Of a stretch of 64,000 nucleotides of DNA, positions 1-64,000 are shown piece by piece. The first letter of the stretch is position 1. Each line of letters begins with the position of its first letter. The stretch comes from an uncultured Roseobacter sp. (lineage in GTDB: Bacteria; Pseudomonadota; Alphaproteobacteria; Rhodobacterales; Rhodobacteraceae). The stretch lies in the NCBI RefSeq assembly GCF_947499265.1, contig NZ_CANMNK010000003.1, forward strand, positions 186,001 to 250,000, written 5' to 3'. Below the pieces are notes generated by a model that had not been told where the DNA came from, did not search any database, and was given only the letters and a program-made list of their open reading frames with translations. The position numbers were made by a program, and so were the translations under genes.

Positions 1-665
1 AGCGGGTTCGGCCCGTTTTGAATATAGCTGTCGCCTGATCCGAATTCGCCGACCAACCGAAACGCGAGTTGATCTTCCACCAGCGGCGTATTGAGCATGA
101 ATGCCGTTTCAGCCTCCTGCTGATCGGTATAGAGAAAGCGCAAGGCGCCCTCGCGTTCAAAGACCGGGTCTTTGGTGTAGACCCGTATTGCGCCGCCAAG
201 CGTGTTCCGACCTGTGCTTGCCGCCTGCGGCCCGCGTGCCACTTCGACGGAATCGATATCCCAACCGCTTGTCTGCGTTATGTTTGACGCTTCGCCTGAC
301 GGAAGGGGTACATCGTCGACCAAAACCGGTACACGGGGCCGGGCACCTGCGGTGATTGCAGGGCGGTCGCCGCCCAAACCACCCACACCTCGAATGGCGG
401 GTGGGATGAATCCTTCCGAGGCAAGCACATTCGCCTCATCCCCGATGACATCATCAATGTCGCGATTTGATGGTTTTGCGGCAACATCGCCAAGTATGAC
501 CGTCGTACTGGGCGGCGCATCTTCAACGTCTCTCTCAACCTTGTCACCTCTGAGAACAACGACGCCCAGATCAAAAGGTATGTCTTGCCCGAAGGCGCTG
601 CCAGCCACCAAGCTTAGCGAACTGGCAATGACAGCAACATACGCGCCGTCGCGTCGGATTTTCAT
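1..665 (-). CDS. TonB-dependent outer-membrane receptor, N-terminal part (cut by window edge)
   Basis: The reverse strand from an ATG at 665 encodes an uninterrupted frame that runs off the left edge. It begins with a signal peptide ending near AFGQD, followed by a plug domain with typical motifs: an IRGVGG segment, VLVDDVPLP, VEVARGPQ and NTLGGAIRVYTKDP. These are the hallmarks of a TonB-dependent receptor plug, so the protein should import an iron chelate or similar ligand across the outer membrane using TonB energy. The barrel lies outside the window. It diverges from an AraC-type regulator at 793, a common arrangement for siderophore receptors and their activators. Its mature start (QDIPFDLG) resembles that of the broken receptor at 16240 (QDVPFDLG), so the two are probably related. 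The substrate cannot be told. Confidence 0.85.
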   Translation of the reverse strand, partial: MKIRRDGAYVAVIASSLSLVAGSAFGQDIPFDLGVVVLRGDKVERDVEDAPPSTTVILGDVAAKPSNRDIDDVIGDEANVLASEGFIPPAIRGVGGLGGDRPAITAGARPRVPVLVDDVPLPSGEASNITQTSGWDIDSVEVARGPQAASTGRNTLGGAIRVYTKDPVFEREGALRFLYTDQQEAETAFMLNTPLVEDQLAFRLVGEFGSGDSYIQNGPNP

Positions 666-764
666 AGCTGGGCTCCCACAAAGCGATTTTGTCTTACCTC
701 TCATTGTGCGGCACGCCGGGTCTAACCCGTTTGTGCTTTGAAATGATGGATTTGTGCTTTTTTT

Positions 765-780
765 GATAGTTTTAGTCAGG
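765..780. promoter_or_regulatory. Candidate iron-responsive box (GATAGTTTTAGTCAGG)
   Basis: Read on the reverse strand this is CCTGACTAAAACTATC, an imperfect inverted repeat. The same CCTGACTA half-site occurs at 16181-16196 upstream of the broken receptor, and a related TTGAC-N7-GTCAA occurs at 10954-10970 upstream of a third receptor. The position between two divergent iron genes suits an operator. Which regulator binds is inference. Confidence 0.4.
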
Positions 781-792
781 TATATACCAAAT

Positions 793-1668
793 ATGGGTTT
801 GCTGACGATTGATATCGCACGCGCACGTCTTGAGGCGACGCAGGCTGAGGTTCACAACCTCTACGTGACCGAAGATCAAAGCGTTCTATTGTACCGGGCA
901 AGCTATCCCGCACACGTCGGACACATCAGAAGTCTTCCGGCACTTTTCGTGACAATGTGTGTCTCGGGGGGCGGCCCAATGCGTCAGAGCACGTCGCTTC
1001 AGTTGATCGAGGCGGAGATCGCACCCGGAGATATTGGTCTTGTGCCGCCGAATTCGAAAGGCGCTGGCGAATGGCCGGAAATCTCCGTGATCACACTGGG
1101 GATCGCGATTGAAAGTGTGTCAGAGAGTTTTGGCGATGACTGGCCCCAAAAACTGAAGAGAGAGACCTTTTCAAAGGTCTTTCGTGATCCGCTTGTTGAA
1201 AGCACCTTGATGAGCGTCGGCCATACCCAAGCGGGAGACATCTCTGATGCGACGCTTTTTCATGCCGCCCACATGGTGACCCATCAATTGCTGGATCAAC
1301 CGTTCGAACCTGTTGCGAAATCAGGTGAGGCGTTTCCGCTCAGCGGGGCCAGTTTGAACAGGGTGAAACAATTGCTCGCCAAGAATTTGGATCGTCATGT
1401 AACAGTTGAAGAGATGGCAGCCACTGCCGGAATAAGCCGTCACCATTTTTCCCGCCGGTTCAAGGCTGCGACGGGTCAGTCGCCACATCAGTTTGCAATC
1501 CATGGAAAGCTGGAGCATGCAGCCCACCTGCTGGCGGAGGAAGAAAACGCGAGCGTCTTATCGATCGCGCAAAAGGTCGGTTACTGTAACCCTGCGCAAT
1601 TCGCCAAATTGTTCCGACGTCAGTTTGGTCTCTCACCAAGAAGTTGGCGAAGCCGAATGCCCAAGTAG
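793..1668 (+). CDS. AraC family transcriptional regulator
   Basis: A 291-residue regulator. The N-terminal part (residues about 1-175) resembles the ligand or cupin-like domain of AraC_N type regulators. The C-terminal 100 residues hold the two helix-turn-helix motifs, with a TVEEMAATAGISRHHFSRRFK segment and the closing SIAQKVGYCNPAQFAKLFRRQFG motif. It should bind DNA and activate or repress neighbouring genes in response to a small molecule. I chose the ATG at 793 over an in-frame GTG at 754, because the extra 13 residues are hydrophobic and unlike the family. It is transcribed away from the receptor at 665, so control of that receptor is the natural guess. Confidence 0.85.
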   Translation: MGLLTIDIARARLEATQAEVHNLYVTEDQSVLLYRASYPAHVGHIRSLPALFVTMCVSGGGPMRQSTSLQLIEAEIAPGDIGLVPPNSKGAGEWPEISVITLGIAIESVSESFGDDWPQKLKRETFSKVFRDPLVESTLMSVGHTQAGDISDATLFHAAHMVTHQLLDQPFEPVAKSGEAFPLSGASLNRVKQLLAKNLDRHVTVEEMAATAGISRHHFSRRFKAATGQSPHQFAIHGKLEHAAHLLAEEENASVLSIAQKVGYCNPAQFAKLFRRQFGLSPRSWRSRMPK

Positions 1669-1703
1669 GCATGAGCCCTCACTAGATTAGAGGTTTAAAA
1701 CGT

Positions 1704-2012
1704 TCACCCAGCGATCCCATCGAGATCTGTCCACACCAAATCGGATTTGTCCTCGCGCCACGCAAAACGCCGCATGTGATCACTGAGAACGGCACAAGTC
1801 TCTTTTCGATCAGAGGCACTTTCTGAACGAACCAGAAACAATAAACTGCTGCCATCGACATGTATCTCTGCCAACCCGCAAGAAAAACGCAACTCTGCCC
1901 GGTCGCCATCAACTGCAACGGGGATCTTATGCGAAAAGTGCCGGGTCAGACGGTCAAAATACGCCCGGGAATGTGACGAACGAAACTCAGCTTCGGAGCG
2001 CATGGGCATCAC
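1704..2012 (-). CDS. DUF2218 family protein (first copy)
   Basis: A small protein of about 102 residues with the features of DUF2218: an N-terminal YFDRLTRHFSHKIPV segment, a middle strand pair around AELRFSCGLAEIHV and a closing block LSDHMRRFAWREDKSDLVW. The family has no established biochemical function, but its genes are often found next to siderophore or iron genes. A second copy lies at 8508-8792 with the same blocks (HFAHKVDV, DHITRFAFRE), on the far side of the ABC transporter. An AGGAG lies 9 bases before a GTG at 2012 and 12 before the ATG at 2009, so either may be the start. It is not in an obvious operon. Confidence 0.8.
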   Translation of the reverse strand: MMPMRSEAEFRSSHSRAYFDRLTRHFSHKIPVAVDGDRAELRFSCGLAEIHVDGSSLLFLVRSESASDRKETCAVLSDHMRRFAWREDKSDLVWTDLDGIAG

Positions 2013-2115
2013 TTGAAAGCACTCCTGAATGGGCGGGGTATGAAGTAACAGTTTGCGCGCAAGAGACTTTTCGGACCACTGGTTTTGAGATAGTCACCTG
2101 TGAAGACACCCTGAT

Positions 2116-2622
2116 GTGTCGTCGCGCGAGGCAGAGCCCATAGTGAACCCCAGCAAGCATCTTTCCGAGGCCGCGCGCTATTTTGGCGATGACAACGAAA
2201 ACATCTCGTTCAACCGGGTCTGGTTCAACCTGATGCGCGCCCACCGCAAGTTTCATCCGCGCATTGCAAAGGCTTTGAAAGCCAGCGGCATCAACGATCC
2301 GATCTGGTACGAGATCCTGCTGGAGGTGGAGCGGGCCGGAACGGATGGTCAACCGATGGCTGCGCTGGAGGACAAACTCTTTGTACCGCAATATGCGCTG
2401 TCGCGCCACGTGGCGCGGCTGGAAAAGGACGGGCTGCTGCGCCGGACCTATATCGCCGATGGCAGGCGCAAACAGCTGTTGTTTCTGACCGAACGGGGCT
2501 TGGGGCTGCATGAGCGGATCTGGCCTATCTATTGGGACGCGATGCAGGCTGAGATCGGGCCGCACCTGACGGCGGATGAAGCCTATACCCTCTCGCGGCT
2601 GTTGATTAAACTGTTGCCTTAA
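2116..2622 (+). CDS. MarR family transcriptional regulator
   Basis: A 168-residue winged helix-turn-helix protein. The recognition region is PQYALSRHVARLEKDGLLRRTYIADGRRKQLLFLTERG, matching the MarR pattern of helix, wing and basic DGRR turn. It should act as a dimer on palindromic sites. The start is unsure: GTG at 2116 or GTG at 2143, with no strong ribosome binding site. It converges on the TonB receptor gene, whose stop overlaps its own by four bases. The palindromes at 4694-4715 and 8454-8469 upstream of iron transport genes have the size expected for a MarR dimer, so this regulator is one candidate to bind them; that link is inference. Confidence 0.8.
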   Translation: MSSREAEPIVNPSKHLSEAARYFGDDNENISFNRVWFNLMRAHRKFHPRIAKALKASGINDPIWYEILLEVERAGTDGQPMAALEDKLFVPQYALSRHVARLEKDGLLRRTYIADGRRKQLLFLTERGLGLHERIWPIYWDAMQAEIGPHLTADEAYTLSRLLIKLLP

Positions 2623-4601
2623 AACCGTGCCACAGCCTCGATCACGAATGTGCGCCCTGGCTCGTTAAGCGCGGCAAATCCTGCGTAATCGCCACCATAG
2701 GTCGCGCGATCTGCATAGGTTTCGTCGAACACGTTTTGCACTTCGCCACGGAGCGTGACACCGCGAAACCTTGGGGGCGTGTATTCTGCAAATAGATTGA
2801 GGACCGTATAGCCCTCAAGCGTGCGCAAAGGATCCACCTCCAACGCACTGCTCGGATTTGGATCGTAGTCGAGCGCCATATCAATGCTGCCGCCCACCAG
2901 CATATTCCACCTTGGCAACTGCTGTTGCACTTCAAGCGCCAGAACCTGCCCCAGCGGTGCGCCGAAATCGAGCTGATAGAAGCTCGACACCTCATCCCCA
3001 TCGCGGGAGGTTTCGCTATCAGAAAATGTCAGCCGGGCAAATCCGTCAGCCCAGCCATAGGTCGCATAGAGATTGAAACCTTCGGATTTGAAGTCAAAGG
3101 TATCTCCGCCGTTCCGAACGTCTTCGATCTCTGTCAGGAAGGCTTCGCCTCCCACCTTCAGACCGCCGTTCGTCCAATCAAAACCGAGATTCCAATTCTG
3201 TGATCGTGAGGGCTCAAGCCCCGCATAGTCCCATTCCCGACCCGGGATCAGGTTGATGTCGTAGATATAATTATCTTCGATCTGAAGCCCGCCGAAGACA
3301 TTTGAATATCCTGCCCGCAGGCTGAGGCTCTCGGTCAGCGCATAGGTCGCGGAGAAATTCCCGCTGGCCCCGGAGTACGAGTCGCTGAAGCCGTTGACCC
3401 CTTCGAAATCCTGATGATCGAAACGCAGACCGGTCGAAATCTTCCACCGGTCTGTTGGCTCAAATCGCGCCTGGGCAAACAGGCCGATGTTTTGCGTCGT
3501 TTCATCAATCTGGGACGTCACATCACTTTGGTAACTGCCCTGACGGTCGTAATAGTCGATGCCGGCGACAATTGTATCTGTCTCTGACAAGCGGAAGGTG
3601 TTCTGGATCTTGGCCGACAGCGTGTTGGTCGTCCCTTCGCTCTCTTCGAACAGGGGAGCATTGATCAGGCTTTCCGAAAAGCCGACCACCACCTCCGGAT
3701 TCCAGATCGCACCCCCCTGCAAGAACGCATAGTTGAAAGCATAGGTGGATCGTTCGGTATCATAGCGCACCAGGGGGCGGGTTCCGGGGCCAAAGTTGGC
3801 GCGAAAATTCCTCAGGGACGAATCCTGCAACTGCTGGCCGGACAGTTCAAACCGGTGCCCGGTATCCGTTTCATAGGCCAGTTTGAGCAAACCCGACTGC
3901 AGATCGGCGCCCGTACCGGTCATGACATTGCCATCGCCATCGGAGTAGTCGTTCCCGGTTACGGAACGCCCGTATAGCAGCACCTCGAAACCCTGCGCGC
4001 GTGTCGACAGGGTGACCGAGCGGCCCCAGGTATCGCCGTTGTCGCCATAGGACAGCCGCACGTTGCCCCCAAAGGTCTCACCATCGCGGATGATATCCGC
4101 TGCATCAACCGTCTCCATCACGACAGCACCTGCAACCGCATTGGGACCAGTATCCGCCGCAGCAATGCCCGGGTCGACCCGAACGAATTTCAGCAGCCCG
4201 GGGTCGAAGACGTTGGCACTGACATGGTGAAACGCGCGATTGTTCTGCAACACCCCGTCCAGCGAAATCGTCAGGTTCAGCATGTCGATCCCATTGACGA
4301 AAATCTTCTGCGCAAGCGGGATCGCACCACCGACCGATACACTCGCGATACCGGCGAAAACGTCTTTCAGATCGCCGCTACGTGCCCGTTCCAGCTCCGC
4401 GTCAGCGACATAAACGGATGACGCGCGGTCCGCCGCATCACCCTTTGGATCTGCCTTTCGGACAACGATCGGATCCAATGAGATTGTGCCATCGTCGGAT
4501 GTCTCATTTGAGGCTTGTCCAAAAGCCTGCGTTGCATAGAGCAGAACGCATGCAGAGCCGCACAAAAGGCATGCACGCACAGAATGAATTGCGACAGTCA
4601 T
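2619..4601 (-). CDS. TonB-dependent outer-membrane receptor
   Basis: A 660-residue receptor. It has a signal peptide ending near ATQAFGQA, a TonB-box-like DPIVV stretch, a plug domain (residues about 55-170, with VNGIDMLNLTISLDG and GPNAVAGAVVMET) and a 22-strand type barrel ending in a C-terminal phenylalanine (VIEAVARF). Barrel motifs include LRAGYSNVFGGLQ and GEVQNVFDETYADRATYG. It should import an iron chelate or haem, energised by the TonB-ExbBD set encoded at 13-15.6 kb. A near-perfect palindrome lies 93-114 bases before the ATG. The gene precedes the ABC importer operon on the same strand, but a 278-base gap and separate promoters suggest it is expressed alone. Confidence 0.9.
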   Translation of the reverse strand: MTVAIHSVRACLLCGSACVLLYATQAFGQASNETSDDGTISLDPIVVRKADPKGDAADRASSVYVADAELERARSGDLKDVFAGIASVSVGGAIPLAQKIFVNGIDMLNLTISLDGVLQNNRAFHHVSANVFDPGLLKFVRVDPGIAAADTGPNAVAGAVVMETVDAADIIRDGETFGGNVRLSYGDNGDTWGRSVTLSTRAQGFEVLLYGRSVTGNDYSDGDGNVMTGTGADLQSGLLKLAYETDTGHRFELSGQQLQDSSLRNFRANFGPGTRPLVRYDTERSTYAFNYAFLQGGAIWNPEVVVGFSESLINAPLFEESEGTTNTLSAKIQNTFRLSETDTIVAGIDYYDRQGSYQSDVTSQIDETTQNIGLFAQARFEPTDRWKISTGLRFDHQDFEGVNGFSDSYSGASGNFSATYALTESLSLRAGYSNVFGGLQIEDNYIYDINLIPGREWDYAGLEPSRSQNWNLGFDWTNGGLKVGGEAFLTEIEDVRNGGDTFDFKSEGFNLYATYGWADGFARLTFSDSETSRDGDEVSSFYQLDFGAPLGQVLALEVQQQLPRWNMLVGGSIDMALDYDPNPSSALEVDPLRTLEGYTVLNLFAEYTPPRFRGVTLRGEVQNVFDETYADRATYGGDYAGFAALNEPGRTFVIEAVARF

Positions 4602-4693
4602 AAGTGTCCCCAGATCTTGATTTAGAAAGGCCGGGCTGGCCCGATCCGGGACGTGGCGAGGCGAGATTGGCTGGGTTTCTAAGGGTTAATATC

Positions 4694-4715
4694 TTGACAT
4701 GCAAGTGCATGTTAA
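4694..4715. promoter_or_regulatory. Palindromic operator upstream of TonB receptor
   Basis: The core ACATGCA-AG-TGCATGT (4697-4712) is a perfect 7-base inverted repeat, and the match extends outward as TT...AA to 22 bases with one mismatched pair. Almost the same sequence, AGATGCAATTGCATGT, lies at 8454-8469 before the binding-protein gene. Two copies before co-functional genes point to a shared regulator. The site resembles the TGCAA/TTGCA type boxes of alphaproteobacterial Fur-family proteins, but a MarR-type protein is equally possible. Confidence 0.6.
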
Positions 4716-4879
4716 GGATTATGCAATTTCAACCATCGTTGGCGCTGTGAAAGCCATAATGGGTCGAATTCCTTCTGAGACGGCCCAAAGGGGACAGTGA
4801 AGCGGCCCGATGAGCCCAAAAGCCAGATCGCGGCTTGCCGGAACTGGCTCGCCCGGTCACGACAATACACATCGCAGTT

Positions 4880-5632
4880 TCAGACCAGAACGACCGACCG
4901 ATCATCTACCCGAAAGACCTTTGCGTCCGTCTCAAAGACGTCCCGCAGCAGTCCTTCGGTCACGATCTGCTTTGGTGCGCCGTCCGCAATCACCATGCCC
5001 CCTTTCAATGCGATGATCCGATCCGCGTAGGCTGCGGCGTAATTGATGTCGTGCAAAACAATCACCACCGTGCGCCCCTTCTCAATCGCAAGCGCCCGCA
5101 GCCGTGCCATCAAGGCGCGTGAGGCTGCGATGTCGAGATTGTTAAGCGGCTCATCCAGCAGCAGGTATGCGGTGTCCTGCGCATAGGCCATGGCGACAAA
5201 GGCGCGTTGGCGTTGCCCGCCCGAAAGGGTTTCCAGCACCCGGTCCGCCAGATCTTGCAGATCAAAATTCCCGAGTGCCTGTGTGACGAGGGCATCGTCG
5301 GCCTCACTTGGTCTGCCCTTGTGATAAGGGTAGCGCCCAAAACCGACCAGATCACGCACGGTCAGGCGAATAGTTACCGTCAGATCCTGCGGCAATATGG
5401 CCAATTCCCGCGCCAGCCTGTCATCGGCAACCTGCCCGACCGGCAAGCCGTTCACCGTAATGCGCCCGGATTGCAACGCATTCAACCGTGCGATCAGCGA
5501 CAGGAGGGTCGATTTGCCGGCGCCGTTCGGCCCTACCAGAGCGATGACACCGCCCGGCCCCATCTGCAGAGACACGTCGCGCAGGATGTCTTGCCCCCCG
5601 ATCCGATAAGAAACCCCTTCGATATCGATCAT
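4880..5632 (-). CDS. Iron-siderophore ABC transporter, ATP-binding subunit (FecE/FhuC type)
   Basis: A 250-residue ATPase with a Walker A GPNGAGKS, a signature motif LSGGQRQRA, a Walker B YLLLDEPLNNLD and the switch histidine in VLHDI. It powers siderophore import across the inner membrane. Although the frame is open upstream to 5914, the true start is the ATG at 5632. There the gene overlaps the permease stop as ATGA and is preceded by AGGAG, and everything upstream is permease in another frame. It is the last gene of the binding protein-permease-permease-ATPase operon, an order typical of FatBCD/YclNOPQ-like importers. Confidence 0.93.
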   Translation of the reverse strand: MIDIEGVSYRIGGQDILRDVSLQMGPGGVIALVGPNGAGKSTLLSLIARLNALQSGRITVNGLPVGQVADDRLARELAILPQDLTVTIRLTVRDLVGFGRYPYHKGRPSEADDALVTQALGNFDLQDLADRVLETLSGGQRQRAFVAMAYAQDTAYLLLDEPLNNLDIAASRALMARLRALAIEKGRTVVIVLHDINYAAAYADRIIALKGGMVIADGAPKQIVTEGLLRDVFETDAKVFRVDDRSVVLV

Positions 5633-6567
5633 CTCTGTCTCCTCAAGAGCAGCGCCAGAAACACAAGCCCGCCCAGAAACTCCACCACGACGCTCAAGGG
5701 TGTCGCCAGGCCGAGAAGGCGCTCCATCACGGTCTGACCACCCACCAGTATGATCCCCCCGATGAGTGCCGCCGTGGGCAAGAGCAGGGCATGGCGCGGC
5801 GCGTTCATCACCTGATAGGTCAGGCTGGTCACCAACAGACCAAAGAAGGTCACCGGCCCGACCAGCGCCGTGGATACTGAAACAAGCACAGAGACAAGGA
5901 TCAGAACATGCCATTGGCCGCGCGCCGGTGCCTCTCCCAGCGATGTGGAAAGAAGCGGCCCCAGAGCCAGCACATCCAGACGGTGCCGTATGTGCCAGAG
6001 CGCGCCGCAGGCGAGTAGCGTGAGCACGACAGAAAGCCCCAGCACATCCACTTCAATTGCAGAGAACCTTGCAAATGACGCGGCCTGGATCACCGCGTAT
6101 TCGTTGGGATCGATCACCCGTTGCAGATAAGCCGTCACTGACCGGAAGAGCACCGACAGCACGACACCGGTCAGGATCAACCGCATCAGATCGTCCCGGC
6201 CTGACCGCAGCAAAGCCCCAAAAAGCGCCAGTGCAGCCCCGCACAGCAGGAATACATTGGCGGCCATGAGCCCCTGTGCGGGCATGGCGCGATAGGTCTG
6301 TGCGCCCAACCCCCAGACCAGCGCGCTGAGCAACAACAGGTAGAGCGCATCGAACCCCATGATCGACGGGGTCAGGATGCGATTGGCGGTAATGGTCTGG
6401 AAGACTAGCGTGGCCCAGGACATCGCCAGCGCCACCAGCAAAAGCCCCGCAAGTTTCTGGCCCCGAAAGGCGAGCACGAACCCCCAGTCGCCCCGCGCAC
6501 CGATGCTGAGATAGGCCGCACAGGCGGCGAGCAGAACCAGCCCCAGGATCGCGATTCTATCCCGCAA
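5629..6567 (-). CDS. Iron-siderophore ABC transporter permease (FecCD family), second subunit
   Basis: A hydrophobic protein of about 312 residues with eight to ten membrane segments, including a VGPVTFFGLLV stretch that is the FecCD family signature. It forms the membrane channel together with the product of the preceding gene, which it overlaps by 11 bases (start probably TTG at 6567). Tight overlaps on both sides show translational coupling. The C-terminal GGLVFLALLLRRQR is a normal family ending. Which of the two permeases corresponds to FecC or FecD cannot be decided by eye. Confidence 0.92.
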   Translation of the reverse strand: MRDRIAILGLVLLAACAAYLSIGARGDWGFVLAFRGQKLAGLLLVALAMSWATLVFQTITANRILTPSIMGFDALYLLLLSALVWGLGAQTYRAMPAQGLMAANVFLLCGAALALFGALLRSGRDDLMRLILTGVVLSVLFRSVTAYLQRVIDPNEYAVIQAASFARFSAIEVDVLGLSVVLTLLACGALWHIRHRLDVLALGPLLSTSLGEAPARGQWHVLILVSVLVSVSTALVGPVTFFGLLVTSLTYQVMNAPRHALLLPTAALIGGIILVGGQTVMERLLGLATPLSVVVEFLGGLVFLALLLRRQR

Positions 6568-7498
6568 GACGTCTGCTCCCGTAAAGCAGCCACAGGAACA
6601 TCGCAGCCCCCACGATACCGATCACCGTGCCGGCGGGCATCTCGAAGGGATGGATTACCAGACGGCCCAGCAAATCCGCCGCCAACACCAATCCCGCCCC
6701 GGCGATGGCTGTCAGCGGCAGGGCGCGGCGCAGATTGTCGCCCGCGACACGGCTGATCAGGTTCGGCACCACCAGACCCACAAAGGGGATCATGCCAACG
6801 GTGACGACGGTCAGTCCACTCACGACGGAGATCATGATCAGGCCCAGCAGAACGATCTGTCGGTAGTTAAGGCCAAGGTTCAGGCTGACCTGCTCGCCCA
6901 ACCCCAGGATGGAAAACTGATCGGCGACGAGATAGCTCAGCAAAGCCGCCAGCCCGGCGAGCCACAGCAGCTCATAACGGCCACGCAGCGTTCCCGAAAA
7001 CTCACCATTCATCCAGATTTCAATGACTTGCAGCATATCGACCTGATAGGCCAGATAGGTCACCGCGGCGCCGATAACGCCGCCATAGATCAGCCCCACC
7101 AGCGGCACCAGCAGCGGCTGGGTTGGCGGGAGCCGTCGGGTAAGCGCGAAAAAGCCCAGAGAGCTGCAAAGTGCCGTCCCGGACGCCAGCAGCATCTGCA
7201 AACTCAACGGCGCCCCGGGCACCAGAACAACCGCCAGCAGGATACCCAGAGCCGCCCCCTGCCCGGTCCCCGCGGTCATGGGTTCGACAAAGCGGTTGCG
7301 AGCGATGGTCTGCATGATCTGCCCGGCAATCGCCAGCGACGCGCCCGTCAGCAGCGTGGCAACCGTGCGCGGGAAACGGCTGTCGCGGATCAAGGGCCAG
7401 ATCTCGGCATCCTCTGCCTGGGTCAGGTCAATGACGCCGACAAACAGCGACGCCAGCGCCATTATTGTCAGAGTTAGCAGGCTCACGCCGATCCGCAT
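6557..7498 (-). CDS. Iron-siderophore ABC transporter permease (FecCD family), first subunit
   Basis: A 313-residue membrane protein of the FecCD family with LTGASLAIAGQIMQTIARN near residue 55, GTGQGAALG near 80 and VGMIPFVGLVVPNLISR near 235. These correspond to the conserved first periplasmic loop and the cytoplasmic coupling helix that contacts the ATPase. It follows the binding-protein gene by six bases, so the four genes 8401-4880 form one operon. The ending LLYGSRR is typical of the family. Confidence 0.93.
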   Translation of the reverse strand: MRIGVSLLTLTIMALASLFVGVIDLTQAEDAEIWPLIRDSRFPRTVATLLTGASLAIAGQIMQTIARNRFVEPMTAGTGQGAALGILLAVVLVPGAPLSLQMLLASGTALCSSLGFFALTRRLPPTQPLLVPLVGLIYGGVIGAAVTYLAYQVDMLQVIEIWMNGEFSGTLRGRYELLWLAGLAALLSYLVADQFSILGLGEQVSLNLGLNYRQIVLLGLIMISVVSGLTVVTVGMIPFVGLVVPNLISRVAGDNLRRALPLTAIAGAGLVLAADLLGRLVIHPFEMPAGTVIGIVGAAMFLWLLYGSRRLAG

Positions 7499-7504
7499 CT
7501 CCGG

Positions 7505-8401
7505 TCAGCGGCCCTGAAATCCGGCAATCAGATCGTCCAGCGTCCGCATCATCGACTGTATCCCCCCGCCCGCGATGTAGATATCGGCGGCATTGAGATA
7601 GATCACCTGACCGGAGGACCAGGCCCTGGTCTGATGCATGATCGCATTGTCGAGGGTCGCCGCGGCACTTTCACCCGGCTGGCCAATGGCCGCGAGGCGG
7701 TCCACGACGATCAGCCAGTCGGGGTCGACCGCCTTTATGAACTCAAAAGAGATCGCTTCGCCATGTGTGGATGCGCCGGTCTCGGGTGCAGCCTCCGAGA
7801 GGCCCACATCCTTGTGCAGCCAGCCAAAACGTCCCCCGGCGCCATAGGCGCTGATCTTCGGACCATTGGTCATGATCACCAGAGCGTCACCACGCCCCTG
7901 GACCACTTCACGCGCCTGCGCCAGCCGCTTGTTCAAAGCCTGCTCAAGCGCTGCTGCCTTCTCTGCCACGTTGAACAGCTGTCCATAGCTGCGCAGCCGG
8001 GTGATGGCGTCAGACCACAGGTCATCCCCAACGGTCATGTCGATGCTGGGCGCGATGCGGGCCATCGCATTAAGCTGATCGGAACTGCGGCTGCCCACAA
8101 TGATCAGATCAGGAGCCAGGGCGTGCACGGCTTCGAAATCCGGCTCGAAAAACGATCCGAGATTTTCGGCCTGCGCGGTCATATCCTGCAGATAGTCGAC
8201 GTAAAGCGATCCCATCGTACCGGCAACGGACACGCCAAGCGCATCGAGGGTGTCCGCCACGGCGACGTCAAAAACGGCCACCCTATCCGGTGCAGCAGGG
8301 ACGGAAACGACACCCTGCGCCGTCTCTAGCTCAAGAGTATCAGCGGCGCTTGTCCCGGTGCTCAGGATCAACAGAATAAGGGCAGTCAGTCGGGCAAGCA
8401 T
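7505..8401 (-). CDS. Siderophore-binding periplasmic protein (FatB/YclQ type)
   Basis: A 298-residue secreted protein. The signal peptide (MLARLTALILLILSTGTSA, no lipobox cysteine) is followed by a class III periplasmic binding fold with PAAPDRVAVFDVAVADTLDALGV near the start, LAPDLIIVGSRSS near residue 95 and a long backbone helix. It should deliver ferric siderophore to the permeases. The frame is open further upstream, but the ATG at 8401 is preceded by GAGG and gives a clean signal peptide. The palindrome at 8454-8469 lies 53-68 bases upstream. The FatB/CeuE/YclQ group binds catecholate or petrobactin-like siderophores; the actual ligand is unknown. Confidence 0.9.
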   Translation of the reverse strand: MLARLTALILLILSTGTSAADTLELETAQGVVSVPAAPDRVAVFDVAVADTLDALGVSVAGTMGSLYVDYLQDMTAQAENLGSFFEPDFEAVHALAPDLIIVGSRSSDQLNAMARIAPSIDMTVGDDLWSDAITRLRSYGQLFNVAEKAAALEQALNKRLAQAREVVQGRGDALVIMTNGPKISAYGAGGRFGWLHKDVGLSEAAPETGASTHGEAISFEFIKAVDPDWLIVVDRLAAIGQPGESAAATLDNAIMHQTRAWSSGQVIYLNAADIYIAGGGIQSMMRTLDDLIAGFQGR

Positions 8402-8453
8402 CAGGCATCCTCGTTGCGGGCTGGGGAGGTAACTATTGGAAGAGGCGCTGGCG

Positions 8454-8469
8454 AGATGCAATTGCATGT
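8454..8469. promoter_or_regulatory. Palindromic operator upstream of siderophore ABC operon
   Basis: AGATGCAATTGCATGT contains the perfect 12-base palindrome ATGCAATTGCAT (8456-8467). It differs from the core at 4697-4712 at three of 16 positions, two of them at the centre. Both lie upstream of iron-transport genes on the same strand, so one repressor probably controls both. Its identity is not shown by sequence. Confidence 0.6.
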
Positions 8470-8507
8470 AACTGGCGGGCGCACCGTGACACAGGCTTCC
8501 GGGAAAC

Positions 8508-8792
8508 TCAATCCGACCATTCCAGCGTTTTCGGGTTTTCGCGAAATGCAAAGCGGGTAATGTGGTCTTCCAGAATCCGCTTGGTTCGCTCCAATCCGTC
8601 GCGGCTCTCGGCGCGCACCTCGAATTCCAGGCGATCCGAATGCGCCGTCAGATCCGCCTGCGCCAGCGGGAAATCCACTTGCCCGGTGTCGGACCCGTAA
8701 CGAACGTCCACCTTATGCGCAAAGTGCTTGCAAAGCTGCTGAAGATAACGGGGCGCTTTTTTGGTTTCGAAGGTACTCCGGGCAGTCGGCAT
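8508..8792 (-). CDS. DUF2218 family protein (second copy)
   Basis: A 94-residue soluble protein with the DUF2218 blocks YLQQLCKHFAHKVDVRYG, a central acidic strand segment and ILEDHITRFAFRENPKTLEWSD. It is a divergent paralogue of the 1704-2012 protein. It lies between the receptor at 8845 and the binding-protein gene, on the same strand as both, with 52 bases to the receptor stop. It may be co-transcribed with the receptor. Function is unknown; repeated association with siderophore genes suggests a role in ferric-siderophore handling. Confidence 0.82.
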   Translation of the reverse strand: MPTARSTFETKKAPRYLQQLCKHFAHKVDVRYGSDTGQVDFPLAQADLTAHSDRLEFEVRAESRDGLERTKRILEDHITRFAFRENPKTLEWSD

Positions 8793-8844
8793 TTGGATGC
8801 TCCTCTGGCGATAGGCTGGATGATGTAAAGAGGGTCACGTCGCC

Positions 8845-10932
8845 TCAAAATCGCATCGTTATACCAAGCGTGAGGCGACGCGGCGTGCCGTAGAAGTTGC
8901 CCCGCGTCGTCTGGTTGACCCGAGTGTAATACGTCCCATCGAGCAGGTTTTCGACAGAGAGCTGCGCTGAGAGGGTCTCGGTAATCGGGTAGCGGGCCAT
9001 AGCATCGATAACCACGTAGCTGGGTGCTTTGATCGTGCCCAGAGAGAAACTGCTGGCATAGCGCAGACCTATGCCAAGATCTGCTCCCTGAAGCCGCCCC
9101 TCGGGCACCGTGTAGCGCCCCCAAAGAGACAGGGTGTGCGGAGAGGTCGGATCGTCGTCACGATCTGTATCCACGTAGGTATAGCCGCCCGAAACCATCC
9201 AGTTTTGCCCAACGAAGCCCTGCAAAAGCGCTTCGAAGCCCTTGGTTGTCGCATCACCGCTGTCCAGAAATGCGCCGGGGTTGGCCGGATCCTCAACAGC
9301 GCGATTTCTGTCCTCAATGTAGAAAACCGCTGTCTGTGTGGTCAGGCTCCCGCCATTGAAGCTGCCTTTCAGGCCAACCTCAAATTGCCGGCCTTCAACC
9401 GGATCAAGCTGCGATCCATCGGCCCGCTGCTCGATCTGCGGCTGAAAAATGTCCGAGTACCCACCATAGGCCGTCAACCGGTCATTCAGGGCATAGGCGA
9501 GGCCAATGTTGGATACGAACCGCTGTTCTTCGATGTCTGAGCGTATCAGATCCCTGCCGGTATCCCGCACGCTGCTGTCATAAAGCACATAGCGCGTGCC
9601 AACGGAGAGTTTTGTGCGCGCCCCAAGGTCAATGCGCCCCTGCGCGTAGATCCCGTATTCTTGAGTTTCCGTGAGGGTGTTCAGGCGAAAGCCCGGCCCG
9701 ATGCCAGGAAACGTGATGACCGGTTCGGCAATGGCGGTTGGATCGAAGGTGTTGATGTTCTGCGTCCCGGCAGAGAAGTCAAAATTCTGTCGCATCGCCT
9801 GATCGGTACTGCGGTAGTCTGCGCCAAGGGTGACCTCGCCCGTGGTGCCGAAGGCGGAGATCGGCGACGACCAGTTCACATCGACAAAATCCGTGTCCTC
9901 CTCGAAATCCCGCGCAAAGGTCAGCAGATCGAAATCCCCGCTGAGCGGATCGACGGCGCTGTTTGGCAGGACGCTACGGATCACCACGTCCCGGCTGTAG
10001 CGCCGCGCGCTGGCTTTCAGAACGCTGCCATTGTCGAAGCGATGTTCCAGCTCTGTGAAGCCTTCGATGCTGTCACTTTCGAACCGGTTCCAATCCGCAC
10101 CGATAAAGGTCTCACGCGGCACGTCCAGCAAAGTGCCATCTGTGAATGTGGGAAGACCGGAAAACCGCAATGCGTCCTGAGTTTCTGCGATAAAACCGAA
10201 GGACAAGAGGGTTTGATCCGTCAAATCGACATCCAGCGCGCCGGACAACCCCTCGCGGTCGCTTTCGACAAAATCGACATAGGAATTCTTGGTGTCCGCA
10301 TATCCAATGATGCGCCCGCGCACAGTGGCCTCCGCGTTGAGCGGGGCTGAATAGTCGAACTCGCCCCGGAGAGCATCAAAGGAGCCGATAGCGACCGATG
10401 CGCGGCCCTGCGGCGTCGATGTCGGGCGCTTGCGCACCAGGTTGAGCGTTCCGACCGGCTCGCCCGTCCCCTGATAGACCCCCGAGGGGCCAGACAGCAG
10501 CTCAACCCTGTCAAAGAACACCAGATCCGGTGCCGTGCCATAAATGCTTAGAAACGGTCGCGGGGCGCCGTCGATGTTATATGTGAAAACCTCATGCCCA
10601 CGCGAGTAAAGCGACCCGGTGTAGACATCCCCCAGTGCTGTGGTGAGGTTCGGCAACACGAAGGCCGCTTCTTCGAGGCTATTTGCATTCGCGTCTTCCA
10701 GTCGTTCGTCGGTCACAACCGTGATCGACTGAGGGATATCCCTGATGTCCACGGGCTGCCGCCCCCCAACGGTCGCCCGTTCCGTAGAATAGGACCCGGT
10801 GCCCTCGGTCGCGACGCCGTCAGAGGCTTCGACGAGGATCGGTGCAAGCTCCGTGATATCCTCTTCCGCGACGAGCGGACTAACAAGAACCACGCTGGCC
10901 AGCAGCGAAACACGAAGCGAAACCTGGGGCAT
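8845..10932 (-). CDS. TonB-dependent siderophore receptor (FhuA/FpvA-like)
   Basis: A 695-residue receptor with a short signal peptide (residues 1-22), a plug with DIPQSITVVTDERLED, FVLPNLTTALGD, VELLSGPSGVYQGTGEPVG and LVRKRPT, and a long barrel ending GTPRRLTLGITMRF. The DIPQSITVV and GEPVGTLNLVRKRPT motifs are diagnostic of ferric-siderophore receptors of the hydroxamate or mixed type. It diverges from an AraC regulator at 11010 across a 77-base gap that contains an inverted repeat. This matches the PchR/receptor layout, in which the regulator senses the siderophore and activates the receptor. Confidence 0.93.
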   Translation of the reverse strand: MPQVSLRVSLLASVVLVSPLVAEEDITELAPILVEASDGVATEGTGSYSTERATVGGRQPVDIRDIPQSITVVTDERLEDANANSLEEAAFVLPNLTTALGDVYTGSLYSRGHEVFTYNIDGAPRPFLSIYGTAPDLVFFDRVELLSGPSGVYQGTGEPVGTLNLVRKRPTSTPQGRASVAIGSFDALRGEFDYSAPLNAEATVRGRIIGYADTKNSYVDFVESDREGLSGALDVDLTDQTLLSFGFIAETQDALRFSGLPTFTDGTLLDVPRETFIGADWNRFESDSIEGFTELEHRFDNGSVLKASARRYSRDVVIRSVLPNSAVDPLSGDFDLLTFARDFEEDTDFVDVNWSSPISAFGTTGEVTLGADYRSTDQAMRQNFDFSAGTQNINTFDPTAIAEPVITFPGIGPGFRLNTLTETQEYGIYAQGRIDLGARTKLSVGTRYVLYDSSVRDTGRDLIRSDIEEQRFVSNIGLAYALNDRLTAYGGYSDIFQPQIEQRADGSQLDPVEGRQFEVGLKGSFNGGSLTTQTAVFYIEDRNRAVEDPANPGAFLDSGDATTKGFEALLQGFVGQNWMVSGGYTYVDTDRDDDPTSPHTLSLWGRYTVPEGRLQGADLGIGLRYASSFSLGTIKAPSYVVIDAMARYPITETLSAQLSVENLLDGTYYTRVNQTTRGNFYGTPRRLTLGITMRF

Positions 10933-10953
10933 CTGAAGCGCCTTTTCAAATTC

Positions 10954-10970
10954 TTGACTATTTTTGTCAA
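10954..10970. promoter_or_regulatory. Inverted repeat TTGAC-N7-GTCAA between receptor and AraC gene
   Basis: A perfect 5-base inverted repeat with a seven-base AT-rich spacer, 22-38 bases upstream of the receptor start and 40-56 upstream of the AraC start. It resembles the CCTGACTA-containing sites at 765-780 and 16181-16196. An iron-responsive repressor site of the kind predicted for Rhodobacterales IscR is possible, though that comparison is from memory. The TTGACT may also serve as a -35 element. Confidence 0.5.
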
Positions 10971-11009
10971 ATTACTAATCTGCCAAGCGTTCTGGAAAGG
11001 CGCGGATCT

Positions 11010-11978
11010 ATGCGAAATCACCAAAAACCGATGCAAAATGCGCAAGTGCCGGTTTTGAGTGGTGATCTTGGGTTTGAAGCTCTGCGCAAAAGTGCCGCGC
11101 CCTATGTCAAACGGCACCGCATGACAGTTGGGCGCCCCGCCCCCTTGCCGTGCTTCGCTGGGCAGTTCGGCATTCGGGACATCGGCGACGGGCAGACCGT
11201 ACACCAGAGCCGCATTGCGCCCGAAACCGAATTTGAAACCAGCTTCATCGCCGAGACTGGCCTGCTTGTCTCAATTGTGCTTGACGGACGGCTAACGTTT
11301 TCATTGGACGGTCACGCCTATGATTTTCGCACATCCGCGCAACCTCTTGCAGTGGCCTGGACGAACCTCAAGCCGGTCGAGGTGACCCGCAGAACGGCAC
11401 AACCCGACCATCTTGTCAAAGTGCAGGTGCATACACCGCTCAGCTTTTTCGACGTGACCTGGAAGGCTGGCATCGGGCAGATTCTGGGCACGCATGGCAA
11501 GGTTATCTCCTGGTCCCCTGGCCTGGCCGCCTCTGAGGCCGCAGGCGGTCTGATCAAGGGCAAGGCAGTGTCCGAACCGCGCTCCCGCATGGCGGCGTCG
11601 CGCTTCGCGGTTGAAGCACTGGATTCACTGCTCGAGCATCTGGAGGCGCAAGGTGATGCCGCCTCATCCCGTATCGCAGCCGCCCGCGTCTATGTAGAAC
11701 AGACCGCCTCAGAACATCCGAGATTGAGCGACATTGCAGTGGCAACAGGCTTCTCTGTCAGTTCCCTGCAACGCATCTACCGCGACACATACGGTATGAC
11801 CGTCATTGAACATCAGCGACGGCTGGTGCTTGAGCAGGCTCTGCGCGCTCTGAGATCCGGGCGCGTCTCGGTGGCGCAGGCCGCTCGTATCGCCGGTTAC
11901 AGAAGCCCTTCCAATTTCAGTTCCGCCTTTGCAAAAGAATTCGGGAAACCGCCATCCCGGATTAAATCGGATGCCTGA
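11010..11978 (+). CDS. AraC family regulator, PchR-like
   Basis: A 322-residue protein whose N-terminal two thirds carry a beta-rich sensing domain (VSIVLDGRLTFSLDGHAYDF, then PDHLVKVQVHTPLSFFD). The C-terminal 100 residues are an AraC helix-turn-helix pair (LSDIAVATGFSVSSLQRIYRD and VAQAARIAGYRSPSNFSSAFAKEFG). The layout resembles PchR-type activators of siderophore receptors. It faces the receptor at 10932 and probably controls it. The GNAT gene follows by 33 bases on the same strand and may be co-transcribed. Confidence 0.88.
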   Translation: MRNHQKPMQNAQVPVLSGDLGFEALRKSAAPYVKRHRMTVGRPAPLPCFAGQFGIRDIGDGQTVHQSRIAPETEFETSFIAETGLLVSIVLDGRLTFSLDGHAYDFRTSAQPLAVAWTNLKPVEVTRRTAQPDHLVKVQVHTPLSFFDVTWKAGIGQILGTHGKVISWSPGLAASEAAGGLIKGKAVSEPRSRMAASRFAVEALDSLLEHLEAQGDAASSRIAAARVYVEQTASEHPRLSDIAVATGFSVSSLQRIYRDTYGMTVIEHQRRLVLEQALRALRSGRVSVAQAARIAGYRSPSNFSSAFAKEFGKPPSRIKSDA

Positions 11979-12011
11979 AACGCGCCTCATCAGATCTGCA
12001 CAGGGATCATC

Positions 12012-12845
12012 ATGCCTGAGCTAACCGCCCTTTCAGAGCGCCTGCAGGGTCAGGCCCATGCCCTGTCGCAGGCCGAGGGATGGCCACACCTGCCCAACGA
12101 TTGGGGCAATATGATTGCCAATGGCAGGGGTCTGGGGCTTATGTCCGAGGGCACGTTGATCGGGACGGTCTTGTGGTGGCAGCAGACCACCCATGCAACG
12201 CTCGGCATGGTTATCGTCGCCGCCGCACATCGTCAGAGGGGTCATGGTGCACGCCTTGTAACCGAAGCGCTGAAGCAGATCGGTGAACGCAATATCCTGT
12301 TGCATGCAACCGGCGCTGGCCTGCCAGGGTATGCCAGACTGGGATTCGTTCCCGTCGGCATCATACATCAGCATCAGGGCCATGCTGCCAGACCGCCCTT
12401 GCCTGACACAGACCTTGATATCTCTCGTCTGTCCGCTCGCGATGTCACAAGAATTGCAGATTTGGACAAAGCAGCGCGCGGGTGGGATAGAACGGATCTG
12501 CTTCAGGCTCTGATGCAGAAAGGGACCTGCTGGACAGCCGCCCGCGACGATCAGATCGTCGGCTACGCGTTGGAAAGACACGCTGGCAAAGGTAGTATCA
12601 TCGGCCCGATCGTGGCCGACGCGCCCGAAACGGCGCAGGCACTTGTCACCCGGGCCATGCACACCGCGAAAAATGCGTTTTTCAGGATTGATAGTGACCC
12701 CGGGCTTGGACTTTGCGACTGGTTGGAGGCCATCGGGCTGTCCAAGGTTGACATGGGGACGACCATGTTAAAGGGGGAGCGACCGCTCATCGAGCCTTCT
12801 GTTCCGGTAAAGTTGTACGGGTTGGCCAGTCAGGCATATGGATAG
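12012..12845 (+). CDS. Two-domain GNAT family N-acetyltransferase
   Basis: A 277-residue protein. The first domain (residues about 1-125) is a GNAT fold with the acetyl-CoA loop in AAHRQRGHGARLV and the closing YARLGFVPVG. The second domain (about 130-277) resembles the GNAT-like C-terminal domain of YitH-type proteins, with IGPIVADAPETAQALV. It should transfer an acetyl group to an amine substrate in the cytoplasm. Lying between the AraC gene and the exb-tonB operon, it could act in iron or siderophore metabolism, but nothing in the sequence fixes the substrate. Confidence 0.8.
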   Translation: MPELTALSERLQGQAHALSQAEGWPHLPNDWGNMIANGRGLGLMSEGTLIGTVLWWQQTTHATLGMVIVAAAHRQRGHGARLVTEALKQIGERNILLHATGAGLPGYARLGFVPVGIIHQHQGHAARPPLPDTDLDISRLSARDVTRIADLDKAARGWDRTDLLQALMQKGTCWTAARDDQIVGYALERHAGKGSIIGPIVADAPETAQALVTRAMHTAKNAFFRIDSDPGLGLCDWLEAIGLSKVDMGTTMLKGERPLIEPSVPVKLYGLASQAYG

Positions 12846-13051
12846 AAAACCGGCGATACCTTGCCGCGTTTCTTGACAAACCCCTGCCAAAAATCTACCC
12901 GAACCAAAGGTGATCCTTTCATCTGATCGAGCAAAACCGAGAGGCCCTGCCATGCGCAGCGCCCGGTCCAGCCAGACAAATCCAAATGAATTTCGACAAT
13001 CCGGCGCAGGGATTTCCTGCACGGTTTCGACCAAATCCATGGGAGGCTGAC

Positions 13052-13984
13052 ATGATCAAGCCGTTTCTGCTGGCCATTTTGCTGATGGGCTTTTCGGCTG
13101 CTTTCGCGCAGGACGCGGCAGGGCCTGACGCATCAACCGACACACCCGTCCTGCCAGCACCGAAAGTGGGATCGGAAACGGTCGACGTTGTACCTCCCGG
13201 CACCGGTGAGGCTGAAGCGCCTCCCCGCCCTGCGTCGGAAGCTACACCGGAGAATACGCCGGTCGCGACAGGGCGTGTGCCGCCTTCCCCGAGCGTCGCT
13301 TCGGAACCTGGTGTGGCGCATGCTGAGCCAACCGCAAAAAGCGCCCTGATACGCGCCCAGGCGTTTCTTCAGGATGGCGGGCCTGTGGTCTGGGCGATTG
13401 CCGCCCTCTCCGTCATCACACTGGCGTTGATCCTGTGGAAAATCTGGCGTCTCGCACGTGTTGGTGCGTGGTCTCGTGGCAAGGCCAGCCAATCCGTTGA
13501 GCTTTTCGAAGGTGGCAATCCGGAACGGGCACTGGTGTTGGTCAGAGGCCGCCGCGGCATCCGATCAAAAGTCATGGCAACAGCGCTTGGCGCAATGGAA
13601 CAGCTCCCCGAGGATCGCGCTCGTGAGGAAACAGCCCGCGTGGCGAAACGCGAGCTTGCCTCTGCCAGGGTGGGTTTGGGCGCTTTGGAGTTGATTGCCA
13701 CTATCGCCCCCCTTCTAGGGCTGCTGGGAACCGTGCTGGGGATGATCGCGGCGTTCCAGGCTCTGCAGGCCGCCGGATCCAAAGCGGATCCCGCCCTGCT
13801 TGCCGGGGGCATTTGGGAGGCGCTTTTGACCACAGCGGCGGGCATGACGGTCGCCATTCCCGCATCCGTGGCGCTGACGTGGTTCGAATCTGTCATCGAC
13901 AGGATCAGAGGTGACATCGAGGATAATGCCACCCGCCTCTTTGTTGCCAAGCAGCCGGGGCACCTGAAGATGGCGGCCCAGTAA
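13052..13984 (+). CDS. exbB: ExbB-type proton channel protein (TonB energy system)
   Basis: A 310-residue protein starting at an ATG preceded by GGGAGG. It has a signal peptide (about 1-19), a proline- and threonine-rich periplasmic stretch to about residue 100, then three membrane segments with the MotA/TolQ/ExbB core: LIATIAPLLGLLGTVLGMIAAF and GIWEALLTTAAGMTVAIPA. The long N-terminal extension with a cleavable signal is seen in many alphaproteobacterial ExbB proteins, whereas E. coli ExbB lacks it. It starts a four-gene operon exbB-exbD-exbD-tonB and should form the pentameric proton channel that drives the receptors in this island. Confidence 0.93.
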   Translation: MIKPFLLAILLMGFSAAFAQDAAGPDASTDTPVLPAPKVGSETVDVVPPGTGEAEAPPRPASEATPENTPVATGRVPPSPSVASEPGVAHAEPTAKSALIRAQAFLQDGGPVVWAIAALSVITLALILWKIWRLARVGAWSRGKASQSVELFEGGNPERALVLVRGRRGIRSKVMATALGAMEQLPEDRAREETARVAKRELASARVGLGALELIATIAPLLGLLGTVLGMIAAFQALQAAGSKADPALLAGGIWEALLTTAAGMTVAIPASVALTWFESVIDRIRGDIEDNATRLFVAKQPGHLKMAAQ

Positions 13985-13986
13985 TC

Positions 13987-14358
13987 ATGGAATTCGCTCC
14001 TCCTGACCGGCCGCGTCGAAAGCCCAGCCTGACACCGATGATCGATGTGGTGTTCCTGCTGCTGGTGTTTTTCATGCTGGCCTCACGGTTCGGATTGGAT
14101 GCGGTTTTGCCACTGCCTCTGGCTGCGGGTGGCGGCGCGTATAATGGTCCTCCGCGACTTGTGGACATCGCCCCGGATGCCATCACCCTGAACGGGGCGC
14201 CAACAGGCGATCTGGTCGCTGCACTCAGCCCACTGATGACCGCTCCGACCGACATGATCGTGTTGCGCGGCAGGGACGGCACCGATCTGCAACGTGTCGT
14301 TACGGTCACGGAAGAGCTGCGCGCCGCCGGGTTCACCGCCATCGTCCTGATGGAGTAA
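13987..14358 (+). CDS. exbD: ExbD protein 1, with the conserved channel aspartate
   Basis: A 123-residue protein with one N-terminal membrane helix and a periplasmic C-terminal domain. The helix contains SLTPMIDVVFLLLVFFML. The aspartate at residue 20 corresponds to the proton-carrying Asp25 of E. coli ExbD. The gene begins three bases after exbB ends. The following gene encodes a second ExbD-like protein in which this aspartate is asparagine, so this copy is expected to supply the proton pathway. Confidence 0.93.
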   Translation: MEFAPPDRPRRKPSLTPMIDVVFLLLVFFMLASRFGLDAVLPLPLAAGGGAYNGPPRLVDIAPDAITLNGAPTGDLVAALSPLMTAPTDMIVLRGRDGTDLQRVVTVTEELRAAGFTAIVLME

Positions 14359-14361
14359 CGC

Positions 14362-14742
14362 ATGGATCTGAGCGACCCTCCCAAGCGCCGCCGCGTTGAA
14401 TCCATCGTCCCGATGATCAACGTGGTGTTTCTGCTGCTGATCTTCTTTCTCATGACGTCTCAGCTTGCAACACAGCCCTTTGACGTCACCCCTCCGGAAG
14501 CATCGATTGAAACCGACGGCGAGGCCGAACCGGTGCTGTTTTTGGATGAAAGCGGTCGGATGTCCTTTGATGGCGTGGAAGGTGAGGCGGCGCTTTTGTC
14601 CCTTGCGGCGCGCTCGAGCGAAATGACGATTATCCAGTTGCGCGCCGACGCGCGTCTGGAGGCGACGCGTCTTGCCCGCATTTTGAGCGATCTCGGCGCA
14701 GCTGGCCTGTCGCGGGTCGAACTCGTGTTGACACCCAAATGA
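14362..14742 (+). CDS. ExbD-family protein 2, with Asn in place of the channel Asp
   Basis: A 126-residue ExbD/TolR family protein, three bases downstream of exbD. The membrane helix reads SIVPMINVVFLLLIFFLMTS, identical in layout to the first copy but with asparagine at residue 20 where the essential aspartate normally sits. The periplasmic part ends LGAAGLSRVELVLTPK, the usual ExbD C-terminal strand, so the protein is intact and not decaying. It may pair with the first ExbD in a heterodimer inside the ExbB ring. Its stop overlaps the tonB start (ATGA). Confidence 0.9.
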   Translation: MDLSDPPKRRRVESIVPMINVVFLLLIFFLMTSQLATQPFDVTPPEASIETDGEAEPVLFLDESGRMSFDGVEGEAALLSLAARSSEMTIIQLRADARLEATRLARILSDLGAAGLSRVELVLTPK

Positions 14743-15623
14743 TGCGGTGGCTGGAATTTGCTCTCTTTACGGCCATCGCGGTCGCTCTGCATGTTGCTTT
14801 CTTCGTTGTGAAACCGAACGAGGGCGCGGAAGCGGGAGGCGTTGGCGGGGAGGAGATAATCTCGCTGCAGGCTGCCGCACCGACCGTGATCGAAATGGTC
14901 GAAGCATGGGAGCGCCCGACGCAAGTGGAGACAGAACAAGACGCCGTGCTGCCCCCCCCAACCGATCCCGTAACCACCCGCCCGACCCTGCCCTCGTTGC
15001 AAGTGCAGCAGGCGCCGCGGGCAGAAATGCGCATGGCCATCATGGATCCCGCGCCGACCCGCGACAGCCTTGACATCGATACCGCGCCAGCTGACCCACC
15101 ACCCGCACCAGAGCCTGATCCCGAAACGGTTGAAACTCCAGCACCGGATGCCGTTCCCGATGCCCCCCCGACGACCCGGCCGAAACTGAGGCCTGAGCGA
15201 CAACCAGATCCGCAAACGGCCAAAACCTCCGATGCTCAATCTGCCGGGCGCGCCGAGCGGCGGGCGGCGGGCAGCGGCGGCACCGCGCAGGCTGGCAATA
15301 CCGGCGCAGCCGAGGTCGCGACCGCATCGCCGGGGCAACAGCAGCAGCTGCAGGCGGTCTGGGGTGCAAAGATCCGGGCCAAGCTTGCGCGCCAACAGCG
15401 CTACCCCCGGGGGACGCGACAAAACGGGCGCACCCAGATCATTCTAAACGTCGCACGGTCCGGACAAATCCTCGGTGTGAGCGTTGGCCGGTCTTCGGGG
15501 GTGTCCGCGTTGGATCAAGCCGCTCTAGACGCGGTAAAGCGCGCGAGACGCTTTGCGAAGGCACCCGACGATCTACCCGGTAGCAGCTTTAAATTCAGCC
15601 TTGTGCTGGATTGGCGGCGCTAG
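14739..15623 (+). CDS. tonB: TonB energy-transducing protein
   Basis: A 294-residue protein with one N-terminal membrane helix (FALFTAIAVALHVAFFVV), a long proline- and acid-rich spacer (residues about 50-190, many PPP, PAP and EPD motifs) and a TonB C-terminal domain (about 205-294) with RQQRYPRGTRQNG and SGVSALDQAALDAVKRA. It links the ExbBD motor to outer-membrane receptors. Start at 14739 or 14742 (ATGATG). It is the last gene of the operon; no clear terminator hairpin follows. Confidence 0.92.
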   Translation: MMRWLEFALFTAIAVALHVAFFVVKPNEGAEAGGVGGEEIISLQAAAPTVIEMVEAWERPTQVETEQDAVLPPPTDPVTTRPTLPSLQVQQAPRAEMRMAIMDPAPTRDSLDIDTAPADPPPAPEPDPETVETPAPDAVPDAPPTTRPKLRPERQPDPQTAKTSDAQSAGRAERRAAGSGGTAQAGNTGAAEVATASPGQQQQLQAVWGAKIRAKLARQQRYPRGTRQNGRTQIILNVARSGQILGVSVGRSSGVSALDQAALDAVKRARRFAKAPDDLPGSSFKFSLVLDWRR

Positions 15624-16239
15624 TCTGCCACGGCACCAATCGCCACAGCATTTGCCGCATCGCGGACATACCATCTCAGTTGCAAACACCTGATCAGCCG
15701 CGCCGCATTTCCAGTCTCGAACGCGCTGGCAAAAACTTATGTCCCGTTTGCCCGAAGCGCGTCAGCGCGGATAGTCCCAGGCAGTCGAGCACGCGCCACT
15801 TTGGTCAAACCGATCCCCCCAGCGGCTCGGACGTAAGACGCACAGGAGGCAAAAGGACATGTTGGCTGGCGCCATCGCCCCAACCAGGCTTTCCCTTCAC
15901 GGAGACGGTGCGCAACATCATTCTGCGGGCTGATTTAAGTAACAGATCAGCTCATTGATCTTGCGGCTCACCTTTGGTGACTGGGTGCACGCACAGCAGA
16001 GCAATGCGTCGGTAGGCAACTGAAGACCGATTTAGACTTCTGGGAAATCCGTCCCTCCGCTGGCGGACATCGGCGGTTGGGGTCGGCAGGTTCGTGCCTG
16101 TTTCTCGCGCCACGACAGGCAAACCCGAACGCAGAAGTTCCTGAAATCTCTTTAATTCAGGACTAAATCCTGTAAATACCGATTAAAATAGTCAGGTAAG
16201 TTTGTACCCAGCCGAGATACGACAAAATGGGACAAACAT
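15624..16239. other. Intergenic stretch, no supported gene
   Basis: 616 bases between tonB and the broken receptor. Frames here are short and do not look like known proteins. An AGGAGG is followed by an ATG at 15859 that opens only a 24-codon frame. A small hairpin CAGGA-CTAAA-TCCTG lies at 16158-16172. The end holds the candidate iron box at 16181. The stretch may be eroded coding DNA, given the pseudogenes that follow. Confidence 0.5.
16181..16196. promoter_or_regulatory. Candidate iron-responsive box upstream of broken receptor
   Basis: GATTAAAATAGTCAGG, i.e. CCTGACTATTTTAATC on the other strand, is an imperfect GAYTA/TARTC inverted repeat sharing eight bases (CCTGACTA) with the site at 765-780. 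It lies 43 bases before the ATG of the receptor remnant, so the promoter region has outlived the gene. Confidence 0.4.
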
Positions 16240-16709
16240 ATGACGACCAGACCGCTTTCCACGCTCATCATGATCGCATACGGCCTCGGAGCCCCGGCGC
16301 TTGCTCAAGATGTACCGTTTGATCTGGGTGCCATCGTGTCCGAAGCAGAGAGCGACACAACCCTTGTACAGGATGGCCATGTTGTTGAGAGCGGTCGACA
16401 GGCCACCAAGGTCGACACCCCACTCCTGCAAATCCCGTAGACTGTGACCGCAATCACGATAGACAAATCGAGGATCAGGCCCCCCGGACACTGAATGAAA
16501 CACTCACCTATACCGCGAGCGCTGACCCTTATTCCTTCGGCTATGACAGCCGGTTCGATGCGTTCAACCTGCGCGGCTTTCCCGCCTTCTACGATGGAGT
16601 TTTCCGCGATGGATTGCGACAGTACAACTCGCCCACAGCGCTGTTTAAAAACGAACCCTACGGGCTGGAGGCGCTGACTGTCCTGAAGGGGCCGGCGTCA
16701 TCGCTTTAA
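16240..16709 (+). pseudogene. Remnant of a ferrichrome-type TonB-dependent receptor
   Basis: The ATG at 16240 opens a signal peptide and mature start (ALAQDVPFDLGAIV) like that of the receptor at 665. After a frameshift (N-terminal part in one frame, the rest in another from before 16485) a plug domain continues with TLNETLTYTASADPYSFGYD, FNLRGFPAFYDGVFRDGLRQ and [13 protein letters not shown], typical of FhuA/FoxA-like receptors. It then stops at 16709 exactly where YGS would follow. The whole barrel, about 500 residues, is missing. The gene cannot work. Confidence 0.88.
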
Positions 16710-16722
16710 CCAAGCGCTTCTG

Positions 16723-17025
16723 ATGGCAGCGCATCTCTCCCACGCCCGCATCATCGCAGCCATCGGCGCCGCCTATGTCGCGCAAAGCATCATCGCTGGT
16801 CTGAGATGGAGCAGCCTTCCAGCGGTCCTGCGCAGCGAAGGGCTGCCACTTGACCAGATCGGCCTCTTGTCCCTTTTGATCCTGCCCTGGGCCCTCAAAG
16901 TGTTCTGGTCGCCCTGGCTCGAACGCTGGCGGCTTCCCCGGTCAGGGCAGGACCGCTCCGGCGTGATCATGCTCTTTGGCGGACTCATTGCCGTTTCGTC
17001 CCTCATCACAGCGGGCAGCATCAGA
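16723..17025 (+). pseudogene. Remnant of an RhtX/FptX-like siderophore permease (MFS type)
   Basis: The frame from the ATG at 16723 encodes the first three or so membrane segments of a major facilitator protein: [19 protein letters not shown], a [19 protein letters not shown] segment, [13 protein letters not shown] and [17 protein letters not shown]. The pattern matches the RhtX/FptX group, which move siderophores across the inner membrane and usually sit next to a FhuA-like receptor, as here. Near 17025 the similarity ends and the sequence becomes antisense acyl-CoA dehydrogenase. About 300 residues are missing. Confidence 0.75.
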
Positions 17026-17029
17026 CCGA

Positions 17030-17279
17030 AGCTGATCCCCGGCGCATCAGACGGGATGGCGATCATGGCCATATCCTTGTGGCCGGGGGCGTCGCTGGTC
17101 TTAACGACGGTGAAATAGATGTCGGCCTCCCCCGCAAGGCTGACCCAGGCTTTCGCGCCTCTGATGGTCCATGTGCCATCGCCGTCGTTCGTGGCGCGGG
17201 TGTACATCTTCATTGGGGGTGAGACCTGAGTCGCGTGGTCGCGGGCCGTAGCCAGGATTCCATCCAGTTTCTCAGACAT
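17030..17279 (-). pseudogene. Fragment of an acyl-CoA dehydrogenase
   Basis: On the reverse strand, residues after the ATG at 17279 include [20 protein letters not shown] and [12 protein letters not shown]. This is the middle beta-domain of acyl-CoA dehydrogenases, with the NGxKxWxS-like motif here read as RGAKAWVS. The N-terminal helical domain is almost absent: only about 25 residues precede the middle domain. The C-terminal domain is gone, replaced by the permease remnant on the opposite strand. It is therefore doubly truncated. Confidence 0.75.
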
Positions 17280-17452
17280 TGCAGCATCCTTTCGATGGCG
17301 CGCACTGTCCTATGTCGCCAGCTACGTGGTGCCGCAACAGCGAGGCACTAAAAGCACGTGCGTTGGTAAATAGTGTTTTCAGATCTATATAGGCAAATCT
17401 TACCCGCGCGCCATCTCACGCAGTGACAGTCGATTGTCCAAAAGTGACAGAA

Positions 17453-18282
17453 TTAGCGGTCAGCCCTTTGTCTGCGCCGGTATACGCTTGAGGTCGCGCC
17501 TTTCCATCTCTGAACGACTTTGTGAAAACGCGCGACGGATGCAAACCCTACGTCCTGTGCGATGGCCTCGATACTGACCTCGATGACCTGCAGGCGGCGG
17601 ATCGCAATATCGCGGCGCAGACCATCCTTGATGGCCTGAAAAGATGTTCCATCCGCGTTGAGCTTTCGGATCGGGGTGCGCGGCGTCACGCTCAGGACCT
17701 GTGCCGCCCCGCCGAGGTGAGCATCCCCCAGTCGACCTGACGGAGATGGGCGCGCACGCGAAGCGATTGGGTGCGCTGCTGAGACCGGGTAAAAGTCCAG
17801 TCGCGAGGGGCGTTCTCAAGAAACCGGTCCATATCGCCGGAACCGCGTATTTGCACAGGCCCCAACACCGCCGCGTCAAAATGGATCGCCGTGGCGGGGG
17901 CGCCAAACCGGATTGGGGTGTGGAATATCGGCGCGTAATCTTCTTCGAACGTGGGGCGGTCAAAAGCGCACTCCACGCCTTTCACCTGCACCTCATGGCG
18001 CGCCAACCACGACAGCAGCCCGTGGGCCAGTTTCAGGATCAGCATATGGCCAAACCGCTGTGGCGTGGCACCCCCCTGCGGCACGGGCCTCAGCGCTGAT
18101 CCACCTGCTATCTCGGCCCGTTCGAGCTGGTAGTCATCCAGCAGCAAGTTCCAGAACGTCGACAACCGGCAGAGCGCCGACGTCAGCAACGTCGACACCC
18201 GCACCGAGGTCAAAAGCTGTTGCAACGCGCGCGGCCGGATCGGGCGCGACCACAGGCCCACCATCTCACCCCCGGTTTCCAT
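17453..18282 (-). pseudogene. AraC family regulator, frameshifted
   Basis: The frame 18282-17692 encodes the N-terminal arabinose-binding-like domain of a long AraC regulator (ALQQLLTSVRVSTLLTSALC near the start, FDRPTFEEDYAPIFHTPIRFGAPATAIHFD in the middle). The C-terminal helix-turn-helix part continues in a different frame, 17689-17453 (IAQDVGFASVARFHKVVQRWKGATSSVYRR). One or more indels near 17690 separate the halves, so no full protein is made. Regulators of this kind often control acyl-CoA dehydrogenase genes, consistent with the fragment just beyond it. Confidence 0.8.
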
Positions 18283-18330
18283 TGCGGCCAGCTAGTAGAC
18301 GCACACAATCTAGTCGAGCATGACACAACC

Positions 18331-18609
18331 TTACGAGGTATTCTGGCCGGTCAGCAGACCGGCGCGATCAAGCCGTGAAAGGTAATGATCCTGCGCGCAC
18401 AGGGAACGCAACGCCAACAGCCAATCCGCAATGAATTGACTAGAAACAGTCGGAAAATAGGTCGGCGGGACAGAGCAAACGTGCCTTTCACGGAAGAGCG
18501 AAATCGGAATCTGCTCGCATTCTTCGATGCCGGACTCTGCCAGGGTTGGCGGCAACTCTCGCAAGGACCGCTTCGGCTCCCATGCACATCTTCCAAGATT
18601 GCCGTTCAA
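18331..18609 (-). CDS. Uncertain small open frame, unknown
   Basis: A 92-codon frame on the reverse strand whose possible TTG start overlaps the stop of the DUF1826 gene. The translation (for example QIPISLFRERHVCSVPPTYF, FIADWLLALRSLCAQ) matches no family I recognise. Support is only the length and the overlap; it may equally be non-coding. Confidence 0.25.
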   Translation of the reverse strand: MNGNLGRCAWEPKRSLRELPPTLAESGIEECEQIPISLFRERHVCSVPPTYFPTVSSQFIADWLLALRSLCAQDHYLSRLDRAGLLTGQNTS

Positions 18610-19241
18610 GCTTCTTCTTCCAGGTCTGAAAGCGCATCGAGGACAAGGACAAGCCGTGTCTCGCCCATTCCTTCGATTGGCGGTGAACGATGCAGTAGTC
18701 CAGAGGCAGGTTTCTCAGGCCACAGGGTCCCTCGCAATAAAATAGGCGAGCCTGTCGGAACGGTGAAAACGCGCGACGGATCCTGTCCATTTCTGGAGAT
18801 GCCATATTGCGTGCCGATCCCTCGATAGGTGCAGACCAAACGCCCCGTGATTGCGTCGATGTGGAATTTGCGGCACGCGTTTGTCCTGACAGCCGCAAGT
18901 CTCAAACGCAGGTAAGGCGTCTGCATCAGGTCCGCGAAAATATCGGCAAGGCTGGCGACGTCATTGATGAGTTGCGCCCTCTGGGGGCAGGAGGGCGTCT
19001 TGGACATCTCACAGAGTTCGGCCATGTTGGATCGAACTGTGTCTGGTACCAGAACCACGCGCCCTTGTGGTAGGTTGGAGGGATCAAGAGCATTCACCCA
19101 GCCTTGAAAATCTGCCGAATGCCGCCTGCGCCAGATGGCCGCTGCACATCCGGGTTTTAGGAAGGCCTTTAGGTCTTCTGGCGCATCAGCGACAGCGACC
19201 CCGATGGCAGCGTCTTGTACAGTTGCGCGAACAAAGCTCAT
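18606..19241 (-). CDS. DUF1826 domain protein, partner of the CobW-type GTPase
   Basis: A 211-residue protein whose start ATG at 19241 overlaps the stop of the preceding GTPase gene (ATGA). The central motif is [20 protein letters not shown] followed by YRGIGTQYG, the signature region of DUF1826. It contains Cys and His residues that could hold a metal. Family members are commonly paired with zinc-linked COG0523 GTPases, and the coupled translation here supports a joint role in zinc homeostasis. The biochemical role is not known. Confidence 0.8.
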
Positions 19242-20449
19242 GCAGCAGCCTCCGCCCGCCGCCAGAGCGGGAACGGGTCGGGGTAATCCGGCAAATTGTC
19301 TGGCCCTGTCGCGGCCACTGCTGGCACCAGGCAATGGTCCAGTCGCGCCTTCAGGTTTGACCAATCAATACCTGCCCCGATGAACACGAGTTCCTGACGA
19401 CGGTCGCCCCAGGGCTCTTGCCAGTGGGCCTGCATATAGGCCTGCGCGCTCTCATGTTTCGGTTGCTGCTCTTTCGGTACCGAAGCCCACCACGTCCCCA
19501 GCGGTTTCACACTCGACAATGACCCTGCCAAGGAAAACTCGGCGACCCAATCCGGCCGTGTTGAGATCCAGAAATGGCCTTTGGCGCGGATGACACCAGG
19601 CAGGTCGCCATTGAGCACCGCCAGAATGCGCTCTGGAATGAAGGGGAGCCTTGCGCGATAGACAAAGGAGGCGACACCGTATTCTTCGGTTTCCGGCACG
19701 TGATCAGCAAAACCATAGAGTTCTTTCGCCCACATTGGGTGTTCATGAGCCTGCTCGAAGTTGAATAGTCCCGTGTCGAGGATTTTCTCGGCGGCGACGG
19801 CGGAACGATTGGTTTCTATGATCTCGGTGTCTGCGTTCAGACTGCGAATGATCTTGCGAGCCGCATCGACCTTCTCTGCCCCGGCATCGTCCACCTTGTT
19901 CAGCACAACGACATCGGCGAATTCGATCTGATCCGTCAGCAGGTCCACTAATGTGCGGTCATCCTCCTCCCCCATCGTCTCTCCGCGATCACGCAGGAAA
20001 TCATGAGAAGAGAAGTCGTTTAGCAGATTGGCAGCATCCACAACGGTCACCATTGTATCTAACCGCGCCACATCGGACAGGCTGTTTCCGAACTCATCAC
20101 GGAAGTCGAAAGTGGCCGCGACCGGCAGTGGCTCGGAGATGCCTGTGGATTCAATCAGGAGATAGTCGAAGCGTCCTTCGGCAGCCAACCTGCGTACTTC
20201 GTCCAGTAGGTCATCCCGCAGGGTGCAGCAAATGCAGCCGTTCGACATCTCAACGAGAGTTTCATCTGTCCGGCTGAGTTCTGTGTCTGCACGCACGAGG
20301 TCCGCATCGATGTTCACTTCGGACATGTCATTGACGATGACAGCGACCCGACGGCCCTCGCGATTGTTAAGAACACGATTGAGCAGGGTCGTTTTCCCGG
20401 CCCCCAGAAAACCGGAAAGCACGGTGACGGGAAGGCGGATATCTGACAT
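19238..20449 (-). CDS. CobW/COG0523 family GTP-binding metal chaperone (ZigA-like)
   Basis: A 403-residue GTPase with P-loop GFLGAGKTT (residues 13-21), the metal-binding CxCC motif in [11 protein letters not shown] (Cys72, 74, 75), a Walker B-like [10 protein letters not shown], the guanine motif LNKVD and a C-terminal CobW_C domain with [10 protein letters not shown] and KGHFWISTR. It should deliver or guard zinc in the cytoplasm. The long C-terminal domain with [12 protein letters not shown] matches the ZigA/YjiA-like zinc subgroup. It forms an operon with DUF1826, and a candidate Zur-like repeat lies 43-63 bases upstream. Confidence 0.92.
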
Positions 20450-20491
20450 GTTCGGCTCCTAGTGTTGCTGCTCAAGTCACGCAACCTACGC

Positions 20492-20512
20492 TGTTACTAG
20501 ATAAATGCAACA
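20492..20512. promoter_or_regulatory. Candidate Zur-like operator upstream of the GTPase
   Basis: TGTTAC-N9-GCAACA is an inverted repeat with six-base arms and one mismatch, upstream of the CobW-type gene. Zur sites also have TGTTA-like arms, and zinc GTPases are often Zur-regulated. The match is modest and no regulator gene is visible nearby apart from the broken Rrf2 gene. Confidence 0.3.
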
Positions 20513-20554
20513 CCGAAAGTTACATTTAATCTTCATACGGGAAAGGGGCCGCCT

Positions 20555-20992
20555 CTTAAACGTAGTTCCCATCTCTCTATTGCTCTCCATACCATTGGTC
20601 ATATGGCCGGAAATCCCGATAAGGTTCAAACCTCGGCAGATGTCGCGGGGCATGCCAGGAAGACCCCGGTCGTCGTGCGGCGTGTTCTTGGTAAACTCAG
20701 AAATGCAGGCCTCCTCAGTATGGAAAAGGACATGCGGGCGGAGCGCGCCTTGCGCGGCGGCGAGATCAGCTTGTCAGATGTGTATCTTGCGCTCGATCGG
20801 AGCTTGGACGTGACACGTGGTGACAAAGAAGCATCGAGCTGCTGGGTGGAGCATGTCTTGCACCGTGAGATGCCTTCAGTTTTGGAGGAGGTCGAGCGTA
20901 GTCTCATAGCGCGGCTAGCCGCAGGCCGTGCCAATGTCGGCCGCGCGGACAAACCGGCCTTTCGCCGGATGCGTGCGAAAGACCGGAATTGA
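20555..20992 (+). pseudogene. Rrf2 family regulator, start lost and frameshifted
   Basis: The reading frame through SSHLSIALHTIGHMAGNP, TPVVVRRVLGKLRNAGLLSMEK and ISLSDVYLALDRSLDV is a clear Rrf2 winged-helix protein. The expected GHAGGxRLAR wing appears only in another frame around 20725-20755, so two compensating indels scramble it. No start codon lies upstream in the correct frame before SSHLS. An internal ATG at 20603 would remove the first helix. It is divergent from the zinc GTPase gene. Confidence 0.8.
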
Positions 20993-21133
20993 AAGCAGCA
21001 TCAGCCATTGCGCCGCTTGGGCGGTTGTTCCGCCATGCTTTTGGAAGAAGCTATCCAGGGCGGCGACAACGTGGTCGACCTTATCATCGAAGAAGACCCG
21101 GAAGGCGGCTGTGAAAGGTCGCAGCAGCTTGTC

Positions 21134-21655
21134 TCAATGGCTTTCCACTGAGTGAACCCATATCTCCGCCTCTGGTTCGTGCGAGGCCCGCGTTCCGTCC
21201 GTGACGGCACCGAGCCTCTTTGCCACAGCCTGTGAGCGTATATTCTGCGCATCTATGTAGCTGTATAGCCTGTCGAACCCCAGATCCTCACAGGCCCATT
21301 TCTTGACGGCCATCGCCGCTTCCGTTGCAAAGCCTTTTCCCTCCGCGCCTTCGAATAGATGCCATGCCAGCTCTACGTCCGGCCAGCCCGAATGCTTGAT
21401 CAAGCCCACTCGACCGACGGGATGCCCCGTCTGCTTTTCAACGACCGTAAAGAAGCCGAAGTCGTGCCAATGCCAGTGGCCAATGCCAGTCAGAAACCCG
21501 AACCAAGCCTGTTCTGCTGTGACCGTCTCGCCCTGCGCCGCCATCGACGGGGCACTGGTCATGAAGCGGGTGAACTCAGGTAGATCACTGCGTTCGGGTC
21601 CACGCAAAACCAAACGTTGCGTCGTCAGCATGGGTGCGGTCGAGAGATTTTTCAT
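21134..21655 (-). CDS. GNAT family N-acetyltransferase (RimJ/RimL-like)
   Basis: A 173-residue acetyltransferase. TTQRLVLRGPERSDLPEFTRFM opens the fold, VGRVGLIKHSGWPDVELAWHL is the central sheet, EGKGFATEAAMAVKKWACED is the acetyl-CoA loop and SQAVAKRLGAVTDG is the closing motif. It belongs to the Acetyltransf_3 group that modifies ribosomal proteins or small molecules. The frame is open for 72 more codons upstream, but that part is unlike the family, so the ATG at 21655 is preferred. No operon partner is seen. Confidence 0.87.
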   Translation of the reverse strand: MKNLSTAPMLTTQRLVLRGPERSDLPEFTRFMTSAPSMAAQGETVTAEQAWFGFLTGIGHWHWHDFGFFTVVEKQTGHPVGRVGLIKHSGWPDVELAWHLFEGAEGKGFATEAAMAVKKWACEDLGFDRLYSYIDAQNIRSQAVAKRLGAVTDGTRASHEPEAEIWVHSVESH

Positions 21656-21916
21656 CTGACGCCTTTCCGGTCGCAGACCTGGGTTACAGGCAAGTTCAGT
21701 GTAGTGGACGGTCGCGCATAATTGAAAGTAGCCGTTCAAACTTACAGCGGCATTCGGAACTTTGGGCTTGGGGAGGACCTTGGATCTCTCGCAAACAAAC
21801 CGCAAATCTGTGTAGCCTAACAGGTGTTCTGGAATACGAGTGCAACGTCCGCAACTCAAGTGCCGCCGCATCCAAGCACTTCAACTTCAATCTAGGGGTG
21901 CCCGCAGACATTATTT

Positions 21917-22215
21917 TTATCGATCATCTCGCCGTTCTTTCGACATTTTTCTTTCTTTTACCCGTAACCTCCATCGACTCGGCGGCACTCCGACATCTTT
22001 CATGAAGGCGACACGGAACGAGTTGACCGGCCCATATCCGACACGTTCCGCAATTTCGGCCAAGGGCGTATTGAGGGTTCGCAGCATCTGAAGTGCGAAG
22101 ATCACGCGCCATTTGCGGATGCACCCAAATGGAGCGAGTCCGAGCAACGCCTGGACGCGCTGCGAAAGAGAACCGGGACACCCCGGCCTCAAAGGCTAAC
22201 CTATCCCGGGTTATG
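21917..22215 (-). pseudogene. C-terminal fragment of an AraC family regulator
   Basis: The reverse strand encodes LAEIAERVGYGPVNSFRVAFMKDVGVPPSRWR, the second helix-turn-helix of a cupin-type AraC regulator. The first helix-turn-helix (RLAFEAGVSR then LSQRVQALLGLAPFGCIRKWR) is split over two frames near 22150-22170. The N-terminal sensing domain is absent. It is a decaying fragment. Confidence 0.7.
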
Positions 22216-22636
22216 GGCCTCATTTTGTGATTGCTACCTCCGCAGCCCCCAAGGCGAAAAGATAGTATTGTTTTCAGCGATCCACCGAACCCGAACGAAA
22301 ATGATTGCGCGGGTTTCAGGGGTGGCAAAAAGCCATTTGCCACGTCGCAAAAGATCAGAATAGTTGACTTGGAGCCAACCTCTGACGAATTGCAGAACGG
22401 CGCATCCAGCGGGACAGAAGGGCGCCTCTCTACCCGCAATGCCATCTTTGACGGCAGAGTGTGACGCTGCCGTGCGGCAAGATCCTTTGCGCCGGGGTCA
22501 TCCGCGTGAGCCGACAAGCCGCCCGTTTTCGGCTTGGCTGTGTTATACTGCGGTGGCGGGGCGCATTCTCCAGTCGCACCCACAATTCTGACTTCCGACC
22601 TGCTTACCTATTTTATGCCTGCTATAGGAGTGCAAA
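22216..22636. other. Intergenic stretch upstream of the repeat protein
   Basis: About 420 bases without a supported gene. A possible promoter TTGGCTGTGTTATACT lies at about 22532-22547 (TTATACT resembling a -10), 90 bases before the ATG at 22637. A 219-codon open frame on the other strand shows no recognisable protein apart from its AraC remnant. Confidence 0.4.
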
Positions 22637-24055
22637 ATGACAGATGAAGGTATTCCAACAAATGACCTAGTGCTTGAGGGGGATCTGGTCATCATCGACG
22701 CCGCCGGTATCGTCCGGCTGCGCTTGGATCGGGAAACCGGTTCGATTTTTGGCCACAACAGCGATGGCGAGGTGGTGCTCCGCTGGCAGGTGCCTGGCAA
22801 CAACCTCAGTTTCGGAGGGCACGGACAAGACGGCGACCTGACAATTTTCGATGCGGATGCCAATACGGTTGCGGGCACCGCGCAGGCGGTCCTGCATATC
22901 AACAGCCAAACCGGCACGCTACGGATCGGCGGTAGCGGTGTGGATGGCAGAATCCTCGGTCAGGACGGTGAAAACACTCAGACATTTCTTATAGATGCCG
23001 GAGCCGGGAGTATTACGGTTGGGAACGATGGCCAGGAGGGCACGATCCAGGCAAGAAATTCTTCGGGCCAGACCACCATCCGCATGGACGCGGAAAACGG
23101 TAATATCCGCGCCGGCGGCGGCGGCGTGGATGGAGATCTGCTCCTGCGAGGTCCGGATGGCGCGCTAAGGGTGCATCTCAGCGCGGACGGTCAGCGCATG
23201 GAGATCCGCGACCCCGACGGAGAGATTACCGCCATGATGGGTGGCGATGCCAATATCCGCGCTGGCAGCAATGGGCGCACAGGCAACTTGTTTCTGTTTC
23301 CGTCGGACGCTGGCAACATATTCAGCGATGGCCAAGCCTCGATTGCCCTGAACGGTGAAACCGGCAATGCGAGTCTCGGCGGCAGTGCTGGAGACGGCGA
23401 CTTGCTGTTGCGGGACACCGGCGGTGCGACGCGTGTGCACCTGAGCGCCAGCGACCAACGCCTTGAAATCCGCGATGCGGACGGGGCGATCACTTCGATG
23501 ATGGGTGGCGATGCAAACATCCGTGTCGGGACCAATGGCAGATCCGGAAACATGTATCTGTATCCAAGAGGTGCCGACGACATTTTCGACAACACCCAGG
23601 CAACCATCGAACTGAACGCCGATGCCGGAGATATCGTTCTGAGCAACGGGGATTGTGCGGAAGAATTCCGGCTCGCGACCGATGCCGCCGTCGAGGCAGG
23701 TCAGGTTGTCCGCCTGACCAAGGATGGTGGTGTCCGTGCCACGACCAGAGCCTATGACAGCCGTGTCGCCGGTGTTGTTGCGGGCGCTGGCGGACTGCGC
23801 CCAGGGATTGTGCTGGGTCGTGCCCAGGCTGGCGAAACCAGCGCGCGAATTGCGCTGATGGGTCAGGTTTATTGCTGGGCGGATGCGGAACCCGGCGAAA
23901 TACAGATTGGCGATATCCTGGTGAGCGGTTCGCGCTTTGGCCATGCGATGCGGGCGTCCGATCCGGCAAAGGCCTTTGGCGCGATGATCGGCAAAGCCAT
24001 GGAGCCGCTGGCGTGCGGGACTGGCCTGATCCGAGTTCTGGTCAACATCTCGTAA
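22637..24055 (+). CDS. Repeat-built (probable beta-solenoid) protein with globular C-terminal domain
   Basis: A 472-residue protein without a signal peptide. Residues 10-160 are short glycine- and aspartate-rich repeats (ITVGNDGQEGTIQARNSSG and similar). Residues about 163-249 and 250-336 are two tandem copies of an 87-residue unit (DGDLLLR, RVHLS, EIRD-DG-IT, MMGGDANIR), suggesting a beta-helix or tail-fibre-like stalk. Residues about 337-472 form a compact domain (VVRLTKDGGVRATTRAYDSRVAGVV, ALMGQVYCW, IQIGDIL, AFGAMIGKA) that reminds me of C-terminal domains of phage tail spikes of the Peptidase_G2 kind. The protease gene follows 22 bases downstream, so the two are probably an operon. Confidence 0.7.
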   Translation: MTDEGIPTNDLVLEGDLVIIDAAGIVRLRLDRETGSIFGHNSDGEVVLRWQVPGNNLSFGGHGQDGDLTIFDADANTVAGTAQAVLHINSQTGTLRIGGSGVDGRILGQDGENTQTFLIDAGAGSITVGNDGQEGTIQARNSSGQTTIRMDAENGNIRAGGGGVDGDLLLRGPDGALRVHLSADGQRMEIRDPDGEITAMMGGDANIRAGSNGRTGNLFLFPSDAGNIFSDGQASIALNGETGNASLGGSAGDGDLLLRDTGGATRVHLSASDQRLEIRDADGAITSMMGGDANIRVGTNGRSGNMYLYPRGADDIFDNTQATIELNADAGDIVLSNGDCAEEFRLATDAAVEAGQVVRLTKDGGVRATTRAYDSRVAGVVAGAGGLRPGIVLGRAQAGETSARIALMGQVYCWADAEPGEIQIGDILVSGSRFGHAMRASDPAKAFGAMIGKAMEPLACGTGLIRVLVNIS

Positions 24056-24077
24056 GCAAAGCGAAGGATTATGAAAG

Positions 24078-25820
24078 ATGGATTTTGACAGAGTTTCGGC
24101 CGCAAAACGCAATGCGGAATCTGAATTTCTTAAGCGGCCCGGGGTCGTCGGCGTTGGCGTTGGCTGGAAGTATGTCGGCGGAAGGCGCACAAACGAATTG
24201 GCCATAAGGGTTTATGTGACGGACAAGCGTGATGTTCCGCCGCCCGAACGCATCCCGCCGCAGTTCGCAGGCGTGCTGACCGATGTTATCCAGCGGCGGA
24301 TCAAGCCGATGGTTCTTGCCGCGCCTGTTCCACAGGTGGTGGCTTCGGTGGATGCCAGTTCCTACGATCCATTGGTCGGCGGCATTAGCATTGGAAGCTG
24401 CCGCGAGATCGGCGGCAATGCATTTTCCGGAACGCTCGGATGTCCGGTTGTGGACCGGCAGACCGATGACCCGATGGTTTTGAGCAACTACCATGTACTT
24501 GCGCTGGACCAGATGTTCGCGGTTGGCGATCAGATCGTGCAACCATCGGTTCCCGATGCGGGGGCCTGCCCCGACGATGTCATCGGCACGTTGCAGCGCG
24601 CAGTGCTCGGCGGCCAGATCGACGCCGCTGTTGCCTCAGCTACAAACCGCGAAACACGATGCGAGATCGTCGAGATCGGCGCCCTTGGCGGGACCGGTGT
24701 GGCCGACCTTGGCATGGAGGTGCGCAAACGCGGGCGCACATCGCGCGTGACTTCCGGTACGATCGATGCGCTTGACGTAGCGATCTCCGTCGATTTCGAG
24801 GGTATCGGACCGGTCATGTTCAGCAACCAGATCGAAATCACCTCGGGGGCGCGGTCGATCGCCGTCGAAGAAGGGCTGTTCATTGCGGGCGAATGGACGA
24901 ATGCCCCCTCCAGCAGCAGTGGCGACGTCACGGTTGAGATGAACGCGCAAGGCATCACGGTCACCGGCCCGAACGGTTCGCTTACTCATCTGGGCGCCGC
25001 CAATACAACGTTGCGATACATGATCTACGGAAACGATCATGTCCTCATCCTCGATACGCTGGGATCGATTGGTCCGATCACGCGCCGCGTGACGTCGGTT
25101 GATTTCACCACGGTTCCTCCGTCAGAACGTATGATCCTGACCGGCGGTTCAAGCGGACCAAACATACCCGCCCCCGTGGTTCAGTTCAGTCAGGGCGATG
25201 GATCGGTATTTTTGATCTATAGTTCGTCCGGCACACAGCTTCAGAACCTCGCCATGTACGAAAGCCGCACCGGCGAAGCTATATTCGCCGGTCCGCCGTC
25301 GTTCATGGCAACCGGCGAAACGCGGGGCGAGGCCACCCAGGACTCCCTGATCATTCACTATTCGATCAATGGCGTGAGCAACGAGGCGATCTTTCAGTTC
25401 GCCAATCTGGCGGAGGGCGACCCCTTCTTGCTGCCAGGAGATTCAGGATCGGTCGCGGTGGACAACTCGCGGCGTGTCATCGGGTTGTTGTTTGCCGGAA
25501 ACGAGGAAGAGCGCGACGAAAACGGCACCATAGTCTTAGCCGAGGGGGTGTTTGCCTACGCAAATCACATCGAACCGGTGCTTGAGACACTGGAGGTCGA
25601 CCTGTGCAGGTCCGCGCCGGGTGGCGGTGCAACTATTCCGGGCGGGGGTGGTGGCCTCCCACCGCCCCCGCCGCACGACTGGAAACTCAGTTTGCGAAAC
25701 ATAGCCGCGGACAAGCTCGGGATCGTGCCCGAATTTTCGGTTCGGCTCGATGTTCTGGCGGACAGTTCGGCGCAGAATGCATCGCTGCGATCCAGATTGG
25801 TGGATCTATTAGTCGCCTGA
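24078..25820 (+). CDS. Trypsin-like serine peptidase domain protein with large insertion
   Basis: A 580-residue protein without a signal peptide. An N-terminal domain (residues 1-75; GVVGVGVGWKYVGG, ELAIRVYVTDK) precedes a chymotrypsin-type fold with the triad visible as His139 (VLSNYHVLA), Asp182 (GGQIDAAVA) and Ser456 (LPGDSGSVAVD). Between Asp182 and Ser456, where the family normally has about 80 residues, lie over 270, so residues about 260-448 look like an inserted beta-rich domain. A glycine/proline linker (PGGGGGLPPPPPHDW, about 521-535) leads to a short C-terminal tail. It is probably co-transcribed with the repeat protein upstream. Substrate unknown. Confidence 0.78.
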   Translation: MDFDRVSAAKRNAESEFLKRPGVVGVGVGWKYVGGRRTNELAIRVYVTDKRDVPPPERIPPQFAGVLTDVIQRRIKPMVLAAPVPQVVASVDASSYDPLVGGISIGSCREIGGNAFSGTLGCPVVDRQTDDPMVLSNYHVLALDQMFAVGDQIVQPSVPDAGACPDDVIGTLQRAVLGGQIDAAVASATNRETRCEIVEIGALGGTGVADLGMEVRKRGRTSRVTSGTIDALDVAISVDFEGIGPVMFSNQIEITSGARSIAVEEGLFIAGEWTNAPSSSSGDVTVEMNAQGITVTGPNGSLTHLGAANTTLRYMIYGNDHVLILDTLGSIGPITRRVTSVDFTTVPPSERMILTGGSSGPNIPAPVVQFSQGDGSVFLIYSSSGTQLQNLAMYESRTGEAIFAGPPSFMATGETRGEATQDSLIIHYSINGVSNEAIFQFANLAEGDPFLLPGDSGSVAVDNSRRVIGLLFAGNEEERDENGTIVLAEGVFAYANHIEPVLETLEVDLCRSAPGGGATIPGGGGGLPPPPPHDWKLSLRNIAADKLGIVPEFSVRLDVLADSSAQNASLRSRLVDLLVA

Positions 25821-25854
25821 AGACCAGCGGCTTGCCGATGCCATCCCCCGAGGA

Positions 25855-25975
25855 GAATCGAGACCCCGAACGAGCGTTTTCCATCCAGCACGATCTGGAT
25901 CTGCTCTTCGGATGAATACTGCTGGCGCGTGGCGCGCTTGAAATCTTTGACGACCGTCTCTCCGAGGCTCTTCGT
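25855..25975 (-). mobile_element. Remnant of an IS3-family transposase OrfA
   Basis: The reverse strand encodes SLGETVVKDFKRATRQQYSS followed by EEQIQIVLDG, the start of the helix-turn-helix region of IS3-family OrfA proteins. It then departs from the family. About 40 codons survive; OrfB and terminal repeats were not found. Confidence 0.7.
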
Positions 25976-26315
25976 TGTCTATCGCATCGTCTAGAGCCAC
26001 CATTCGTCAGAGTCATTGACGGTGATACCATCGTTGCAGATATGAAATTGGGTTTCCGCACCTGGCTGCACGGGGAACATCTTCGCCTTTTTTGGGATCA
26101 ACACCCCTGAGAACAATACAGACGAGAGCAAAGCCGCCACAGAGGCCGTCAGGGCGTGCATTGAGTGCAGTGTTTTTTGACCGTTAACCAAACGCTCGAA
26201 GGTGGAGTCTAGGGGCAGTTTTGGACGGTATCTGGTCACAATCCTTGAAGGCGGCGACGATGTGAATGAATGGCTCCTGTCGACAGGCCAAGAAGTGGCC
26301 TTCATGGATTGAGAT
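25976..26315. other. Intergenic stretch, doubtful small frame only
   Basis: About 340 bases between the IS remnant and the membrane-protein gene. A 56-codon reverse frame from an ATG at 26161 to 25991 has a hydrophobic N-terminus (TASVAALLSSVLFSGVLIPKK) and could be a small membrane or exported peptide. It has no recognised family and no strong support. Confidence 0.3.
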
Positions 26316-26780
26316 TCACGTAAGCAGTGTGACTGCATAAGCCAGTGCAAAAAGCCACAGAAGCCCCAACAAAGCAGGATATGCCCTGTAAGCCAAAATG
26401 CCGCTCATATGTTGACTAGATCCCACGTCAGCGCCAATGAGTGAGGTATTCATAGCGTCTTGAAGGCGTGGATAGAGCTGCGCTCGCCCCCTCTTCAAAA
26501 TCTCAATCTGTTTGATGCCGGCGCGTAAAGACACCCATGAAATCACGCTGCTGATCAAGCCAAGCGCTGTGCACAAGACCAGAGCCTTCGAAACTGACCC
26601 GACAATGATTTCTGACTGAGTGGATACCAAGACGCCCACGACCGCGAGCAAAATACCGTTGAAAATCAGGAACGTGTTCAAACGTCCATCGTTTAGGCTG
26701 TACTCCCCGTTAATGGATGCCTGAAGCATCTCCAACTCCCACAGGAGCGTCTCGTCAATTCCATTTTTGGCGTCTTTCAT
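26316..26780 (-). CDS. Small multi-pass membrane protein, unknown (Pycsar-effector-like layout)
   Basis: A 154-residue protein with a soluble N-terminal helix (MKDAKNGIDETLLWELEMLQ), two adjacent membrane helices (about residues 35-55, LNTFLIFNGILLAVVGVLVS, and 65-85), a cytoplasmic stretch and a third C-terminal helix (ALLGLLWLFALAYAVTLL). The pattern of charged residues just before FLIFNGILLA recalls the membrane part of Pycsar-type effectors (DUF5706-like), but the similarity is weak and made by eye. The frame continues 51 codons upstream; the ATG at 26780 fits better. It diverges from the gene at 26903. Confidence 0.6.
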   Translation of the reverse strand: MKDAKNGIDETLLWELEMLQASINGEYSLNDGRLNTFLIFNGILLAVVGVLVSTQSEIIVGSVSKALVLCTALGLISSVISWVSLRAGIKQIEILKRGRAQLYPRLQDAMNTSLIGADVGSSQHMSGILAYRAYPALLGLLWLFALAYAVTLLT

Positions 26781-26902
26781 ATGCCAACGATAGAAACCAA
26801 CATGCGTAGAGGCAATACATCCTGTTATCTCAAATGCGAGCCTAAAATTGACCATATTCCGGATGTAGCCAACAGAGATGCCACACGGTTCGTCAAATAG
26901 GG

Positions 26903-27391
26903 ATGCGGAATAGCTTGAGAGTCTTTTTCCCAATAAGGAAAGTGCTTACACGAACCTTAGAAGTGATCTACTTTGTCGGCGGTGAAGGGAATCGGAAACT
27001 ATTTCCCCACGAAGAAGCCATTCTGATGTCGGCATTCAAGGTATTGCCCTCAGAAGCACGTGAATTGCTACACCAGCAGATCAGCCGGGATTTCTTTGTT
27101 GAGAGAACCAACAAGAGAATAAACGTCTTGAGGTTCTATGATGCGCATAGTGACCTGAGGATAAACGACCCTGACTTCGAGGATAAATGGTTACGCGTCC
27201 ACATGCGCGTCAATGGCAAAAAAGAGATTTCTAACGTAAACATCTATCACGGGTTTATCTTCAGCGTTGAGACCCGCTCGCCCAAAAAGATGTACACCGG
27301 CGCCCAGATAAGAATTGAAAAAGTGGATCAGGAAGAAGCCGATAAATCGTATACGAAATCCATTGATCGATTGGAGCACGGTCGGGATTGA
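26903..27391 (+). CDS. Hypothetical protein, unknown
   Basis: A 162-residue soluble protein, basic and rich in charged residues (LFPHEEAILMSAFKVLPSEA, RINVLRFYDAHSDLRINDPD, VNIYHGFIFSVETRSPKKMY). No signal peptide or membrane helix is visible, and I recognise no family. It is transcribed away from the small membrane protein at 26780 across about 120 bases. The AT-richer codons here differ from the iron island and suggest acquired DNA. The start could be later. Confidence 0.5.
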   Translation: MRNSLRVFFPIRKVLTRTLEVIYFVGGEGNRKLFPHEEAILMSAFKVLPSEARELLHQQISRDFFVERTNKRINVLRFYDAHSDLRINDPDFEDKWLRVHMRVNGKKEISNVNIYHGFIFSVETRSPKKMYTGAQIRIEKVDQEEADKSYTKSIDRLEHGRD

Positions 27392-28053
27392 AGATTCAGG
27401 TCTCCCGACAATGGCCATCAACACCCGCCATATCTCAGTCCTACAGGCATTGAGTGCCTTCACATGGAAATCGATCAGCCAAAAGGCTTGCGGTCCATTG
27501 GACGACAAGGTGCAACATCCATACTCGGTCCTGCTGTCCGCCCTCTTCTACGAGGTTATCGTCATCGTCGAGCGCCAGGTGCTCAGACGTCTCGGCATGG
27601 CAACGGCGGAGTAGTTCAATTGGACTACTAGTCGCTTTAAGCACTTGAGGTTTGGAACCTCACGGCCCGTACAGGCCGTACAACCACACCCGACCGCATC
27701 ACGCGCGCCCACCAGTGCCCGAAACTCTAATCCGAAATGGCCCAAAACATCAGGGCTAAACACACGTACCCCATGCAAAGGTATCCAGCGAAGGACCATG
27801 TGGAGGGCGCGCCCAGTATCAAGGCAACTTCCACAGGTTCCAGAATGGAGATCAGGTGTTTGCAGCGTTCTTCTACGTCGCAGCGCGGCTTCCACAAAGC
27901 GGAGGTAGATCATTCTTGCAGAATTAAGGCCCTGCGGATGACAGCACCGAAGAATTTTGCTGCCATTCGCAAATGTCGGCTTGTAGAGGCGTTGAAAAAA
28001 GGTGCATCTTTGCCCGCCCAAAACGCGTTGGTTTTGGTCAACTCTAGCCCGTA
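27392..28053. other. Intergenic stretch with no convincing gene
   Basis: About 660 bases. The longest frames (27548-28021 reverse, 27737-28093 forward) give proteins without recognisable motifs. A short reverse frame 27897-27727 (TTG start, 56 codons) contains a possible membrane helix (FAGYLCMGYVCLALMFWAIS) and may be a remnant. Nothing can be named. Confidence 0.4.
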
Positions 28054-28434
28054 CTATCGAATGTTCTGCGGCAGCCCATCACCGATCTCGTAGTAGTCGC
28101 CCTTTTCTGAAACGAAGATGTGCATCGACAACGAGGTGTTTGTCGGTCCGTCGAAGGCGCCCATGGCCACGGCAGTCCAGTCACGGTGGATCGGGTCCCA
28201 GAACAGCGTCGATCCGCAGGTGCCACAGAAGCCGCGCCGCACCTTCTCAGAGGAATGATACCATCGGACCGCATCCTCCCCCTCGATCCGAAGCGCCGTT
28301 CGGGGAATATCCACGGACGCCTCGTAGTGACCGGTATGCTTGCGACATGCGGTGCAATGGCACGCGGAGGGACGCGGCAGGTCACCTTCGACCGCGATCC
28401 GCACGGCGCCGCAAAGGCAGGAGCCTTTATACAT
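28054..28434 (-). CDS. GFA family (CENP-V/GFA domain) zinc protein
   Basis: A 126-residue protein with the GFA zinc ligands: CLC (Cys6, Cys8), CHCTAC (Cys25, 27, 30) and FCGTCGS (Cys70, Cys73). The fold is that of glutathione-dependent formaldehyde-activating enzyme, though most family members have unknown substrates and are not that enzyme. It overlaps the start-side neighbour by eight bases, so it is translated with the DUF2087 gene. Confidence 0.9.
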   Translation of the reverse strand: MYKGSCLCGAVRIAVEGDLPRPSACHCTACRKHTGHYEASVDIPRTALRIEGEDAVRWYHSSEKVRRGFCGTCGSTLFWDPIHRDWTAVAMGAFDGPTNTSLSMHIFVSEKGDYYEIGDGLPQNIR

Positions 28435-28996
28435 GGCTCACCTCCACCGCTTCCTGCGGTCGTGCCCGGCGCCGCGCGGCAAGTGCGCTGATCAGAGCCT
28501 TCGCCTCGGCGGAGGGTTCCTGTTCGATGCGTCGGTAGTCTGTTCCATCTCTACGGCGCGAAAGAAGCGCGCAAGAAACCATAGTCCGTCGCAGTGTTGC
28601 GGGATCGTTAAACAGGTGCTCAGGTGCGAGGCGTTCGTTGACCTCCCGCTCTGGCATGGACCGGTCCGCCGGCAACGTCGCCCAGAGTGCCCAAAGCGCA
28701 AGTGTCTGAACGCTGCGCTTTGAAGGCCATCGGTTGAGACGGCCCGTGGCATCAAACTGATGCAGAGCGCGCTCTACTGCCCGCGCATCATGAGGCGGAT
28801 CATCGGCAGCACGGCTCAGCCGCTGTGCCGCTGCAGGCGCGGAGCGCATGTGTTGGACGTTCTGATAGCCCGCCGCCCGCGCGGCCATGTTCATAAGGGT
28901 GAGGTGCGACGGACTTGCATCGCCGAGTTGTTTGGAGAGTGCGCGCACAAAGGTGGTCAGGTCTCCCGCGCGCAGCGGTAAAGGGGTCTTCGGCAT
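28427..28996 (-). CDS. DUF2087 domain protein
   Basis: A 189-residue soluble protein. The N-terminal part (LTTFVRALSKQLGD, HLTLMNMAARAAGYQNVQHM) looks like a short helical DNA- or RNA-binding segment. The C-terminal part holds the DUF2087 pattern GRLNRWPSKRSVQTLALWALWA and a REVNERLAPEHLFNDPATLRR block, then LLSRRRDGTDYRRI. Such proteins often carry an HTH-like region and are thought to be regulators. It overlaps the GFA gene downstream. Confidence 0.8.
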   Translation of the reverse strand: MPKTPLPLRAGDLTTFVRALSKQLGDASPSHLTLMNMAARAAGYQNVQHMRSAPAAAQRLSRAADDPPHDARAVERALHQFDATGRLNRWPSKRSVQTLALWALWATLPADRSMPEREVNERLAPEHLFNDPATLRRTMVSCALLSRRRDGTDYRRIEQEPSAEAKALISALAARRRARPQEAVEVSHV

Positions 28997-29452
28997 GTTT
29001 CTTCCACATCGAGCACCGGTATAACATCATTGGTCGCTGGCTTAACGATGCGGCGCTCTCATCAGTTTGAGAAAATGGAATGCCGTTCGATCTATTGGCA
29101 GGTTTAGCTCTCCCAAAGGAGCAGCGACGCCTCGGTATCTGCCGACCGTGGCAGCGTTATAGCGGAAAGTGTGAAAGCAGCCAAGATGGTCCTTGAACCA
29201 GTTAAAAACCCTTCTCGACACTCAGCTCGGCTTCACTCGCATTTTTGGCCGGCATCACCGAAACGAACGTTCGCCATTCCACAACAACTCGTTAGGTTTG
29301 GCTCATACCAGAGCTCGAAGCCGGTGCAGCATTTCATGATACAGTGACCTGTCAACATCGGGGGCACCCCAAAGGTGGATGCGATTTCGCGCCCTGCGTG
29401 CCTGAGACCAAGGATGGAATGAAAGAGAACCACATGGGTCATGCTCGCATTC
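28997..29452. other. Intergenic stretch with a dienelactone hydrolase trace
   Basis: About 456 bases. On the reverse strand an ATG at 29442 starts THVVLFHSILGLRHAGREIAS, like the first 20 residues of dienelactone hydrolase family proteins, but the similarity is lost after about 22 codons. The rest shows nothing I can name. Confidence 0.45.
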
Positions 29453-29865
29453 CTAGGTTTTCACACCGGGGAAGGTCAGCGCCTGCCGGATCCAGTCTGC
29501 AAGCTGCTCTTTATCCAACTCGTCATTTTCACGGATATCCAGATACCGAGTGCCCTCCAGCTTAGAGGCTTTTGACGGCATGGAATTTGAGGATGAACCA
29601 GTCAGAAAGCCGATCTGGACATACTTTTTTAGCAATACATCGCGAGGAACCAACAATCCTGCTTTCCGAAGAAGGGCGTGTTCCAACGAACATTTTTCCT
29701 GACTTCCGGAAAGACTGTTTCAACGGTCTCATTGATCTGCATACCAATCGCGTTTTTCCATTCTGAGATGGCGGAGATGTATGCTTTTACGGGAGCATCG
29801 CCGTCGTCCTTTGGGACGTATGGATTCCCGGTCGGTGAGTGAGTCGGTTTGTCGGTATTTGTCAT
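29453..29865 (-). pseudogene. DUF1801 (YdhG-like) protein with a frameshift
   Basis: From the ATG at 29865 the first frame encodes DAPVKAYISAISEWKNAIGM and RKNVRWNTPFFGKQDCWFLAMYC, then stops at about 29632. The rest of the domain (KKYVQIGFLTGSS, GTRYLDIRENDELDKEQLADWIRQALTFPG) continues in another frame to 29453. Together they match a whole DUF1801 protein of about 135 residues. The break lies at a run of six A beside the stop codon; a one-base loss explains it. It may be a real recent mutation or a sequencing error. Confidence 0.8.
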
Positions 29866-29924
29866 CGCGTCACTCTCATGGTCGCCCATTTCAGATTGCA
29901 GATGATTTAAAAAATAGCACTCTT

Positions 29925-29934
29925 ACTATATAGT
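29925..29934. promoter_or_regulatory. Palindrome ACTATATAGT upstream of arsR-type gene
   Basis: A perfect 10-base palindrome 15-24 bases before the ATG at 29949. It overlaps a plausible -10 element (TATATAG). ArsR-type repressors commonly bind their own promoter at such a position. Confidence 0.4.
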
Positions 29935-29948
29935 GATTCAGTTATATT

Positions 29949-30290
29949 ATGGATGCCATGGCAAAGCTAGATACCGTTTTCAAAGCCCTGGCCGACCCAA
30001 CGCGAAGAGCAATCCTCGCGCGCCTTGTCGAGGGCGAAGCCACGGTCGACCAGCTCAGTGAGCCATTCGAGATGTCGCAACCGTCGATCTCCCGGCACCT
30101 CAAGGTGCTGGAGAATGCTGGGCTCATCTCGACCCGTATCAACGGCACCTCGCGACCAAGACAGATCGAAGTTCAGCCGTTCAACGCTGTTCGCGATTGG
30201 CTGGAGCAATATCGCGTAATTTGGGATGCCAATTATGCGCGGCTTGATGATGTACTGGCCGATCTCATGGATCAGGAGGAAAAGGAATGA
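29949..30290 (+). CDS. ArsR family transcriptional regulator
   Basis: A 113-residue winged-helix protein with VFKALADPTRRAILARLVEG and the recognition helix FEMSQPSISRHLKVLENAGLI, followed by the RQIEVQPF wing region. There are no obvious metal-binding cysteines, so it belongs to the group paired with SRPBCC proteins and is not a metal sensor. The next gene overlaps it by four bases (ATGA), a very common ArsR-SRPBCC pairing. Confidence 0.92.
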   Translation: MDAMAKLDTVFKALADPTRRAILARLVEGEATVDQLSEPFEMSQPSISRHLKVLENAGLISTRINGTSRPRQIEVQPFNAVRDWLEQYRVIWDANYARLDDVLADLMDQEEKE

Positions 30291-30757
30291 AGCCTCTGAA
30301 GTTGAGTAGCCCCACGGACACGACAATCGAGATTATCCGCAGCTTCGACGCCCCAAGACACCTCGTCTGGCGCGCACATACCGAACCCGACCTTGTGAAG
30401 CGCTGGCTGACGGGCCCGCCAGGCCACACTATGCCGGAATGTGACATTGATCTGCGGGTGGGCGGTGCATATCGCTACGTCTGGGAATGGTCCGAGGGTC
30501 GAATGAGCGCCAGCGGCGTTTACCGAGACATCGAGGACAATCGACGTCTCGTCTGCACCGAGGCATTCGACTTCGCTCCTGACAGTAAGACACTGGTTGA
30601 ACAGACCTTTACCGAACATGAAGGCCGAACGACCGTCGCCGTGCGTCTCACCTATGACAGCAAGGCCACACGTGATGCGGCGTTGCAGACACCGATGGAT
30701 GAGGGGCTTGAGGCCAGTTACACAAGTCTTGATGCGTTACTTACTGAGATGGCTTGA
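30287..30757 (+). CDS. SRPBCC (AHSA1/START-like) domain protein
   Basis: A 156-residue protein with the AHSA1 pattern: TIEIIRSFDAPRHLVWRAHTEPDLVKRW at the start, MPECDIDLRVGGAYRYVW in the middle and MDEGLEASYTSLDALL at the end. The fold has a deep hydrophobic pocket for a lipid-like ligand; the role of such proteins is generally unknown. Coupled to the ArsR gene by overlapping stop and start. Confidence 0.92.
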   Translation: MKPLKLSSPTDTTIEIIRSFDAPRHLVWRAHTEPDLVKRWLTGPPGHTMPECDIDLRVGGAYRYVWEWSEGRMSASGVYRDIEDNRRLVCTEAFDFAPDSKTLVEQTFTEHEGRTTVAVRLTYDSKATRDAALQTPMDEGLEASYTSLDALLTEMA

Positions 30758-30944
30758 CGCGGTTTCCTACCCTTGCGCAAGGTGTTCCGATGCTGCGTTT
30801 GCAATCCGTATTGAGGACATTCACTGCAAGCTCAAAATCTGTGTCTTTGGCGGCTCACCGATCGCTGTTCAAGACGCTCATTCACTGCGGCTTTACAGGC
30901 TTCCAGCAAACGAATTGGTATGAAGGGTTGAAATCACGTCCCAT

Positions 30945-30964
30945 ATGAGACATATCTGTCTCAT
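30945..30964. promoter_or_regulatory. TetR operator, perfect 8-base inverted repeat
   Basis: ATGAGACA-TATC-TGTCTCAT is a perfect inverted repeat with eight-base arms. It ends on the start codon of the TetR gene (ATG at 30963), so the protein bound there would block its own operon. It is the size of typical TetR sites. Confidence 0.75.
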
Positions 30965-31520
30965 GAGCAAAATTCGACCAACGACACAAGACGCCATCGT
31001 AGAAGCCGCATTCGAGGTTTTCTCGGAGAACCAAGGCGCTTCGCTGGGCGATGTGGCACTGCGCGCCGGTGTTGGCCGCGCCACGCTGCATCGCCACTTT
31101 CCGGGACGACCCGAGTTAATGCGCGCCTTAGCAAAGATTGCCTTGGCCGAACTTGAAGAAGCTGTCGAACAGGCGACGGCCAGCGCGACCAGCTATGAAG
31201 AGGGATTTAGACTTTCACTGTTTGCAATCGTGCCTTTGGCGAACCGCCAATGGTTCCTTGCCAACGAGGGCTTGGAGGCCGACCCCGAGATTGCCGCCGC
31301 TTACGATGCGAGCCTGGACGAGCTTCGACGCGATGTGACCGAAGCGAAGAAAGAAGGCGCCTTCGACCCAAACGTACCAACCGAATGGGTCGTCGAGGCC
31401 TATGAAAACCTCATCTACGCAGCCTGGTCCCTTGTCCGGTCCGGCGAGGCGACACCGAAACAAGCCGCAGAGCTGGCCTGGCGAACACTCTCACAAGGAT
31501 TGAAAGGACGCGCGGAATGA
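30963..31520 (+). CDS. TetR family transcriptional repressor
   Basis: A 185-residue regulator. The N-terminal DNA-binding domain reads TTQDAIVEAAFEVFSENQGA then LGDVALRAGVGRATLHRHFPGRPELMRAL, the TetR helix-turn-helix. The C-terminal domain is all-helical and should bind a ligand. An upstream in-frame ATG at 30945 lies within the operator palindrome, so the ATG at 30963 is the likelier start. The gene overlaps the hydroxylase gene by four bases and probably represses the TetR-hydroxylase-flavoprotein operon. Confidence 0.9.
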   Translation: MSKIRPTTQDAIVEAAFEVFSENQGASLGDVALRAGVGRATLHRHFPGRPELMRALAKIALAELEEAVEQATASATSYEEGFRLSLFAIVPLANRQWFLANEGLEADPEIAAAYDASLDELRRDVTEAKKEGAFDPNVPTEWVVEAYENLIYAAWSLVRSGEATPKQAAELAWRTLSQGLKGRAE

Positions 31521-32353
31521 ACGTGGAAAGTTTGACCACTCAGATTGATGATGCATTCTTCCTCATCGGCGGCGCAATCTTGTTGATCGAAATCGCGGAG
31601 TTGCTCTTCAAGCGCGAGTTCAAAGCAAAGACGTTCGGTGAAATGCTGGCGAGTGCGTCGACCCAAATCCCGTATTTGCTGGTCGAAACCTTTATTCTCA
31701 CAGGGGCCTATGGGATCTACTGGATCATTGCCCAGGGTTTGCCTTGGGCGATCCCGATGACCTGGTGGAGCCTGGTATTGGTCGTCCTGCTCGCGGACGT
31801 CACATACTATTGGGAGCACCGGATAGCTCATGAAGTACGGCTGCTTTGGACCCAGCACGCAGTGCACCATTCTTCACGCGATATGAACATCATAACGGGT
31901 ATCCGATTTGGTCCGTTCGAAGGTGTGTGGTCGCTGATCGCCCATATTCCGCTAGCCCTCATGGGCTTTGCTCCAGAAACCATCATCTTAGGGGTGATCG
32001 CTGTGCTGGCGTATCAAACATGGTTGCATACGGAATTGATCGGCAAGCTGGGACCGCTCGAGCGCGTGCTAAACACGCCCTCCCACCACCGGGTCCACCA
32101 TCGTTGTGACGACAAGTATCTGGACAAGAACTATGGGGGAATCTTCATCATCTGGGATCGGATTTGGGGAACCTTTCAGGTTGAGGAAGAAACCCCGCAC
32201 TACGGCTTAAAGCGAGACTTCAATAGCCAAAACCCGATCAAGGTCTGGTTTTCGGAATGGCCGGGCCTCGTCATAGACCTTAGTCACTCGAAGAGCATTC
32301 GCGAGGCCCTTGCTATTTTGTCTCGCCCGCCTGGATGGGACCCCAAGAAGTAA
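31517..32353 (+). CDS. Sterol desaturase / fatty acid hydroxylase family membrane protein
   Basis: A 278-residue protein with about four membrane segments and the di-iron histidine clusters HRIAH, HAVHHSS and HRVHH, plus additional histidines (WLHTE). It should use iron and oxygen to hydroxylate or desaturate a lipid, sterol or carotenoid-like substrate at the inner membrane. Start overlaps the TetR stop. The flavin oxidase follows 27 bases downstream. Confidence 0.9.
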   Translation: MNVESLTTQIDDAFFLIGGAILLIEIAELLFKREFKAKTFGEMLASASTQIPYLLVETFILTGAYGIYWIIAQGLPWAIPMTWWSLVLVVLLADVTYYWEHRIAHEVRLLWTQHAVHHSSRDMNIITGIRFGPFEGVWSLIAHIPLALMGFAPETIILGVIAVLAYQTWLHTELIGKLGPLERVLNTPSHHRVHHRCDDKYLDKNYGGIFIIWDRIWGTFQVEEETPHYGLKRDFNSQNPIKVWFSEWPGLVIDLSHSKSIREALAILSRPPGWDPKK

Positions 32354-32380
32354 CCATGGACTGACAATGAAGGCCCCGAA

Positions 32381-33607
32381 ATGCTCCGACGACTTTTCTT
32401 GAATAGCGCCTTGGGCACTCTTGCGGCGGGTTTTGTTCCCCTGCCCGGAGCAGCACAGAGCGTAAGCACCGCAAATGGCTTTATCCGTACAAATTGGAGC
32501 CGCGATCCCTATAGCTTCGGATCTTATTCATATTTGGCGAAGGGATCTTGGAGAAGAGATCATGTGGCCCTGGGCCGCTCGGTCGGGAACCGACTATTCT
32601 TTGCTGGCGAAGCCACGCATCCTTCATACAACAGCACGGTTCATGCTGCCTATGAATCTGGGATCATCGCGGCTGATGCAATCTTCGAGACAAGCGCAAA
32701 GACGGTCGGAATCGTAGGGGCGGGCATAAGCGGCCTTGCCGCTGCGAATGCGCTGGCGAAGCGGGGACACGCCGTTACGGTCTTGGAGGCGCGCGAACGT
32801 ATTGGCGGGCGGATATGGACGGATAGCCGTCTTGGTACAGCTCTCGATTTGGGAGCCAGTTGGATACACGGCACGAACAGCAATCCACTGGTCCAGCTTG
32901 CTGATGAGCATGCCATCGCAACGCAAGCGACGACTGATAGCTACATCATCCGTGGCGGAGATGGTCGCAGAATTCGGGATAGCGATGCACCCGACTGGCT
33001 CGAAAACGTCCTGTCAGTTCAACACAGCGCCGGAGCCGGTAGCGAAGAAATCAATATTCTGGCCTATTGGCAAGACACTGATTACGGCGGCGAAGACGTC
33101 ATCTTCCCGGGAGGGTATGCGCAACTACTCGATACGTTCTCAGCCGACTTTGACACTCAGCTTGGTCGTACTGTGACCAAAGTCGAAGTCGGCGAGGACG
33201 GTGTCCACCTGCAAGACTTGAACGGGCAAAGTACCACATTCGACGCGGTCATGATCACCGTTCCTTTGGGCGTTTTGAAACAAGGTATGATATCCTTCAC
33301 CCCGTCATTGCCCGAAGAAAAACAAGACGCAATCGCGAGCTTGGGCATGGGCGTTCTGGATAAGCTCTACTTGCGCTATGATGATGTCTTTTGGGACGCG
33401 GACGCCACTTGGATCGCGACACCCGAGAACGGTTTGCCACAGGGCCAGTTCAACCAATGGCTTAACCTCTATCCTTACACGGGGCAGCCGGTGATCATGG
33501 CCTTCAATGGTGCCCAACCTGCCCGAGATTTGGCTAGGTTAACTGATGCCGAAGTTGTCGACAGAGCGCTGCGAACCCTCGACGCTGCGTATCATATTGT
33601 TCGGTAG
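32381..33607 (+). CDS. FAD-dependent amine oxidase family protein, apparently circularly permuted
   Basis: A 408-residue protein. A signal-like N-terminus (MLRRLFLNSALGTLAAGFVPLPGAAQ) is followed at residues about 34-108 by what is normally the C-terminal end of flavin amine oxidases: IRTNWSRDPYSFGSYSYLA, then GNRLFFAGEATHPSYNSTVHAAYESG. The dinucleotide-binding start (VGIVGAGISGLAAANAL, VLEARERIGGRIWTD) comes only after that, at about 109-145, followed by the substrate domain (LDLGASWIHGTNSNPL, FPGGYAQLLD). The protein ends with LRTLDAAYHIVR, where the canonical order would continue into the segment now at the front. All parts seem present, in rotated order. Exported, oxidative function is likely; substrate unknown. 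Confidence 0.82.
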   Translation: MLRRLFLNSALGTLAAGFVPLPGAAQSVSTANGFIRTNWSRDPYSFGSYSYLAKGSWRRDHVALGRSVGNRLFFAGEATHPSYNSTVHAAYESGIIAADAIFETSAKTVGIVGAGISGLAAANALAKRGHAVTVLEARERIGGRIWTDSRLGTALDLGASWIHGTNSNPLVQLADEHAIATQATTDSYIIRGGDGRRIRDSDAPDWLENVLSVQHSAGAGSEEINILAYWQDTDYGGEDVIFPGGYAQLLDTFSADFDTQLGRTVTKVEVGEDGVHLQDLNGQSTTFDAVMITVPLGVLKQGMISFTPSLPEEKQDAIASLGMGVLDKLYLRYDDVFWDADATWIATPENGLPQGQFNQWLNLYPYTGQPVIMAFNGAQPARDLARLTDAEVVDRALRTLDAAYHIVR

Positions 33608-34280
33608 CGATAACTTGCAAAACACGCGGCTTGCTTGGACAAAACTCGGCTGCGGCACCATTTGTCTATGCTGCGCCCCCGGTCGTTGCGAACGCGGGCT
33701 GCTGGCGATCAATTCCTTGCGGTGCAGTGGAGCAAGCGGATCGCGACTGGCCTTGATGGCGGGACGCTGCAGTCTTTTGCCAGCCAGCCACGTCGGCCTC
33801 CAAGTTCGCGCAGGTGAACTCCGCGCATCCGGCTCTCCAGTGACGCCCAATCAAGCGCAAGACGAGTTCCGATGGTCGGACCCCCGACACGCAGCTGGAG
33901 AACCGAATTTTGCGGCGCCTGGAATGCGTACCGATCACCCCCATGGTTCGCCGACGTCAACACGATAGAACGCAACGCCGCGCGGTCGAAGAAAGAATAT
34001 GAGCCACGCACGACGGGAGCTAACCGCATCAAAACAAAAGATAAGCGGTCCACTATCGGGGCACCAAGAGTTTGGCGTGTCGGCTTACGGTCATTTCTCT
34101 TCTGCTCAAACTACAAGGGACCATCAATTCGAGCCGCGGCTTCCCGTGAGATACATGGGCCGTTTCGACCATGGCTATCAGAACAGTGCATCTTTCATAG
34201 CCAAACCAGCCAGCAGGTCCTCAACGGCGAATATCTCAGAAATTCAGATCAGAAGACGCAAGATGCCACACGCGTTGTGA
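33608..34280. other. Intergenic stretch, nothing recognised
   Basis: About 670 bases between the flavoprotein and the convergent membrane-protein gene. Open frames on both strands (33546-33968 forward, 34053-33709 reverse) have unusual composition and no known motif. It could be eroded DNA at the edge of the caspase locus. Confidence 0.45.
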
Positions 34281-35561
34281 TCAGGATGATCCTTTACTGT
34301 CTGGTTTGTCGTTCTCAATTTGCAGGATGCCTACGAGGATGCCCAGCAGGGTAAAAAAGGCCGTCGTGAGGATAATCAGTAAGGGCTCCAAGGCAACGCG
34401 CTCCAACAAGGAAACCGATAAAACGTTGCTGCTCTCCCTTGTCGCGCCGCTGCCGGGGCGGAGCATTTCAAGGCCCTCCGCTTCAGTCGATCCACTGACC
34501 TGGTACACCGCCCCATCAAAATACACCTGCCCATAGAGCACAGATGTCTCATCTTGTCGGTCGGCGCGGACAATCCCCCTGATGGCGGACCCAGAAGGAA
34601 TTTTGAGCGGCTCACTGTCCAGCCGGTAGATATCCTTGCATCCGGTTCTTTTTTCCTTTGGGCCGAAAAATTGAACGATCTTTTCAATGCAAAAAAACGG
34701 CCGAACAAAGACCTCTACCTCACCCGATACATAGTCAAGATCGCCCGCGACGGTCGTGACAGGACTGGTACGCAATATCCCAAGCCAATCGACCGTTTTT
34801 TCCACTCTTTTTGTAGCGATAGAGCGCCGACCCAGCTCGCCTGGCCCATCAATGTAGGCAGGTTCGGCAAGGGTGGCAAAACCACGGGTCGGAAAACCGA
34901 AGACGCGGGCTGTCAAGCCGTTCATGTTGCATTCAGGAGCAGGCGTGATCTGAATCTCACCTGCCAGAACGATGTCTTCGAGCAAGGGTTGATCGTCCAG
35001 AACCAAGCTGTCGTCCCTGCTCCCCTCCTCTTCCTGACCTTCAATCTTGAAATCGATGCCAGGCAGGGTAAGCGTTGCCAAGTGACCTTGACTCTCTGGT
35101 GGCGACATCGGGTCCGCGAACAACCGCAGCTGTTGAACACCCTTTTCAACACTCAACTCGATGAACGTTTTATTCAACGGGGACAACTCTCCCCAAAAGC
35201 AGTGTTCTGGCGGGTTTGGGACTGCGATCTCGGTAGGACCCATATCGTCCAGTTTCGGAAAATCGCCAGTTCTGACGACGAAAGAATTCCCGATCTTGAC
35301 GTTTACGCCATAAAGCATCATGCGCGCGCGCTCGGGGGAATTAACCTGATACTGTACCCGGCTGGTTTCGGCGCCAATAACGTAAAGCCCACCCTTGGTT
35401 GGTGCAACAGCGAATAAAACAATTGCGATCAAGAGAGGCACAGTCACCAACGAAACGAGGATGGTGAGGATCGGTGTGATACGACAAAAGAAGAATTTTA
35501 CCTTTCGTTGCCCCAAGCACTGTTTCGCCCAGGCGACACGATTTTTTAGCCCGTTTCGCAT
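34281..35561 (-). CDS. Membrane-anchored periplasmic protein, unknown (caspase locus, left arm gene 5)
   Basis: A 426-residue protein with an N-terminal membrane helix (about 28-50, ILTILVSLVTVPLLIAIVLFAV) and a second one near the C-terminus (about 392-415, LLIILTTAFFTLLGILVGIL). The roughly 340 residues between are beta-rich and lie in the periplasm if both ends are cytoplasmic. I recognise no domain. It is the last gene of the five-gene left arm, 33 bases after the preceding gene. The two-helix frame suggests it anchors or transmits a signal from a periplasmic complex. Confidence 0.7.
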   Translation of the reverse strand: MRNGLKNRVAWAKQCLGQRKVKFFFCRITPILTILVSLVTVPLLIAIVLFAVAPTKGGLYVIGAETSRVQYQVNSPERARMMLYGVNVKIGNSFVVRTGDFPKLDDMGPTEIAVPNPPEHCFWGELSPLNKTFIELSVEKGVQQLRLFADPMSPPESQGHLATLTLPGIDFKIEGQEEEGSRDDSLVLDDQPLLEDIVLAGEIQITPAPECNMNGLTARVFGFPTRGFATLAEPAYIDGPGELGRRSIATKRVEKTVDWLGILRTSPVTTVAGDLDYVSGEVEVFVRPFFCIEKIVQFFGPKEKRTGCKDIYRLDSEPLKIPSGSAIRGIVRADRQDETSVLYGQVYFDGAVYQVSGSTEAEGLEMLRPGSGATRESSNVLSVSLLERVALEPLLIILTTAFFTLLGILVGILQIENDKPDSKGSS

Positions 35562-35594
35562 ACTCGTCTCCGGGTGGAATAACTGTGACGCTAT

Positions 35595-36398
35595 CTAGCT
35601 TCTTGGCCCCTGATACTCTGGTGGCAGCGCAAATCGGGCGCGAAACGTCTTCGGCTCTTTGCTTGTTGGTCTGGTCACGATCAATCTGACTTCATACATC
35701 TTGAATGGCCGCATGTTCTTATGCCCCAAAGGAAAAGTGCAATCGTACCCAGACTTTACCCGCTTTGTGGTGGTGCACTCAAAATTCAGCAAGTGATCTG
35801 ACGGTGCAACAGGACCTTGACCGGAAACGCCGAACAATTTGGCCTCCACCGAGGCATTGCCGATTTCGAAAACCGCCAGAAATGTATCCGGGTCTTCGCT
35901 GACCTTCATCGGAACAAAGTACGAGCTGCGACGCTTCAGGCAGTCATATGCCACATAGCTGCGCAGCAGCAGCATGTCTTCACTATAGTCACCGTCAATA
36001 CGGTCGCTGTGCTCTGCTGTAATTTTAACATCTTTGGTTTTGTCGGACCCATTATCAATCAATTCGTCGCCAAAGCCGAAGGCCGAATAAAATCCGTTTA
36101 TCGTCTTTATCTCGGTGCAAATTTTTGCGTCTTTGTCAGTGCTTTCTGGAACGGCAATCTGCACAACATCCAGATCCTTCATTTGAATGGTGTCTTGGTT
36201 TTTGCCATCAAACAATTGAAAAGCTGCAAACAGCGTCTTCATTGAAACGCGGTGCTCAAGTGACCCCGACATCGTTGGATCGCGTTCGTCTATGGTCGCT
36301 TTGAGCTCAATTTCGCCGACAACATCCAAGGTCTTGAATTGTGCAAGCACCGGTGTCGTTGCGAATGCTAAAAACAGTGTGGCAATCAGATATTTCAT
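35595..36398 (-). CDS. Secreted protein, unknown (caspase locus, left arm gene 4)
   Basis: A 267-residue protein with a clear signal peptide (MKYLIATLFLAFATTPVLAQ). The mature part is beta-rich with four or more cysteines (AKICTEIK, YDCLKRRS, FECTTTKR, YDCTFPLG) that could form disulphides in the periplasm. No family recognised. The frame is open 55 codons further upstream, but that would overlap the caspase gene and lose the signal peptide. It starts 10 bases after the caspase stop, so translation is probably coupled. Confidence 0.72.
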   Translation of the reverse strand: MKYLIATLFLAFATTPVLAQFKTLDVVGEIELKATIDERDPTMSGSLEHRVSMKTLFAAFQLFDGKNQDTIQMKDLDVVQIAVPESTDKDAKICTEIKTINGFYSAFGFGDELIDNGSDKTKDVKITAEHSDRIDGDYSEDMLLLRSYVAYDCLKRRSSYFVPMKVSEDPDTFLAVFEIGNASVEAKLFGVSGQGPVAPSDHLLNFECTTTKRVKSGYDCTFPLGHKNMRPFKMYEVRLIVTRPTSKEPKTFRARFALPPEYQGPRS

Positions 36399-36408
36399 CG
36401 TGAGCCTT

Positions 36409-37794
36409 TCAAAAATTGCGAGATTCAAATCCGGATGCAGGCAAGCTGCCGTCGCTACGGCGCCAGGCAAACGTAATATTGCTACCTTCGACAAAATAAT
36501 GTTGTGCAAGCATATCACCAAAAACATCCAGTGAGCGGAAATTAAAGCGTTCGCGGCGCTCACCGGCTGGCTTCACATTTGCCATCTGGATCAGATCGCC
36601 ATTACGAAACGGGGAATCCGGCCCACTTAATGCAACCACAACACCGTTTCGGTCACTGTCAAACGCCAGTTTTTCAATACCAAGGTCCCCAAGCGCCGCC
36701 GCGAGCAAACAGGCTTGGATAGATCTCCCTTCGGCGCTGCTGCCAAGGCGCCCTTCTGACCGCAGCTGCAAAGCTTCCTGTCGATCTTCGACGTTAAATC
36801 GGCACGCGGGCGGGTAGATGCGCCAATCGGCAAATCTTGCACTGTCCACTGCCGTCTTTGAAACGTCAGCCAGGTTAAATTGGCCATTTATCGTGTCGAA
36901 AAGAACATGTGGGATTTGCAGCCCCTGCCGGTTGGGCAGATCGCGCGAAGATGCCGCCCTGGCACTCAACCGTTCAACATCAAGCCGCGCATCCGTAAAG
37001 ATGTTCAGCAATGGCCTGTTTTCCTCCATTTGCGGAATAAACACCCGACCGAAAACAGACAGGAGAAGGTCGGATTCTTCGGCATCCAAACTCAGGTCTG
37101 TCCTATCGCTTTCCGTGTTCTGTACGATGTTTTGTGTTTCATCATTATCGATGTAGTCATAGGCGATCCCGCGGGGGGACGAACTGTACAACACAAGGAT
37201 TTCCGAGACGGTATTGTCAAAATTTGGCTTTGCCGGCGCGATTGATGCATCGCTGACCAAAGGTTCGTCGCCGCAGGCGTTGATGAGCAGAATGATGCGT
37301 GAGGGCCCAGCAAGTGACAGCCGGTCAATCACCCCTTCCAAGTCTATCGACCCCGCGCGCATATCCGCAATCGTATTGTATCGCTCGCCGTCATCAGGGA
37401 CACCAACGAGATAGTTCTTGCCGTTTTCCGAAAACCCATGGCCGTTGAAAATGAAAACAACTTCGGAACCCGCCGTTATCTGTTTTGCCGCGGCATCCAA
37501 ATCATTTTGCAAGCTGGTGTTAGACCGGTCCGCTAGGGACTCGTTCAGCACTTCCCAACCCAAGCGTTCCATCACCTCAGCGTAGCGCACCGCATCATTG
37601 CGCGGGGTGAAGAGATTGAACCGGGAGTTTTCGATGATATCCCCATTTGCCCGCCGCTCGTAGGCGTTGTTTCCCACGATAAAGGCGAAACGATCGGGTG
37701 CGCTCTGTCCCGCAGCAGAAAGGGAGCTCAGCAACAAAGCAGCACAAGCCACCCAAAGCGTGCGCCTTACCCTATCGAACCACAGAACACCCAT
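36409..37794 (-). CDS. Secreted caspase-like (peptidase C14) protein A, with altered active-site Asp
   Basis: A 461-residue protein. A signal or anchor helix (about 12-30, TLWVACAALLLSSLSAAGQ) precedes a caspase p20-like domain (about 35-270): FAFIVGNNAYE, the catalytic histidine in FNGHGFSENGKNYLVG (His119) and the catalytic cysteine in LLINACGDEPL (Cys174). Most bacterial relatives have DACR; here the residue two before the cysteine is Asn, not Asp. In metacaspases that Asp lines the pocket for basic residues, so specificity may differ. The C-terminal 190 residues are unassigned. ATG at 37794 starts five bases after the TAXI gene ends. Confidence 0.85.
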   Translation of the reverse strand: MGVLWFDRVRRTLWVACAALLLSSLSAAGQSAPDRFAFIVGNNAYERRANGDIIENSRFNLFTPRNDAVRYAEVMERLGWEVLNESLADRSNTSLQNDLDAAAKQITAGSEVVFIFNGHGFSENGKNYLVGVPDDGERYNTIADMRAGSIDLEGVIDRLSLAGPSRIILLINACGDEPLVSDASIAPAKPNFDNTVSEILVLYSSSPRGIAYDYIDNDETQNIVQNTESDRTDLSLDAEESDLLLSVFGRVFIPQMEENRPLLNIFTDARLDVERLSARAASSRDLPNRQGLQIPHVLFDTINGQFNLADVSKTAVDSARFADWRIYPPACRFNVEDRQEALQLRSEGRLGSSAEGRSIQACLLAAALGDLGIEKLAFDSDRNGVVVALSGPDSPFRNGDLIQMANVKPAGERRERFNFRSLDVFGDMLAQHYFVEGSNITFAWRRSDGSLPASGFESRNF

Positions 37795-37799
37795 GCCAA

Positions 37800-38810
37800 T
37801 CAGCGCCCGTTCAGCGCCCGCTGGGCGCATTTGTAGACATCCCTGCGATTGCCCGCATTCACCAGATCGACTTCCCGCCATTTCGGGTGGCTGTTGGTGG
37901 TGGGGTCCTGACGTGCAGCCAACCCATCGGCAATTGCGCGGGTCAGACGCTCGATGAGGTCGCAATAGGGATTGTTTTCGTCATAGTCGAAGGTCACCAA
38001 CAGGGCGGAAACAGCCAGCGTTGGCACATCACGAGTGAGCCAAGGATATTGTTTAGGCGTCAGAACGGCGGTTCGATAAGGCGATTCCTGACTGTCCAGC
38101 AGCGTTCCATACTCTGTAATTGGGATCAGTTTGAGTTCCTGGCTTTCCTGAATTGAACTCCCGGTGGAACTGGGCGCACCGGACACATCAAACAGAATAT
38201 CGTAGCCAGCTCCCATCGCGGGCAATCCCGCCTCTGTTGAAAAATTCGTCCAATCCTGGGTCGCGTCTGCATATCCAAGCTGTTCAAACAGCCAGCGCGC
38301 GGTGAGGTTGGTGCCACTTTTTTCGCCACCTGCGTTCACGATGACATCCTGCGTAATGATATCTTCGATGGTATTCAGCTCGCGATTGCGCTCCGCGTAT
38401 ATATGAATTTCTTCACCGTAAAGCGGCATCACCACCTTGATACGGTCGACAATGCTTTCAAGCACACCATTTCCGGCCGCACGAGAACGTAATTGATCCA
38501 GCACATCAGCTTGCACCAAAGCAAGTTGGAAAAACTGTTGTTCGGCCTGCCCTTCGTACCCGATGAGTCGACGCAGGTTTTGAACTGAGCCTTCACTGGT
38601 GACAATTTCAAAGCGAACACCCGGGAGCATTTCAGCTATTTCCTGTGCAAAACGATAATAGGTGCCGTTCTGCGAGCCCGCGGTAATCGTCAGGAAGAGC
38701 TCGTCATCCTGATCACTGGCTGCCAGGCTGGTGGCGGACGCCAGTACCAGCGCCTGCCCCACCAACAAAACGCTGCGCATGAGCCTACGTCCAAAGCACT
38801 TAAATGACAT
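37800..38810 (-). CDS. TAXI-type solute-binding protein without a permease (caspase locus, left arm gene 2)
   Basis: A 336-residue secreted protein with signal peptide (about 1-31). The body has the TAXI-TRAP binding-protein pattern: LTITAGSQNGTYYRFAQEIAE near the start, TSEGSVQNLRRLIG, LALVQADVL and VNAGGEKSGTNLTARWLFE. Such proteins normally feed a TRAP transporter, but none is encoded here; the TRAP genes at 45-48 kb have their own DctP of a different class. Embedded between a coiled-coil protein and a caspase, it may act as a ligand sensor. Start ATG at 38810 gives a normal signal peptide. Confidence 0.88.
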   Translation of the reverse strand: MSFKCFGRRLMRSVLLVGQALVLASATSLAASDQDDELFLTITAGSQNGTYYRFAQEIAEMLPGVRFEIVTSEGSVQNLRRLIGYEGQAEQQFFQLALVQADVLDQLRSRAAGNGVLESIVDRIKVVMPLYGEEIHIYAERNRELNTIEDIITQDVIVNAGGEKSGTNLTARWLFEQLGYADATQDWTNFSTEAGLPAMGAGYDILFDVSGAPSSTGSSIQESQELKLIPITEYGTLLDSQESPYRTAVLTPKQYPWLTRDVPTLAVSALLVTFDYDENNPYCDLIERLTRAIADGLAARQDPTTNSHPKWREVDLVNAGNRRDVYKCAQRALNGR

Positions 38811-38820
38811 CGTATTTCCC

Positions 38821-39648
38821 TTAATCCGCATAAAAATCGGCCTTGTTTGCATAGACCAAACCCAGTTCAGGGTGCACAAGAAGCAGGCTTGAGGCAATAT
38901 CGGTATCGGCATCGATCACGATAACCTGGTCCCCATCTGCTGCTGTTTTACCCAATTCTTCCACACCATCTGCGTCCGCAGTCATCACGACATTTGCTGG
39001 CGCAAGTACCAGCGAAAGCTGCCGTACCTGGCCAAACGGCAGGTCAGATTGGCGTTCCAATTCAAGCGATAACCGCGTGATCGCCTCGACCTGCAACAGT
39101 TTCGCATCAAGTGCGGCCAAAACAGCCGTGAAGTCGGCGAATGCCACCTCAGAAGCCCTTGGGCTGAAGCCAATGGTTTCCTGACGCGCCTGCAAGCGCT
39201 CATACTCCTGCCTGAGGCTGGATATACGGGACGCGAGGCTGTCACGCTGTCCCCGCAACCGCTCAAGTTCCCATTGAAACAGACTGAGCGCATCGGTGCT
39301 TGCGGTCTGTGGATCGCATTGCTCACTGAACTTCGCCCGCTCAAGCGCCGGCAACAAGGCGCAATCCTCAGTTGTGGGCGGCCCAGCAAACCATGCCCAA
39401 ACCCGGGCTTCTTCTTCCTCAACCCGGGCCGCTTGCGCTGCCTTGCGCTCCTCAAGATAGGTCGGCAGATCGAACGTGAGATAGCCAAATTGACAGCCAT
39501 CGAATTTCAATCTTTCGAGCACCGGCGCGGAGGAGCAATCGAAGTTTTCGAAGGGCGATTGGAAACTGTCCAGAAGGCTATCAGCACGCGCACCAAGTCC
39601 CGGTAAAGTAGCAATAATTGCTCCTATTACGCACGCTCGAGTAATCAT
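38821..39648 (-). CDS. Secreted coiled-coil protein with duplicated Cys-flanked motif (caspase locus, left arm gene 1)
   Basis: A 275-residue protein. A signal peptide ends at GLGARA. Then two similar segments appear, DCSSAPVLERLKFDGC and DCALLPALERAKFSEQC, each a helix flanked by cysteines. A heptad-like coiled coil follows at about residues 125-160 (WELERLRGQRDSLASRISSL). The C-terminal part (QVIVIDADTDIASSLLLVHPE) is beta-rich. No family is recognised. It is the first gene of the left arm, facing the right arm across a short promoter region. The ATG at 39648 is preferred over a GTG four codons upstream. Confidence 0.72.
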   Translation of the reverse strand: MITRACVIGAIIATLPGLGARADSLLDSFQSPFENFDCSSAPVLERLKFDGCQFGYLTFDLPTYLEERKAAQAARVEEEEARVWAWFAGPPTTEDCALLPALERAKFSEQCDPQTASTDALSLFQWELERLRGQRDSLASRISSLRQEYERLQARQETIGFSPRASEVAFADFTAVLAALDAKLLQVEAITRLSLELERQSDLPFGQVRQLSLVLAPANVVMTADADGVEELGKTAADGDQVIVIDADTDIASSLLLVHPELGLVYANKADFYAD

Positions 39649-39776
39649 TTTTAAAACCACGTTACAAAGCCATCAAATAATTTGCCGCACCTACTTCTTA
39701 AGAATATTGTAGAGTTAATGAAATTTGACAATTGATTCTTTTATTTCATCCATTTGGGGGGTGGCGTGGATATTTC
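39649..39776. promoter_or_regulatory. Divergent promoter region of the caspase locus
   Basis: A 128-base AT-rich gap separates the two arms. A TTGACA at 39725-39730 could be the -35 box of the right arm. No strong palindrome was noticed. Its short length implies that both arms share control. Confidence 0.45.
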
Positions 39777-40427
39777 ATGTTGAGTCGTCCGGCAGCGATA
39801 AAAAGCATTTTTGCTTTATTGGCTTTTGCGATTCCCGCAACGGCACAACCGGCAATTGAAACCCAGATGTCCTTGCTCGACATGACCGAAATAGATGGCA
39901 TCATCGAAGATATCAGTCAGCAAGTTGAATTACTGCAATTCGGCGCCTCAGCCAATGGGTTGGCACCTGCAACAAGCGTCGAGAGAGATGATGAAACACA
40001 GGTTGCGGCCATCCAGTCGGGGACACGCCTGAGATTAAACCCGCTGTGTTTTTTAGATAGCGAATACGGACATAACACTCCGGCTGAACTGGATGCCTAT
40101 TTCAACAATCTGGAAGATATTGTTGGTAAGGTTTCTGCAACAATGGTCTCGTTCACAGCGTTGAAAGAACAATACGAACAGGGCAATTGCCCCGGTTTCA
40201 TGCAAGGCATGCTCGAGGAGTCACAGTCGCAATTGAGTGTTGTCTCCCGCCCTCAACTCAGCGACATGGTCTACCATCTTGAGACCTGCTGGCCGGATGA
40301 CGGCGTGGCAGAGGCAGATGGAAGCCCGTTGGACATCGACGCGCGGTACGCGCGCGCGCGCCAGAGCCTCAGCAGTTTTCGGATCAGCATGAGAAGCTAC
40401 AGAGAGGCCGCGCAGTGGTGCGAGTGA
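39777..40427 (+). CDS. Secreted protein, unknown (caspase locus, right arm gene 1)
   Basis: A 216-residue protein with a signal peptide (AIKSIFALLAFAIPATAQP) and a helical mature part (MTEIDGIIEDISQQVELLQF, NTPAELDAYFNNLEDIVGKV, SLSSFRISMRSYREAAQWCE) containing four cysteines. No family recognised. The ATG at 39777 is chosen because the 15 extra residues upstream would disrupt the signal peptide. It overlaps the next gene by 13 bases, so the two are translated together. The cysteine-bearing helical character recalls the first gene of the left arm, but no clear homology is seen. Confidence 0.7.
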   Translation: MLSRPAAIKSIFALLAFAIPATAQPAIETQMSLLDMTEIDGIIEDISQQVELLQFGASANGLAPATSVERDDETQVAAIQSGTRLRLNPLCFLDSEYGHNTPAELDAYFNNLEDIVGKVSATMVSFTALKEQYEQGNCPGFMQGMLEESQSQLSVVSRPQLSDMVYHLETCWPDDGVAEADGSPLDIDARYARARQSLSSFRISMRSYREAAQWCE

Positions 40428-41512
40428 TATCGAAACCTCTGAGGGCATTGGAGCGCGCCGCATTGATCGGCCTGTTGCTCCTCCCCACTGCTGCCGTTTC
40501 GCAGCAAACCGATGCGCTACGTGCTATTTCCGGCATGGTGAATGAGGCCAATCGGAAAATCATCGAAATGCAAAAAGCCATCGATGATACAGAAGCCGCG
40601 CTTTCAGCCTGGGAAACCGAACTGCAGCGCTCCACGATTACCGGGCGCAATGCAACGATAAGACAGGCGGGCAGTCCTGTAATTGTCCCGGACGTGGCGC
40701 GCGATATCGCGGATCACCCTTTGGTTCTGGAAGCGGATCGTGGTTGCCAGGACGAATTTACAGCAGTTGCAGTTCCGAACCTGGCGCGCGGTGACGCGCA
40801 GACGAAACAGCGCCTTGTGACATGCGCAAGAAACATCGTCCCCCGCGTGCGTTTCGAACTTCCAATTGAATGTTCCAATCTCTTTTGGGTGATGAACCCT
40901 GATGGTCGCCTGACTTTGGATGGTCACGTCAAGGACGCAGTGGATGCGGAAGAGCTGAAAGCAAAGTTTGGGGCAGCGACGGTCGCCAATGTGATCGAAC
41001 GCCCCTTCCCGGTTTGTTCAGCGCTTGAGGCGCTGGAGCTGCCGCTCAGCTCGAAGGATCGGCCCAAAATACGGATGCTATCCAACAAAACAAGGATCGC
41101 CTTTGAGGAAAGTCTTGCTTTCGAGATAGAGACGCCGGATTTCTACAGCTTTTTCTATCTTGCTTATCTGCAGGCGAACGGGGCCGTGGTCAATCTGGCG
41201 CCGCGGCGGTCTCTGATACGCGAACAGCATCCGCCCAGCACAGTTTTGCGGTTTGGTGACGGTCGCGACGGCAGGCAGACCTATACCGCCTCTGCCCCGG
41301 CTGGGACCGAAGCCATCATCGGGATCGCATCACGCAGTCCAATCGACGCGCTTGAGGCTCTGGAGCGCGGCGCGACAGGTGCATTTGATCGCGACGTGGA
41401 TCATGCCCTTTACCTGCAGCTACTGAGAGAAAGCCTTGAGGACGAGTACAGCCTGTCCCGTGGCCGCCGTGAGATTTCCGCCGAGGTCCTGCACCTCACT
41501 GTTGTTCCCTAA
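40415..41512 (+). CDS. Secreted DUF4384-type protein (caspase locus, right arm gene 2)
   Basis: A 365-residue protein beginning with GTG (40415 or 40418). A signal peptide (about 10-29, ALIGLLLLPTAAVSQQ) is followed by a short coiled-coil-like helix, a middle domain with cysteines, and a C-terminal region (about 225-330) like DUF4384: SNKTRIAFEESLAFEIETPD, FYSFFYLAYLQANGAVVNLA. DUF4384 is often fused to or encoded near caspase-like proteases, matching this locus. It probably presents a beta-sandwich domain in the periplasm. Confidence 0.75.
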   Translation: MVRVISKPLRALERAALIGLLLLPTAAVSQQTDALRAISGMVNEANRKIIEMQKAIDDTEAALSAWETELQRSTITGRNATIRQAGSPVIVPDVARDIADHPLVLEADRGCQDEFTAVAVPNLARGDAQTKQRLVTCARNIVPRVRFELPIECSNLFWVMNPDGRLTLDGHVKDAVDAEELKAKFGAATVANVIERPFPVCSALEALELPLSSKDRPKIRMLSNKTRIAFEESLAFEIETPDFYSFFYLAYLQANGAVVNLAPRRSLIREQHPPSTVLRFGDGRDGRQTYTASAPAGTEAIIGIASRSPIDALEALERGATGAFDRDVDHALYLQLLRESLEDEYSLSRGRREISAEVLHLTVVP

Positions 41513-41551
41513 TTCATTCCCGACTGTGCACACATATAAGGAGAAAATGTC

Positions 41552-42100
41552 ATGCGATCCAAAATACTAGTTTTTGTATTTGCTCTGCTGCTGTTGCCGC
41601 CGCAACAGGCGAGCGCGCAGAGTTTCTTCGACAGCCAGAGCATTATTGGCCAGCTGGTGCCGCAAAACACTGGTCCGACAGTGCGATCCATGTCTTCTGT
41701 CGCCAAACGCGGGATAAATATTCAGGGGCCGTTGCCGCCCACCGTGGATCTTCCATCGGTCAGCCTGACCGTTAACTTCGATCTTGGGTCTGCTAATCTG
41801 ACAACGGACGGTATGATCGCATTGCGTTCTCTCGCAAAGGCCCTGCTGGACCCGCGGCTTGCGCGTATGACGTTTCAGGTGGTCGGACATACCGACGGTC
41901 GCGGTGATGTCGCGTATAACCAAACACTTTCGGAGCGCCGCGCGCAAACGGTCGTGGAGCATTTGACGAGCTTTTACGAAGTGCCCGCCAGCCAGCTCAT
42001 TCCGCTGGGCTATGGCATTTCCCGCCCAATGGACCCGACCAACATCATGAACCCGCTGAACCGGCGTGTCGAAATCATCAATCTTGAACCGCTGTCGTAA
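41552..42100 (+). CDS. OmpA family peptidoglycan-binding protein (caspase locus, right arm gene 3)
   Basis: A 182-residue protein with signal peptide ending at QASAQ and an OmpA C-terminal domain over residues about 68-180. The conserved peptidoglycan-binding residues are visible in VGHTDGRGD and NPLNRRVEI. There is no barrel domain and no lipobox, so it is a soluble periplasmic or wall-bound protein. It lies between the DUF4384 gene and the second caspase gene, with spacing of 39 and 22 bases, and may tether the system to the cell wall. An AAGGAG precedes the ATG. Confidence 0.9.
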   Translation: MRSKILVFVFALLLLPPQQASAQSFFDSQSIIGQLVPQNTGPTVRSMSSVAKRGINIQGPLPPTVDLPSVSLTVNFDLGSANLTTDGMIALRSLAKALLDPRLARMTFQVVGHTDGRGDVAYNQTLSERRAQTVVEHLTSFYEVPASQLIPLGYGISRPMDPTNIMNPLNRRVEIINLEPLS

Positions 42101-42122
42101 TGCGAGCGTAAGGAGAAACCAA

Positions 42123-43613
42123 ATGCACAAACTGAGATTCATTTTTACGGCTTGCATTGTCCTTTTTGCAGCAGCAATGACGGCAAACGCATCAACCGAG
42201 CGCAAAATCGCTTTGGTCATCGGCAATGGCGCATATATGCATGCGGCGCCACTGGCAAACCCGGTCAATGACGCCAAGGCCATGACCTCAAAGCTTCAGT
42301 CTTTGGGGTTTGAGACCTACACGGGATTTGATCTCGATAAGATCGGGATGGAACGGCTCCTGCGCGATTTCAGTCGCGCGTCCCGGAGCAGCGACGTCAA
42401 CATCTTCTTTTATGCAGGGCATGGCATGGCCGTGGAGGGGGTGAATTATCTGGTGCCGGTAGACGCCGCGTTCGCTGACGAAACCTCGCTGGACTTCGAG
42501 GCTGTACCGGTGGATTTCGTAACCCGCCAGATGTCCTTGTCGGATGCTGTCAACCTGGTGTTTCTTGACGCTTGCCGCGACAATCCATTGTCGGCAAACC
42601 TGACCCGTTCGCTGGGCAGCACCAGGTCCGCTGCGGTGCAAAATGGTCTTGCAGAAATGAAAGTGCACACCGGCGGCAAAGGCATGGCCATTGCATTCGC
42701 CACCAGCCCCGGTCAGGTGGCGCTGGACGGCGAAGGTGTGAACTCGCCCTTTACGTCCGCCCTCTTGCGGCATCTGGATGCTGAAAACACTGACATCGCA
42801 GAAGTCTTCACCCGTGTCACCGGTGATGTCTATAACGCCACCGAAGAGCAGCAACGCCCGTGGCTGAACGTCTCCCTGACCGGTCCGGTAATGCTGAACC
42901 CTGTCAACCGTGTGCAGCCGATCCAGAACGACGTGACCGCAAGCGCAAATGCAACCGCCACGGCCCCGGTTGCAGGTCGGATGCTGGAGGAGCAGAAGAT
43001 GCTGTTCGATCTGGCCCGTGACACCGGCGATGCGGAGGACTATCGCGCCTATCTTGAGAGCTTCCCGCAGGGGCTCTATGCCAACAACGCCCGGCGCATG
43101 ATCCGGAAGCTCGAAGGCTCGGGAAATGGTGGGTTTGAGGTCGCCGCCGCCCGTACGCAACAACCCGCAGTGAACTCAGCGCAAAACTCCAGAAGCGCTG
43201 CAATCAACGAGGCCGGTCCTCTGGTACTGCCCATATCGGCTTCTTTGCGCAGTTTGCCCGCGAACCAGGCAACCGAAGCCCAGCTCGATCTGGATCGGAC
43301 ACTCCGGGGCAACATTCAGGCGCGCTTGAATGCAACCGGCAATAACGTTGGCGGCGTTGATGGGAAGTGGGGCGGAAAAACCCGCACCGGCATCACGAAT
43401 TGGCAGCTTAGCAAAGGGCTGACACCGACCGGCTACCTGAACCGCCCGCAGTACCAGCTATTGGTCTCGGAAACCGAGGGGCGCTACACCCCCTATGTTG
43501 CACCGCAAGCGACGGCGCGGAAGGGCACGAGCAGAAAGTCGAACAATAACAACAATGGCAATCTTGGTGCCGCATTGCTCGGCGTTGCGATTGGCACGAT
43601 TTTGGCCAAATAG
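42123..43613 (+). CDS. Secreted caspase-like (peptidase C14) protein B
   Basis: A 496-residue protein. Signal peptide (about 1-24) is followed by a caspase p20-like domain (about 26-260): RKIALVIGNGAYMHAAPLAN, catalytic histidine in FYAGHGM (His100) and catalytic cysteine in FLDACRDNP (Asp149, Cys151). TSPGQVALDGEGVNSPFT is the usual closing motif. A helical linker (YRAYLESFPQGLYANNAR) resembles the repeat found after many bacterial caspases. A peptidoglycan-binding-like domain (about 395-452, VGGVDGKWGGKTRTGITNWQ) follows, and a C-terminal hydrophobic helix (LGAALLGVAIGTILAK) ends it. AAGGAG precedes the ATG. Confidence 0.92.
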   Translation: MHKLRFIFTACIVLFAAAMTANASTERKIALVIGNGAYMHAAPLANPVNDAKAMTSKLQSLGFETYTGFDLDKIGMERLLRDFSRASRSSDVNIFFYAGHGMAVEGVNYLVPVDAAFADETSLDFEAVPVDFVTRQMSLSDAVNLVFLDACRDNPLSANLTRSLGSTRSAAVQNGLAEMKVHTGGKGMAIAFATSPGQVALDGEGVNSPFTSALLRHLDAENTDIAEVFTRVTGDVYNATEEQQRPWLNVSLTGPVMLNPVNRVQPIQNDVTASANATATAPVAGRMLEEQKMLFDLARDTGDAEDYRAYLESFPQGLYANNARRMIRKLEGSGNGGFEVAAARTQQPAVNSAQNSRSAAINEAGPLVLPISASLRSLPANQATEAQLDLDRTLRGNIQARLNATGNNVGGVDGKWGGKTRTGITNWQLSKGLTPTGYLNRPQYQLLVSETEGRYTPYVAPQATARKGTSRKSNNNNNGNLGAALLGVAIGTILAK

Positions 43614-43626
43614 GCGTCTAAAAAAC

Positions 43627-43658
43627 GCGTGGAGAGCGGCACTGTTCGCTTTCCGCGC
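43627..43658. terminator. Hairpin between convergent genes
   Basis: GCGTGGAGAGCG and CGCTTTCCGCGC can form a stem of about 12 pairs with two imperfect positions around an eight-base loop. It lies 14 bases after the caspase B stop. No strong T-run follows, so it may work as a bidirectional or Rho-independent-like stop. Confidence 0.45.
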
Positions 43659-43694
43659 AAGGCTCAAAGCGACAACAGCGTGTCCCTTTGGCAC

Positions 43695-44384
43695 TCACCC
43701 CGCCTTCAGGGTGAATTCCGCCTCAAATGCCTTTTCGCCGGGAGGGGTGAAGATCACCGCCCGGCTGTTTGGTGCGCGTCTGGCCCAGCCGCGGCTTTCA
43801 ATTTGAGAAAACATCGCGCGCCCCAGGCTGCCTGCCAGATGGGACCGGCGGGCGCTCCAATCCAGGCATTCCTTGCACAGGGGCGACTTTGCGGAACGCA
43901 GGGTCGCGACATCAATCCCAAACTGCTCGGCAAAAGCGCTGCCGCTTTCGGTTAACAGCAATGCCTCGTCCGCAGTTTCCAGAAACCCGCGCGAGATGAA
44001 GCTGTCAAACATCCGAATGCCCATATCACCCGCGAGGTGATTGTAGCAGACGCGTGCCTTGCGCAAGGAGGCGTCCTTGGGGCCCGTGCGGGTCCGCAAA
44101 TGCCCCGATTTGGCCGCCAAGCCCATCAACCCTTCCAGAACCTGCGCCACGTCGTCATTGGCCAGAGAGAAATACTTATGCCGTCCCTGCTTCAGCGGTC
44201 TCAGCAATCCGCCCGCGTCGAGCTTGGCCAGATGAGAGCTTGCGGTCTGACTGGTGATCCCCGCCTCTGCGGCCAGTTCGGTCGCGGTCAGCGCCTTGCC
44301 GGTCATCAACGCCGTCAGCATGTTGGCGCGCGCGGGATCACCAATCAGCGCGGCGATGCGGGCGATATCAGGGCCTTCTTTCAT
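43695..44384 (-). CDS. ArsR family regulator with C-terminal extension
   Basis: A 229-residue protein. The N-terminal 100 residues are an ArsR winged helix (IARIAALIGDPARANMLTAL, AGITSQTASSHLAKLDAGGLL, RHKYFSLANDDVAQVLE). The C-terminal half is longer than usual and has cysteines (ARVCYNHLAG, PLCKECLDWS) that could sense redox or metal. This two-part layout is known in alphaproteobacterial regulators near NIPSNAP or monooxygenase genes. It is divergent from such a pair, and a perfect inverted repeat touches its start. Confidence 0.9.
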   Translation of the reverse strand: MKEGPDIARIAALIGDPARANMLTALMTGKALTATELAAEAGITSQTASSHLAKLDAGGLLRPLKQGRHKYFSLANDDVAQVLEGLMGLAAKSGHLRTRTGPKDASLRKARVCYNHLAGDMGIRMFDSFISRGFLETADEALLLTESGSAFAEQFGIDVATLRSAKSPLCKECLDWSARRSHLAGSLGRAMFSQIESRGWARRAPNSRAVIFTPPGEKAFEAEFTLKAG

Positions 44385-44385
44385 A

Positions 44386-44403
44386 GTTCGATCATAATCG
44401 AAC
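44386..44403. promoter_or_regulatory. ArsR operator GTTCGAT-N4-ATCGAAC
   Basis: A perfect seven-base inverted repeat with spacer CATA, starting one base beyond the arsR-type start codon at 44384, in the promoter shared with the NIPSNAP gene. This is the expected place for a self-regulating ArsR repressor that also controls the divergent operon. Confidence 0.75.
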
Positions 44404-44456
44404 CGTTCAATGCAATCAATCCGGTATTACCGGGCACGCTAAAATTGGAGACAACC

Positions 44457-44780
44457 ATGCTGACCTGCATCATCCGCTACCACATCGACCCCACGAAAAG
44501 AGAACACTTTGCGCAGTACGCCCGCAATTGGGGGCAAGCGATCCCGCGATCTGGCGCGGATTTGATTGGCTATTTCGCGCCGCATGAGGGATCATCGACG
44601 CTGGCCTATGGGATTTACAACATTCCCAGCCTCGCGGCTTACGAAGACTATCGCCAGCGTTTGGCGGCGGATCCTCTGGGCCAGGAAAACTATGCCTTTG
44701 CGCAAAAGGAAAAATTCCTGCTGCGCGAAGATCGCACCTTTTTGAAACTGGCGTCCGCGCCACATGGAGAGCCAGAGTGA
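44457..44780 (+). CDS. NIPSNAP family protein
   Basis: A 107-residue protein starting MLTCIIRYHIDPTKREHFAQYA, with YIGYF-like middle (DLIGYFAPHEGSSTLAYGIY) and LREDRTFLKL at the end. It forms a small ferredoxin-like dimer fold; enzymatic activity is not established for the family. An open frame extends 140 codons upstream but runs antisense through the regulator gene; the ATG at 44457 is preceded by TTGGAG. It overlaps the next gene by four bases. Confidence 0.88.
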   Translation: MLTCIIRYHIDPTKREHFAQYARNWGQAIPRSGADLIGYFAPHEGSSTLAYGIYNIPSLAAYEDYRQRLAADPLGQENYAFAQKEKFLLREDRTFLKLASAPHGEPE

Positions 44781-45130
44781 TCGCCGTTATCTTCGAAGTC
44801 GAGCCCGCCGCCGGGCGCAAAGAGGAATACCTTAAGATCGCCGCGAAAATGCGGCCGATGTTGGAGGAGGTTGAGGGGTTCATTTCGGTTGAGCGGTTTC
44901 AGAGCCTGACAGACCCGGCAAAGCTGCTGTCGCTCTCGTTCTTCGAGGACGAAGAGGCGGTGATGCGCTGGCGAACGCTCAGCGCGCATCGCGGCGCGCA
45001 ACGGGACGGGCGCGCCGGTGTCTTTGCCGGCTACCGGTTAAGGGTCGCGGGCGTGATCCGCGACTACGGCATGTTCGACCGGGAGCAGGCCCCGGACGAC
45101 AGCAAAGCGGCACATACAGAGGACCCCTGA
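44777..45130 (+). CDS. Antibiotic biosynthesis monooxygenase (ABM) domain protein
   Basis: A 117-residue protein of the ABM fold: IAVIFEVEPAAGRKEEYLKIAAKMRPMLEEVEGFISVERF opens it and FFEDEEAVMRWRTLSAHRGAQ is the conserved segment. Members oxidise aromatic compounds without cofactor or degrade haem; many have no proven activity. Translationally coupled to the NIPSNAP gene and probably repressed by the divergent ArsR protein. Confidence 0.88.
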   Translation: MIAVIFEVEPAAGRKEEYLKIAAKMRPMLEEVEGFISVERFQSLTDPAKLLSLSFFEDEEAVMRWRTLSAHRGAQRDGRAGVFAGYRLRVAGVIRDYGMFDREQAPDDSKAAHTEDP

Positions 45131-45138
45131 TCCCCCCA

Positions 45139-45155
45139 CGCGGGACTACCCCGCG
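45139..45155. terminator. Short GC-rich hairpin between convergent genes
   Basis: CGCGGG-ACTAC-CCCGCG forms a perfect six-pair stem. It overlaps the stop codon of the TRAP large permease and follows the monooxygenase stop by nine bases, so it may act in both directions. No T-run is present. Confidence 0.45.
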
Positions 45156-46546
45156 AGGGAGGGCAGGAACAGGACGATGCCCGGGAAGGCCACCAGCAGC
45201 GCGATGGTGATGGCATCAGCGACAAAGAAGGGCGTGACCCCTTTGAACACATCCTGCACGGTCAGATCATCGCGCACGCCCGCCACCACAAAGCAGTTGA
45301 GCCCGATGGGTGGTGTGATCAGACAGAACTCCGCCATCTTGACCACCAGAATGCCAAACCAGATGGCACACATCGGGCCAGACATGCCAAAGGCGCTGTC
45401 GGCGGCGCTGACCATCTCACCGCCATTCAGCGCCATGACCGCCGGGTAGACCACAGGCAGCGTCAGGAGCAGCATCCCGATCGCATCCATGAACATGCCC
45501 AGCACCGCGTAGGCCAGCAGAATGCAGATCAGGATCAGCATCGGCGACATTTCCAGCGAAGTGATCCAATCGGCAAAGGCTTCTGGCAATTCGGCGAACC
45601 CCAGGAAGCGCACGTAGATCAGCACCCCCCAGATGATCGAAAAGATCATCACCGTCAGCTTCGCCGTGTCCAACAGCGCATCCTTCAGCTGTGCCCATCG
45701 CATGCCACGATAAAGCGCCATCAGGAAGATGATGAAGGCCCCAATGGCGCCGCCCTCGGTCGGGGTGCCCCAGGCATCGCCAAAGGGGTTGTAGACAAAG
45801 AAGATGATGATCACGACCACGGCGAGAATGGGCAGTGCCGGTGGCAGGGATTCGAGCCGCTCGCGCCAGGTGAAGCCGCCAACAGGTGGCCCCACCGTCT
45901 TGAAGATCACGGCAATGCCGATGATCAGCGCGGCATAGACCACAGCGGAGAACATGCCCGGCAGGAACCCTGCGAGCAGCAATTTACCCACGTCCTGCTC
46001 CACAATGATCGCATAGATCACCAGAATGGCGGAGGGCGGGATCAGCGAGGCCAGCGTGCCGCCAGCCGCGACAACGCCTGCTGCAAACTGCTTGTTGTAG
46101 CCGATCTTCAGCATCTCCGGGATGGCGATGCGGGCGAAAACGGCTGCCGTCGCGACCGACGCGCCCGACACAGCGGCAAACCCCGCCGTGGCAAAGACGG
46201 TGGAGACCGCGAGCCCCCCCGGCACCCAGGCGATCCAGCGCTTGGCGGCGGTGAACAGTGCCGTGGTGAGCTTGGCGTAATAGGCCAGATAGCCGATCAG
46301 GATGAACACCGGGATCAGGCTGAGCACCTGCGCCGACACTTTGGAGTGCGGCGTCAGCCCGGCCACCTTGACGCTGATCTCAACCGCTTTCCAGAAGCGC
46401 TCCGGATCATAGTCGAAGCCGTTCCAGCGCAGCCACACGAGGCCCACAAAACCCGCCAGCCCGGCGGCAAAGGCCACGCGCATGCCCAGCACGACGAACA
46501 TCAACAGGCCACCGCTGACCCACAATCCAATCTCAATGGGTTCCAT
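45146..46546 (-). CDS. dctM: TRAP transporter large permease (DctM)
   Basis: A 466-residue membrane protein with about twelve to fourteen segments and DctM motifs: FATAGFAAVSGASVATAAVF near residue 115, GTLASLIPPSAILVIYAI near 165 and LTLPVVYPAVMALNGG near 365. It is the sodium- or proton-driven channel of a TRAP importer. Its start overlaps the dctQ stop by one base (46546). The family length is usually about 430, so this copy is slightly long and carries an extra N-terminal loop (residues 35-75). Confidence 0.93.
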   Translation of the reverse strand: MEPIEIGLWVSGGLLMFVVLGMRVAFAAGLAGFVGLVWLRWNGFDYDPERFWKAVEISVKVAGLTPHSKVSAQVLSLIPVFILIGYLAYYAKLTTALFTAAKRWIAWVPGGLAVSTVFATAGFAAVSGASVATAAVFARIAIPEMLKIGYNKQFAAGVVAAGGTLASLIPPSAILVIYAIIVEQDVGKLLLAGFLPGMFSAVVYAALIIGIAVIFKTVGPPVGGFTWRERLESLPPALPILAVVVIIIFFVYNPFGDAWGTPTEGGAIGAFIIFLMALYRGMRWAQLKDALLDTAKLTVMIFSIIWGVLIYVRFLGFAELPEAFADWITSLEMSPMLILICILLAYAVLGMFMDAIGMLLLTLPVVYPAVMALNGGEMVSAADSAFGMSGPMCAIWFGILVVKMAEFCLITPPIGLNCFVVAGVRDDLTVQDVFKGVTPFFVADAITIALLVAFPGIVLFLPSLAG

Positions 46547-47175
46547 CAGTCCGCCCCATCCAATGCTTCGGCCTCAAGACGCGCTTGTTCCGCAACGCTG
46601 AGGTTCAGAGGCACGGCCACCGGGTTTTCCAGCCCCAAGATCAGTGCGCGCCCGTAGCCCCAGGCCTGCAGGATCAGCCGCAGGCACAGCACTGCAAAGG
46701 CGATGGGCACCACCAGTTTAGAGGGCCAGATCGGCAGACCGATGTCGATGGAGCTGTCACGGCTGCATAAGGGCCGCGCGCAGTCAAAGGAGCGGTCGAA
46801 GTGATCCCAGGCACCCCAGGTCAGCGCCACGATCAGCACCAGGATCAGCAAAACCGAAACCAGTTCGAAAAACCACAGAACGCGCCCCTTGAGCGCGCTG
46901 ACCAGCATGTCCATGCGCACATGAGTGCCATCCCGCTGGACGTAGGACACGCCCATGATCGCAATGATCGGCATCGCCGCTTCGATGTAATCGACGTAGC
47001 CAGCCATGGGTGAAGCAAAGAATTTGCGCCCGGTGACCGAGTAGGCCGCCAGAAACATCAGCGAAAAGATTGCAACCCCGCTGAGCAGAGCGCAGAATTT
47101 TTCGATTGGTAACAATGCACGGTCCAGCCGACTGAGCAGACTGGAATCTTCGAGCACCGCAGCGGAACCTGCCAT
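46546..47175 (-). CDS. dctQ: TRAP transporter small permease (DctQ)
   Basis: A 209-residue membrane protein with four segments. FCALLSGVAIFSLMFLAAYSVTGR is the first, IMGVSYVQRDGTHVRMDML is the conserved middle and PIAFAVLCLRLILQAWGYG the last. It pairs with DctM. A loop of about 25 residues (CARPLCSRDSSIDIGLPIWP) between helices three and four is normal for the larger DctQ forms. Confidence 0.92.
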   Translation of the reverse strand: MAGSAAVLEDSSLLSRLDRALLPIEKFCALLSGVAIFSLMFLAAYSVTGRKFFASPMAGYVDYIEAAMPIIAIMGVSYVQRDGTHVRMDMLVSALKGRVLWFFELVSVLLILVLIVALTWGAWDHFDRSFDCARPLCSRDSSIDIGLPIWPSKLVVPIAFAVLCLRLILQAWGYGRALILGLENPVAVPLNLSVAEQARLEAEALDGAD

Positions 47176-47200
47176 CGCCCTACCCCCTTTATTATTGAAC

Positions 47201-47224
47201 GGGCCGCCCCTTTAAGGACGGCCC
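47201..47224. promoter_or_regulatory. Hairpin between dctP and dctQ (attenuator-like)
   Basis: GGGCCG and CGGCCC form a perfect six-pair stem with a 12-base loop in the 56-base gap between the binding-protein gene and the permease genes. Such stem-loops commonly lower permease expression relative to the binding protein and stabilise the upstream transcript. Confidence 0.55.
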
Positions 47225-47231
47225 ATTGGCT

Positions 47232-48248
47232 TTAGCTGCCGCCTTTGGCTTCTTCGAGTGTTTTGGCGACCAGATCATAAAGTTCCTGACCGGGGAGGCC
47301 CTGAGCTTCCATATCGGCAATCCACTGATCGCGAATTGGATCTGCGGCCTTGGCACGGAATTCCGCGATCACCTCATCCGAGATCTCGACCTTCTGGACG
47401 CCCTTTTCCTCCAGCACCGAGTCCCAGCGCTTGAGTAGCTCGCCATAGTTGGCCAGATAGTGATCCAATGCTTCGGCCACCGAACTGTCGAGCGCTTCCC
47501 GCTCTGCATCGCTCAGCGCCTCATAAGCGTCGATGTTCACCACAACGGGGCAGTTCACCGTGCCGGGGTTGAGGTTGGCGGTCCACCAATCGGCCTGGTT
47601 GATCGTGCCGAAGCTCAGGTGCGCGTGCTGGGCAAAGGCGACCGTGTCCACAACGCCGCCTTCCATCGCCTGATAGGCTTCGGTCGCAGTCACCGAGGTG
47701 GGCACACCGCCTACTGCTTCAAACGCCTGGCCGAGCCCACCCGTGGCGCGCACCCGCATGCCGTCGAATTCGGCCAGTTCATCGCGAGGATCGCCGGTAC
47801 CCACAAGGTTGTACTGCGGCATCGGTGAGGTCATCAGCAGCTTGGCATTCCACTGCGCCATCTCTTCGGCCGCGGCGGGGTGCGCATAGACCGCTGAGGA
47901 GACGGCCACTTCCTGCTCCAGGTTCTCAACCCCCAGGAACGGCAGTTCCAGCACAGTGATCACGCGGTTCTTGTCGCGGTGATAGCCCGCACAGAACTGC
48001 GCCATTTCAAACGCGCCGATGGAGATGCCATCGAGGTTTTCGCGGTTCTTTGACAGGCCACCATAGCTGATGTTCATGGTGAATTCGCCGCCCGTCTTTT
48101 CCGAGACCAGCTCGGCAAGCTTTTCAACATGCTCGGTGAAAGCACGACGTTTGCCCCAGACAGAAACATTCCATTCTGTTGCAGCGGCTTCCGATACGAA
48201 TGCAAAGCTGATCGCGGCGACGGCGGCGCCGGAAAGATATTTGTTCAT
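47232..48248 (-). CDS. dctP: TRAP transporter solute-binding protein (DctP)
   Basis: A 338-residue secreted protein with signal peptide (about 1-22) and DctP motifs: KTGGEFTMNISYGGL, LELPFLGV, FDGMRVRATGGLG with the ligand-binding arginine, and ATEAYQAMEGGVVDTVAF. It captures an organic acid or similar solute for DctQM. The substrate is not evident; the divergent acs gene suggests carbon-source uptake, as an inference. The first gene of the operon. Confidence 0.93.
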   Translation of the reverse strand: MNKYLSGAAVAAISFAFVSEAAATEWNVSVWGKRRAFTEHVEKLAELVSEKTGGEFTMNISYGGLSKNRENLDGISIGAFEMAQFCAGYHRDKNRVITVLELPFLGVENLEQEVAVSSAVYAHPAAAEEMAQWNAKLLMTSPMPQYNLVGTGDPRDELAEFDGMRVRATGGLGQAFEAVGGVPTSVTATEAYQAMEGGVVDTVAFAQHAHLSFGTINQADWWTANLNPGTVNCPVVVNIDAYEALSDAEREALDSSVAEALDHYLANYGELLKRWDSVLEEKGVQKVEISDEVIAEFRAKAADPIRDQWIADMEAQGLPGQELYDLVAKTLEEAKGGS

Positions 48249-48695
48249 TTGGTTTCTCCCTTATGACGTGCCTCAGGTCGGGCACGCTTGGGGCAAAGCT
48301 ACCCAAGCCGGCACGCAGTGCCAAGCCCTGAATGGCAGCGGTGCTCCTGTGCCCGGCGCCACGTTTGATTCTGCGCAGAATTCGGCATGAAGAAGGACAT
48401 CGGCAGGCAGAATGGGGATGAAGACCGCCTCCCGCCAAGCCCTGGCACCTCATAACCGGCAAGATTTGACAGTCAAAGGCCAGAAAACAGGGGCAAAATC
48501 GCAATTCTGGCCATCAGTTTACAGACGCCAGCCACATCCGGGAAAAATGTTTACAGCGAAATCCTTATATTTCTGCACCTTATTCCCTTCTTTTCCAATC
48601 GCGCTATGATCCCGCTCGGAGGAGAAAGATGCCGCAAAGCGCATTCACGGCCTGGCCGCTCTTTCAGAATGTCACGACCCAAGGGAGGAGCCTTC
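48249..48695. other. Divergent promoter region between dctP and acs
   Basis: 447 bases with no gene. The acs ribosome binding site GGGAGGAG is at 48683-48690. An in-frame ATG at 48606 upstream of acs is not preferred. No palindrome or riboswitch-like element was recognised. Confidence 0.5.
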
Positions 48696-50660
48696 ATGTC
48701 CGACGCAACCCCATCTGCCAAAACCTATCCACCTTCGGCTGAAATGGCCGCCAACGCCCATGTGAACGCTGCAAAATATGAAGAAATGTATGCCGCATCC
48801 ATCCAGGACCCTGAAGGTTTCTGGCGCACTCAGGCGGGACGGGTCGATTGGATGAAGCCCTTCACACAGGTAAAGGACGTCAACTACACCTTGGGCAGCG
48901 TTTCGATCAACTGGTATTCAGATGGCACGCTGAATGTCGCGGCCAATTGCATCGACCGGCATCTGGCCACGCGCGGCGATCAGACCGCGATCATCTGGGA
49001 GCCCGACAATCCCGATGAGGACGCCTTGCACATCACTTATCGTGAGCTGCACAGTGCCGTCTGTAAAATGGCCAATGTGCTCAAGGATCTGGGCGTTGGA
49101 AAAGGCGACCGGGTGATCATCTACATGCCGATGATCCCCGAGGCGGCTTATGCGATGCTCGCTTGTGCCCGGATCGGGGCCATTCATTCGATTGTCTTTG
49201 CCGGTTTCTCTGCAGATGCTTTGGCCGCACGGGTCAACGGGTCCAACGCAAAGGTGGTGATCACCGCAGATCACGCCCCGCGCGGCGGGCGCGCCACACC
49301 GCTGAAAACAAATGCGGATCAGGCATTGCTGCACTGTTCGGACACGGTGAAATGCCTCGTGGTCAAACGCACCGGCGGGCAGACCACCTGGGTCGACGGG
49401 CGCGACTATGATTACAACGCGCTGGCGGCAGAAGCCTCCGCTGACTGCGCCCCGGAGGAGATGGGGGCGGAGGACCCGCTCTTCATCCTCTATACTTCCG
49501 GCTCCACCGGCCAGCCCAAGGGCGTGGTACATACCACCGGCGGCTATCTGGTCTATGCGGCGATGACGCACGAGGTCACCTTTGATTACCATGATGGCGA
49601 CATCTACTGGTGCACGGCGGATGTGGGCTGGGTCACTGGGCACAGCTACATCGTCTATGGGCCGCTGGCCAATGGCGCGACCACGCTGATGTTCGAAGGG
49701 GTGCCCACCTACCCCGATGCCAGCCGTTTCTGGCAGGTGTGTGACAAGCACAAGGTGAACCAGTTCTACACCGCCCCCACCGCCATTCGCGCGCTGATGG
49801 GTCAGGGCACTGAATTTGTCGAGAAATGCGATCTGAGCAGTCTCAAGCTGCTCGGCACCGTGGGCGAACCGATCAACCCGGAGGCCTGGAACTGGTACAA
49901 TGAGGTGGTCGGCAAGGGCACCTGCCCGATCGTCGACACCTGGTGGCAGACGGAAACCGGCGGCCACCTGATGACCCCCCTGCCCGGCGCGCATGCTATG
50001 AAACCGGGCTCGGCCATGAAACCTTTCTTTGGCATCAAGCCGGTTGTGCTGGAGCCGACAACGGGCGAGGAAATTCACGGCAATGACGTTGAGGGCGTGC
50101 TTTGCATCGCCGACAGCTGGCCGGGACAGATGCGCTCGGTTTGGGGTGACCACGACCGGTTTGAGAAGACCTATTTCGCCGATTACAAAGGCTATTACTT
50201 CACCGGTGATGGCTGCAAACGGGATGCCGAAGGCGACTATTGGATTACCGGTCGTGTCGATGACGTGATCAACGTTTCCGGTCACCGCATGGGCACTGCT
50301 GAGGTCGAAAGCGCGCTGGTGGCCCACGCAAAGGTCGCTGAAGCCGCCGTGGTGGGTTACCCGCATGATATCAAGGGGCAAGGCATCTACTGCTATGTCA
50401 CGCTGATGGGGGGCGAGGAGCCGACAGAAGAGCTGCGCAAGGAGCTGCGGACCTGGGTGCGCACGGAAATCGGCCCAATTGCAAGCCCCGATCTGATCCA
50501 ATGGGCCCCTGGTCTGCCCAAGACCCGCTCCGGCAAGATCATGCGGCGCATCCTGCGCAAGATCGCCGAGGACGATTTCGGCGCCTTGGGGGACACCTCC
50601 ACGCTTGCAGATCCCTCCGTCGTGGAGGACCTCATCGAAAACCGCATGAACAAGGGTTAG
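48696..50660 (+). CDS. acs: Acetate-CoA ligase (acetyl-CoA synthetase)
   Basis: A 654-residue adenylate-forming enzyme that makes acetyl-CoA from acetate, ATP and CoA in the cytoplasm. Visible are the ATP-binding loop [12 protein letters not shown] (about 265), the WWQTETGG motif whose tryptophan limits the acid pocket to short chains, the hinge [15 protein letters not shown] and the acetylatable lysine in [10 protein letters not shown] (Lys614), where protein acetylation normally controls Acs. The ATG at 48696 follows GGGAGGAG. It is divergent from the TRAP operon. Confidence 0.95.
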
Positions 50661-50860
50661 AGCCCGTCAGGTCGAATGGATCATAAGGCCGACCCGGCTT
50701 GGGGTCCGCCTGTTTCGTCTCCGTCAGCGACGTCCGCGATCTGCCTGACCAATCACATTTGCCTTGCCGCTCAAGGGCGGCGCGTTACCTCCCAAGGGTT
50801 AGAGGACGGGACATGATGAGATGCCAACAGCCAAAGCCAGTTTCCTGAAAGCAGCGCAGC

Positions 50861-51373
50861 ATGCTGTCTGAACCGCCGCATTTTGCGCCGACCTCAGACC
50901 GGTTGCGCGATCTGCGCCGCGCTCTGGGCTGCTTTGGCACCGGGGTCACGGTCATCACCACGCAAACCGATGAGGGTCCGCTTGGCATCACCGCAAACTC
51001 GTTTTCGTCCGTTTCGCTGGAGCCACCCCTTGTGCTCTGGTCCCCTGCGGTGGCGTCACGCCGCCACGCGCCCTTTGTCGAGGCTGAGAGGTTTTGCATT
51101 CACGTGCTGAGCGCGGACCAGCTTGATCTTGCCCGACATTTTGCCAGCAAGGGTGATGGGTTTGAGGCTTTCGACTGGTCCACGGGACCTTTGGGCGCGC
51201 CGCGGCTCTCCGGCTGCCTCGCCGAATTTCATTGCAGCAGATATGCGGTTCACCCGGCGGGCGATCACTCCATGATCCTGGGCGAGGTGCGCCATGTCTT
51301 TCTGGCAGAGGGAGACGCGCCGGGGCTCCTATTCAAACGTGGGCAATTCGGCCATTTCGCACCCGAAAACTGA
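50861..51373 (+). CDS. Flavin reductase family protein
   Basis: A 170-residue FMN-binding split-barrel protein. LRRALGCFGTGVTVITTQTD opens the domain, LGITANSFSSVSLEPPLVLW is the FMN-binding signature and HSMILGEVRHVF is the conserved closing motif. It reduces flavin with NAD(P)H, often for a partner monooxygenase, but no partner lies beside it. Standalone gene 200 bases downstream of acs, converging on tamB. Confidence 0.9.
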   Translation: MLSEPPHFAPTSDRLRDLRRALGCFGTGVTVITTQTDEGPLGITANSFSSVSLEPPLVLWSPAVASRRHAPFVEAERFCIHVLSADQLDLARHFASKGDGFEAFDWSTGPLGAPRLSGCLAEFHCSRYAVHPAGDHSMILGEVRHVFLAEGDAPGLLFKRGQFGHFAPEN

Positions 51374-51392
51374 ATTGCCCCATGCGCGCGCG

Positions 51393-54300
51393 TCAATAGT
51401 CGCGTTCAAAGAACAATCCGATACCGGTATTGCCATCGTTTTCGACCGTCCCGCGCGCTTTGAGCGAGTCCGTGAGTTCAAGGTTGATCGACAACTCGGT
51501 CTCTCCACCCCCTGTCAGCACATCCGTATAAATCGTGTCCGTCAGATACTTGCCAGCGCGCACCGCCGCCTCGCCGTCATCGGTGGTGGTCACATCGAAA
51601 TCGTCCAGCCCGAAGCCTTCGCGCAGACTGCCGACAACCCCCGCACCGCTGCGCCCGGCCAACTCGGCCACAGCGCTCGCCAGTTGCAGGGCCTGAAATG
51701 CCGAAATTTCACTGAGGTTCCGACCAAAGAGCAGTTGCGACAGGACCTCGTCCTGTGGACCGTCCGGAACGGATGAAAAGGACACGGAGGGTTCATTTAC
51801 CGGACCATTCAAGGTGATACTGGCAGAGCCATCCTCGGTATCAGAGGTGGTTCTGAAGATAATATAGGGCACAAGATCGCCTTGGAACTGGATCGATCCC
51901 TCGTCCAGCTCAAAACGTTTGCCCAGAATATCAAGCCGCCCGCGCACCAGATCGAACTGACCGGCGGAGATGACCCGCGCGGTATTGCCGGTGATTTCAA
52001 GGCCCCCGCCCAGTTCGGCATCGATCCCCCGGCCCCGGACAAAGATGCGATTGGGCGCGTTCACCTGAATGCCCAGACCATAAACGCTGCCGGCGCCATT
52101 GCCCCCCGCCGCTTCGGGCTCCGGGATCACGCCGGCGCGCGCGCGCGTCGATGTGACAGCACGCGGCGCGCCCAGATGCACGATGTCGGGGATTTCACCG
52201 ATGCTGGTCAACCCGGTGGAGGGGACAGTGATCAGGGTCTCGCCGATGTTGATGGTGCCGTCGATGCGTGCCCCGCCGGTCAAGGGGCCTGCGACACCAA
52301 TGTCCCCACTGATCAGGGTGGAATAGAGCCGCGGGTCGGTCAGTACGACGCTGTCGAGATCGATGTCCAGATCGGCTGCGAGGCTGGTGAGGTTCAGCCC
52401 CCCACCCACCGCGATGCGACCGCCGCTTTCCACCGCACTGGTCACATCGATCTGTGCCTGGCCCCCCGAGAGGTTGATATCGGTCGCCAGATCCACCAAA
52501 GCCAACCGCAAGTTCGGGGCCGCGAAACTGGCACCCCGGGTCGTGATCGTGCCAGACACCGCATCCAGCCCGGGCGCGCCCTCGGCGCGCAGGTCAAACT
52601 GCGCCTGCCCCTGCAGGCTGCGCGGCTGCAAAAACGGCTCTGAGAGGCCCAGCGGCAGGGATCCCACAATGCCCAGATCGAGCGTGCCGTCTTCGGCCAC
52701 CAGACCGGCGATTTCCGCTTGCGTGCCCGCAGGCCCTTGCGCGTTGGTATCAATCTGCCAATTTCTGCCGTCCCGACGCGCATCCCCGTCGATCGAAAAC
52801 GGGCCGGTGATCTTAGGGACAAACACGCCGATGTTGGGCAAGGCCGCGGAAAAGGCCACGGCCGCGTCCGGTCCCGTGGCAAGGCCCGCGACGCTGACCT
52901 CGGATTGGAACGGCCCGCCTGCATCCACGTCCACGTTATACCCATCCGCGGTCAGCCAGACGCGCCCATTGGCATCCAGCGGGCCGTTGATCGAAGGCAC
53001 CAAGGGCTGCACTTCCGGAACAGACAGCTTGAAAAGCACATCCGTTTCCGGCCCCGTTGCCCTGCCCTTCACGCTGAAGGCGCTGTCATAGGGGGCCTGT
53101 GCCAGCACATCCACGATCCACCCCTGTGCATCCTGCGTCGCCTGCGCATCCAGATTGACCGGGCCGGTATACTGCGGCAGCACCAACGCCACATCGTTCA
53201 GGCGCGCCAGCACATTGACGTCGCTGTCATCGGTTTGCAGCTTCACGTCCCCGGTGACGTTGAGCGCGTCGTTGGTCAGCGAGAGGTCATCGACATAGGT
53301 GCCTGTTGCGTCGCGCCGCGCCTGCAGCGTCAGGGCGGTCAGGCCTGCCAGAACGGCATCCGCCTGCGGGACATCGACCTTCAGATCGCGGGTGGTGCCG
53401 CGGATGCTGAGATCGAACATGCTGCTGAGCGGTGTGACGTTCCCCGCCACATCGAGCCGGGCAGCACCGGCAATGGGCTGACCCGCCAACCCGGCGAAAC
53501 GCGCCAGTTCCGCGGCCTGAACCGAAAGGTCCAGCTGGGTCGGGAAGCCGTCTTCCAGCCCTTCGATGATGATGTCGCCCCCCAGCCCGTAATCCTCACC
53601 CGCAAGCTCCAGCCCGGTGATGCGAATAGGATCGCCCTCGACGTAGTCGATGTTTGCCTTGCCTTCGATGTTCTGTCCCAAGGCCTGTGCCGCTTCTGGA
53701 TCATCCAGTTCCAGACCCCGCGTGGTCAGATCGAGATCCCCCAGAAACCGGCCAACAGCGCCCAATTCTCCCGTGAGCGTGCCGTCCAAGGCCAGCACCG
53801 TTTCGTCGAAACGGATACCCTCCCGCGCAAAATCGACGATGTCGAAGTCACCCCGGAATGCATCGCCCTTGGCCGCGTCAAAATCGACGCTCAAAGCAAC
53901 CGATTGCACGGTCGTTGCCACATCCGATCCCGGCAAAAGGACCGGTTGCCCATCCGCCTGCGCGATCTCGCCATCCACATCGATGAAGGTCGGCCATTGC
54001 TCGGCATTGAGCCTTACGGTCCCAGCCAATTGCACCGCTTTGGCATCAAGGCCAAAGGCGGACACATCAAGGGCCCCATCGGCCGCACGCACAGCATCCA
54101 CTTGCACGCTGACGTCGGTACCAAAGAAATCGCGAGACTGCGGGGCGACCAGCGCGGTGATATCACCGCCAAGATCGGCGCGAATGCGTCTGTCCGGCGT
54201 GGCGCCTTCGGTCTCCACCGGCAGCGCGCTCAGGATCACCTGCCCCGCGACGCGGTCCTGCCCATCCGTGGCCAGCGCGATATCAGCCGTGAAATCATCG

Positions 54301-55013
54301 AGCGGGCCGGTGCCTGCTACCGTCAGGTCGATGGAGGGCTGCCCCGGCAGGTTCATCATCCGCCCTGCGATGCCGCCGGAGGTCTCATCCAGCTCGATCT
54401 GGACGTCGATCTGCGCCCCTTCGCGGGCAAAACCGCCCTTGATCACATAGGTGCCTTCCGCATTGTCCACCCGGTTTGCGGTCAGATCGATGGATGCGCC
54501 CTCATCGTTCAACTGCGCAGACGCCTGCACGCCCAGGGCCGCCGCTGCCCCCAGAATGGGTTCGCCCAGATCGATGCGGGCCACCTCGAAAAGCTGGATA
54601 TCGACAGAGACCGGCAGTTCAGGCAGCGCAAACTCCGACGCCTCGGCTGAAGGCACCTCGGTGGTTTCCTCAACCTCCGGCAGGCGCGGCAAATCCAATG
54701 AAGCCGCGCTCAGCCGGTCCACCTCCAAGCGCCCGCGCAACAGCGCCAGCCGGCTCCAGTTCAGCCTCACATCCTCCAGCGTCAGCCAGATGCCTTCGTC
54801 ATCCGCGATGGTCATGCGCTCAAAGGAGGCTTCCGAGCTCAGCGCCCCGGCGAACCCGGTGATGTTGACCTCACGACCAGCCCCCGAGAGCAGATCTTCG
54901 AGGGTGCGGGTCAGAAAACCGCCGTCGTCTTCACCCTCTTGCGCAGCCAACCCGAGGGGCCCCGCCACAAACACCACGAGCAACCCAACTATGATCCAGC
55001 GAAAACGCATCAA
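51393..55013 (-). CDS. tamB: TamB-type translocation and assembly module protein
   Basis: A 1206-residue protein with an N-terminal membrane anchor (FRWIIVGLLVVFVAGPLGLA), a very long beta-taco-like stretch of AsmA/TamB repeats and the conserved TamB C-terminal domain (about 880-1206) with FDLVRGRLDILGKRFELDEGSIQ, PYIIFRTTSDTEDGSASITL and EVLSQLLFGRNLSEISAFQALQLA. It spans the periplasm, working with TamA in outer-membrane protein insertion or lipid transport. Start overlaps the tamA stop (ATGA). Length matches alphaproteobacterial TamB. Confidence 0.95.
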   Translation of the reverse strand: MMRFRWIIVGLLVVFVAGPLGLAAQEGEDDGGFLTRTLEDLLSGAGREVNITGFAGALSSEASFERMTIADDEGIWLTLEDVRLNWSRLALLRGRLEVDRLSAASLDLPRLPEVEETTEVPSAEASEFALPELPVSVDIQLFEVARIDLGEPILGAAAALGVQASAQLNDEGASIDLTANRVDNAEGTYVIKGGFAREGAQIDVQIELDETSGGIAGRMMNLPGQPSIDLTVAGTGPLDDFTADIALATDGQDRVAGQVILSALPVETEGATPDRRIRADLGGDITALVAPQSRDFFGTDVSVQVDAVRAADGALDVSAFGLDAKAVQLAGTVRLNAEQWPTFIDVDGEIAQADGQPVLLPGSDVATTVQSVALSVDFDAAKGDAFRGDFDIVDFAREGIRFDETVLALDGTLTGELGAVGRFLGDLDLTTRGLELDDPEAAQALGQNIEGKANIDYVEGDPIRITGLELAGEDYGLGGDIIIEGLEDGFPTQLDLSVQAAELARFAGLAGQPIAGAARLDVAGNVTPLSSMFDLSIRGTTRDLKVDVPQADAVLAGLTALTLQARRDATGTYVDDLSLTNDALNVTGDVKLQTDDSDVNVLARLNDVALVLPQYTGPVNLDAQATQDAQGWIVDVLAQAPYDSAFSVKGRATGPETDVLFKLSVPEVQPLVPSINGPLDANGRVWLTADGYNVDVDAGGPFQSEVSVAGLATGPDAAVAFSAALPNIGVFVPKITGPFSIDGDARRDGRNWQIDTNAQGPAGTQAEIAGLVAEDGTLDLGIVGSLPLGLSEPFLQPRSLQGQAQFDLRAEGAPGLDAVSGTITTRGASFAAPNLRLALVDLATDINLSGGQAQIDVTSAVESGGRIAVGGGLNLTSLAADLDIDLDSVVLTDPRLYSTLISGDIGVAGPLTGGARIDGTINIGETLITVPSTGLTSIGEIPDIVHLGAPRAVTSTRARAGVIPEPEAAGGNGAGSVYGLGIQVNAPNRIFVRGRGIDAELGGGLEITGNTARVISAGQFDLVRGRLDILGKRFELDEGSIQFQGDLVPYIIFRTTSDTEDGSASITLNGPVNEPSVSFSSVPDGPQDEVLSQLLFGRNLSEISAFQALQLASAVAELAGRSGAGVVGSLREGFGLDDFDVTTTDDGEAAVRAGKYLTDTIYTDVLTGGGETELSINLELTDSLKARGTVENDGNTGIGLFFERDY

Positions 55014-56809
55014 AATGCCTGTCCTATGCCGATGTATACCTGAAAGGATGACCCATCATCATCCCCCGATGTGGGCACCGCAACGTCCAGTCGGATGGGC
55101 CCGATCGGCGTGTCATACCGCAGACCGACGCCCGCACCGCTTTGCCATTCGCCCGATCCGTCTGGAAAGGACTCATCTCCAATATAGCCCGCATCAAAGA
55201 AACCGACATAGCCCAGACTGCCCGCGCTGCGAAATCGCACCTCGGCGGACAGGCCGAGAAAGGAACGCCCGCCGACGATCTGACCGCCACCGACATCGAC
55301 GCCTAAGGATTGGTAATCATGGCCGCGCACGGTATCGCCGCCGCCCGAATAAAACAGGAAATCCGCCGGTGCATCGGAGAGGCTCGGCCCCAGAACGGAA
55401 CCAAGCTGCCCACGCAGGGCAAAGGTTGTCGTCCGCACGTCCCCGATGGTGCGATAGACGCGGGCATCGACGGAGGTCAGCAGCCCGTTGTCCGCACCTT
55501 GCAGCGCATAGAAGGGCGTGAGATCCGCGTTCAGATAATAGCCCTTGCGCGCGTCCAGGATCCGGTCGCGATAATCAAAGGTCGTGCCCGCAGGCACCAT
55601 GAAGAGCGTGTATTGATCATCGCCGAAGGCATCGCGGGTGTTGGCGCGGCGCAGCGCAACCCCAAGCCTGTAGGTGCGTTTGTCGGAGGCGATACGCTCG
55701 ATGCCTGCTCCGATGGTCGCCTGACGGGAGAAGAAATTGATCTCATCCTGCTGCTCGACCTCTCCGAGAATATAGAGGTCGGTATCTTCATTGAAGGTCG
55801 CAGGGCGCTGGTAGCGTGCGCCCAGCAGAAAGTCGGTGCCGCCGGTGTCCCCGCCAATGCCCTCGATCTCCGCCTCAACGCGCAGCCGTTCTGCGCCGCC
55901 AAAGAGGTTGCGGTGCACCCAGAACGCGCTCAGCGACAGCCCTTCGATGGTCGAGATTTCCCCACCGAAGCCAAAGCGGCGTGGTTTGTCATCGGCGACC
56001 CGCGCCGTGATCCCAAGCTCATCTCCCGGCCCCACCTCCTCGGCCTCGATCATCGCAACAGAACTGAAAGTTCCCGTGCGCCGCAATCGATTTGCCGCGT
56101 CTTGCAGTTCATCCGGCGAGTAGACCGTGCCAGTGGGCAATCCCGCAATTTCCAGAATGCGTTCGGTGCGCACAGCACTATTGCCCGCCACTTTCAGATC
56201 CCCAAACCGCAGCCTTGGGCCCGGATCGAGCCGCAGGGTGGCATTGAGGGTCCCCTCGGCGTGTCGTGCGGTCAGGCGCTGGCTCTCCAGCTTGGCCTTG
56301 GCATGGCCCCGGTCACGCCAAGCGTTGGTCGTGGCGCTGACGGTATCACGCAGCAGGCTCAGCTTGGCGGTTTCACCGGATCTGAACCCCTCCGGCAGAG
56401 TTGTACCGGGCGCCAAAGGGCCAACCTCTGCGGTGCCAAATCGAAACTGATTGCCGGGCGTGATGCTGATGTCCGCACGCGAAACGCTGCTAGGTGGGGA
56501 AACGGATTTGATCGAGGAGGCCTCGCGCCCGTCCAGTTTTATGCCGATGACCGCACCGTAATACCCATAGTCGTAGAGGACGGCCAAAATGCGTTTGTAA
56601 TCGGCTTGCGCGATGGACACCAATTCCTGCGGCGTCATCTCCGTCTCAGCTGTGGATTGCTCAATCAGCAGTGAGCCGCCCTCGATGTCGGTGCGCAACT
56701 CTTCGCTCAGCGCCCCTTGCAGATCGACATCCAGCGCCAGCGCGGGCGTGCCCAGCAACAGCATCGACGCCGCAATCAAGGATCGGTTACACACCCATCC
56801 CCTACTCAT
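55010..56809 (-). CDS. tamA: TamA-type outer-membrane assembly protein
   Basis: A 599-residue Omp85 protein. Signal peptide (about 1-25), POTRA domains (about 30-265, with FRFGTAEVGPLAPGTTLPEG and LRFGDLKVAGNSAVRTERIL) and a 16-strand barrel with RGHDYQSLGVD, the xRG-type motif, and a C-terminal VYIGIGQAF ending in phenylalanine. It inserts proteins into the outer membrane with TamB. Although the frame is open to 56968, the ATG at 56809 gives a normal signal peptide. Confidence 0.94.
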   Translation of the reverse strand: MSRGWVCNRSLIAASMLLLGTPALALDVDLQGALSEELRTDIEGGSLLIEQSTAETEMTPQELVSIAQADYKRILAVLYDYGYYGAVIGIKLDGREASSIKSVSPPSSVSRADISITPGNQFRFGTAEVGPLAPGTTLPEGFRSGETAKLSLLRDTVSATTNAWRDRGHAKAKLESQRLTARHAEGTLNATLRLDPGPRLRFGDLKVAGNSAVRTERILEIAGLPTGTVYSPDELQDAANRLRRTGTFSSVAMIEAEEVGPGDELGITARVADDKPRRFGFGGEISTIEGLSLSAFWVHRNLFGGAERLRVEAEIEGIGGDTGGTDFLLGARYQRPATFNEDTDLYILGEVEQQDEINFFSRQATIGAGIERIASDKRTYRLGVALRRANTRDAFGDDQYTLFMVPAGTTFDYRDRILDARKGYYLNADLTPFYALQGADNGLLTSVDARVYRTIGDVRTTTFALRGQLGSVLGPSLSDAPADFLFYSGGGDTVRGHDYQSLGVDVGGGQIVGGRSFLGLSAEVRFRSAGSLGYVGFFDAGYIGDESFPDGSGEWQSGAGVGLRYDTPIGPIRLDVAVPTSGDDDGSSFQVYIGIGQAF

Positions 56810-56980
56810 CCACGTTGCCTGCACATTTAACCCCCCGGTTCGGCGCCATTTTTTGTCTGGCAACAGGTGAGCCGCAAAAGCGCCAGCGACTCGCCGTTTC
56901 CCTGTTTTAGCGGGATTCGATGCGATGCTGCAAACAGGCAAACACGGGGGTCCGGCGCCTTCGTTCACATTTAGGGAAAT

Positions 56981-56995
56981 ACACGCGGTCCGTGT
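56981..56995 (-). terminator. Hairpin directly after the adhesin stop codon
   Basis: On the reverse strand ACACG-GACCG-CGTGT followed by ATTTCCC forms a five-pair stem just beyond the TAA at 56998-56996. A modest terminator candidate for the adhesin gene. Confidence 0.4.
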
Positions 56996-59900
56996 TTAAA
57001 CGACGGGGACAGCACCCGACACTTCGATGTCCGTGTCCACACCCAGCGTCGCCAGCACATTGCCGTCCTGAACGTAGTTGTAGATGTCGAGCGTGTTGCC
57101 CTGACCATCGTCCACCGGCGCGCCCGCGACCTTCTGGAAACCGCCCTCGGCATCGCCCAGCAGCGTGAGCTGGTCGCCGGTATCCCCGTAGATCACCGCA
57201 CTTTCCGGCAGCGCCGCGTCTAGCAGCGCCTCAAGCTGGCTGTCGCTGGTGGCGGAGAGGTCCACCACGTCTGCGAGTGTCAGCTCCAGCGTATTTCCAA
57301 GACCGTTTTCCATATCGATTGCTTCGATGTTGCGGATATCGAGCGACCGGATCAGATCGTCGGTCAGGTTCCCACCCACGTCGATATCCAGGATGTCGCG
57401 GCCCAATCCGCCGTCGATGACGTCGAGCCCATCTACGGACACCTCGCCCACGCGCACCACATCATCGCCAGCGCCCGCCAGCACCACATCAGCGCCGGTG
57501 CCGCCATCAATCGTATCATTGCCATCAAACCCGAGGATCACGTCATCACCCGCATGCCCCTGAATGGTGTCATCTGCCTGACCACCAAAAAGCAGATCAT
57601 GATCGGCAAATCCGGAAACCACCTGCGCTGTGTCCGCCCTGCCAATCACATCGCTTTTGAAAAGCTCGACCTCGGCTGTATCGCGATCACCGTCGAGGTC
57701 AAAACGTGCCGTGACACTGATCCGGTTGCTTTCGCCCAGCAGGGTGTCGATGTTTTCGATGCTCGCAAGTGGCAGGACATAGTCGATGCCATCCACGGTC
57801 AGCGCATCGCTGGTCTCGGTTGCGATCACGCCCTTGTCAACGCCATCCACTTCCAGCGCCACGTCGAGCGATATCAGGCTGGGCGAGAATACCGGTGTCG
57901 CGGTCAGCGCAGACGCAAGATCGGCGGAGCTTTCCAGCAGCGTCGGTTCGGGGTCGATTTCCTGCAACAGGGTTGGATCGTAGCTTGCACCGATGCCAAA
58001 GGCCTGGATATCGAGGCTGAAGGCCGCATCCGGCGAGTTCTGCAGCGCGTCCAGCGAGTCGCGCCAGGCCTCGCTGGTGGGCACGCCATCGGTGATAAAG
58101 AGCAGGAAGTTTGCCTCACCCACTGGCTGCGCCGCAAAGAATTCATTGGCCTCGTCCAGCGCAAGATCCCACCGCGTCGTACCGCGCAGGAACGGCAGGT
58201 CGAGGATCTGTTCGGCAAGCGCGGGATCTTGCAGGCTGAAGGGCCCAATGGCGCTCGCGGCCCTGGAATAGGAGATGATCTGCACCTCTACTTCCGTATC
58301 GGATCCTTCAAATTTCTGCGCAAGTTGGGCGACGGCATCTGCAACGGCTTCTTTCTGTTCCGTCCATGCCGCAGCCCCGATGCTGCCGGAGCTGTCCATC
58401 GCGACAACGAGATTGACAGCGATCGCATCCGCGGCTTCGGCATCGATCACCAATGCCCCTGCGGCGGTGCTGTCGCTGGCATCGCCAACCACATCTACCG
58501 TGACGGAGGCATCTCCCGCGCCCCCGCTGCTGGCCTCAACAACTGTTGTGACCCGCCCAACGGAAACGGCGCCTTCCGCGTCTGTCACGGTGTAGCTGAA
58601 GCGGTCCACGCCGGCAAAACCGGCGTTGGGTGTATAGACGAAAGAGCCGTCGCCGTTGATGGTCACAACCCCGTTTTGCGGCGCATCATCCCCGGCAGCA
58701 AAGCTCAGCGCATCCTCACTGTCCACGTCACTGGCAGACAGCTGACCGGCAATTGCCTCGTTTGTATCCACCTCAAAGACGGTGTTGGGCGTGACCGTCG
58801 GCGCATCATTGGTACCGGTCAGGGTGACTTCGACGATCTGCGTGGCTTCCGCCCCAAATTCGTCACGCGCCGTCGCGGTCATGGTCTCGACCACAACCTC
58901 ATCTTCGGAAATGCTGTCGGCCAAGATGCTGTCTAGCTCGTAGCTCCAGGCCCCATTGGCATCGATGGCAAAGACGCCGAACACCGCCGTGGACACGCCG
59001 GTCCAGGTGATGGTCGCATCCTCGTCAACATCCTCCGCCGTCAGCTGGCCTTGGACCTCCACCTGATCATCATCCTCGGCAAGCGCGCCGCGGGCCTGTC
59101 CCAGCGTTGTGGTGATCACTGGCGCATCGTTCATCGGGCTCACGGTGATGGTGACCGTTGCTTCTGCGGTTTCACCATCCGGGTCAGAGACGATGACACT
59201 GAAACTGTCGGTGCCGAAAAAGTCCGAATTGGGCTGGTAGGCGTAGGTGCCGTCCTGCAGCAGCACGACCTCGCCATTGGTCGGCACCTCGTTGATCGCA
59301 AAGCTCAGCAGATCGCCATCCACATCACTGGCATTGATCGAGCCGGTGAAGATGCCATCCTCCATCACCACCGCGACGCTGTCTTCGGCCTGCGGGGCGT
59401 CATTGACCGGCAGGACATTCACCACCACCGATCCTTCGATCACATTGCCGCCGGAATCGATGGCGATGTAGGTGAATGTATCCGTCCCGTTGAAATCCGG
59501 TTCCGGCACATAGTCGAACCCGCCATCCGGACGCACCACCACGGTCCCGTTTGCAGGGCCCTGATCGAGCGCGAAGACGAGGTTCCCGGCCACATCCCCG
59601 ATATCGCCGCTGATGGGCGCGCTTGGGCTGGAATCCTCTAGGCCCGTCACAACAAGCACAGGGCCTTCGTCGTTGGTGTCGATGATCAGAGTGTCGTCAA
59701 TGGTATCGCTGCCCTCGATGGGCTCCTCGCGCTCGACATCCGGCGGTGCTTCGATGCTGTCGATCTCGTCAATCGAATCCACTTCGAGGCTGGTCGGCGG
59801 TTGGGCCGATTCCTGATCGAAGTTCGACCGGCTGCTGGTGTCTGAGAGCGTAACAAACGCCTCGCCGGCATCGAGACGGGAGGCAGCAAGGCGGAAAGCG

Positions 59901-60799
59901 GCAAAGGCTTCGGCGATCAACAGGTTGTCTTCGGTGGTATCCTGCAGCGTCCGGTCAACTTCGCGCGTTACGGTATTGTCGGCGGAAACGATCCATTTGG
60001 TGTTTGTGTCGGTGATGAAGGCAATCAGATTGCCGTCGATGTCGCGCAATTCCACGCGACCCTTGCCGCCGTCGGGATCCGTGGTCAATGTGACCTCGGT
60101 TGTATCGACGCCACCTTCGCTGGCAATCTGAACAACCACCGTGGTGCCCCTGATCCCCATCGTGGATGAGGGCGTGTTCACATCCATCCCGCCCGTCTTG
60201 GCCACCTGCCCCGCGATAAAGACAAAACTGCCCTGGATCAGGCTGAAGCTGCCGGTGTTATCATCCGCATTCGGGTCGTAGATAAGCTCATCAATCACCA
60301 TCCGCGATGCGGCGGCCAATGTGAAAATCGTGCCATCCAGGAAGGTCACCGAAACGGCCGCGTCCTCTTCGGTGGCAATCACATCGTTCTGGAAGATCTT
60401 CATCCCGACCTGAAGGGTCTCTTCGGTGCCATCCGCGCGCTGCACCGATGTGGTCCCCTCAACGGTCTCGACCTGACCGATAGGTCCAGCTTCGGCCACA
60501 TCGCCGACCTGGGCATATTGACCCGGCGCAATCGGCCCGGCGAGCCGCTCCACCAGATCCCCCCGCAGGATCGCGCCATTGGGATCGCGCAGATCGACAG
60601 CCGGCTGATAGGCGAAGTAATCAGGGATACGATAACTCGCCTCGGCATCGTTGACGATGTAGAGATCCGGCCCCAGCCGGTAGAATTCGCCACTGAACAG
60701 CAAGGCACTATCAGGCACTAAAATCGCCGAGGTTCCGTCACCAAATAGTGTGACAACCTCCTTCGGCTCTTCGTTTTGTGCCAAATATTGCCGAGACAC
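56996..60799 (-). CDS. Large RTX adhesin with FecR, cadherin-like and VWA domains
   Basis: A 1267-residue acidic protein without a Sec signal, as expected for type I secretion. In order: a FecR-like domain (about 105-230, GQVETVEGTTSVQR, NDVIATEEDAAVSVTFLDGT, NTPSSTMGIRGTT); a Ser/Asp/Glu-rich linker; four cadherin-like repeats (about 375-755, each ending NDAP or similar, DPDGETAEATVTITV); a VWA domain (about 795-970) with metal-site DSSGS (802-806) and ITDGVPTS; RTX calcium repeats (about 1070-1112, GHAGDDVILGFDGNDTIDGG); and a C-terminal region (about 1130-1267) probably holding the secretion signal. It should mediate surface attachment. The HlyD adaptor at 63338 may export it. Confidence 0.9.
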   Translation of the reverse strand: MSRQYLAQNEEPKEVVTLFGDGTSAILVPDSALLFSGEFYRLGPDLYIVNDAEASYRIPDYFAYQPAVDLRDPNGAILRGDLVERLAGPIAPGQYAQVGDVAEAGPIGQVETVEGTTSVQRADGTEETLQVGMKIFQNDVIATEEDAAVSVTFLDGTIFTLAAASRMVIDELIYDPNADDNTGSFSLIQGSFVFIAGQVAKTGGMDVNTPSSTMGIRGTTVVVQIASEGGVDTTEVTLTTDPDGGKGRVELRDIDGNLIAFITDTNTKWIVSADNTVTREVDRTLQDTTEDNLLIAEAFAAFRLAASRLDAGEAFVTLSDTSSRSNFDQESAQPPTSLEVDSIDEIDSIEAPPDVEREEPIEGSDTIDDTLIIDTNDEGPVLVVTGLEDSSPSAPISGDIGDVAGNLVFALDQGPANGTVVVRPDGGFDYVPEPDFNGTDTFTYIAIDSGGNVIEGSVVVNVLPVNDAPQAEDSVAVVMEDGIFTGSINASDVDGDLLSFAINEVPTNGEVVLLQDGTYAYQPNSDFFGTDSFSVIVSDPDGETAEATVTITVSPMNDAPVITTTLGQARGALAEDDDQVEVQGQLTAEDVDEDATITWTGVSTAVFGVFAIDANGAWSYELDSILADSISEDEVVVETMTATARDEFGAEATQIVEVTLTGTNDAPTVTPNTVFEVDTNEAIAGQLSASDVDSEDALSFAAGDDAPQNGVVTINGDGSFVYTPNAGFAGVDRFSYTVTDAEGAVSVGRVTTVVEASSGGAGDASVTVDVVGDASDSTAAGALVIDAEAADAIAVNLVVAMDSSGSIGAAAWTEQKEAVADAVAQLAQKFEGSDTEVEVQIISYSRAASAIGPFSLQDPALAEQILDLPFLRGTTRWDLALDEANEFFAAQPVGEANFLLFITDGVPTSEAWRDSLDALQNSPDAAFSLDIQAFGIGASYDPTLLQEIDPEPTLLESSADLASALTATPVFSPSLISLDVALEVDGVDKGVIATETSDALTVDGIDYVLPLASIENIDTLLGESNRISVTARFDLDGDRDTAEVELFKSDVIGRADTAQVVSGFADHDLLFGGQADDTIQGHAGDDVILGFDGNDTIDGGTGADVVLAGAGDDVVRVGEVSVDGLDVIDGGLGRDILDIDVGGNLTDDLIRSLDIRNIEAIDMENGLGNTLELTLADVVDLSATSDSQLEALLDAALPESAVIYGDTGDQLTLLGDAEGGFQKVAGAPVDDGQGNTLDIYNYVQDGNVLATLGVDTDIEVSGAVPVV

Positions 60800-61081
60800 C
60801 AGCCATTCCCCCAGCGATTAACTTAACTGATATTTAACCTAAAATTGAGTCCGCTTCTGTGAACGATCCCACATTCCGTCTAAATAACGCCAGAAAAAAG
60901 CCATATTTCTTCCAGCACAAAAAAAATCTCTTGATTACGTCTATTATGGAAACAAACACAGCGCAATCGTGCGACTTGATCCGTCAGCCGATTCGGTCAG
61001 AATAGCAACATCAACCCGGGGGAGCTGGTTTGTGCTGCGCTGATGGGGCAGCTTATTGTCAGCGGTCGGGTGATCACCGAA
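60800..61081. promoter_or_regulatory. AT-rich divergent promoter region of adhesin and cyclase genes
   Basis: 282 bases, markedly AT-rich, with long A/T runs (60894-60932). It must hold promoters for both divergent genes, but no clear -35/-10 pair or palindrome could be fixed by eye. Confidence 0.4.
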
Positions 61082-63337
61082 ATGACGCAATGGCTATCGA
61101 AATGGTTCGGTTGGGTGCGGGTGATCGCTTTTTTCGGTCTGCTGTGCGGATTGGCCATTCGCGTCGGTGATCCACAGCCGCTCGCGACCCTGCGTAACGC
61201 CACTTTCGATCTCTACCACCAGTCCAAACCGCGCGACCTGACGCCGATGCCAGTGAGCATTCTCGACGTCGATGACCGCAGCATTGAGGAAATCGGGCAA
61301 TGGCCGTGGCCGCGCAGCCGCATTGCAGAGATGGTGACCCGCGCCACCGAACAGGGCGCGGTTGCCATCGGGTTCGACATCGTTTTTGCCGAGCCTGATC
61401 GCCTGTCCCCGGCGCGAATTGCCCAGGACAACCCCGACATGCCGCCCGATCTGGCCGAGGGGCTGAAGAAACTGCCCGACAATGACAGTGTTCTGGCCGC
61501 AGCTTTTGCGACCTCGCGGGTGATTGTCGGACAGGCCAGCGTGCGCACAACGGCGGGGAACCGGGCGGAAAAACGCGAAATGGCCCCCGCCGCACATGCC
61601 ACGATCGGACCGGACCCAACGCCATACCTGATAAAATTCCCCGATATCGTGCAAAACCTGCCGGAGCTTGAGGCCACGGCAGCCGGGCGCGGTATGTTCA
61701 GCGCCAGACCTGACCCCGATGGCGTCTACCGGCGCGTGCCGCTGGTGATGAGCGTTCAGGGTCAGATCAGATTGGGGCTGACGCCAGAATTGCTGCGGGT
61801 GGCCACTGGCGGGCAACCCTTTGCCGTGCGCAGCAACGACGCCGGGATCGAGGGGGTCGTTCTGGCGCGCCAGTTGATCCCGACGGCGCGGGACGGCACC
61901 GTCTGGCCCTACCTTACGCCGTCGTCACGCAGCCGCTACATCTCTGCCGCCGATCTGCTCAAGGACCGGGTGCCGCAAGGGCGGCTCGCAGGGCATCTGG
62001 TGCTGGTGGGCACCTCCGCCATCGGGCTTGAGGATTTTCGCGCCACGCCTCTGGGAGTGGCGATGGCCGGGGTTGAGATCCACGCACAAGTCCTTGAAAA
62101 CATTATGGCCAAAACGCTATTGCTGCGGCCCAATTACACGATTGCAATTGAGCTTGTGACCACGCTGGTGCTCTGCGGTCTGGTCATCCTCTTTGCACCC
62201 AGGCTGTCCGCACGCTTGCTGATTTCATCTTCATTTGTGCTGCTGGCAGGATACGTCGGCACCTCCTACTACCTGTTCTACGACAAGCGCATCCTGCTCG
62301 ACGCGTCATTTCCGGTGATCGCCACCGCGACAGCGGTAATGTTGATTTCCACGGTCAATTACCTGCGCGAAGAACGCCAGCGCCGTGAAATTCGCAGCGC
62401 CTTTGGCCAGTATGTCTCGCGGGATCTTGTCGACCAGCTGAGCCGCAATCAGGGCAAGCTGACCTTGGGGGGCGAATCCCGGCAACTGACCCTGCTTTTC
62501 AGCGACGTGCGTGGTTTTACCGCCATCGCCGAAGAGTTCCGCGACGACCCCGAGGCGCTGACGCTGCTGATGAATAAGTTTCTGACCATCCTGTCCCGCG
62601 CGATCATGGAACAGAAGGGCACCATCGATAAGTTCATGGGCGACGCGGTGATGGCGTTCTGGAACGCACCGCTGGACAACGACGACCACGCGCGCGCGAC
62701 CTGTCGCGCCGCCCTCAAGATGATTGCGGATGTGGACAAGTTCAACAAAGAGCGTTTGCGGGAACAGAAACGCAAACGCGTGGCGCAGCGGGGCGACAAG
62801 CGCAAGCCCTGGACGAAGGTGCACAAAATCAACGTCGGCATCGGGATCAACACCGGTCAATGCGTTGTAGGGAACATGGGCAGTGACACACGGTTCGACT
62901 ATACCGCATTGGGCGATCCGGTGAACGTTGCGTCCCGCCTTGAAGGACAGTCGCGGTATTATGGCCTGGCGATTATTCTCGGAAACGCCACCGCCCAGGA
63001 GGTTATGGGCGAGTTCGCAGTCATGGAGCTGGATCGTGTACGGGTGGTTGGCAAAGAGGTGCCCGAGACGATATTCGCGCTTTTGGGGGCCGAAGATCTG
63101 CGCCGAAAACCATCCTTCCAGAAGGTCTTGGTCACCAACGCTGGCATGCTCAGCGCCTACAGAGAGCAGGATTGGGATCGCGCGGAAGCCCTGCTAGAGC
63201 AGTTGACAGTTGATGTGCAGCCGCTTGATCTGCAGCTCAAGACCTATCTGGAGATGTATCGCAGCCGGATCGCGGATTTACGCGTTGGTCCTCCGGGCCC
63301 GGACTGGGATGGTGTCTTTGCCTCCACCAAGAAGTGA
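61082..63337 (+). CDS. CHASE2 domain adenylate/guanylate cyclase
   Basis: A 751-residue membrane sensor-enzyme. An N-terminal helix (about 10-27, FGWVRVIAFFGLLCGLAIRV) is followed by a periplasmic CHASE2 domain (about 40-330, VSILDVDDRSIEEIGQWPWPRS, ATPLGVAMAGVEIHAQVLEN), three membrane helices (about 345-420) and a class III cyclase domain (about 455-640). Metal-binding aspartates appear in LLFSDVRGFTAIAEEF (near 474) and DKFMGDAVMAF (near 520), and FDYTALGDPVNVASRLE is the usual active-site segment. It should make cAMP or cGMP in response to an external signal. Start ATG 61082, though 61043 is also possible. It is divergent from the adhesin. Confidence 0.92.
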   Translation: MTQWLSKWFGWVRVIAFFGLLCGLAIRVGDPQPLATLRNATFDLYHQSKPRDLTPMPVSILDVDDRSIEEIGQWPWPRSRIAEMVTRATEQGAVAIGFDIVFAEPDRLSPARIAQDNPDMPPDLAEGLKKLPDNDSVLAAAFATSRVIVGQASVRTTAGNRAEKREMAPAAHATIGPDPTPYLIKFPDIVQNLPELEATAAGRGMFSARPDPDGVYRRVPLVMSVQGQIRLGLTPELLRVATGGQPFAVRSNDAGIEGVVLARQLIPTARDGTVWPYLTPSSRSRYISAADLLKDRVPQGRLAGHLVLVGTSAIGLEDFRATPLGVAMAGVEIHAQVLENIMAKTLLLRPNYTIAIELVTTLVLCGLVILFAPRLSARLLISSSFVLLAGYVGTSYYLFYDKRILLDASFPVIATATAVMLISTVNYLREERQRREIRSAFGQYVSRDLVDQLSRNQGKLTLGGESRQLTLLFSDVRGFTAIAEEFRDDPEALTLLMNKFLTILSRAIMEQKGTIDKFMGDAVMAFWNAPLDNDDHARATCRAALKMIADVDKFNKERLREQKRKRVAQRGDKRKPWTKVHKINVGIGINTGQCVVGNMGSDTRFDYTALGDPVNVASRLEGQSRYYGLAIILGNATAQEVMGEFAVMELDRVRVVGKEVPETIFALLGAEDLRRKPSFQKVLVTNAGMLSAYREQDWDRAEALLEQLTVDVQPLDLQLKTYLEMYRSRIADLRVGPPGPDWDGVFASTKK

Positions 63338-64000
63338 TCAGCGCTCGCGCAACGCCTCGCCCTGGGCCCGCAGGATCGGTTTGGCCAGATAGGACAGCAC
63401 GGTTTTCTCGCCGGTCTGAATGTCCACCGAAGCGATCATGCCCGGGGTGATCGGCAGCGGTTTTTCCTCGGTACCGAGATATGATTTGTCGGTGCGCACG
63501 ATCACGCGGAAAAACTCGGTACCGTCCTCGGTGGCGATGGTGTCCGCGCCGATCCGCACCACCTCTCCTTCCAGCGCCCCATAGATCACGTAGTCATAGG
63601 CGGAGATTTTCACCGAAGCCGGTTCGCCGGTACTGACAAAGGCGATGTCCCGGGGGCCCAGATCCGCCTCGATCAGCAGGCTGTCGTCGATAGGCACAAT
63701 TTCGACCAGCGGCGCGCCCGGCTGCACCACCGCGCCGATGGTGGTGGCGTTGACCCGGTTGATGGTGCCACGTACCGGCGCGCGCAATTGCGCCCGCGTT
63801 ACCCGGTCATTGGCGCTGCGCAGGGTCTCCTGCACCACCGCCAATTCGAGCTGAAGCGTGGCCAGACGTTGCCGAGCGGTCAGCACATAAGCCGAGCGCG
63901 CAGCATCGATCTGGTTTTCCGCCTCGACAATCGCGGCCTGCAGCCTTGGTTCGCTGGCCTTGCTGACCGCGATGTCCCCGGTGAGTTCGGCAAAGCGCGA
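63338..64000 (-). CDS. HlyD family type I secretion adaptor, C-terminal part (cut by window edge)
   Basis: The reverse strand encodes an open frame entering from the right edge and ending at 63338. It has the end of the coiled-coil arm (AIVEAENQIDAARSAYVLTA, RQRLATLQLELAVVQETLRSANDRV), the lipoyl half motif LRAPVRGTINRVNATTIGAVVQPG and the beta-barrel region with VEIVPIDDSLLIEADLGPRDIAFV and PGMIASVDIQTGEKTVLSYLAKPI. This is the membrane-fusion subunit of a type I secretion system, probably exporting the RTX adhesin encoded at 56996. The ABC ATPase should lie beyond the window. It converges on the cyclase gene, with stop codons adjacent. Confidence 0.92.
   Translation of the reverse strand, partial: SRFAELTGDIAVSKASEPRLQAAIVEAENQIDAARSAYVLTARQRLATLQLELAVVQETLRSANDRVTRAQLRAPVRGTINRVNATTIGAVVQPGAPLVEIVPIDDSLLIEADLGPRDIAFVSTGEPASVKISAYDYVIYGALEGEVVRIGADTIATEDGTEFFRVIVRTDKSYLGTEEKPLPITPGMIASVDIQTGEKTVLSYLAKPILRAQGEALRER

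Follow-up and report, generated by a model that had tools for sequence, protein, structure and literature searches.

Two caspase-like proteases encoded beside a TAXI-type solute-binding protein raise the question of whether the genes around them form a single system and, if so, where in the cell that system would act and what might control it. The genes lie at 34281-43613 of the window, by which we mean the whole 64,000-nucleotide stretch analysed from an uncultured Roseobacter sp.

The nine-gene locus

An earlier note on this DNA had described nine genes in two operons separated by 128 bases, and all nine open reading frames (9/9) were recovered together with the gap. The operons do not face each other as had been stated but point away from one another, the 128 bases lying between their first start codons (39649-39776). 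Several starts in the program-made list of reading frames were too early, and the likely starts are 36398 for gene 2, 37794 for caspase A, 38810 for the TAXI protein, 39648 for the coiled-coil protein, 39777 for gene 6 and 42123 for caspase B. The features are as follows.

34281..35561, minus strand: gene 1, predicted inner-membrane protein; no Pfam match; in 5/5 loci
35595..36398, minus strand: gene 2, predicted exported protein with exactly four invariant Cys; no Pfam match; in 5/5 loci
36409..37794, minus strand: gene 3, caspase A, predicted exported; Peptidase_C14; dyad H119/C174
37800..38810, minus strand: gene 4, TAXI-type solute-binding protein; NMT1_3, TIGR02122
38821..39648, minus strand: gene 5, predicted exported coiled-coil protein with four Cys; in 5/5 loci
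39649..39776, no strand: intergenic gap of 128 bases separating the divergent operons
39777..40427, plus strand: gene 6, predicted exported protein with four invariant Cys; in no known family; in 5/5 loci
40415..41512, plus strand: gene 7, predicted exported DUF4384-like protein with four invariant Cys
41552..42100, plus strand: gene 8, predicted exported OmpA-domain protein without Cys
42123..43613, plus strand: gene 9, caspase B, predicted exported; Peptidase_C14 and PG_binding_1; dyad H100/C151

The domains named in the earlier note (TAXI, DUF4384, OmpA, two caspases and a peptidoglycan-binding domain) all gave Pfam matches, that of gene 7 to DUF4384 (E 1.1e-4, 22.6 bits) falling below the curated cut-off of 27. 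Gene 8 matched OmpA (PF00691) at E 3.6e-16, and its D115 and R130, which we take to be the Asp/Arg pair with which OmpA domains bind peptidoglycan, are invariant in 5/5 loci. The Pfam scan left genes 1, 2, 5 and 6 without a match above family cut-offs. The gene 1 product has one hydrophobic segment towards each terminus (about 21-64 and 380-416), which flank a large domain, and four invariant Cys; its homologues in the other loci are 24.5-30% identical to the window protein, and its AlphaFold model was unusable (mean pLDDT 40.4). A C-terminal SH3-like segment was seen in the gene 5 homologue of one locus only, L036, with SH3_3 below cut-off (E 3.1e-4).

Conservation and spread of the unit

All nine genes, in identical order and in the same divergent layout, were present in each of the five loci found (5/5), these being that of the window and those of two Shimia genomes, one uncultured Roseobacter and one Tateyamaria omphalii plasmid, whose proteins share about 25-77% identity with the window. 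In the T. omphalii record three genes have broken reading frames, those for caspase A, the TAXI protein and caspase B. No partial copies of the locus were found in the samples searched, and a marker for each arm matched the same 2/19 genomes of the window's genus. Between the two Shimia genomes dN/dS was 0.020-0.239, indicating purifying selection on all nine genes. With every locus complete and all nine genes under purifying selection, the arrangement is far beyond chance. The comparison of sequences thus gives good support to the view that both arms are one unit, in line with the earlier proposal that they work as one system; the conserved divergent layout that it suggested looking for elsewhere occurs in Shimia and T. 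omphalii, and the arms adjoin in every locus.

It is extremely improbable that two unrelated operons have become neighbours by accident. Such a reading could appeal only to the divergent layout, evidence of a shared promoter being absent: a promoter scan of the 128-base gap returned one sigma-70-like match, on the minus strand (1 found versus 0.5 expected), and a bidirectional promoter was dropped because this is not above chance. However, the same order recurs in 5/5 loci at four sites, and this conservation of layout refutes it.

The loci occupy four different genomic sites with 0 flanking ORFs in common, and no tenth conserved gene was common to the flanks of the four sites. The locus is rare in marine bacteria and patchy across the genome samples (2/19 for the window's genus, then 2/25, 1/394 and 1/385); the scan of genome contigs detects close relatives only, a gene 5 query having confirmed none despite relatives being present. 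The best reading of the patchiness, the unrelated sites and the plasmid location in T. omphalii is that the unit is horizontally mobile. Low GC was considered as a sign of transfer and set aside, as it was seen in the window (0.541 versus 0.589) but three other loci measured showed no difference. A viral origin was also rejected; the TAXI profile matched a single viral protein, a TAXI of 23% identity on a 342-kb contig, and the DUF4384 profile matched none.

Predicted export of the gene products

The earlier note had placed signal peptides or membrane anchors on all nine proteins. An N-terminal hydrophobic core was found in 44/44 locus proteins tested against 5/30 control proteins, the first 70 residues being taken in the test rows and the first 55 in the controls. 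Cysteine counts are conserved and mostly even across the nine proteins, at exactly four in genes 2, 5, 6 and 7 (5/5 loci), and the catalytic Cys is the sole Cys in the mature part of caspase B (4/4 copies), a pattern that fits export. Export of all nine products is therefore a well-supported prediction, and the possibility that the signal peptides were false, which had been named as a check, was not borne out by this test of the sequences.

The two caspases

Caspase A matches Peptidase_C14 at E 3.2e-10 (40.5 bits) and caspase B at E 2.2e-42 (145.8 bits), the PF00656 cut-off being 21.4, and the His-Cys dyad is kept in 4/4 intact copies of each. With the cut-off passed and the dyad kept, both can be placed in PF00656 as predicted proteases, and a Peptidase_C14 match at E <= 1 was obtained for 2/4 copies of caspase A. 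Caspase A has one more invariant Cys pair (C331 and C362). Its C-terminus had a DegP-like PDZ as top match (E 0.16); among three copies, one gave PDZ_2 (E 0.16) and two gave no PDZ match, so that these non-significant matches hint at a PDZ-like domain. Caspase B carries PG_binding_1 (E 1.3e-8, near residues 396-445) and a conserved Gly-rich hydrophobic C-terminal end.

The structure model of caspase A reached a mean pLDDT of 64.3, a middling value, and its closest fold was the MALT1 paracaspase, among the best 34 of 39 matches with E <= 0.001; the caspase B profile, too, had MALT1 as its best match by sequence. In a caspase tree of 56 rows (59 gathered, three fragmentary or doubtful ones dropped), caspases A and B form two separate clades, each supported at 100/100, and the idea that caspase A is a recent copy of caspase B was rejected, although caspase A joins a long branch that the program flags as possibly false. 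In this tree a Mesorhizobium caspase falls together with caspase B.

The claim that periplasmic caspases are unusual went too far: in Alphaproteobacteria it is not uncommon for an exported caspase to lie next to OmpA. The accessible portion of the survey of Asplund-Samuelsson 2012 (PMC3501461) describes bacterial caspase homologues (metacaspases and orthocaspases), among them proteins that carry a signal peptide or a PG-binding domain or are encoded next to OmpA.

The TAXI protein and its probable ligand

The TAXI protein belongs to its family by both NMT1_3 (Pfam, E 9.1e-20) and TIGR02122 (NCBIfam, 97.3 bits against a cut-off of 84.35). By alignment to 8s4j, in which chain position + 28 gives the residue number, its Y51, S75, Q100 and E133 are the equivalents of Y45, S75, Q93 and E125 of VcGluP. 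All four positions are invariant, and the equivalents of Y45 and Q93, the two key ligand residues, are kept in 4/4 TAXI rows, with the same letters in the T. omphalii piece. In the accessible part of the VcGluP report (PMC11574862), Y45A and Q93A lower affinity 213-fold and 990-fold. Because the ligand residues are kept, the ligand is probably glutamate or a related acid; it may differ from that of VcGluP, since Y200 and M201 are not kept.

The flanks of the four sites have no cognate TRAP permease in common, which makes it unlikely that the TAXI protein serves transport. Nor was a gene fusion found that joins TAXI to a caspase. The earlier note had called the TAXI protein wall-anchored, which did not hold up: nothing anchors it, and the wall-binding parts are the OmpA protein and the C-terminal domain of caspase B.

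One could imagine envelope housekeeping or nutrient scavenging, with the caspases trimming surface proteins or releasing peptides, and the TAXI protein taking up the acid so released. The kept ligand residues and the predicted export of every part would suit this, yet we consider it improbable. The rarity of the locus speaks against housekeeping, and the unit has no conserved permease. DctM-DctQ-DctP-like TRAP genes do lie at 45.1-48.2 kb of the window, but TRAP transport with these neighbours was rejected, as 19/19 genomes of the genus have this region irrespective of the locus, which nearly all of them lack.

A related module with ExbB and ExbD

The DUF4384 protein, the OmpA protein and caspase B are distant kin of an ExbB-ExbD-ExbD-DUF4384/caspase/OmpA module of Rhodobacterales. 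In 41 genomes of the family, the surroundings of DUF4384 kin contained ExbB in 37/41, ExbD in 37/41, OmpA in 29/41, a caspase in 28/41 and T6SS genes in 30/41. Annotated examples occur in Leisingera and Phaeobacter, and the literature searched gave no description; a wider, seemingly undescribed module in related genomes links caspases with ExbB/ExbD and T6SS.

The nine-gene locus might accordingly be a T6SS-related envelope module that has lost its ExbB/ExbD motor and gained the left arm as an add-on, its DUF4384, OmpA and caspase B proteins regulating contact-dependent killing or protecting from it, as their kin would. The kin loci and their annotated examples argue for such a descent. Against it, queries with ExbB, ExbD, Tss, kinase and TPS gave no match near any nine-gene locus (L034-L038 searched), the ExbB/ExbD matches in the window being confined to 13.4-14.5 kb, within a TonB iron cluster. 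VipB/TssC was found in only 1/4 nine-gene genomes tested, on contigs other than that of the locus, and with the marker absent from 3/4 the locus was rejected as a part of T6SS. Caspase B, moreover, falls outside the T6SS-linked caspase clade. We hold this origin to be rather unlikely.

A possible role in defence against phages or predators

Some known defence systems use caspases as effectors, and the locus could serve anti-phage or anti-predator defence, its caspases wrecking the envelope upon infection. It is rare, all-or-none and mobile, being plasmid-borne in T. omphalii, and one PADLOC caspase model matches caspase B (E 1.4e-8). Against PADLOC-DB (2023 version), however, only 2/9 proteins matched, by single models, and the full component set of a known anti-phage system was absent; beyond caspase B there were only partial ZorB matches of the OmpA domain. 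A known defence system from this library was rejected on these single-domain matches. A Zorya-like motor was also looked for, with no ZorA model match in PADLOC and no MotA/ExbB match among the nine proteins. No obvious defence gene was recognised on reading the flanks, and a cytoplasmic sensor or nuclease is absent. To a defence role we give little credence.

Proposed mechanism

The account that we prefer, though at somewhat short of even confidence, is that the locus encodes a single mobile circuit, proteolytic and gated by a ligand, with every part in the envelope and none in the cytoplasm. It draws on the single unit, the export signals, the kept dyads, the kept ligand residues and the wall-binding domains, all read from sequence; ligand control, the order of the caspases, substrate, role and output are what we infer. 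Gene 1 would sit in the inner membrane and the OmpA protein and caspase B would grip peptidoglycan, so that the assembly would span the periplasm. The TAXI protein would close on a small ligand and, as putative trigger, pass this closure on to caspase A, which may bind a partner via its PDZ-like end. Caspase A could then activate wall-bound caspase B, or both caspases could cut envelope proteins. The orphan, presumably disulphide-bonded products of genes 2, 5 and 6 and the DUF4384 protein might serve as scaffolds, inhibitors or substrates. The role would likely be a response to envelope attack or outside change, with damage to the cell itself or to its surface proteins as output. A bolder version, which we regard as possible but doubtful, is a self-contained envelope death or shedding switch: TAXI would bind a small extracytoplasmic molecule, and this would trigger two caspase steps in succession on the wall, all without any cytoplasmic component.

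To our knowledge, no known regulated caspase pathway is placed in the envelope. If the circuit is real, bacteria would have a caspase pathway that a ligand triggers and that runs entirely within the envelope, a compartment without ATP. The nine-gene locus would then be a tractable test case for the role of the many exported caspases of Alphaproteobacteria, which the accessible part of the 2012 survey leaves open (PMC3501461).

Comparison with known systems

YfiBNR of Pseudomonas resembles the proposed assembly in that a wall binder of the OmpA type, together with a periplasmic partner, feeds a membrane protein. The output of YfiN is cytoplasmic, whereas no cytoplasmic domain was recognised in the nine-gene locus. 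MALT1 is a cytoplasmic eukaryotic signalling protein. Its likeness to caspase A is one of fold only, at 14% identity over the caspase domain alone (3v4o). With the homologues surveyed in 2012 the two caspases share the Peptidase_C14 fold, the His-Cys dyad and a possible cell-surface site; the accessible portion of that survey treats domains and operons in general and describes neither a TAXI partner nor a fixed nine-gene unit (PMC3501461). The ExbB/ExbD module resembles the locus in its close grouping of an exported caspase with OmpA and DUF4384 proteins. That module differs in its proton-channel pair, its frequent T6SS genes and, in the copy scanned, an OmpA protein with a YceI-like domain, and genes 1-6 were never the best match at any place in its loci (41/41). 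The TAXI proteins of TRAP transporters, as far as the accessible parts of the reports on VcGluP (PMC11574862) and Bordetella TAXI-GltS (PMC12344293) go, share the family with ours, which keeps the VcGluP residues Y45, S75, Q93 and E125, whereas ours is constantly accompanied by caspases and envelope proteins in a nine-gene unit without a permease. The literature searched held no description of the nine-gene system, and what is new is this nine-gene combination and its all-or-none conservation.

Gene content and conservation of the locus

The nine-gene locus at 34281-43613 is made up of two back-to-back operons separated by a gap of 128 bases (39649-39776), with intergenic spacings of 5-39 bases inside each arm and an overlap between genes 6 and 7.

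Left arm (minus strand), read leftward
gene 5, coiled-coil protein
gene 4, TAXI protein
gene 3, caspase A
gene 2, four-Cys protein
gene 1, membrane protein
Right arm (plus strand), read rightward
gene 6
gene 7, DUF4384-like protein
gene 8, OmpA protein
gene 9, caspase B

Pfam gave support for five of the nine proteins: OmpA, TAXI, caspase A and caspase B score above the cut-offs and DUF4384 below its own, and the Pfam search returned no family above cut-off for genes 1, 2, 5 and 6. With the nine window proteins as tblastn queries, all nine genes were found in identical order and divergent layout at four further loci, at protein identities to the window ranging from 24.5% (gene 1, L036) to 77% (gene 8, Shimia).

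Further nine-gene loci
L037, Shimia sp. SK013, complete
L038, Shimia sp. Alg240-R146, complete
L036 (same contig as L039), uncultured Roseobacter, complete
L034 and L035, Tateyamaria omphalii plasmid pDOK1-4-5, one locus spanning the start of the record

Three genes of the T. omphalii record, those for caspase A, TAXI and caspase B, have disrupted reading frames, through either decay or sequencing error. No half-locus appeared where both arms were checked: the window's genus, with partial coverage of the family and the plasmids. The two Shimia loci are colinear across 21 kb (88.9%). The flanks of four different sites (4-10 kb per side) share no similar ORF pairs, so the conserved block is exactly nine genes. 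DNA similarity to three related genomes begins at 43719-43755, about 100-140 bases beyond the last stop codon, and to the left of this point no DNA match to them was found within the 6-14 kb fetched. The G+C content of the window locus is 0.541 against 0.589 in its flanks, unlike the other three loci measured, where it is not lower than in the flanks.

The locus is rare. Within the window's genus, the gene 5 query and the gene 7 profile matched the same two genomes out of 19. The gene 6 profile matched two of the 25 Shimia-genus genomes, 1 of 394 in the family and 1 of 385 in the class, the window's own genome alone in both of the latter. Queries with gene 5 and with gene 7 against 72,556 plasmid records both matched the T. 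omphalii plasmid only. Some match to caspase A was present in 57 of 198 family genomes, the best non-self score being 63 bits compared with 1024 for the window's own. A short-pattern scan of the GTDB species collection with the TAXI profile, which misses distant kin, confirmed four loci: three carry all nine genes, and the fourth, from a cyanobacterial bin, is a TAXI with 24% identity. L114 (IMGVR_UViG_3300036781_000418), a 342-kb contig in a viral collection, also encodes a TAXI-like protein, at 23% identity.

Elsewhere in the window, an apparent iron-uptake cluster named by eye (2619-15623) holds two TonB-dependent receptor-like ORFs, ABC transporter-like and AraC-like regulator ORFs and ExbB/ExbD/TonB-like ORFs. 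At 22637-25820, again judged by eye, two proteins follow one another: one of 472 aa made of GDLLLRDxxG-type repeats, then one of 580 aa containing a protease-like segment.

Predicted export

In a simple hydropathy test of the nine families, sampled at 4-5 loci each, all 44 rows had an N-terminal hydrophobic core scoring 1.77 or more, compared with 5 of 30 mostly cytoplasmic neighbours, for which the first 55 residues were used rather than 70, slightly favouring the test set. Genes 2, 5, 6 and 7 have exactly four cysteines beyond residue 25 at all five loci; caspase A has its catalytic cysteine plus an invariant pair (4/4), the catalytic cysteine of caspase B is its sole one (4/4), and gene 8 has none. 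Counts across loci are 2, 2, 2 and 3 for TAXI and 5, 4, 4, 6 and 4 for gene 1, and 14 of the 30 control proteins have odd counts. The pattern of the nine families is what would be expected of disulphide-bonded periplasmic proteins, and lends independent support to the predicted export.

The two caspases

All four intact copies of each caspase keep the motifs carrying the catalytic His-Cys pair, NGHGF (SGHGF in L036) and NACGD in caspase A and AGHGM and DACRD in caspase B. In a tree of 56 caspases each forms a clean clade (100/100), and caspase B adjoins a Mesorhizobium ciceri caspase (100/96) whose gene also neighbours an OmpA gene. Profile searches with the caspase A sequence matched no solved structure at E <= 0.01; the closest fold to its AlphaFold model (mean pLDDT 64.3) is the MALT1 paracaspase, judged on the 34 best of 39 matches at E <= 0.001, with a TM-score by target length of 0.71 against the MALT1 caspase domain alone (3v4o). 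For caspase B, sequence profiles found MALT1 and, with the C-terminal part, an L,D-transpeptidase. For the last 100 residues of caspase A the prediction gives strands and one helix in a PDZ-like order, and the sole matches of this segment were DegP-like chains (E 0.16) and, for one copy out of three, PDZ_2 (E 0.16); we regard a PDZ-like domain here as a lead. The four intact copies of caspase B (42123-43613 in the window) share a Gly-rich hydrophobic C-terminal end (GAALLGVAIGTILAK-like), which may contact a membrane.

The TAXI protein

The TAXI protein also scores above the curated cut-off of its family model (TIGR02122). Alignment to VcGluP, a TAXI solute-binding protein (8s4j; VcGluP numbering is chain position + 28), shows that the equivalents of Y45, S75, Q93 and E125 are kept, also in the T. 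omphalii piece, and that those of Y200 and M201 are not. In the VcGluP study (PMC11574862), Y45A and Q93A lower glutamate affinity 213-fold and 990-fold, and the other four mutants 1.3- to 14-fold. Because both critical residues have kept equivalents, the pocket looks alive, and glutamate, or a relative of it, may be the ligand. Comparison of the nine-gene loci and the flanks of four sites showed no permease belonging to the conserved unit. DctM-, DctQ- and DctP-like TRAP genes adjoin the locus at 45146-48248; since this region has matches in 19 of 19 genus genomes, they are probably not part of the nine-gene system.

Possible function and relation to known systems

No cytoplasmic domain was recognised in any of the nine proteins, and the predicted envelope parts are a small-molecule binder, wall binders, a membrane protein and two proteases. 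The simplest circuit would thus run from a ligand through TAXI to caspase A, then caspase B and an envelope target, and we infer its first and last steps.

Related genes occur in the family. Of 394 family genomes searched with the gene 7 profile, 42 encode DUF4384 proteins, or 41 excluding the window's own (L082-L093 and L118-L146; annotated examples are L077, L078 and L080). With gene labels taken from annotated plasmid loci, the surroundings of these 41 loci contained ExbB in 37, ExbD in 37, OmpA in 29, caspase in 28 and T6SS genes in 30, all lower bounds as several contigs are short; genes 1-6 were never the best match at any place in them. The recurring Rhodobacterales order is hyp1-ExbB-ExbD-ExbD-DUF4384, with caspase and OmpA, and T6SS genes adjoin in 30 of the 41. 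In four loci (L072, L075, L079 and L080), one to three exported caspases lie beside OmpA, adhesin or two-partner-secretion genes, or Ser/Thr kinase or PP2C genes.

A putative conflict role (envelope attack, phage or rival) is favoured by the rarity and mobility of the nine genes and by their T6SS-linked kin. In the open-access literature searched, we found neither the nine-gene locus nor the ExbBD-DUF4384-caspase-OmpA module described; the closest source is a 2012 survey (PMC3501461). In contrast to that module, the nine-gene loci contain neither ExbB/ExbD nor Tss genes, and VipB is absent from three of the four nine-gene genomes tested, so the right arm stands without the module's defining features. 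By sequence comparison, the right arm is a distant relative of this T6SS-linked envelope module.
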